A stretch of DNA of 20,870 nucleotides, taken from the IMG/VR virus record IMGVR_UViG_3300032323_003009, positions 1 through 20,870 of that record; one strand, 5' to 3'. The position numbers and the translations under genes were made by a program. This DNA is from a virus. The notes under the pieces are model-generated. The model did no database searches and was not told where the DNA came from. It saw only the letters and a program-made list of their open reading frames with translations. Below, piece by piece: positions 1 through 20,870 of the stretch (positions are counted from its first letter, which is position 1; every line of letters starts with the position of its first letter).

Positions 1-123
1 ATCACCATTTACCAAGATACAACCGTCTATAACTACGCTACAATCACCATTTACCAAGATACAACCGTCTATAACTACGCTACAATCACCATTTACCAAG
101 ATACAACCGTCTATAACTACGCT
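1..123 (+). repeat. 42-bp tandem repeat, 3 copies, coding (14-residue unit)
   Basis: Copies begin at 1, 43 and 85. The first two are identical and the third matches for its first 39 bases. In the tape-measure frame the unit reads SPFTKIQPSITTLQ with no stop. The array touches the left edge, so more copies may lie outside. Near identity suggests recent expansion. Confidence 0.95.
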
Positions 124-3100
124 GTCTCCAACTACTTTACAAACACAAATATATCCAAACCTGCCACAACCTCCGACTACTTTACAAACACAAATATATC
201 CAAACCTGCCACAACCTCCAACTACTTTACAAACACAAATATATCCAGACCTGCCAAATCCACTCCCGCCATTACCACCAAATCCCAACCCACCAAATCC
301 ACTCCCGCCATTACCACCAAATCCCAATCCACCAAATCCACTCCCGCCATTACCACCAAATCCCAACCCACCAAATCCCAACCCACCAAATCCACTCCCG
401 CCATTACCACCAAATCCCAACCCACCAAATCCACTCCCGCCATTACCACCGACAATACCTACATTAATAACGGATTTGGTGGCTAATGTATTTGGTGCTA
501 TCAATGACAGTATTCGTGGTGGTGGTTATGCGTCTTTGGGTCAAAGAATGCGGAATGCTGTCAATGCAGGACTGTTTTCTATAGCAGATACGTTAAGACA
601 GCCATTGCATCAAAAGCTGTTGTCACAAACCAGGGATGTTTTACCGTGGTTCTTGAAGTTTATACCTAGCATACTTCTGTTGTTACCTAAGCTCAAAATA
701 GCAGCGCCTTTAATTGGGGGATTGGCACTGGCACTAGGAAATTCCATTGCTAAAAACCTGTTAGAAAATAACTTGATTAAAGAAGGCGGTTTCTTAACAA
801 GAATACTGAGTTCTATTACCAATATTAATTTACCAGCAACGCCTGGGCATAAGTCCGGTAATGTATTAAGTGCATTACAGGATATTTCTTCGCCTGTTCC
901 TCATTTCATGGGTATAAATCCACTATTATCAATAGGGTTGGGCGTTGCTAGTCCTTTATATAATAGCTATAGCGGTATTTTGGGATTAGATAAATCTTTA
1001 GACCCCAAGCAGAAAGCCCCTACTATTAAAAAAATATTACAGGATCAAACTGAAACAAATAGGGAACAGATTGGACTTAAGGACAACACCAAAGGCTTTG
1101 AAGCGACTAAAGATTTCCTGGATAATGTAACCAAGAACATACTTAATGGAGTTTTAGACAAAGTTAACTTACCTTTAATTCCTACATCGGTATTACAAGC
1201 ATTAATAGGGAGAAAAATAAGTCAAAGGCTAGATGGAACAACTAAATCTATTTATGCTTTAGGAGCTGAAAGAAGCAAAGCTGAACAATTATTAGAAAAA
1301 ACTATTCAATCCGGTAGAACAGGTGTTGACAAAAGAACAGACATACTTACTAGACAGGCATTAAGAGAACGCGGCGTTAGTAAAACTGTGCGAGATGCTA
1401 TGACACCTGATCAACTGGCTACCGCTCGTGAAAAAATATTAGGAACACCTATTGATTTAACACCTAACGAACGGAAATTGTTGCAAGCCATGGGTGACAC
1501 TGAACTACTTCAGAAGCAACTTGGCACTAAAAAAGCTGAAAGAAGATTAGATGCTTTAACTGCAAACGTACTTAAAGAGCGCGGTCTTGATTCTTCTGCC
1601 AGGAGGCAGATAAAACAAGACCAGTCTGGATATGGTTTTTCTGACTTTCGACAAAAATTAGCCAATGATCCTCGTACTGGTAGCTTTATAGGTAGGTTTA
1701 CAGAAGCTTATGCCACCAATGATCAAGATGCTATAAAAGGACTAGTCAAAGAAGGGTTGACACGGGCTGGGATGTCCGCTAAAAAAATTGATAGCATAGA
1801 CCCCAATTTATTGGATACAGCCACAGCAGGTTTGATGGCTACCTTAACTGGGTTACAGTCGAAGTTTAAGGAGAAAGGTTTTGACATGGGCAAAGCCTTA
1901 GCAAAAGGCTTTAAGGACTCAATGGTGAACTTGGCTAATACTAAAGATGACTTGGAATACAACGCTAAAAAAGCCATAGGACAAGCCGGGTTTGGTGATT
2001 CCATTAAAGTTATTATTGGTAGACTTAGTCGCGGTCACGTTGCCACACAAAGCCACTTCCAAGAAATGTACAACAATATGGGTGCAGGGGTGAAAAAAGC
2101 CATGTTTGGAGGTTCTAAAGAAGGGGACGAGATGTTCCCTAATGTCCTTCAATTCTTCGGTTCAATCGCTACAACCCTTGCACCAATTACCACTATGATA
2201 GGTGCAATTACGCCATTATTATTGCCATTAGCCCCGATCATCACTGGTATAGGCATGGCAGTAAACATGGTTGCTCCCCATGTAGCTAAACTCATAGATG
2301 GTATTCAAAGGGTAGAAGTATTGCAAAGAAGATTCCAATTCTTGGGCGGGTCAAAAGAAGGAGGTATAGCTGAGTTTAAATATGCAAAAGATATTGCTAA
2401 CAAACTTAATGTACCTTCAGAAGTAGCTGCTAACTCCTATTCTCAAATAGCGATCGCAGCTAAAGACAGCAAGATGGAAGGTCAAGGGGTTAAGGAACTA
2501 TTTGAAGGCATCACTTCATCTTTAAGCGCGTTAGGTATTAATGGACAAGACGCTAGTTTAGTCTTCATGGCATATACGCAGATATTAGCTAAAGGTAAGC
2601 TGTCTATGGAAGAGCTTAGGCAGCAGTTAGGTGAAAAGTTCCCACCTGCTATGGCTGTATTTGCTAAAGCGATGGGTGTATCAGTGCCAGAAATGAATGC
2701 ACTAGTGGCTTCTGGTAGTGTGTTATCTCAAGATATCTTACCTAAAGTAGCCAAAGTATTAAAAGAGGACTATGGCAACGCGGCTGCTAATCAAGCTGGG
2801 GGCTTGGTAGTTGCACTAAATAAACTGGGTAATGTAGGGTTTGAAGCTGTATCTATATTTACGGACAAAGTGGGAGGTTTGTTGTCTGCACCTGTTGACT
2901 TCTTTGCCACCGTTGCAGGACTGCTTGTAGGCTCGTTAAATCAATTACTACCTTTAGCGCAGTCATTTATGATTGGTTTTGCAGCCACCATTTCTATAGG
3001 CTTAACAATTATCTTATCTAAATTCAAGCCATTTTTAGTAGCAATAGGTAGTTTACAAAATTTCCTGTTAGCTACATTTAGTACCATCACCACCAATATG

Positions 3101-6100
3101 ATGCCCATGATTGTTGGTGTAACTGCTGACGTTGCTGATGGTTGGTTAGGTGCTGAGAAAGACCTTATGCAAAATATGTTCGACGGATTTACTAACTTGA
3201 TTGTCTCTACATTTAGTACCATAGATTCAATCATGCGTTCTGCAAGTAACAACACTGTTAGCTTCACATCAGTATTTGGCAATTTAATCCAGGGTGCAGA
3301 ACAAGCGGGCAGTGCCATGGATGGACTTAAGAATATATTTGCCAGTGTGTTTAAAATCCTCCCTTCTGGCATATTAGAAATACTTGCCATATTGTTCATG
3401 ATTGAACAGGGTTCAGGGTTAGCGGCTATGGCTTTGGGTCCTGCTATTCTATCCTTTGGAAAAGGCGCAATTGGGATGTTACAAGGAGTGCGGGTAGCGT
3501 TCTTTAGTTTTATGCGGTCAGCAGCCCTTGCCGTTGAATTACTTCTGACATCTATGAGTAAAGCTTCAGCAGCGACAGACCTGTTAGGAGTGAAAACAAA
3601 AGTTAATATAGCTATATTAAATGGGGCTTTGGTTCTTTTACAGGCTTTATTATCAAAGCTCGTTATTGTTTACGCAATAATAATGTTCTCTAAAGGTGAT
3701 TTCAGTGACCCTTTACGGGAATCAATGAATAAAACCACCGCAGACGTTAATAAGCAGCTAACAGATGTCAGGTCGAACATAAATAAAACTACCGAAGCGT
3801 TTAACAATGCCACTAAATCTGTAGAAAAACTTGGCAATACCATCACAAATGCTTTACCAGCTAAAGGGGTGCAACTAGACGTTAGAAGCCTGTGGGGCGG
3901 TGGTGATTATAAATGGGACGACGCAGTACGGGATACTAACGCAAAATACAGACCAGGTAGTACAGGTGCAATTGCAGGTCCAAGCGCAATGGATTTCTTG
4001 GGTTCAGTGGCTTTAGGACTTGGTGGTGCTGGTGTGGGAATTGCGGCTAAAGCTGCTGCTGCATCTGCTGCTAACGCTGCATCTGCTGCTGTAGCTGCTA
4101 AAGCGTTTACCCTTGGTACGACGGTTGTACAACCAGCCGCTGTTGGAATTATACCCCGGATTCTTGCAATGTTAGTTCCTATGTTTGCTTCACCTCTTGC
4201 ACCTTGGATAGCAGCGATCGCAGGTCTTATCGCTGCCATAGGACTGGCTACAGTGGCATTAAATACATTTGCTCCTCAATTAACGAAAAAGCAACTTGAT
4301 TTTATTGAAGGTAAAACAGATGCCAAAGGCAATGCGATTACAGACGGATCAGGGTTAAAATTAACAAACACAATTAATGCCAAGAAAGTAGGAGAGCGTT
4401 TAGACCACAGTTCACAACAGGCACTAAAAGCAGCAGTTGACGATCAACTGAATACTGAAAGGTTAAAAGAGTTCTTAAATACTTACGGACTAACAGGGAA
4501 AGTTGACCACTACATTGCCCCACCTCTTGCAAAGATGACCGATATCCAAAAGAAAGATTTTGAAAGTGACTTAAGCACAGTAAAGATTGATAAAGAAATA
4601 GCTAATGTCAAGGCTAGTCTTCAACGGATAGAAGAAGAGGCGGAAGATAATACACCAGCAGCTATATCTAGGCAAAGAGCTATGCCAAAATATACAGATA
4701 CTAAAAAACAGCTTACTGAACTAGAAAAAAACAGGAATTTAATGCAATACGCTTATATGGCTAATGCTAATAATAAGTCTGATATGGACGAGATTGATAA
4801 CAAGATTAAAGATAAAGAAAAAGAATTCAAAATAGCAGAAGCAGCTTATGACAAAAAAAGACGCAAAAAATCAGATTTAGATTTTTCTTCTTCTTGGGAC
4901 TCTGAAGAGTATAAAATTTTAATTAAGAACAAAAAAGAATTAAAGAAACTACAAGAAGATAAATCCCAACTACAGACGAATATAAACGCTACAGCAAAAC
5001 GTAGGGTTAACTTTAATGCAATTGAGAAATTTAATAAGCAGCTAGAAAAAGCCGTCAGTGATTACGTCAACGTAGATCAACAGTTAAAGACTAAACCTAG
5101 TGATGCACTACGCGCTCAAGCAGGAAAACTAAAGGAAGAAGTTAAGCGGTTGCAAAAGGAAATTGAAAGAGAAAAGTCTGAATTTAGCAGTCCACTAGCC
5201 GGCTTAAGAAATTCCTTAAAGTTAAAGCAAGATGAAGCAACAAACATAGCGGCTGACATGAGCCCAGAGATGACCCCTGAAATAAGAGCTTCTAGACTAG
5301 CTAACAACAAGAAACAACAGGAATTGCTTAAGAAGAGTATCTCAGTAGTTGAGAAGTTTGAACCACCTGATTTATCACAAGCACTTTATACCAAAGCATC
5401 TACGGCACTTGCTGACGCGGAAACCAAGCTTGACGTGAATCTTAGTAAAAACAAGATTGTCTCCAACCAAGCCCAAACTAAACTCTATGGGACTACTTTG
5501 ACATCTCAGCAGATTGCACCGGATCTATCTGCCAGACAGATTGCAGACCTGAACTTTCAGCAAAAGGAATTGCAGTCATCTATAAATACTAAGCAGCAGT
5601 CATTGATGCAACTCAGACAGGCTGAGGTACTTAACGTTAGCAATATTGCTGACATACAGGAAAAAATACAGAAGCTAGAACAGGATCTTAGGAAGGATAG
5701 GGAACAGGTAAGCCAAAATACTTTAGAGATTGTTAAAGCGCAACGAGAAGCTAGACAATCGTTAATTGACCAGACTAAACAGGTAGCGGAATACTACCGC
5801 ACATCCTTACGGGAGTCCCAAGCTGCTGCTATTGAGTTTGGTAAAGCTACCAATAACATTAAGTCTCAACAGTTCGCTACTAAGCTGAAACAGGCTTTGG
5901 TTGGGGCTGGTAATAATATCTTTACTAATTTCATTGACAGTGTGATTGGGTTGTTCCAACAATTAACGGAAATTGAGAACTTACGCTTAGACAGGCAAAA
6001 ACAGAAGTTAGATTATGAGAACAATATACAGGACATCCTGATTAAGGTCACGGAAATGCAGCGTAGTCTACCGGGTAAGATTGTACCTTTTAGTCTTGAT

Positions 6101-9100
6101 CAGATTCGTAACTTTGACAAGGAATTGGGAACTGTTAACAGCAGTGTGTCAGGTATCAACAAAGAGATTAACAGTGTTACAAAAAATTTAGGTGTAAGTG
6201 CAGTCAATTCTACTATACAACTTAATAAGCAATTAAAAGAGGTTCTTAGCACCGTAGAAAAGATAAATAAAGTAACTAGTAATCAGCAGCTACAACCACC
6301 AAACGGTAGTGGTAATATTCAACCTCAAGACTTCCAAACTTTGGATAATCTGAATATACCTCAATCTAGTCTACCCACGCCCACCCCAGTCGCTACTAAC
6401 ACGCTTAAAGAAGTATTGGTGGCTGGAATTGATTCAGATATACCCGTCCAGTTGTATGCAAATAAACCAAAAAACAAAGATAATTCATTTAACTTAACTC
6501 CATTTACCGGTTCTGCTGCTAATCCATTTTTGTTGCCAAGCACTTTTGTTTCTCCCATTGCTAATAGAAGTCTTGCTGACTTGTTAAACACCAAGTATGG
6601 ACATCAAGAGTTATTCGGTTACAGAAATAGCAAAGCTTTGACCCTTGGTAGAAACGCTGGGGTTAATCGTCAATCTAGTGTAGTAGCATCTTTGGGTGGA
6701 ACTGCTTTCTTAGAAGGTAACGCTTTGAAGATAGCTCACAAGGCTGCTGATGGAAAGATTGTTTATGTTGTCTATCAAGGGTTAGATCCTAAATCTATTA
6801 CCAAGAATTTGCGTATTAAAGGGAAAGAAAAAGTAGAAGTAAGTTCAGGGCAAATAATTGGTAATCCTAGCAGCGATAAATTTAAGTTTAGTATTGCTGT
6901 TGGAGAACCTGGAAAAGTTACTCAAAACCCATACAAAAACCCTTTAACGTTTGTTAGGGATATTTATCGGGCTAACCAAAGACAACCCATTAATCCACTT
7001 CAGTGGATTAACAGAAATCTTATTAATCGCACGGACCCTGTAGTTAATTCTTTAGGATTGACCCCATATACCGGAGTCATAAAAACATCTAACGTACCTA
7101 CTATAAAGCCCAATGTACGTAGTCAAAATGATATATCAAAATTTGATATATCAAATTGGGCATTACAAATTGAAAGGCAAGCAAAAGTAAGACTTGAACC
7201 TGCTGCAACAAAGGTTGTGACAGAACTTAATAGACGACTTCCAAAGCCTAAAAACAATCAAGGTACTGGTAAACAACAAACAAGAACTAATCAGGGTACT
7301 GGTATTACAGAAGCAGATTTGATGAGTGTAGTTCCTCAAAATACAATCGGTAAAGCCACACCAGTAAATTACAAAACTGGTGTTAGACCAACTAATGCAA
7401 GCACAGGTAGCAATGCAGGTGGTAACAGCCAAAGCAAGCAACAGGACAAACTTTTAGTATCACCTATTCCAGGTAAAACCCTTGCTGATATTCTTAAATT
7501 TCCGTACACTGATGATGAAAAAAAAGACGGAGCATATTACGGTTCAGCGCGTGGGGTAAATAGAAACACTCAACTTAAAGCACCTATTAGCGGTAAAGCT
7601 ACTTTGTATATTTACAAAGGTGAAAGCAATGAAGACCTTGCATCTGTAGAGATTACAAAAAATATTAACGGCAAACAAATTGCAGTAATGCTTACCAATC
7701 TTTCTCTTGATAGCATCAAAAAGAACTTAGGTAATTTGAAGCATCAAAGTAGTTTGAATATCAACGCAGGGAAACCAATTGGTACGCCACAGCAAAACCG
7801 TGATGTTTATATTGGTGCAAAGGTTAAAGGTAAAGACGTAACTATAGTGGACTTTATCAAAAATTCTCAAAGCTACGGGTTTAGTCCACAGGGGTTGACA
7901 ACAACACCATCAACAGGGACGGGAAAAACACCAGGGACGGGAAAAACAACTGGTCAACCCAAGATTATACCACAGCCACAAGTACCTAACATAGCAGGAA
8001 AACCAGGCACAAATCCTTTGGTTGAGCAAAAGAAAGGAGGATACGTAGACCCTAATACATTACAACGTTTTACTACAAAAGCTGCTGAAGAAGCTGCTAA
8101 AGCTGCTGCACGAAGAGACGCTGCGGCTAGGCTGCAAAGGCAAGAAGAAATAAGCGCAAAGCTGGTAGAGTTTCAAAGAAATTTGTCCAATCTATTAAGA
8201 GATACCAATAAAGGTATCAGAGATGAATCACTACAGGCTGCACAAGATATTAATAATGCTTCTGAGTATATCCAAGGGCTGTTAAATCCCAACGCTTCTG
8301 ATAAGGAAAAATTTGCTACTGACTTCCAAAAACTAAAGAATGAATACCAAGCAAGGATTAATGAACAACAGAATATTATTGAGTCTACAAGAGCGCCTCT
8401 TGCTGAATTAGCAAGGGTTGATGAGCTAATTGCTGCTGCTCAGAGAGAAGGTATAGATGCGTCAGGGCTAAAAAGATTAAGAGACGAAGTGTACAGAGTC
8501 GTTAAAGCAAGAGAACGAACAGCGATCGCACTCCGCAATATGTACACCAAAAACAAGCAAGCGGTTTTTGATAAGTATGTAAGCAGATTTAAAGAGGAGC
8601 AATCAGATAAAGATGCTGATAGAAAAGCTGCTCTCTTGGGTGTAAATATCAGTCAATTAAAACTACGATTGGAAGAACTGAGAGGAATTCAAGCAATTGA
8701 TCCTTTGAACCCTGAATTACTCAAGATACCTGACCTTGAAGCAAATATAGCTGAATTAGAATTAACTCAAACAACCCTCCAAAAAATAGCTGCACTTAGA
8801 CGCGAGTGGCGACAATCAGGTGGTAAAAACATGGGTAAAGATGTTTATGACAAAAGAATGCAAGATATTAAGAATACTGTCACAAAACAGACAGGAATCA
8901 TTGAAAGAAAGCGTCGGACTGACAATATATTAGCTTATGTTAGTCGTGAACTTGGATTGATAGATAAAGGGGCTGCTGAGAGAGAACCAATTACCAAGGG
9001 TTTACAGCTTGATAATAGTCTGTTCGCTGCTAGGAATAAGAACGGTTTAGTTAATATTATTAACTTTGAAAATGAAGCATTAATTAAACAAAAAGACTTG

Positions 9101-10390
9101 ATGGACTCTTACAGAAAAACTAGCTTAGAGACTCAGCGCGACTTTAAATTATCTTCTGATGAGAGAATCACAAAACGCCTAAGAAATGCTATGAATTTCC
9201 AAAAAGAATTAAATGTTTTAAAAGTGGAAACTGAGTACCAAAAGGCTGCTGGTGAGATTAAAAATAGACAGGTGATTGTAGATGTGGAAGTGAGATTATC
9301 TGATTCTGCTAAGGCTATTTTTGAAAGCAAGAGTACCATTAAGAAGAATTTGGGATTGGAGTTGGCAGGGGAAAGATTAGACCGTCAGAACGCAATCACG
9401 ACTCAAGGGAATGAGTATAAGCGAAAACAAAATGAAACTAGTCAATTTATTCTGGACAATAACCTGACTGACTCACAGGCTTATGTGCTGAGAAAGAATA
9501 ATGAAATAGAGAATGATTTAAAACTACGTACCATTAAATCCCAGTTCTCGGAGTTTGCACAAGTGATTAAGTCTTTTGTGTCTGGATTTAAGAGTTCTTT
9601 TAAAGAGTTTCTACTCAGCACAGAAGACACAGGTACAGCACTACTGAATTTAGCTAAAGGTATAGGTAAGTCTGTACTGGATACTTTGGCGGAAATGGCA
9701 TCTAAGCGTGTAACGGACTTGCTTTTTGGTTGGATGGGTGGCACTGGGCTTAACCCAGCAACGGAATTATCTTTTGCTGCTCAACAGTTAACACAAGCGG
9801 CGATCGCATTACAAACAGCGGCAGGTACTTCGGCTTTAGACATGGGTAGTTTTGATGGATTTGCTGGTTTTGGTGATATTGCTTCTTTTATCTCTACAGG
9901 TATGGAGTTCTTAAATCCTTCTACTTTTGGGGCTGCTGACTTTGGTTCAGCTATTTTATCGGGATTTGCTAAAGGTGGGATGATTGATAAAGATACTCTT
10001 GGGAAGATTCAGAATTTTGCCAACGGGGGAATTGTGGGAACAATGAATAAGGAACGGGCTATGACAGGGAGGACACCGCACCTGGTGGTCGCTTCTGAAG
10101 GTGAGCGCGTTCTTAATCACAAGGAAACTGCTATTTGGAATAAGTTGCAATCAGGTATTTCTGGATTTGCTGATGGTGGTATTGTTGGTGGTGGCTCTGG
10201 GGATATTGCTTCTAAGATTGGTGGTAGCACTACAACAGTGAATGTGCCTGTAAGTGTGTCAGTGAATGAAGGTTCTGATGTAGATGGGGCTAGATTGTCA
10301 CAGACTGTACAAGCTCTTGTTAGTGATGGGATTAGGCGGGAAATGCGTCCTGGTGGTTCTATCCGACGGGGTAATCCTTACAATCGGTAA
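2..10390 (+). CDS. Giant phage tail tape-measure protein (5'-partial, at least 3462 aa)
   Basis: Lambda gpH-type protein that sets tail length and fills the tail tube. The frame is open from the left edge; the first usable start is TTG at 476, but there is no stop before it, so the true start probably lies outside the window. Residues below count from 476. Order: proline-rich repeats (nt 2-454); an unplaced region with hydrophobic stretches (1-600); the canonical tape-measure N-terminal domain (about 612-800, including KGKLSMEELRQQLGEKFPPA near 706); hydrophobic and Ala-rich segments (800-1260); coiled coils (about 1370-1950); two degenerate M23-like domains (about 2024-2145 and 2328-2462); a second coiled-coil region (about 2540-3030); and a C-terminus with FANGG, FADGGIVGGG and an ASEGERVL motif typical of tape measures. 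Four HIP1 sites lie inside. At about 1.5 angstrom per residue the visible chain would span roughly 0.5 micrometre, an upper limit because folded domains do not contribute. The family is secure; the start is unknown. Confidence 0.93.
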   Translation, partial: SPFTKIQPSITTLQSPFTKIQPSITTLQSPFTKIQPSITTLSPTTLQTQIYPNLPQPPTTLQTQIYPNLPQPPTTLQTQIYPDLPNPLPPLPPNPNPPNPLPPLPPNPNPPNPLPPLPPNPNPPNPNPPNPLPPLPPNPNPPNPLPPLPPTIPTLITDLVANVFGAINDSIRGGGYASLGQRMRNAVNAGLFSIADTLRQPLHQKLLSQTRDVLPWFLKFIPSILLLLPKLKIAAPLIGGLALALGNSIAKNLLENNLIKEGGFLTRILSSITNINLPATPGHKSGNVLSALQDISSPVPHFMGINPLLSIGLGVASPLYNSYSGILGLDKSLDPKQKAPTIKKILQDQTETNREQIGLKDNTKGFEATKDFLDNVTKNILNGVLDKVNLPLIPTSVLQALIGRKISQRLDGTTKSIYALGAERSKAEQLLEKTIQSGRTGVDKRTDILTRQALRERGVSKTVRDAMTPDQLATAREKILGTPIDLTPNERKLLQAMGDTELLQKQLGTKKAERRLDALTANVLKERGLDSSARRQIKQDQSGYGFSDFRQKLANDPRTGSFIGRFTEAYATNDQDAIKGLVKEGLTRAGMSAKKIDSIDPNLLDTATAGLMATLTGLQSKFKEKGFDMGKALAKGFKDSMVNLANTKDDLEYNAKKAIGQAGFGDSIKVIIGRLSRGHVATQSHFQEMYNNMGAGVKKAMFGGSKEGDEMFPNVLQFFGSIATTLAPITTMIGAITPLLLPLAPIITGIGMAVNMVAPHVAKLIDGIQRVEVLQRRFQFLGGSKEGGIAEFKYAKDIANKLNVPSEVAANSYSQIAIAAKDSKMEGQGVKELFEGITSSLSALGINGQDASLVFMAYTQILAKGKLSMEELRQQLGEKFPPAMAVFAKAMGVSVPEMNALVASGSVLSQDILPKVAKVLKEDYGNAAANQAGGLVVALNKLGNVGFEAVSIFTDKVGGLLSAPVDFFATVAGLLVGSLNQLLPLAQSFMIGFAATISIGLTIILSKFKPFLVAIGSLQNFLLATFSTITTNMMPMIVGVTADVADGWLGAEKDLMQNMFDGFTNLIVSTFSTIDSIMRSASNNTVSFTSVFGNLIQGAEQAGSAMDGLKNIFASVFKILPSGILEILAILFMIEQGSGLAAMALGPAILSFGKGAIGMLQGVRVAFFSFMRSAALAVELLLTSMSKASAATDLLGVKTKVNIAILNGALVLLQALLSKLVIVYAIIMFSKGDFSDPLRESMNKTTADVNKQLTDVRSNINKTTEAFNNATKSVEKLGNTITNALPAKGVQLDVRSLWGGGDYKWDDAVRDTNAKYRPGSTGAIAGPSAMDFLGSVALGLGGAGVGIAAKAAAASAANAASAAVAAKAFTLGTTVVQPAAVGIIPRILAMLVPMFASPLAPWIAAIAGLIAAIGLATVALNTFAPQLTKKQLDFIEGKTDAKGNAITDGSGLKLTNTINAKKVGERLDHSSQQALKAAVDDQLNTERLKEFLNTYGLTGKVDHYIAPPLAKMTDIQKKDFESDLSTVKIDKEIANVKASLQRIEEEAEDNTPAAISRQRAMPKYTDTKKQLTELEKNRNLMQYAYMANANNKSDMDEIDNKIKDKEKEFKIAEAAYDKKRRKKSDLDFSSSWDSEEYKILIKNKKELKKLQEDKSQLQTNINATAKRRVNFNAIEKFNKQLEKAVSDYVNVDQQLKTKPSDALRAQAGKLKEEVKRLQKEIEREKSEFSSPLAGLRNSLKLKQDEATNIAADMSPEMTPEIRASRLANNKKQQELLKKSISVVEKFEPPDLSQALYTKASTALADAETKLDVNLSKNKIVSNQAQTKLYGTTLTSQQIAPDLSARQIADLNFQQKELQSSINTKQQSLMQLRQAEVLNVSNIADIQEKIQKLEQDLRKDREQVSQNTLEIVKAQREARQSLIDQTKQVAEYYRTSLRESQAAAIEFGKATNNIKSQQFATKLKQALVGAGNNIFTNFIDSVIGLFQQLTEIENLRLDRQKQKLDYENNIQDILIKVTEMQRSLPGKIVPFSLDQIRNFDKELGTVNSSVSGINKEINSVTKNLGVSAVNSTIQLNKQLKEVLSTVEKINKVTSNQQLQPPNGSGNIQPQDFQTLDNLNIPQSSLPTPTPVATNTLKEVLVAGIDSDIPVQLYANKPKNKDNSFNLTPFTGSAANPFLLPSTFVSPIANRSLADLLNTKYGHQELFGYRNSKALTLGRNAGVNRQSSVVASLGGTAFLEGNALKIAHKAADGKIVYVVYQGLDPKSITKNLRIKGKEKVEVSSGQIIGNPSSDKFKFSIAVGEPGKVTQNPYKNPLTFVRDIYRANQRQPINPLQWINRNLINRTDPVVNSLGLTPYTGVIKTSNVPTIKPNVRSQNDISKFDISNWALQIERQAKVRLEPAATKVVTELNRRLPKPKNNQGTGKQQTRTNQGTGITEADLMSVVPQNTIGKATPVNYKTGVRPTNASTGSNAGGNSQSKQQDKLLVSPIPGKTLADILKFPYTDDEKKDGAYYGSARGVNRNTQLKAPISGKATLYIYKGESNEDLASVEITKNINGKQIAVMLTNLSLDSIKKNLGNLKHQSSLNINAGKPIGTPQQNRDVYIGAKVKGKDVTIVDFIKNSQSYGFSPQGLTTTPSTGTGKTPGTGKTTGQPKIIPQPQVPNIAGKPGTNPLVEQKKGGYVDPNTLQRFTTKAAEEAAKAAARRDAAARLQRQEEISAKLVEFQRNLSNLLRDTNKGIRDESLQAAQDINNASEYIQGLLNPNASDKEKFATDFQKLKNEYQARINEQQNIIESTRAPLAELARVDELIAAAQREGIDASGLKRLRDEVYRVVKARERTAIALRNMYTKNKQAVFDKYVSRFKEEQSDKDADRKAALLGVNISQLKLRLEELRGIQAIDPLNPELLKIPDLEANIAELELTQTTLQKIAALRREWRQSGGKNMGKDVYDKRMQDIKNTVTKQTGIIERKRRTDNILAYVSRELGLIDKGAAEREPITKGLQLDNSLFAARNKNGLVNIINFENEALIKQKDLMDSYRKTSLETQRDFKLSSDERITKRLRNAMNFQKELNVLKVETEYQKAAGEIKNRQVIVDVEVRLSDSAKAIFESKSTIKKNLGLELAGERLDRQNAITTQGNEYKRKQNETSQFILDNNLTDSQAYVLRKNNEIENDLKLRTIKSQFSEFAQVIKSFVSGFKSSFKEFLLSTEDTGTALLNLAKGIGKSVLDTLAEMASKRVTDLLFGWMGGTGLNPATELSFAAQQLTQAAIALQTAAGTSALDMGSFDGFAGFGDIASFISTGMEFLNPSTFGAADFGSAILSGFAKGGMIDKDTLGKIQNFANGGIVGTMNKERAMTGRTPHLVVASEGERVLNHKETAIWNKLQSGISGFADGGIVGGGSGDIASKIGGSTTTVNVPVSVSVNEGSDVDGARLSQTVQALVSDGIRREMRPGGSIRRGNPYNR
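131..256 (+). repeat. 45-bp tandem repeat, 2.8 copies, coding (15-residue unit)
   Basis: Copies begin at 131, 176 and 221, differing by single bases (for example aac to gac in the last). In frame the unit reads TTLQTQIYPNLPQPP. The TTLQ core is shared with the preceding 42-bp unit, which suggests a common ancestral module. Confidence 0.93.
257..454 (+). repeat. 39-bp tandem repeat, about 4.7 copies plus a 15-bp partial unit, coding (13-residue unit)
   Basis: Units start at 257, 296, 335, 389 and 428; a 15-bp partial unit sits at 374-388. In frame the unit reads NPLPPLPPNPNPP, an extended proline-rich linker or stalk. All length changes are multiples of three, so the tape-measure frame is preserved. 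Confidence 0.95.
6549..6922 (+). other. Degenerate M23 (LytM-like) peptidase domain 1 inside the tape measure
   Basis: Residues about 2024-2145 (counted from 476) follow the M23 plan: FGYR near the start, then a G-V-N motif, a VVASLGG strand, a KIAH...YVVYQGL strand pair and a GQIIG turn before the last strand. The metal and catalytic positions look replaced: the H-x-G-x-D site reads N2060-A-G-V-N2064, and the H-x-H site reads K2135-F-K2137-F. The fold assignment is by pattern and is an inference; loss of the residues is visible if the alignment is right. Confidence 0.6.
7129..7153. repeat. 25-bp perfect inverted repeat inside the tape-measure gene
   Basis: Two copies of TGATATATCA, itself a 10-bp palindrome, separated by AAATT; the whole forms 12-bp arms around one central A. 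It encodes a DISKFDIS peptide repeat. It may be only a coding duplication. Confidence 0.7.
7457..7861 (+). other. Degenerate M23 (LytM-like) peptidase domain 2 inside the tape measure
   Basis: Residues about 2328-2462 repeat the layout of the first domain: VSPIPGKTLADIL here against VSPIANRSLADLL there; A-R-G-V-N2362 at the metal-site position; an APISGKATLYIY strand; a NAGKPIG turn; and DVYIGAKV where HxHF-type residues are expected. The two copies have diverged strongly, so the duplication is old. The same Asp-to-Asn change (G-V-N) appears in both. Confidence 0.55.
7914..7949 (+). repeat. 18-bp direct repeat, 2 copies, coding (GTGKTP/GTGKTT linker)
   Basis: Copies at 7914 and 7932 differ only at the last base. 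They encode a Gly/Thr/Lys linker just after the second M23-like domain, consistent with an expandable flexible spacer. Confidence 0.9.
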
Positions 10391-10448
10391 ACATAATGTT
10401 GACTGATTGCTGGGTAATATAAAAGTAGGCATAGCCTAGGGGTAGTCG

Positions 10449-10487
10449 TATGATTGCCGCATCATAAACCGCTATTTAAGCGGTTTT
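10449..10487. terminator. Back-to-back hairpins, probable bidirectional terminator
   Basis: The second stem, AAACCGC / GCGGTTT (10466-10472 and 10480-10486, 7-base loop), runs into a T-rich stretch on the + strand and has A residues on its left side, as expected for termination in both directions. A first 6-bp stem, TATGAT / ATCATA (10449-10454 and 10461-10466), abuts it. The site lies between the convergent tape-measure gene and the minus-strand portal operon. Confidence 0.7.
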
Positions 10488-10538
10488 GTTGTGTTATGGA
10501 TAAGTAGAGAGAGTTGACAGCCGTTAACCCCTACAGAA

Positions 10539-10694
10539 TTATTCTGCTAATGGCAAGTTGGCTAATTCAGATATCGGGGGATTGTCCACAAATTCTTGAA
10601 TCACTTGCTCTGTAGTCTCTTGATTGATATTTAAACTACTCATTAATACTTCTAACTGTGGTAGTTCTTCTGGTGGCGGGGTAAATTTACTCAT
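10539..10694 (-). CDS. Small acidic protein of unknown function (51 aa)
   Basis: ATG at 10694 to TAA at 10539. The protein begins MSKFTPPPEELPQLEVL, is acidic and Pro/Glu-rich at its N-terminus, and ends NLPLAE; no domain is recognised. Its start overlaps the last codons of the membrane-protein gene by 8 nt (ATGAGTAA), which suggests translational coupling and argues that it is a real gene. It is the last gene of the minus-strand portal operon; the terminator hairpins lie about 50 nt downstream. Confidence 0.6.
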   Translation of the reverse strand: MSKFTPPPEELPQLEVLMSSLNINQETTEQVIQEFVDNPPISELANLPLAE

Positions 10695-10875
10695 TCTTTT
10701 TAGGCTCTTTTGATACGGCTAAACCAGCACTACCGGACGCTAACGCTAAGGCAATATTAAATGCACCATTGGCTTTTGTGTCTGATAGATCAGGGACTAT
10801 CATGGTAACTATGGTGATGATTGCACTAAGCAAAGCAAATATCACGGGAACAAAATCATTTAATTTATCCTTCAT
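10687..10875 (-). CDS. Small two-helix membrane protein, holin-like candidate (62 aa)
   Basis: The protein has a short charged N-terminus (MKDKLND), a hydrophobic segment at about residues 8-28, a polar turn with Asp and Lys (29-35), a second, Ala/Gly-rich hydrophobic segment (36-54) and a charged tail ending KEPKKNE. That size and topology fit small phage holins, but no specific family motif is recognised and no endolysin is adjacent, so the function is an inference. ATG at 10875 overlaps the portal stop as ATGA, so it is probably translated by coupling to the portal gene. It could instead be a structural or superinfection-related membrane protein. Confidence 0.7.
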   Translation of the reverse strand: MKDKLNDFVPVIFALLSAIITIVTMIVPDLSDTKANGAFNIALALASGSAGLAVSKEPKKNE

Positions 10876-12767
10876 AAACTGGGCAATATTGGTGATTTTG
10901 AATAATACTTAACACATTTACAGTTGGCTCGACACTGACAGTTCTCTCCTGGATTTGGTAATGTACCTATCTTTGCCCATCCCATACTGCTGTAACGGAT
11001 ACAGTCACTACAGCTATGACTAGCAGCTATAACCCGACGTTCCCATAAGTATCCATTTCTGCTATGCCCTTCTAGTTTACCATCTTCATAAAAATGTCTG
11101 GTTTTGTTGTAGTACATTTGCGCTCTAGCGGCTATCTGCGCTTCTGATAATTCACCACGGATAATTTCATTAGAGAAAGACCGCAAATATTGATATTGCA
11201 AGTTGAGTTTACCGCTTAGTTCAGCATGGTCGCGCCAGTCCATCTGTTTTAGTCCGCCTATACCAAGTGAGTATTGGTACAAGGAAACATCTCTGATTAG
11301 TTCTGCGGTTTGTCGTTCCCATGTACTGACATTGATTTTCCCTGCCAGTAAGTTGTCAGTGACTTTGTTGCCTAACTGTAGCGTGTCTGCTATGGCTTTC
11401 TCTGTGATTCTGACTACATCTTTCTCTCTGACAAATTGACCTTGTTTGTCGCCATTAGCGTACTGATATCTTTGGCTAGATGAGTTCCAATAAAAGCTAG
11501 TTGACTCTTGGGCGGCTTTAATTGCTACCCTTTGGTACTTTTTTTCACTAGCTACCTCCTTAATCTTTTCCAATGGTGCTATTCCTGCTAGTTCCCTCAT
11601 TCTATTGATTACAGCTAAGTCGTCAATACTAAATGCGCCTGTGCTTATACAGTTATTGACAATATTTAAGAGTGATATCACATCTTCGTTGTTCTGTGAA
11701 TTAATAGGAAAAATCCCGTAATTTTCTTGTTCCCCAAGATTAAATTCAATCATGGGACGGATCACTTGTTCAATCAAGACATCCCCCACTAATTCCATCT
11801 GTGACTTGATGACTAAATCCAAAATACCCCTATGCCCAGCATTGAGGTTACTGTCACCACTACTAATTGCACCTGTACCTGTGACGGTTCTAGGCACTAA
11901 CCAGGACAGCATGATCATAGATTCTAAGTAGCCTAGGATGTTCATGAAGAAACTACCATCAGTCTCATGAGCGATCGCAAAGATATCATCAGCAATATCA
12001 ATCACTGCATAAGAATTATTTTTCATGTCATCTAAATTCTTAGACATAACATAAGCTTGGTTAAACAGCCTAGGCTCTCCCGTGGCAGGGTCTAAGAAAG
12101 CATACCCAGTTTCAGGATTAATCATAGTGACAGAGTTGTTGGCTGTGTCAGTTTTGGCTACCAGTAGTTTAGTGGCTTGTCTTTCTGATGCGATCGCCAT
12201 ACAAGCATTGACTATTTTCATTAATTCCCAGTATGGGTATGCTCTTCTACATATTGCTACTCCATAAGGGTCGCCTCCCAGTGCTAAGTATGGTTGATTG
12301 ATTAAATGAATACCGTTCTCATAAGGGATATAAATATCAGCATTTCTCATGTAGTGAACTGTTTTGATACTGCCGGAATATCCTTCAAACCAATAATAAC
12401 GCGGGTCTATGGTACGGATTTTGTCTAAATAAGCTACCCGTTTTTTGATGATGTAACTAACTTCTGAAAATGAACGTCCAAAGGGTATAAATGTCAAGAG
12501 TTCGGCAATTACGTTAGACCAACTTCCTTCCATCTGGTTGATGGATGACCTAACAAAATGTTCAATGTTTTCATCTGGATGTTGATATTTCCCTAGTAAA
12601 GATACACCTAATAATGTTCTTAAATCATTGGCTGCGGAGGCTACAGGGGAATCTTTGAGCATCTCCACATATTTATCTGTAATGTTTCTATCTGACTGTT
12701 GAATCATCCCAATCCAAGTGGAAACTAAGGCTTGAACTTTGGGAGACAATAAATTTGTATTTAACAT
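10872..12767 (-). CDS. Portal protein (Mu gp29/DUF935-like) fused to a MuF-like head-morphogenesis domain (631 aa)
   Basis: The portal forms the dodecameric ring at the head vertex through which DNA passes. Residues 1 to about 400 resemble the DUF935 portal family: a GDPYGVAICRRAYPYWELM segment (165-183), and a C-terminal portal part with GSFFMNILGYLESMIMLSWL (271-290), GTGAISSGD (297-305) and VIRPMIEFNLG (335-345). Residues about 425-620 form a separate domain resembling the MuF-type minor head protein often found next to portals in cyanobacterial phages, ending in a cysteine cluster C586-x2-C589, C610-x-C612, C616-x-C618 that could bind metal. In Mu these functions are two genes (29 and 30), so this is a fusion. 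The gene lies on the strand opposite to the flanking tail genes and heads a three-gene operon. Two HIP1 sites lie inside. Confidence 0.82.
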   Translation of the reverse strand: MLNTNLLSPKVQALVSTWIGMIQQSDRNITDKYVEMLKDSPVASAANDLRTLLGVSLLGKYQHPDENIEHFVRSSINQMEGSWSNVIAELLTFIPFGRSFSEVSYIIKKRVAYLDKIRTIDPRYYWFEGYSGSIKTVHYMRNADIYIPYENGIHLINQPYLALGGDPYGVAICRRAYPYWELMKIVNACMAIASERQATKLLVAKTDTANNSVTMINPETGYAFLDPATGEPRLFNQAYVMSKNLDDMKNNSYAVIDIADDIFAIAHETDGSFFMNILGYLESMIMLSWLVPRTVTGTGAISSGDSNLNAGHRGILDLVIKSQMELVGDVLIEQVIRPMIEFNLGEQENYGIFPINSQNNEDVISLLNIVNNCISTGAFSIDDLAVINRMRELAGIAPLEKIKEVASEKKYQRVAIKAAQESTSFYWNSSSQRYQYANGDKQGQFVREKDVVRITEKAIADTLQLGNKVTDNLLAGKINVSTWERQTAELIRDVSLYQYSLGIGGLKQMDWRDHAELSGKLNLQYQYLRSFSNEIIRGELSEAQIAARAQMYYNKTRHFYEDGKLEGHSRNGYLWERRVIAASHSCSDCIRYSSMGWAKIGTLPNPGENCQCRANCKCVKYYSKSPILPSL

Positions 12768-12825
12768 CTTTAAGCTATTAATTAATATTAATTATATGCT
12801 ATCATAAACACAAAGTATATTTATT
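12768..12825. promoter_or_regulatory. Divergent AT-rich promoter region between the portal and tail-tip operons
   Basis: These 58 bp separate divergent starts (portal ATG at 12767, K-like ATG at 12826). On the minus strand a perfect TATAAT lies at 12796-12791, about 24 nt before the portal start, but no good -35 box is seen. On the plus strand only weak boxes such as TATGCT (12795-12800) or TATATT (12816-12821) are present. The position demands promoters; exact boxes are uncertain. Confidence 0.45.
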
Positions 12826-13590
12826 ATGACAATGATTTCTGATTTAATTAAGGAACAAATCAAATCTTTAATTATTAGTGACTCTATTGAGTCTTGCGGG
12901 CTGGTTATTCATAATCAGGTTGTTTCTTTACCCAATTCTCACAGTGACCCTATTAATAACTTTGCTATTGCTTCTAAAGATTTAGCTAGATTTAACTATT
13001 CTCAAATCACAGCTTTTTGGCATACCCACTATAATGATACCCAACCCGGATATTTTACTTACACTGATATTGAGATGAGTCGTCAGACTCAAAAACCAAT
13101 TATTCTTTATCACACAGTATTTGATATGTGGGACTACTATGAACCAAATAATCCTAACCCGTTTCCACTTAATTTTATAAATTACACGCCTAAACAAATA
13201 GAATTTTATCAAGGTATTCCCTTTTACTGGGGACGCTCTGATTGTTTCTCTATTGGGCGCTGTTATTTTTTGGGTATGTTTGGGGTAGATGTAGGCGACT
13301 TTCAACGTTCTCATCTTGATAATTTTCCGCCAGACAACTATCAATGCCCTTTTGACTTTGACCACCAACTACGATTAATGCCTATAGGGACTAAAGCAGA
13401 AGTTCATGATGTATTTGCGATCGCATTGAGGGGAGGGTTACAGGTCAATCATGCTGCTATTTTAGTGGATGCAGAAAAGAATTTAATCCTTCACTCTATG
13501 TCACAAAAATCTCTGAGTAAAATTGAACCTTACAATAGATACTTAAGAGAAAGAACCATTAGCCATTACAGACTAAAATGCTTATGCTGA
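12826..13590 (+). CDS. Tail-tip assembly protein, lambda K-like (JAMM + NlpC/P60), 254 aa
   Basis: Two enzyme-like domains as in lambda gpK, which helps assemble the tail tip and may open the cell wall. The JAMM/MPN domain covers about residues 10-115: E22 in an ESCGLVI strand, H66 and H68 in FWHTHYND, and D81 in TYTD. The usual S-x-x-D serine position is T78, a conservative change. The NlpC/P60 domain covers about 130-254: probable nucleophile C140 in YWGRSDCFSIG, H209 in VNHAAIL, and H223 in ILHS as a further polar candidate. The start at 12826 is followed by a second ATG at 12832; neither has a strong Shine-Dalgarno site. First gene of the rightward tail-tip operon, overlapping the I-like gene. 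One HIP1 site lies inside. Confidence 0.88.
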   Translation: MTMISDLIKEQIKSLIISDSIESCGLVIHNQVVSLPNSHSDPINNFAIASKDLARFNYSQITAFWHTHYNDTQPGYFTYTDIEMSRQTQKPIILYHTVFDMWDYYEPNNPNPFPLNFINYTPKQIEFYQGIPFYWGRSDCFSIGRCYFLGMFGVDVGDFQRSHLDNFPPDNYQCPFDFDHQLRLMPIGTKAEVHDVFAIALRGGLQVNHAAILVDAEKNLILHSMSQKSLSKIEPYNRYLRERTISHYRLKCLC

Positions 13591-14159
13591 CAACTATTAA
13601 ATTAAATGGTATTTTGGGGACTAAGTTTGTACCTGAAATCCAAGGCAACTTAAACACAGTACGAGAAGTAATTAACTTTTTATGTTGCAATTTTTCTGAC
13701 TTTAAACATTATGTATTGGGTTCAGATTGGTATTATACAGTAGTAGTTAAAGGAAACAATTGGGAACGGTATATATTGGAAGATTCACCCAGTATTTTAT
13801 TGCCTGTAAGTGGTTGCGTAATTGAGATTACCCCAGTTATAGAAGGTTCTGGAAAAACTTTAACTAATATTGCCATGATTGGTATTGGGATAGCCTTGGT
13901 TGCTACAGGGGTGGCTGCGCCATTGGGAATGTCTTTAATTTATAGTGGTGCTACTGGATTGCTTAATTCTATTATTAATGGCAATCCTAAAGAAGATGCT
14001 AAGTCTACTTTTTTTCAGTCCTCTGGGTTTAATACTAAGGAGGGTACACCTATTCCTTTGGTATTTGGTGAAGTATTAGTGAAAAACTTTCAAGTAATTT
14101 CTTTGGAAATCACTTCAGAATTTGCGCCGGGATGGAAATATAAAACAGGTTCTAAGTAA
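13578..14159 (+). CDS. Tail assembly protein, lambda I-like (193 aa)
   Basis: Homologue of lambda gpI, required for tail-tip assembly. Seen: an N-terminal ubiquitin-like beta-grasp pattern (KLNGILGTKF...), a central hydrophobic Gly/Ala-rich stretch at about residues 96-124 (IGIGIALVATGVAAPLG), and a C-terminal EGTPIPLVFGEVLVKNFQVIS segment (155-175), a hallmark of this family (typically G-x-P-I-P-L-x-Y/F-G). The start overlaps the end of the K-like gene by 13 nt; an internal ATG at 13584 would reduce the overlap to 7 nt (191 aa) and is equally plausible. Position between K-like and J-like genes matches lambda order. Confidence 0.87.
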   Translation: MLMLTTIKLNGILGTKFVPEIQGNLNTVREVINFLCCNFSDFKHYVLGSDWYYTVVVKGNNWERYILEDSPSILLPVSGCVIEITPVIEGSGKTLTNIAMIGIGIALVATGVAAPLGMSLIYSGATGLLNSIINGNPKEDAKSTFFQSSGFNTKEGTPIPLVFGEVLVKNFQVISLEITSEFAPGWKYKTGSK

Positions 14160-14180
14160 TTATTAATTATTAAATAAACT

Positions 14181-16007
14181 ATGGGATTTGCAAATAGAGC
14201 GCTTTCCAAAAACCCAATTACTGACCCAATTACCGCAACTTCTAATGATTATGTCAAGTTGCTATTAGCTATTGGTGAAGGCGAATTGGAAGGGATGACT
14301 TCTTTATCTAATATCTATCTTGATAAAACACCGTTAATTAATAGTGATGGTTCAGCTAATTTTCTTGATGTATCTGTTGACTATAGCATCGGTGGACCCA
14401 ATCAGTCTAATGATTCTTTTGTGACAAACTTGGGCATATCAAATAGTAATGTCAATACTGTTAATACAGAGATAAAAAATATTGGCAATGGGACAACAAG
14501 GCAAATCTCAAATGCTGATATTACTGCGATTAAAGTCCGCCTAAGTCTTCAAATGCAGTACAACGATAAAAATGGTGATGTTAGAAAAACTGATTGTTGC
14601 TTCAAAATTTTTATTAAAGAAGGGGGAGGTGCGTTTGTAGAAAGATACTCTACTTGCATCAACGCTAGGTACGCTGACCCAGTAACTTTTGAGTATTATT
14701 TTCCTGTTGATCCTACTCAAAGCAGCTTTCAAGTCCGGGTGCAAAAAACTGTACCCAATGAACCGCCCAACCCTGACAACAGAGAAAGTAGAGAAAGTGT
14801 TAATCTGAAATGGATAGACTACTCAGAGATTAATAATGACCGGATTCTATTCACCAATACAGCATTACTAGCTTTACAGTTTCCATCTAAAACTTTCCAG
14901 TCAATACCGGAAATTTGGATGAAACTAGGCGGGATTAAATGCAGAATACCTACTAACGCTACAGTTAACGCTACTGATAGAGGAACGGATTTTAGTGGTA
15001 GTTGGAATGGTGGCTTTTATCTACCTGCTAAAGCGACTGCTGACCCGGCTTGGATTGTCTATTATCTATTAACTGAGCCTAGATTTAAGTTGGGTATCCC
15101 AGAGGAGTATATTGATAAGTTTGCTTTGTATCAATGCAGTGTCTATAACAATGGGTATGTGGACAATGGCTATGGGGGATTAGAGAGAAGATTTTTGTTT
15201 AATACGGTTTTAGGCACGGGTGGGCAAGAAGTAGTTATAGAGATGATTCGTTCTATCTGCTCTACTATGTATGCTAAACCTTATTGGAACGGCACGCAGT
15301 TAAGCTTTTGGCAGGATAGACCGACAACTGCATTACCGAAGATATTAACTAATGCAGATGTAGAGGAGGGTAAATTTGCTTACCAAACTAAAGAGTTAAA
15401 TACTGTAACTACTGTGGCTAAAGTTTCTTATCAATCTACTATTGAAGACTGGGAACAAATACCAGAAATTGTAGAAGATCCAGCTTCTATTGATGGATAT
15501 GGAGTCCAAATTGAAGAATACGCTCTACTAGGAGAAACCCGACGAGGGGCTGCTATTCGGTCAGGGAGAAGGACTATTTTTAGTTCTTTGCCTAATAATA
15601 TATTTCTGACTTGTAAGGTGCGTGCGCGGGCAATGTTCTTTCAACCCGGTGATGTAATTCAAGTATCTGATAGTGCCAAAAACAAAGTCAGAATTGGTGG
15701 TTTAGTTTCCGCTGTAACTGGCACTAAAGTAACTTTAGACGCGCCTATAACGTTGACATCAAATACTAATAAAAAAATATATTTAACCCTTCCAGATGAG
15801 ACAGTAGTTGAAAGAACTATTACCAATGGCGCAGGAACTTTTACAGAGATTAATCTCGGTACACCATTGACTACATTACCGCAAATTCAATCACCATGGC
15901 AGATCATTGATACTAGCAATAAGGTACAATTGTACAGGGTCACTGATGTAGTCCCAGACTCAGAAAATAAGTCTTTATTTGAGATAACTGCTAAAACTTA
16001 TGGTTGA
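14181..16007 (+). CDS. Tail-tip hub / host-specificity protein, lambda J-like N-terminal part (608 aa)
   Basis: Central tail-tip protein of the J family. The N-terminus has the family pattern (LLLAIGEGELEGMTSLSNIYLDKTPL, about residues 27-52, a run containing the GEIxG and IYLDxTPL motifs). The middle holds beta-rich hub domains with PAWIVYYLLTEPRF-type sequence near 293. The C-terminal part contains ARAMFFQPGDVIQV (about 482-495) and ends in YRVTDVVPD...FEITAKTYG. Lambda J is about 1130 residues and continues past this point with FN3 and receptor-binding domains; here the frame stops and the continuation is the overlapping next gene (8-nt overlap, ATGGTTGA). No strong Shine-Dalgarno; the leader is AT-rich. 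Confidence 0.87.
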   Translation: MGFANRALSKNPITDPITATSNDYVKLLLAIGEGELEGMTSLSNIYLDKTPLINSDGSANFLDVSVDYSIGGPNQSNDSFVTNLGISNSNVNTVNTEIKNIGNGTTRQISNADITAIKVRLSLQMQYNDKNGDVRKTDCCFKIFIKEGGGAFVERYSTCINARYADPVTFEYYFPVDPTQSSFQVRVQKTVPNEPPNPDNRESRESVNLKWIDYSEINNDRILFTNTALLALQFPSKTFQSIPEIWMKLGGIKCRIPTNATVNATDRGTDFSGSWNGGFYLPAKATADPAWIVYYLLTEPRFKLGIPEEYIDKFALYQCSVYNNGYVDNGYGGLERRFLFNTVLGTGGQEVVIEMIRSICSTMYAKPYWNGTQLSFWQDRPTTALPKILTNADVEEGKFAYQTKELNTVTTVAKVSYQSTIEDWEQIPEIVEDPASIDGYGVQIEEYALLGETRRGAAIRSGRRTIFSSLPNNIFLTCKVRARAMFFQPGDVIQVSDSAKNKVRIGGLVSAVTGTKVTLDAPITLTSNTNKKIYLTLPDETVVERTITNGAGTFTEINLGTPLTTLPQIQSPWQIIDTSNKVQLYRVTDVVPDSENKSLFEITAKTYG

Positions 16008-16668
16008 CTTCTATGCTTTAGTTGAAACTAATATTGTTATTCCTGGCGACATTACTGTGGAAACTTTGCCAGTGGTTGCGTCACCACCAATTAATTTAAA
16101 ATCAGAATTGATTAAAATTAATTATGGAAACACTGATATTTATGCTTTATTAGCATCTTGGCAGCAACCACAAAAAGAAGTCATTAACAGCACTTTTACA
16201 GTTACTAGTATGACTTTTTTGGGAACAACAGCAACAGTGACTACAACACAAAATCATGGTTATAATACTAATGATTTAATATTAATTAAAGGGGCTACTC
16301 AATCAATCTATAATAATTATTATACTATTACTAAAATCAGTAACAACCAGTTTAGTTTTCCTTTTTCTGGATGGACTATTACCCCAGCCACAGGAACTAT
16401 TACCTGTACAAAAATAACCAATGAGTCTTACACTGACCGCTACAGTTTACAATACAAGAAAGCCCAAGATTCAGAATGGAGTAACCCTATTGAAACCTTT
16501 GAATTGTCCGCTAGATGGGATAACGTTAGTCCAGGGGATTATTATGTAAGAATAGCTGCTATTACCATTAATAATAAAGTTAGTGCTTATGTGCAATCAT
16601 TAAGTATTCCACAGGCGATCGCTAATTTTAGTAGTGGAAATTATACAAGTTTTACGGGAGAGTTTTGA
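16000..16668 (+). CDS. Split J C-terminal part: FN3 module with an inserted beta-domain (222 aa)
   Basis: The start MVDFYALVET matches the segment that follows the hub domain in unsplit J proteins, so this looks like the detached distal part of J. An FN3-like module begins with ASPPINL and YALLASWQQP (28-57) and resumes at YTDRYSLQYKKAQDSEW (144-160) through DNVSPGDYYVRIAAI (174-188). Residues about 65-138 interrupt it with a different beta-domain of the type TATVTTTQNHGYNTNDLILI...YNNYYTITKIS, a module I associate with other phage surface proteins. The C-terminus is short. Overlaps J by 8 nt and the M-like gene by 1 nt (TGATG). One HIP1 site near the end. Confidence 0.78.
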   Translation: MVDFYALVETNIVIPGDITVETLPVVASPPINLKSELIKINYGNTDIYALLASWQQPQKEVINSTFTVTSMTFLGTTATVTTTQNHGYNTNDLILIKGATQSIYNNYYTITKISNNQFSFPFSGWTITPATGTITCTKITNESYTDRYSLQYKKAQDSEWSNPIETFELSARWDNVSPGDYYVRIAAITINNKVSAYVQSLSIPQAIANFSSGNYTSFTGEF

Positions 16669-17006
16669 TGACTGTACCTATCCTGACGTTACCACCAATT
16701 AAATGGGATTTTTCTATTAATAAAACTATCTTTCAACAAACTACAAAATTGGGAGATGGTTATAGTCAAATACTAACTGCGCCTAATTCAGTTAGGATAG
16801 TTTATGATATAGTTATCCCTAACTTAAATACTCAATCTAAAAATGATATTACTTCTACTTTTAAGCAATACAGAGCTATTACTAGATTCAGATGGCGACC
16901 CAATGAATATTATGAATATAAAGAATTTATTTGTGATAAATGGAGCGTCACGAATCAAGGTACTTACTTATGGGAAATAACAGCAACTTTTAACCAACAA
17001 TTGTAA
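16668..17006 (+). CDS. Minor tail protein, lambda M-like (112 aa)
   Basis: Phage minor tail protein of the gpM family, a tail-tip component near the tape-measure C-terminus. Seen: PPIKWDFSINKTIF, TTKLGDGYSQ, RWRPNEYYEYKEFICDKWSV and a C-terminal YLWEITATFNQQL beta-strand, all family-like; the length matches lambda gpM (109 aa). I chose ATG at 16668, which overlaps the upstream stop as TGATG, over the in-frame TTG one codon earlier. In lambda M follows H directly; here it comes after J, so the module order is rearranged. Confidence 0.85.
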   Translation: MTVPILTLPPIKWDFSINKTIFQQTTKLGDGYSQILTAPNSVRIVYDIVIPNLNTQSKNDITSTFKQYRAITRFRWRPNEYYEYKEFICDKWSVTNQGTYLWEITATFNQQL

Positions 17007-17030
17007 ACAAGGAACATTAACTATAAATCT

Positions 17031-17594
17031 ATGGCACAGCCTTATATTGGTTCTCAGGGAAGTATTGAATACAGAGAAGCGTCTGGTAATGGGACTTTGA
17101 TATCACCTTATATTCCTCAGTTTTCTTTGTCTGGATTAGCTTATTTTTCTTCTGCTAACATAACCAGGACTAGTTCTATATCTTATAGTGCTAATGATGT
17201 TTATGGCGGTGTGTTTCAACTGCAAAACATTGGACCTAGTGGAGATTTTATATATTTAAATAGCATAAGCGTTGTCTTTAATGCAAGCTCACTAACAGGC
17301 ATAAGTGCTTGTGAAGTTTATTTGTATAATGCAAGTCCGCAGTCTGGATTTGCTGACAATGCTGCTTTTAATGTTCCATTGATAGACAGAGGATCACTTT
17401 TAACTTTAAGTGGAATAGGCTTAAACCCAATCTTAACTAGAGGTGGTGGTACTGTTGTAGCTGAAACAATACTTGTAAATAGACTACTTAAATTAGCAAC
17501 CAATAGCACTTCTTTATGGGGATATTTGGTGACTTTAGGTACAGGATTGATTGCTGATAGTGCAACGATTTCTGTATATTCTCATATCCGTTAA
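17031..17594 (+). CDS. Phage tail-fibre/structural protein, MAQP paralogue 1 (187 aa)
   Basis: An N-terminal segment MAQPYIGSQGSIEYREASGN with SPYIP (residues 1-29) is joined to a beta-rich C-terminal domain of about 145 residues: ANDVYGGVFQLQNIGPSGD, then EVYLYNASPQSGFADNAAF and SLWGYLVTLGTG. This C-terminal pattern recurs in phage tail and fibre proteins, where it is probably an exposed jelly-roll-like domain. The next gene is a paralogue with the same N- and C-terminal parts. Likely a distal tail or adhesion protein made from the same operon; the exact role is inferred. Confidence 0.75.
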   Translation: MAQPYIGSQGSIEYREASGNGTLISPYIPQFSLSGLAYFSSANITRTSSISYSANDVYGGVFQLQNIGPSGDFIYLNSISVVFNASSLTGISACEVYLYNASPQSGFADNAAFNVPLIDRGSLLTLSGIGLNPILTRGGGTVVAETILVNRLLKLATNSTSLWGYLVTLGTGLIADSATISVYSHIR

Positions 17595-17631
17595 GCTAAA
17601 ATTATATAAAGCTACAAAATACTTATTAACT

Positions 17632-18486
17632 ATGGCACAACCAATTTTAGGAATCAAAGGAACAGCGGAATATGTCAAAGCTACAGGAGAAGGTACACCA
17701 GAATCTCCTTACATTCCCGTTGTTCAGGTAGAAGGTGGTGGTACAGGGGGAGGCGGAACTACTACTGTGGACTTCGGCACTAAGATCACTGATTCCACTA
17801 TGCCCGCAGGTGGTGTAGGTAATCTAGGGTGGCTATCTGCTATTTGGAGAACAATTACCGACAGATTGCCTTCACTGATAAACAACAGATTACCAGTAGA
17901 CGTAACAAATCAAATTAGCTTTGGCACTCAAATTACTGATGCAACCATGCCCACGGGTGGGGGAGGTATCCTGGGGTGGCTATCTGCTATTTTTAGGACA
18001 CTAAGCAACGGAACTGGATTTGTCAGTACAGCAACCATTCAAAGAACGTCAGGTAATACATCTTATCAACTCAATGATGTATATGGCTCAATAGTCCAAT
18101 TGTCAAATATTGGACCTAGTGGGGGTAATATTTTTATTAATAATATAAAAATCATGTTTAACACTTCCACGCCCCCTGCTGGAATGACTAGCCTTGTAAT
18201 TTATTTATACAGTGCTTCACCCCCATCTGCGATCGCTGACAATTCCCTTTTTAATGGCGCATCTGCTGATAGAGATTTTCACTTAACTGAAGATGGAATT
18301 ACCTTATCAGTTACAACGATGAGAGGTGGTGGTAGCTTTTTTGCTATGGCATCAAACATCAACAGGCAGATTAAATTAGCCGCAAATAGCACTTCTTTAT
18401 GGGCATACGTAGTAACTCCAAACGCATTTACACCCACAAGCAGTGCAGAGACAGGTACAATCACTATAAATTCTTTCTTGGCATAA
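17632..18486 (+). CDS. Phage tail-fibre/structural protein, MAQP paralogue 2 with internal repeats (284 aa)
   Basis: Paralogue of the preceding gene. It shares the N-terminus (MAQPILGIKGTAEY...ESPYIP, 1-29) and C-terminal domain (LNDVYGSIVQLSNIGPSGG, then VIYLYSASPPSAIADN, RGGGSFF and SLWAYVVTP). Between them are a Gly/Thr linker and two copies, starting at residues 46 and 95, of an FGTxITDxTMPxGGxGxLGWLSAIxRT module joined by DRLPSLINNRLPVDVT, a motif I associate with phage fibre stalks. An in-frame upstream ATG exists at 17551, but it lies inside the preceding gene, and the match of MAQP to the paralogue fixes the start at 17632. One HIP1 site in the C-terminal domain. Confidence 0.78.
   Translation: MAQPILGIKGTAEYVKATGEGTPESPYIPVVQVEGGGTGGGGTTTVDFGTKITDSTMPAGGVGNLGWLSAIWRTITDRLPSLINNRLPVDVTNQISFGTQITDATMPTGGGGILGWLSAIFRTLSNGTGFVSTATIQRTSGNTSYQLNDVYGSIVQLSNIGPSGGNIFINNIKIMFNTSTPPAGMTSLVIYLYSASPPSAIADNSLFNGASADRDFHLTEDGITLSVTTMRGGGSFFAMASNINRQIKLAANSTSLWAYVVTPNAFTPTSSAETGTITINSFLA
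17767..18018 (+). repeat. Two 147-bp-spaced coding repeats (GWLSAI modules)
   Basis: Copies begin at 17767 and 17914, in frame and 49 codons apart. The first 30 or so residues of each are closely similar (FGTKITDSTMP against FGTQITDATMP; LGWLSAI in both). They form a repeated spacer in the fibre-like protein. Confidence 0.8.
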
Positions 18487-18487
18487 C

Positions 18488-19306
18488 ATGAGAAATTCTA
18501 CTAGAATGGTGGTGCTTCGTCGCCAAAGTTACGCTCTTGATTTAATTCCTGTGGTAGCTGCATCTGCTTACTCGCTAAGACGACTTTCCAGATCTTGGAC
18601 TGGAGCGGCGATAAGAGTAAGAAGAAGTAGTGACAACGCTGAAATAGATATAGGTTTTATTGGGGAAGGTTTAGATGTAGTTACACTATTGGCATTTGTA
18701 GGTACTGGGAATGGGTTTGTAGTTATTTGGTATGACCAGATGAGTAATAGACACGCTACACAGACAGCACCATCCAATCAGACTCAAATTGTGACTAATG
18801 GGGTATTGGAGACTGCAAACGGCAGGCCAGCCATTCGATTTAACGGTATTAACACTTTTTTCAATGGTGTACCGCTTTTGCTTTCTGAGTTTACATTGAC
18901 AATGGTGTTGAATGACGTAACACAAGCGTCTAGTATTCGCTATCCCATTGGGACTAACGACACGTTCACTGGCAGGGGGGTGTTTAGTTCGTTTCAGTTG
19001 AACCCCAACAGATCATTGGGATACGTTTCTGATTCTAATTTAGTAGTGCAAACAAACTTTTTGCCGACCATAGGACAGCCTTATGTGGCCAGTTTAACAA
19101 CCAGCGCAACAAACACAAACATTTGGGCTAACGGTGGCAATAATACAAGCGGTTCAAGGCTGACCCTGAAGAACCTGTTCATTGGGCAACGCGGAGACAA
19201 CAATTGGTTTTATGATGGACACAACTCAGAAACTATAGTTTACACCACCAACCGCGAAGAACTTGAGCGCAACCAAGGCGCGTATTATTCAATTGCAATT
19301 TCATAA
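18488..19306 (+). CDS. Arabinofuranosidase-B/LamG-like carbohydrate-binding phage protein (272 aa)
   Basis: The segment AYSLRRLSRSWTGAAIRVRR (27-46), followed by SSDNAEIDIGF, LLAFVGTGNGFVVIWYDQ (67-84) and NGRPAIRFNG (111-120), matches the phage-borne domain related to the alpha-L-arabinofuranosidase B catalytic fold, a concanavalin/lectin-like jelly roll. The rest (GYVSDSN..., FIGQRGDNNWFYDGHNSETIVY) fits the same fold. In phages such proteins sit at tail tips and probably bind surface glycans; catalysis is not shown. Start at 18488, 1 nt after the upstream stop; ATG at 18506 is an alternative. Sampled 60-base rows have about 45-52% G+C against about 18-37% in flanking genes, which suggests separate acquisition. 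Confidence 0.75.
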   Translation: MRNSTRMVVLRRQSYALDLIPVVAASAYSLRRLSRSWTGAAIRVRRSSDNAEIDIGFIGEGLDVVTLLAFVGTGNGFVVIWYDQMSNRHATQTAPSNQTQIVTNGVLETANGRPAIRFNGINTFFNGVPLLLSEFTLTMVLNDVTQASSIRYPIGTNDTFTGRGVFSSFQLNPNRSLGYVSDSNLVVQTNFLPTIGQPYVASLTTSATNTNIWANGGNNTSGSRLTLKNLFIGQRGDNNWFYDGHNSETIVYTTNREELERNQGAYYSIAIS

Positions 19307-19443
19307 ACTTTTCCAAAAGGGGCAAACATAAACAAATTTATTGCACCGGAAATCGCAAGCAATTTGAATACTGCCTCCCCTGAAAATCAAATTTAATTGC
19401 CAAGCGACTCAGTAACCATTTTCAAAATTAATCTTCCTTAAAC
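19307..19443 (+). other. Non-coding gap after the lectin-like gene
   Basis: 137 nt without a convincing gene. An interrupted hairpin (AAATT..TTGC / GCAA..AATTT, 19334-19365, 10-base loop) is present but lacks a following T-run, so it is a weak terminator or RNA-structure candidate only. This is the longest gap in the rightward tail-tip operon. Confidence 0.4.
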
Positions 19444-19884
19444 ATGACAAAACAACAATGGCTGCTTTCTCAAATCGCACAATTCCCTGAACTATCCGCT
19501 AGGGAATTAACCGGAAAATTGAATCAAAAAAAGTTAGTTCCCAATCCTAAACCACAGGAGCAAATACAAGTAACTCCTAAATTGGAAGACATAATTAAGA
19601 TTGGGATTGACAAAAACACAATAAATGTTGTTGAGACAAAAACTTACGAAAGATTTGTAGAATCAATCCAAAGCAAGTCAATGGATTTTGCATTAGCAAA
19701 TCTTATGATTTTGAAAGAAGGTGAGTTAATTTCAGGAGAAATCTTTAATGCTATTGTTGCGCTACTGCAACGGACTGAACCCGATCCAACTTATCAACTT
19801 TTTGTAGAAACAAGTGATGCAGAATTAGCGGGATTTGATGTTGTTTGTGTCCATGAGATTGAGGAATTAAAAGCGGAATTATGA
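19444..19884 (+). CDS. Phage protein of unknown function (146 aa)
   Basis: No family is recognised with confidence. The protein starts MTKQQWLLSQIAQFPELSARE and reads as mostly helical: an N-terminal helix pair (residues 1-30), a Pro/Lys/Gln linker (33-45), then ETKTYERFVESIQ and a helical region with LANLMILKEGELISGEIFNAIVALLQ (80-110), and an acidic end. Its stop overlaps the start of the L-like gene as ATGA, so it is coupled to it and is probably a tail-tip or fibre-associated factor. It has no signal peptide or membrane segment. Confidence 0.7.
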   Translation: MTKQQWLLSQIAQFPELSARELTGKLNQKKLVPNPKPQEQIQVTPKLEDIIKIGIDKNTINVVETKTYERFVESIQSKSMDFALANLMILKEGELISGEIFNAIVALLQRTEPDPTYQLFVETSDAELAGFDVVCVHEIEELKAEL

Positions 19885-20513
19885 CATTAATTTCAGAAAA
19901 TCAATTATTAGATTCTGAGATTTTTATTGATTTAATTCAAGTCAAAACTTCAGAATTTGATATTAAGATTTGCAACTATGGAACGGTATCTTTTGGTGGT
20001 GTTTCTTACCAAGGATTTCCATGTCAGCTAAGTAGTTTTAGTCGTTCAGGTGAGAGTGTAGAAGCGCGGGCTTCCTTGACTATTTCTGACATCTCTGGAC
20101 TAGTGGGAAATATCATTGATAATTATTCAGTCATCAAAGCAGAAGTGGTTGTTAAACAGACGTTACCGATGTTTTTGGATGGTCAACCCACAGCAGATGC
20201 TAGTCAGTTTTTCCCGTTGAATTTAGAGATCAGTCAGTATACAGGTGAATATCAAAATCAATTTGTGTTCACCCTTTCTCCTTATTCTTTAGAGAGAAAA
20301 AAATTACCTGCTAGGACATACTCAAGAAGATGTCAGTATATTCTTGGAGACGATGATTGTCAAGCACCTAACAATAGAAGTTTTGATATTTCTGGCAACA
20401 TAACAACCTTTGCTAATCGGGCTTGTCGCAAGGATTTAGACGCTTGTAAACAGTATCACGACAATACTTTAAGATTTGGTGGTTTTCCTTCAGTAAGTAG
20501 AATTAGAGGTTGA
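19881..20513 (+). CDS. Minor tail protein, lambda L-like with four-cysteine (Fe-S) C-terminus (210 aa)
   Basis: Lambda gpL family tail-tip protein. Residues 1-140 form the N-terminal beta-rich part (IDLIQVKTSEFDIKICNYG, GVSYQGFPCQ, ARASLTISDISG). The C-terminal domain has four cysteines, C151, C160, C182 and C189 (RRCQYILGDDDC ... RACRKDLDACKQ), followed by LRFGGFPSVSRIRG; the FGGFP ending is a family hallmark. Lambda gpL is reported to carry a [4Fe-4S] cluster on its C-terminal cysteines, and the spacing here is compatible. The upstream ATGA overlap couples it to the 146-aa gene. In lambda L precedes K; here it lies about 6 kb downstream of K. Confidence 0.87.
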   Translation: MTLISENQLLDSEIFIDLIQVKTSEFDIKICNYGTVSFGGVSYQGFPCQLSSFSRSGESVEARASLTISDISGLVGNIIDNYSVIKAEVVVKQTLPMFLDGQPTADASQFFPLNLEISQYTGEYQNQFVFTLSPYSLERKKLPARTYSRRCQYILGDDDCQAPNNRSFDISGNITTFANRACRKDLDACKQYHDNTLRFGGFPSVSRIRG

Positions 20514-20542
20514 GCAATTACATTATTTAAAGGATTGATTCT

Positions 20543-20870
20543 ATGGATACAATTGATGAATTGATGGTAATTTTGACGGGAGAAATTACGGAACTCAAGC
20601 AAGAAATATTAGAAAGTCTAAATATCTCATCATTGAATAAAAGACTCTTAATCCTTGAAAATCAAGCTGTTTCTGCATTGGATGAAGTAAAAAAAATAGC
20701 TGATTTTAAACAAGAGTTAAATTTGCTTTCAGTCAAAGAACAATTGGGTTTAGAGATAGAGGAACTCAAACTAGCTAACAACCAATTATGCTTAGGCAAA
20801 GAACAATTGGGTTTAGAAATAGAGGAATTAAAATTAAACAACAATCAATTGTGTCTAGATAGAGAACGAT
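20543..20870 (+). CDS. Coiled-coil protein, 3'-partial (at least 109 aa)
   Basis: The frame opens at ATG 20543 and runs off the right edge without a stop. An AAAGGA stretch at about 20527-20533 may serve as ribosome-binding site. The sequence is helical and Leu/Glu/Lys-rich with heptad spacing (MDTIDELMVILTGEITELKQ...), then a 21-residue repeat, KEQLGLEIEELKLANNQLCL, occurs twice and a third copy begins. Twenty-one residues is three heptads, so this is probably a multimeric coiled-coil stalk, for example of a tail fibre or a fibre-associated protein. The C-terminal, possibly receptor-binding, part is outside the window. Confidence 0.75.
   Translation, partial: MDTIDELMVILTGEITELKQEILESLNISSLNKRLLILENQAVSALDEVKKIADFKQELNLLSVKEQLGLEIEELKLANNQLCLGKEQLGLEIEELKLNNNQLCLDRER
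20735..20870 (+). repeat. 63-bp tandem coding repeat, 2 copies plus start of a third
   Basis: Units start at 20735, 20798 and 20861. Differences between the two full units are mostly at third codon positions (for example gag/gaa, ctc/tta), so the protein repeat is conserved by selection rather than freshly copied. The array continues past the right edge. Confidence 0.9.

Follow-up and report, generated by a model that had tools for sequence, protein, structure and literature searches.

The gene at positions 18488 to 19306 (plus strand) of a 20,870-base tailed-phage fragment most probably codes for a tail adhesin which tailed phages of cyanobacteria can exchange, with a short putative docking tag, a cargo presumed to bind host glycan, and replacement of the whole gene between phages; we put the probability of this reading at roughly 0.8. 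Comparison with related phages demonstrated gene-precise exchange, conservation of the tag, cargo unrelated in sequence, remnants of earlier occupants and mosaics within the gene. The fragment is an entire IMG/VR record and is referred to below as the window, and the gene is referred to as the slot gene. It is an open reading frame of 272 codons starting with ATG which fits these coordinates exactly, and on the evidence of the reading frame, Pfam, PHROGs, an AF2 model and a fold search its 272-residue product is a GH54/ConA-like putative adhesin.

Genes in the window are arranged in the order giant tape-measure-like gene, Mu-type portal (opposite strand), K, I, J, FN-like, M-like, jR1, jR2, slot gene, a gene for a 146-residue protein and L, where the names tape measure and M are our own and were given by position, length and the look of the sequence. 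Pfam and PHROGs located the slot gene between tail proteins J, M and L. The tail tip protein J (14181-16007, plus strand; PF24801 and PF13550 in Pfam, phrog_31 at E 4e-112 in PHROGs) belongs to the conserved backbone and served as our yardstick, and the minor tail protein L (19881-20513, plus strand; PF05100 in Pfam, E 4e-23) is the conserved backbone gene which closes the variable region. Tail genes extend from 476 to 20513, with tape measure, portal (minus strand), K, I, J, FN and M followed by the variable region and L, an order which we take to differ from that of lambda. The tagged protein jR2 (17632-18486, plus strand) lies directly upstream of the slot gene and may act as shaft or port, and jR1 (17031-17594, plus strand) is a jR2-related protein with a similar N-terminal tag. 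The N-terminal stretch of about 27-29 residues common to jR1 and jR2 (17031-17120 and 17632-17720) was also found in proteins of about 580 residues in contigs L008, L012 and L031, and from its sequence looks like a second docking tag. Tandem repeats were present at both ends of the record (1-450, periods 42, 45, 39 and 54; 20734-20867, a 63-nt repeat), and a repeat-rich stretch was observed at 8277-8699 of L002 near the place matching the end repeats of the window (L002, L009, L036 and L117 are one contig). Comparison of the tape measure (476-10390) with positions 1-4161 of L010 gave 47% identity in part of the middle and 90% at the end, and a second variable region may therefore sit inside this gene. 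With respect to the host, nine HIP1 octamers were counted in the window versus 0.10 expected from base composition. HIP1 is a marker of cyanobacteria. A cyanobacterial host is indicated by these sites and by related phages, CL131 among them; neither the J alignment nor that of the 146-residue protein found any relative when scanned against the genome collection.

A scan with J returned 30 loci, and nine contigs besides the window (L003, L007-L012, L029 and L031) carried a J which was at least 95% identical over the covered part. These nine are partly dependent, in that L003 and L009 carry identical copies of the slot gene and the same matches were given by L010 and L011. The slot gene was present in only two of the nine (L003 and L009, 93% identical to the window), two others (L010 and L011, the latter terminating within the gene) had a propeller-type gene exactly in the slot, and the remaining five had neither the slot gene nor the gene for the 146-residue partner, nor a close match to the C-terminal half of jR2, and instead carried long tagged proteins or fewer genes. 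The first-pass annotation had named vertical inheritance in all relatives as the observation which would count against acquisition, and this is not what the nine contigs display. L010 was 98% identical to the window in J, 99% in the partner gene, 99% in L and 92% in jR2, while its slot had no DNA match to the slot gene, and no relative of the slot gene was found elsewhere in its 44-kb contig. Across seven aligned loci the edges of the exchange were consistent: upstream shared DNA reached ATGAGA or the first slot codons and restarted at the ATG of the partner gene. As a different protein occupies the same place in phages whose neighbouring genes are nearly identical, the slot gene looks like a traded plug-in part for altering attachment. 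Its earlier description as a recently acquired receptor-binding cassette is well supported from sequence relatives, rather than from G+C, as far as an exchangeable cassette is concerned; recent acquisition by this phage is plausible, although it cannot be dated.

The propeller-type gene of L010 contains seven repeats at 126-132 nt spacing (12405-13206), the inner ones 93-96% alike. Its monomer model is a beta-propeller of moderate confidence (pLDDT 70.2, pTM 0.72) with WD40 and designed propellers as best PDB matches, and a Pfam search of the repeats gave only chance-like matches. The propeller of L015 has one blade fewer than that of L010 and, with repeats so nearly alike, blade number seems changeable by recombination. 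Among the 26 J-type loci listed, eight had slot gene plus partner gene, 15 had neither, one (L028) had the partner gene alone and two were cut. Where the slot and partner genes are missing, an 84-residue gene (MQQTGFVYLLKEDELYIAKSY...) lies before L (L008 7405-7659, L012 11631-11885, L031 13185-13439), where it may serve the long tagged protein as a partner.

As delineated by these comparisons, the module comprises a tagged protein (the C-terminal half of jR2), a variable slot gene and the 146-residue partner, whose gene (19444-19884, plus strand) lies downstream of slot genes, was recovered by an alignment scan from 77 viral loci and, to judge by linkage, may have a role in assembly or attachment. 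Nine of the 77 loci had no anchored slot gene: L150-L152 begin at the partner gene, L132, L145, L176 and L179 are cut, and the others are L130 and L134. The first seven of these were not assessable, which leaves 70 assessable loci, and in 68 of them the slot gene begins with the tag (consensus MRTSTRMVVL, lenient pattern). At L028/L130 the partner gene is present and no open reading frame is found in the slot. The tag of the window (MRNSTRMVVLRR, 18488-18523, plus strand) is poorly ordered in the model and common to slot genes with unrelated cargo, which is consistent with a docking role. Fifty-six distinct occupants were compared, namely that of the window plus 55 starting with MR and differing in sequence, and these were sorted by our own motif rules into GH54/ConA-like (34), AYITxVE (7), LamG (6), propeller (5), LRR-like (2) and CBM-like (2) classes. 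The names LRR-like and CBM-like come from the look of the sequence, and modelling covered two folds, ConA-type and propeller. One relatives scan kept 80 of 538 relatives.

Pfam searches with occupants of LamG type (L013), LRR-like type (L026), AYITxVE type (L154) and CBM-like type (L159 and L170) returned no family. The partner gene gave no meaningful match in Pfam, PHROGs or the PDB (best solved chain Far1, E 0.35), and jR2 alone had no match in the PDB. The first-pass annotation had suggested a search for the gene in unrelated phages. The trio also sits in phages with another tail, an example being the complete genome of CL131, which has no match to the J or portal of the window. In ten records outside the close J family, nine of which may be fragments, a match to J was observed in one (45%) and to the portal in three (26-30% identity). 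Weak relatives of the partner gene (26-28% identity) were also observed in Nodularia phages (L194-L197), three genes after the major tail protein and away from slot genes.

Exchange has left traces downstream of the slot. In L159/L182 a CBM-like occupant (54.8% G+C) is followed by a 175-base gap with two pieces of a GH54-like gene, the last 61 nt being 92% identical to L172 and 48 nt 92% identical to L192. L134 has undergone a deletion but retains 115 nt from the tail of an LRR-like gene, with 98% identity to L026. The gap 3' of the slot gene in the window (19307-19443) is 137 bases in length, and its frame-2 translation, which contains a stop, aligned to seven LamG tails with a score of 47, reached by one of 1000 dinucleotide shuffles. 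This result comes from six occupant classes tried, the shuffles per 1000 reaching the pooled score being 1 for LamG, 25 for propeller, 66 for LRR-like, 82 for other, 379 for GH54-like and 657 for AYITxVE. With single tails, the number per 2000 was 10 (L013), 57 (L016), 576 (L014), 68 (L010), 1838 (L026) and 339 (the window's own tail). A DNA-level search of six gaps gave no match for those of the window, L168 and L125. On these alignments the window gap probably holds an older 3' remnant of a LamG-type occupant (19345-19419, plus strand), and such a remnant is the likely reason for the length of the gap. A terminator was rejected as the explanation, with no terminator-like site found versus 1.3 expected by chance; promoter-like sites numbered one (18478-18507) versus 3.7 expected.

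Exchange was also observed within the gene. Its PF09206-like hat segment (about residues 13-85; 18524-18742, plus strand) is exchanged in relatives separately from the ConA-like body (about residues 86-272; 18743-19303, plus strand), which is delimited by the model, the fold search and the mosaics and is the presumed glycan-binding part. Twelve of 595 pairs were at least 95% identical in the hat but below 50% in the body, and three pairs displayed the reverse; L135 and L161 are 100% identical in the hat and 34% in the body. In comparison with L009, the slot gene had 23 nonsynonymous and 9 synonymous changes (dN/dS 0.78, from this one phage pair) versus 43 and 166 for ten other genes pooled (Fisher p 1.8e-8), and the contrast with the FN gene alone was non-significant (p 0.087). 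Import of a foreign allele was rejected as the source of this divergence, as the synonymous divergence of 0.049 was similar to that of the neighbours (jR2 0.029, partner gene 0.033).

Base composition was the main evidence of the first-pass annotation, which had described a GC-rich gene in an AT-rich operon. At 43.0% G+C the slot gene is indeed the richest of the 13 genes of the window, and its third-position G+C (GC3, 39.2%) is likewise the highest, but the difference is mild, with 38.5% in the window and 42.0% in the gene directly upstream. The 60-base rows which had been counted by hand were correct (45.0% at 18541, 51.7% at 18961, 50.0% at 19141, 36.7% at 19501 and 18.3% at 16261) but were picked from the tails of the spread: 20.7% of all rows match or exceed that at 18541 in G+C, 4.3% that at 18961, 6.6% that at 19141 and 99.7% that at 16261. 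The full calculation that had been proposed, with sliding windows and codon usage, confirmed a contrast of moderate size. Among 819-base windows, 5.8% reach the G+C of the slot gene, and when synonymous codons were resampled from 11 other genes its z values were +3.24 (G+C) and +3.29 (GC3). Other genes also deviate by 2-3 SD, upward for the tape measure (+3.19/+1.95) and the portal (+2.54/+2.82) and downward for jR1 (-2.98/-2.59), FN (-2.63/-2.01) and M (-2.60/-2.31), so the contrast of the slot gene is real but part of a wider spread. The remark that the longest gap of the operon follows this gene was borne out, the other same-strand gaps from K to L measuring -13 to 37 bases. Slot occupants were richer in G+C than the rest of their own locus in 53 of 56 distinct cases, whereas the swapped-in propeller gene of L010 matches its surroundings (37.0% versus 36.5%; GC3 low at 14-15%). 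Composition is therefore a weak pointer and was rejected as the main argument for exchange.

With respect to the slot protein, Pfam matched PF09206 (ArabFuran-catal) at E 4e-7 and 29.9 bits (cut-off 25), a match limited to residues 15-101 and profile positions 5-92 of 315, which is less than the full-length GH54 catalytic domain; in the genome search the same family scored 23.9 bits, below the cut-off of 25. Nearly the whole length of the protein matched phrog_10356, a virion structural protein which PHROGs places in the category head and packaging instead of tail (E 1e-19), a point against the tail reading. An NCBIfam search and a phmmer search of the PDB with the single protein gave no match, and a 50-row profile matched GH54 in the PDB (E 7e-8). 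The AF2 monomer model, built with 50 related sequences, had pLDDT 88.5 and pTM 0.87, with residues 1-10 poorly ordered (mean pLDDT 48). This beta-sandwich model superposed on GH54 arabinofuranosidase with Z 23.0-23.3 and rmsd 2.8-2.9 over 249-251 residues at 16-17% identity. Weaker matches were GH43 and sialidase accessory or lectin-type domains (Z 15-18), and near these, at rank 8, was the tailspike of cyanophage Pan3 (Z 17.4).

Two readings of the slot dispense with exchange between phages, and both appear very improbable. If the slot gene coded for an unremarkable minor structural protein, inherited vertically and with a G+C set by its amino acids, the richness of most slot occupants would find a simple account. 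As stated, this reading is refuted by the nine relatives with near-identical J, seven of which are missing the slot gene and two of which have the propeller-type gene in its place; the GC3 of the gene is moreover above amino-acid need, and intragenic mosaics also speak against it. Variation by a local process of mutation or inversion, such as phase variation or a mutagenic retroelement, could account for the surplus of nonsynonymous changes in the pair with L009, yet those differences are spread along the gene (9 of 19 in coil versus 47% coil). The alternatives in the slot are unrelated in sequence and found in separate phages, and the 44-kb L010 contig holds no second copy, which again argues against a local source.

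A third reading accepts the exchange but takes the protein for a GH54-type virion glycosidase which trims host polysaccharide rather than a plain lectin, and this we consider unlikely. The top fold match and the PDB profile match are both to GH54, and D237 of the window falls about where a weak, non-significant alignment places the GH54 GGDN stretch. The sequence match is however confined to the N-terminus, three scanned relatives score below the PF09206 cut-off, and other genes found in this slot are unrelated to it in sequence. We take D297 to be the second catalytic acid of GH54. E221 is named in the title of the GH54 structure 6SXR. Among 50 relatives, compared without residue-level superposition on GH54, no pair of acids was invariant beyond residue 105, the sole invariant acid there being E248, which LamG-type rows without a hat also possess; position 260 was E in 31, and D was present at position 123 in 30, where the window has T, and at position 237 in eight. 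With only one invariant acid in this part, a lectin-like adhesin appears likelier than an enzyme on the model. The label lectin/arabinofuranosidase-like given at first holds for the fold, while enzyme activity is unsupported.

For the exchangeable adhesin we propose that the first 10-12 residues form the docking tag and fit the phage tail, probably at the end of jR2, and that the remaining GH54/ConA-like beta-sandwich probably binds a host surface or sheath glycan, as suggested by its fold, its position among tail genes and its relatives. The 146-residue product, through its linkage, would help seat or assemble the adhesin. As comparison shows, phages replace the gene through an exchange whose edges are the starts of the slot and partner genes; this can leave the 3' end of the old gene behind (seen in L159/L182, probable in the window), and hat and body are also exchanged separately from each other. 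A broader proposal, which we hold tentatively and at rather less than even odds, is that a mobile, dedicated adhesin socket is built from the end of jR2, the tag and the partner gene. Such a socket would be a common port which accepts several unrelated domains through the 10-residue tag, is overwritten in place so that 3' remnants keep a record of earlier host-binding parts, and spans cyanophages with otherwise unrelated tails.

Modular receptor-binding proteins, for example O-antigen tailspikes of E. coli phages, have in the portions consulted of PMC10408124 a conserved N-terminal anchor and an exchanged C-terminal receptor-binding domain. The module resembles these in its place in a tail-gene cluster, in an N-terminal stretch common to the variants which presumably anchors them, in distal exchange, and in transfer across phage groups. 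Unlike those systems, it has a common anchor of no more than about 10-12 residues, and exchange replaces a complete gene, from one gene start to the next. Its cargo falls into six sequence classes, two of which (ConA-type and propeller) were confirmed by models, and it further differs in its partner gene and 3' remnants. The modular receptor-binding proteins are the known kind that comes closest to the module. With GH54 alpha-L-arabinofuranosidase B (1WD3, 6SXR; PF09206) the slot protein shares the catalytic-domain fold and the N-terminal sequence motif, but it has a single domain, shows no acid pair conserved among 50 relatives in its second half and occurs in a phage tail context. The tailspike of cyanopodophage Pan3 (9VYH) has a similar beta-sandwich over 214 residues, but with rmsd 6.0 and 14% identity. 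The arrangement recurs in gp25-gp27 of Aphanizomenon phage vB_AphaS-CL131, which correspond in this order to the C-terminus of jR2 (48%), the slot gene (43%) and the partner gene (47%), in a genome otherwise differing in J and portal as described above, with gp26 annotated as alpha-L-arabinofuranosidase. The virion proteome of CL131 comprises 23 proteins, and ORF025-027 are unnamed in the available excerpt of the main text (PMC6293099). Excerpts of PMC9608196 describe the tail fibre gp24 of myocyanophage Pam3 with its chaperone gp25, a cyanophage fibre with a phage-encoded helper, from which the partner gene of the window differs in having no meaningful match to solved chains. In titles and opening lines of abstracts on cyanophage receptor-binding proteins, anchor transfer, fibre variation and remnants, and propeller adhesins, as well as on phage arabinofuranosidases, no description of the module was found.

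The slot provides a clear natural example of whole-gene tip exchange in cyanobacterial phages, with edges of single-gene precision. A short tag combined with very different domains would allow receptor tests for each cargo and the prediction of host shifts from metagenomes, and the remnants would let past occupants of the slot be read.
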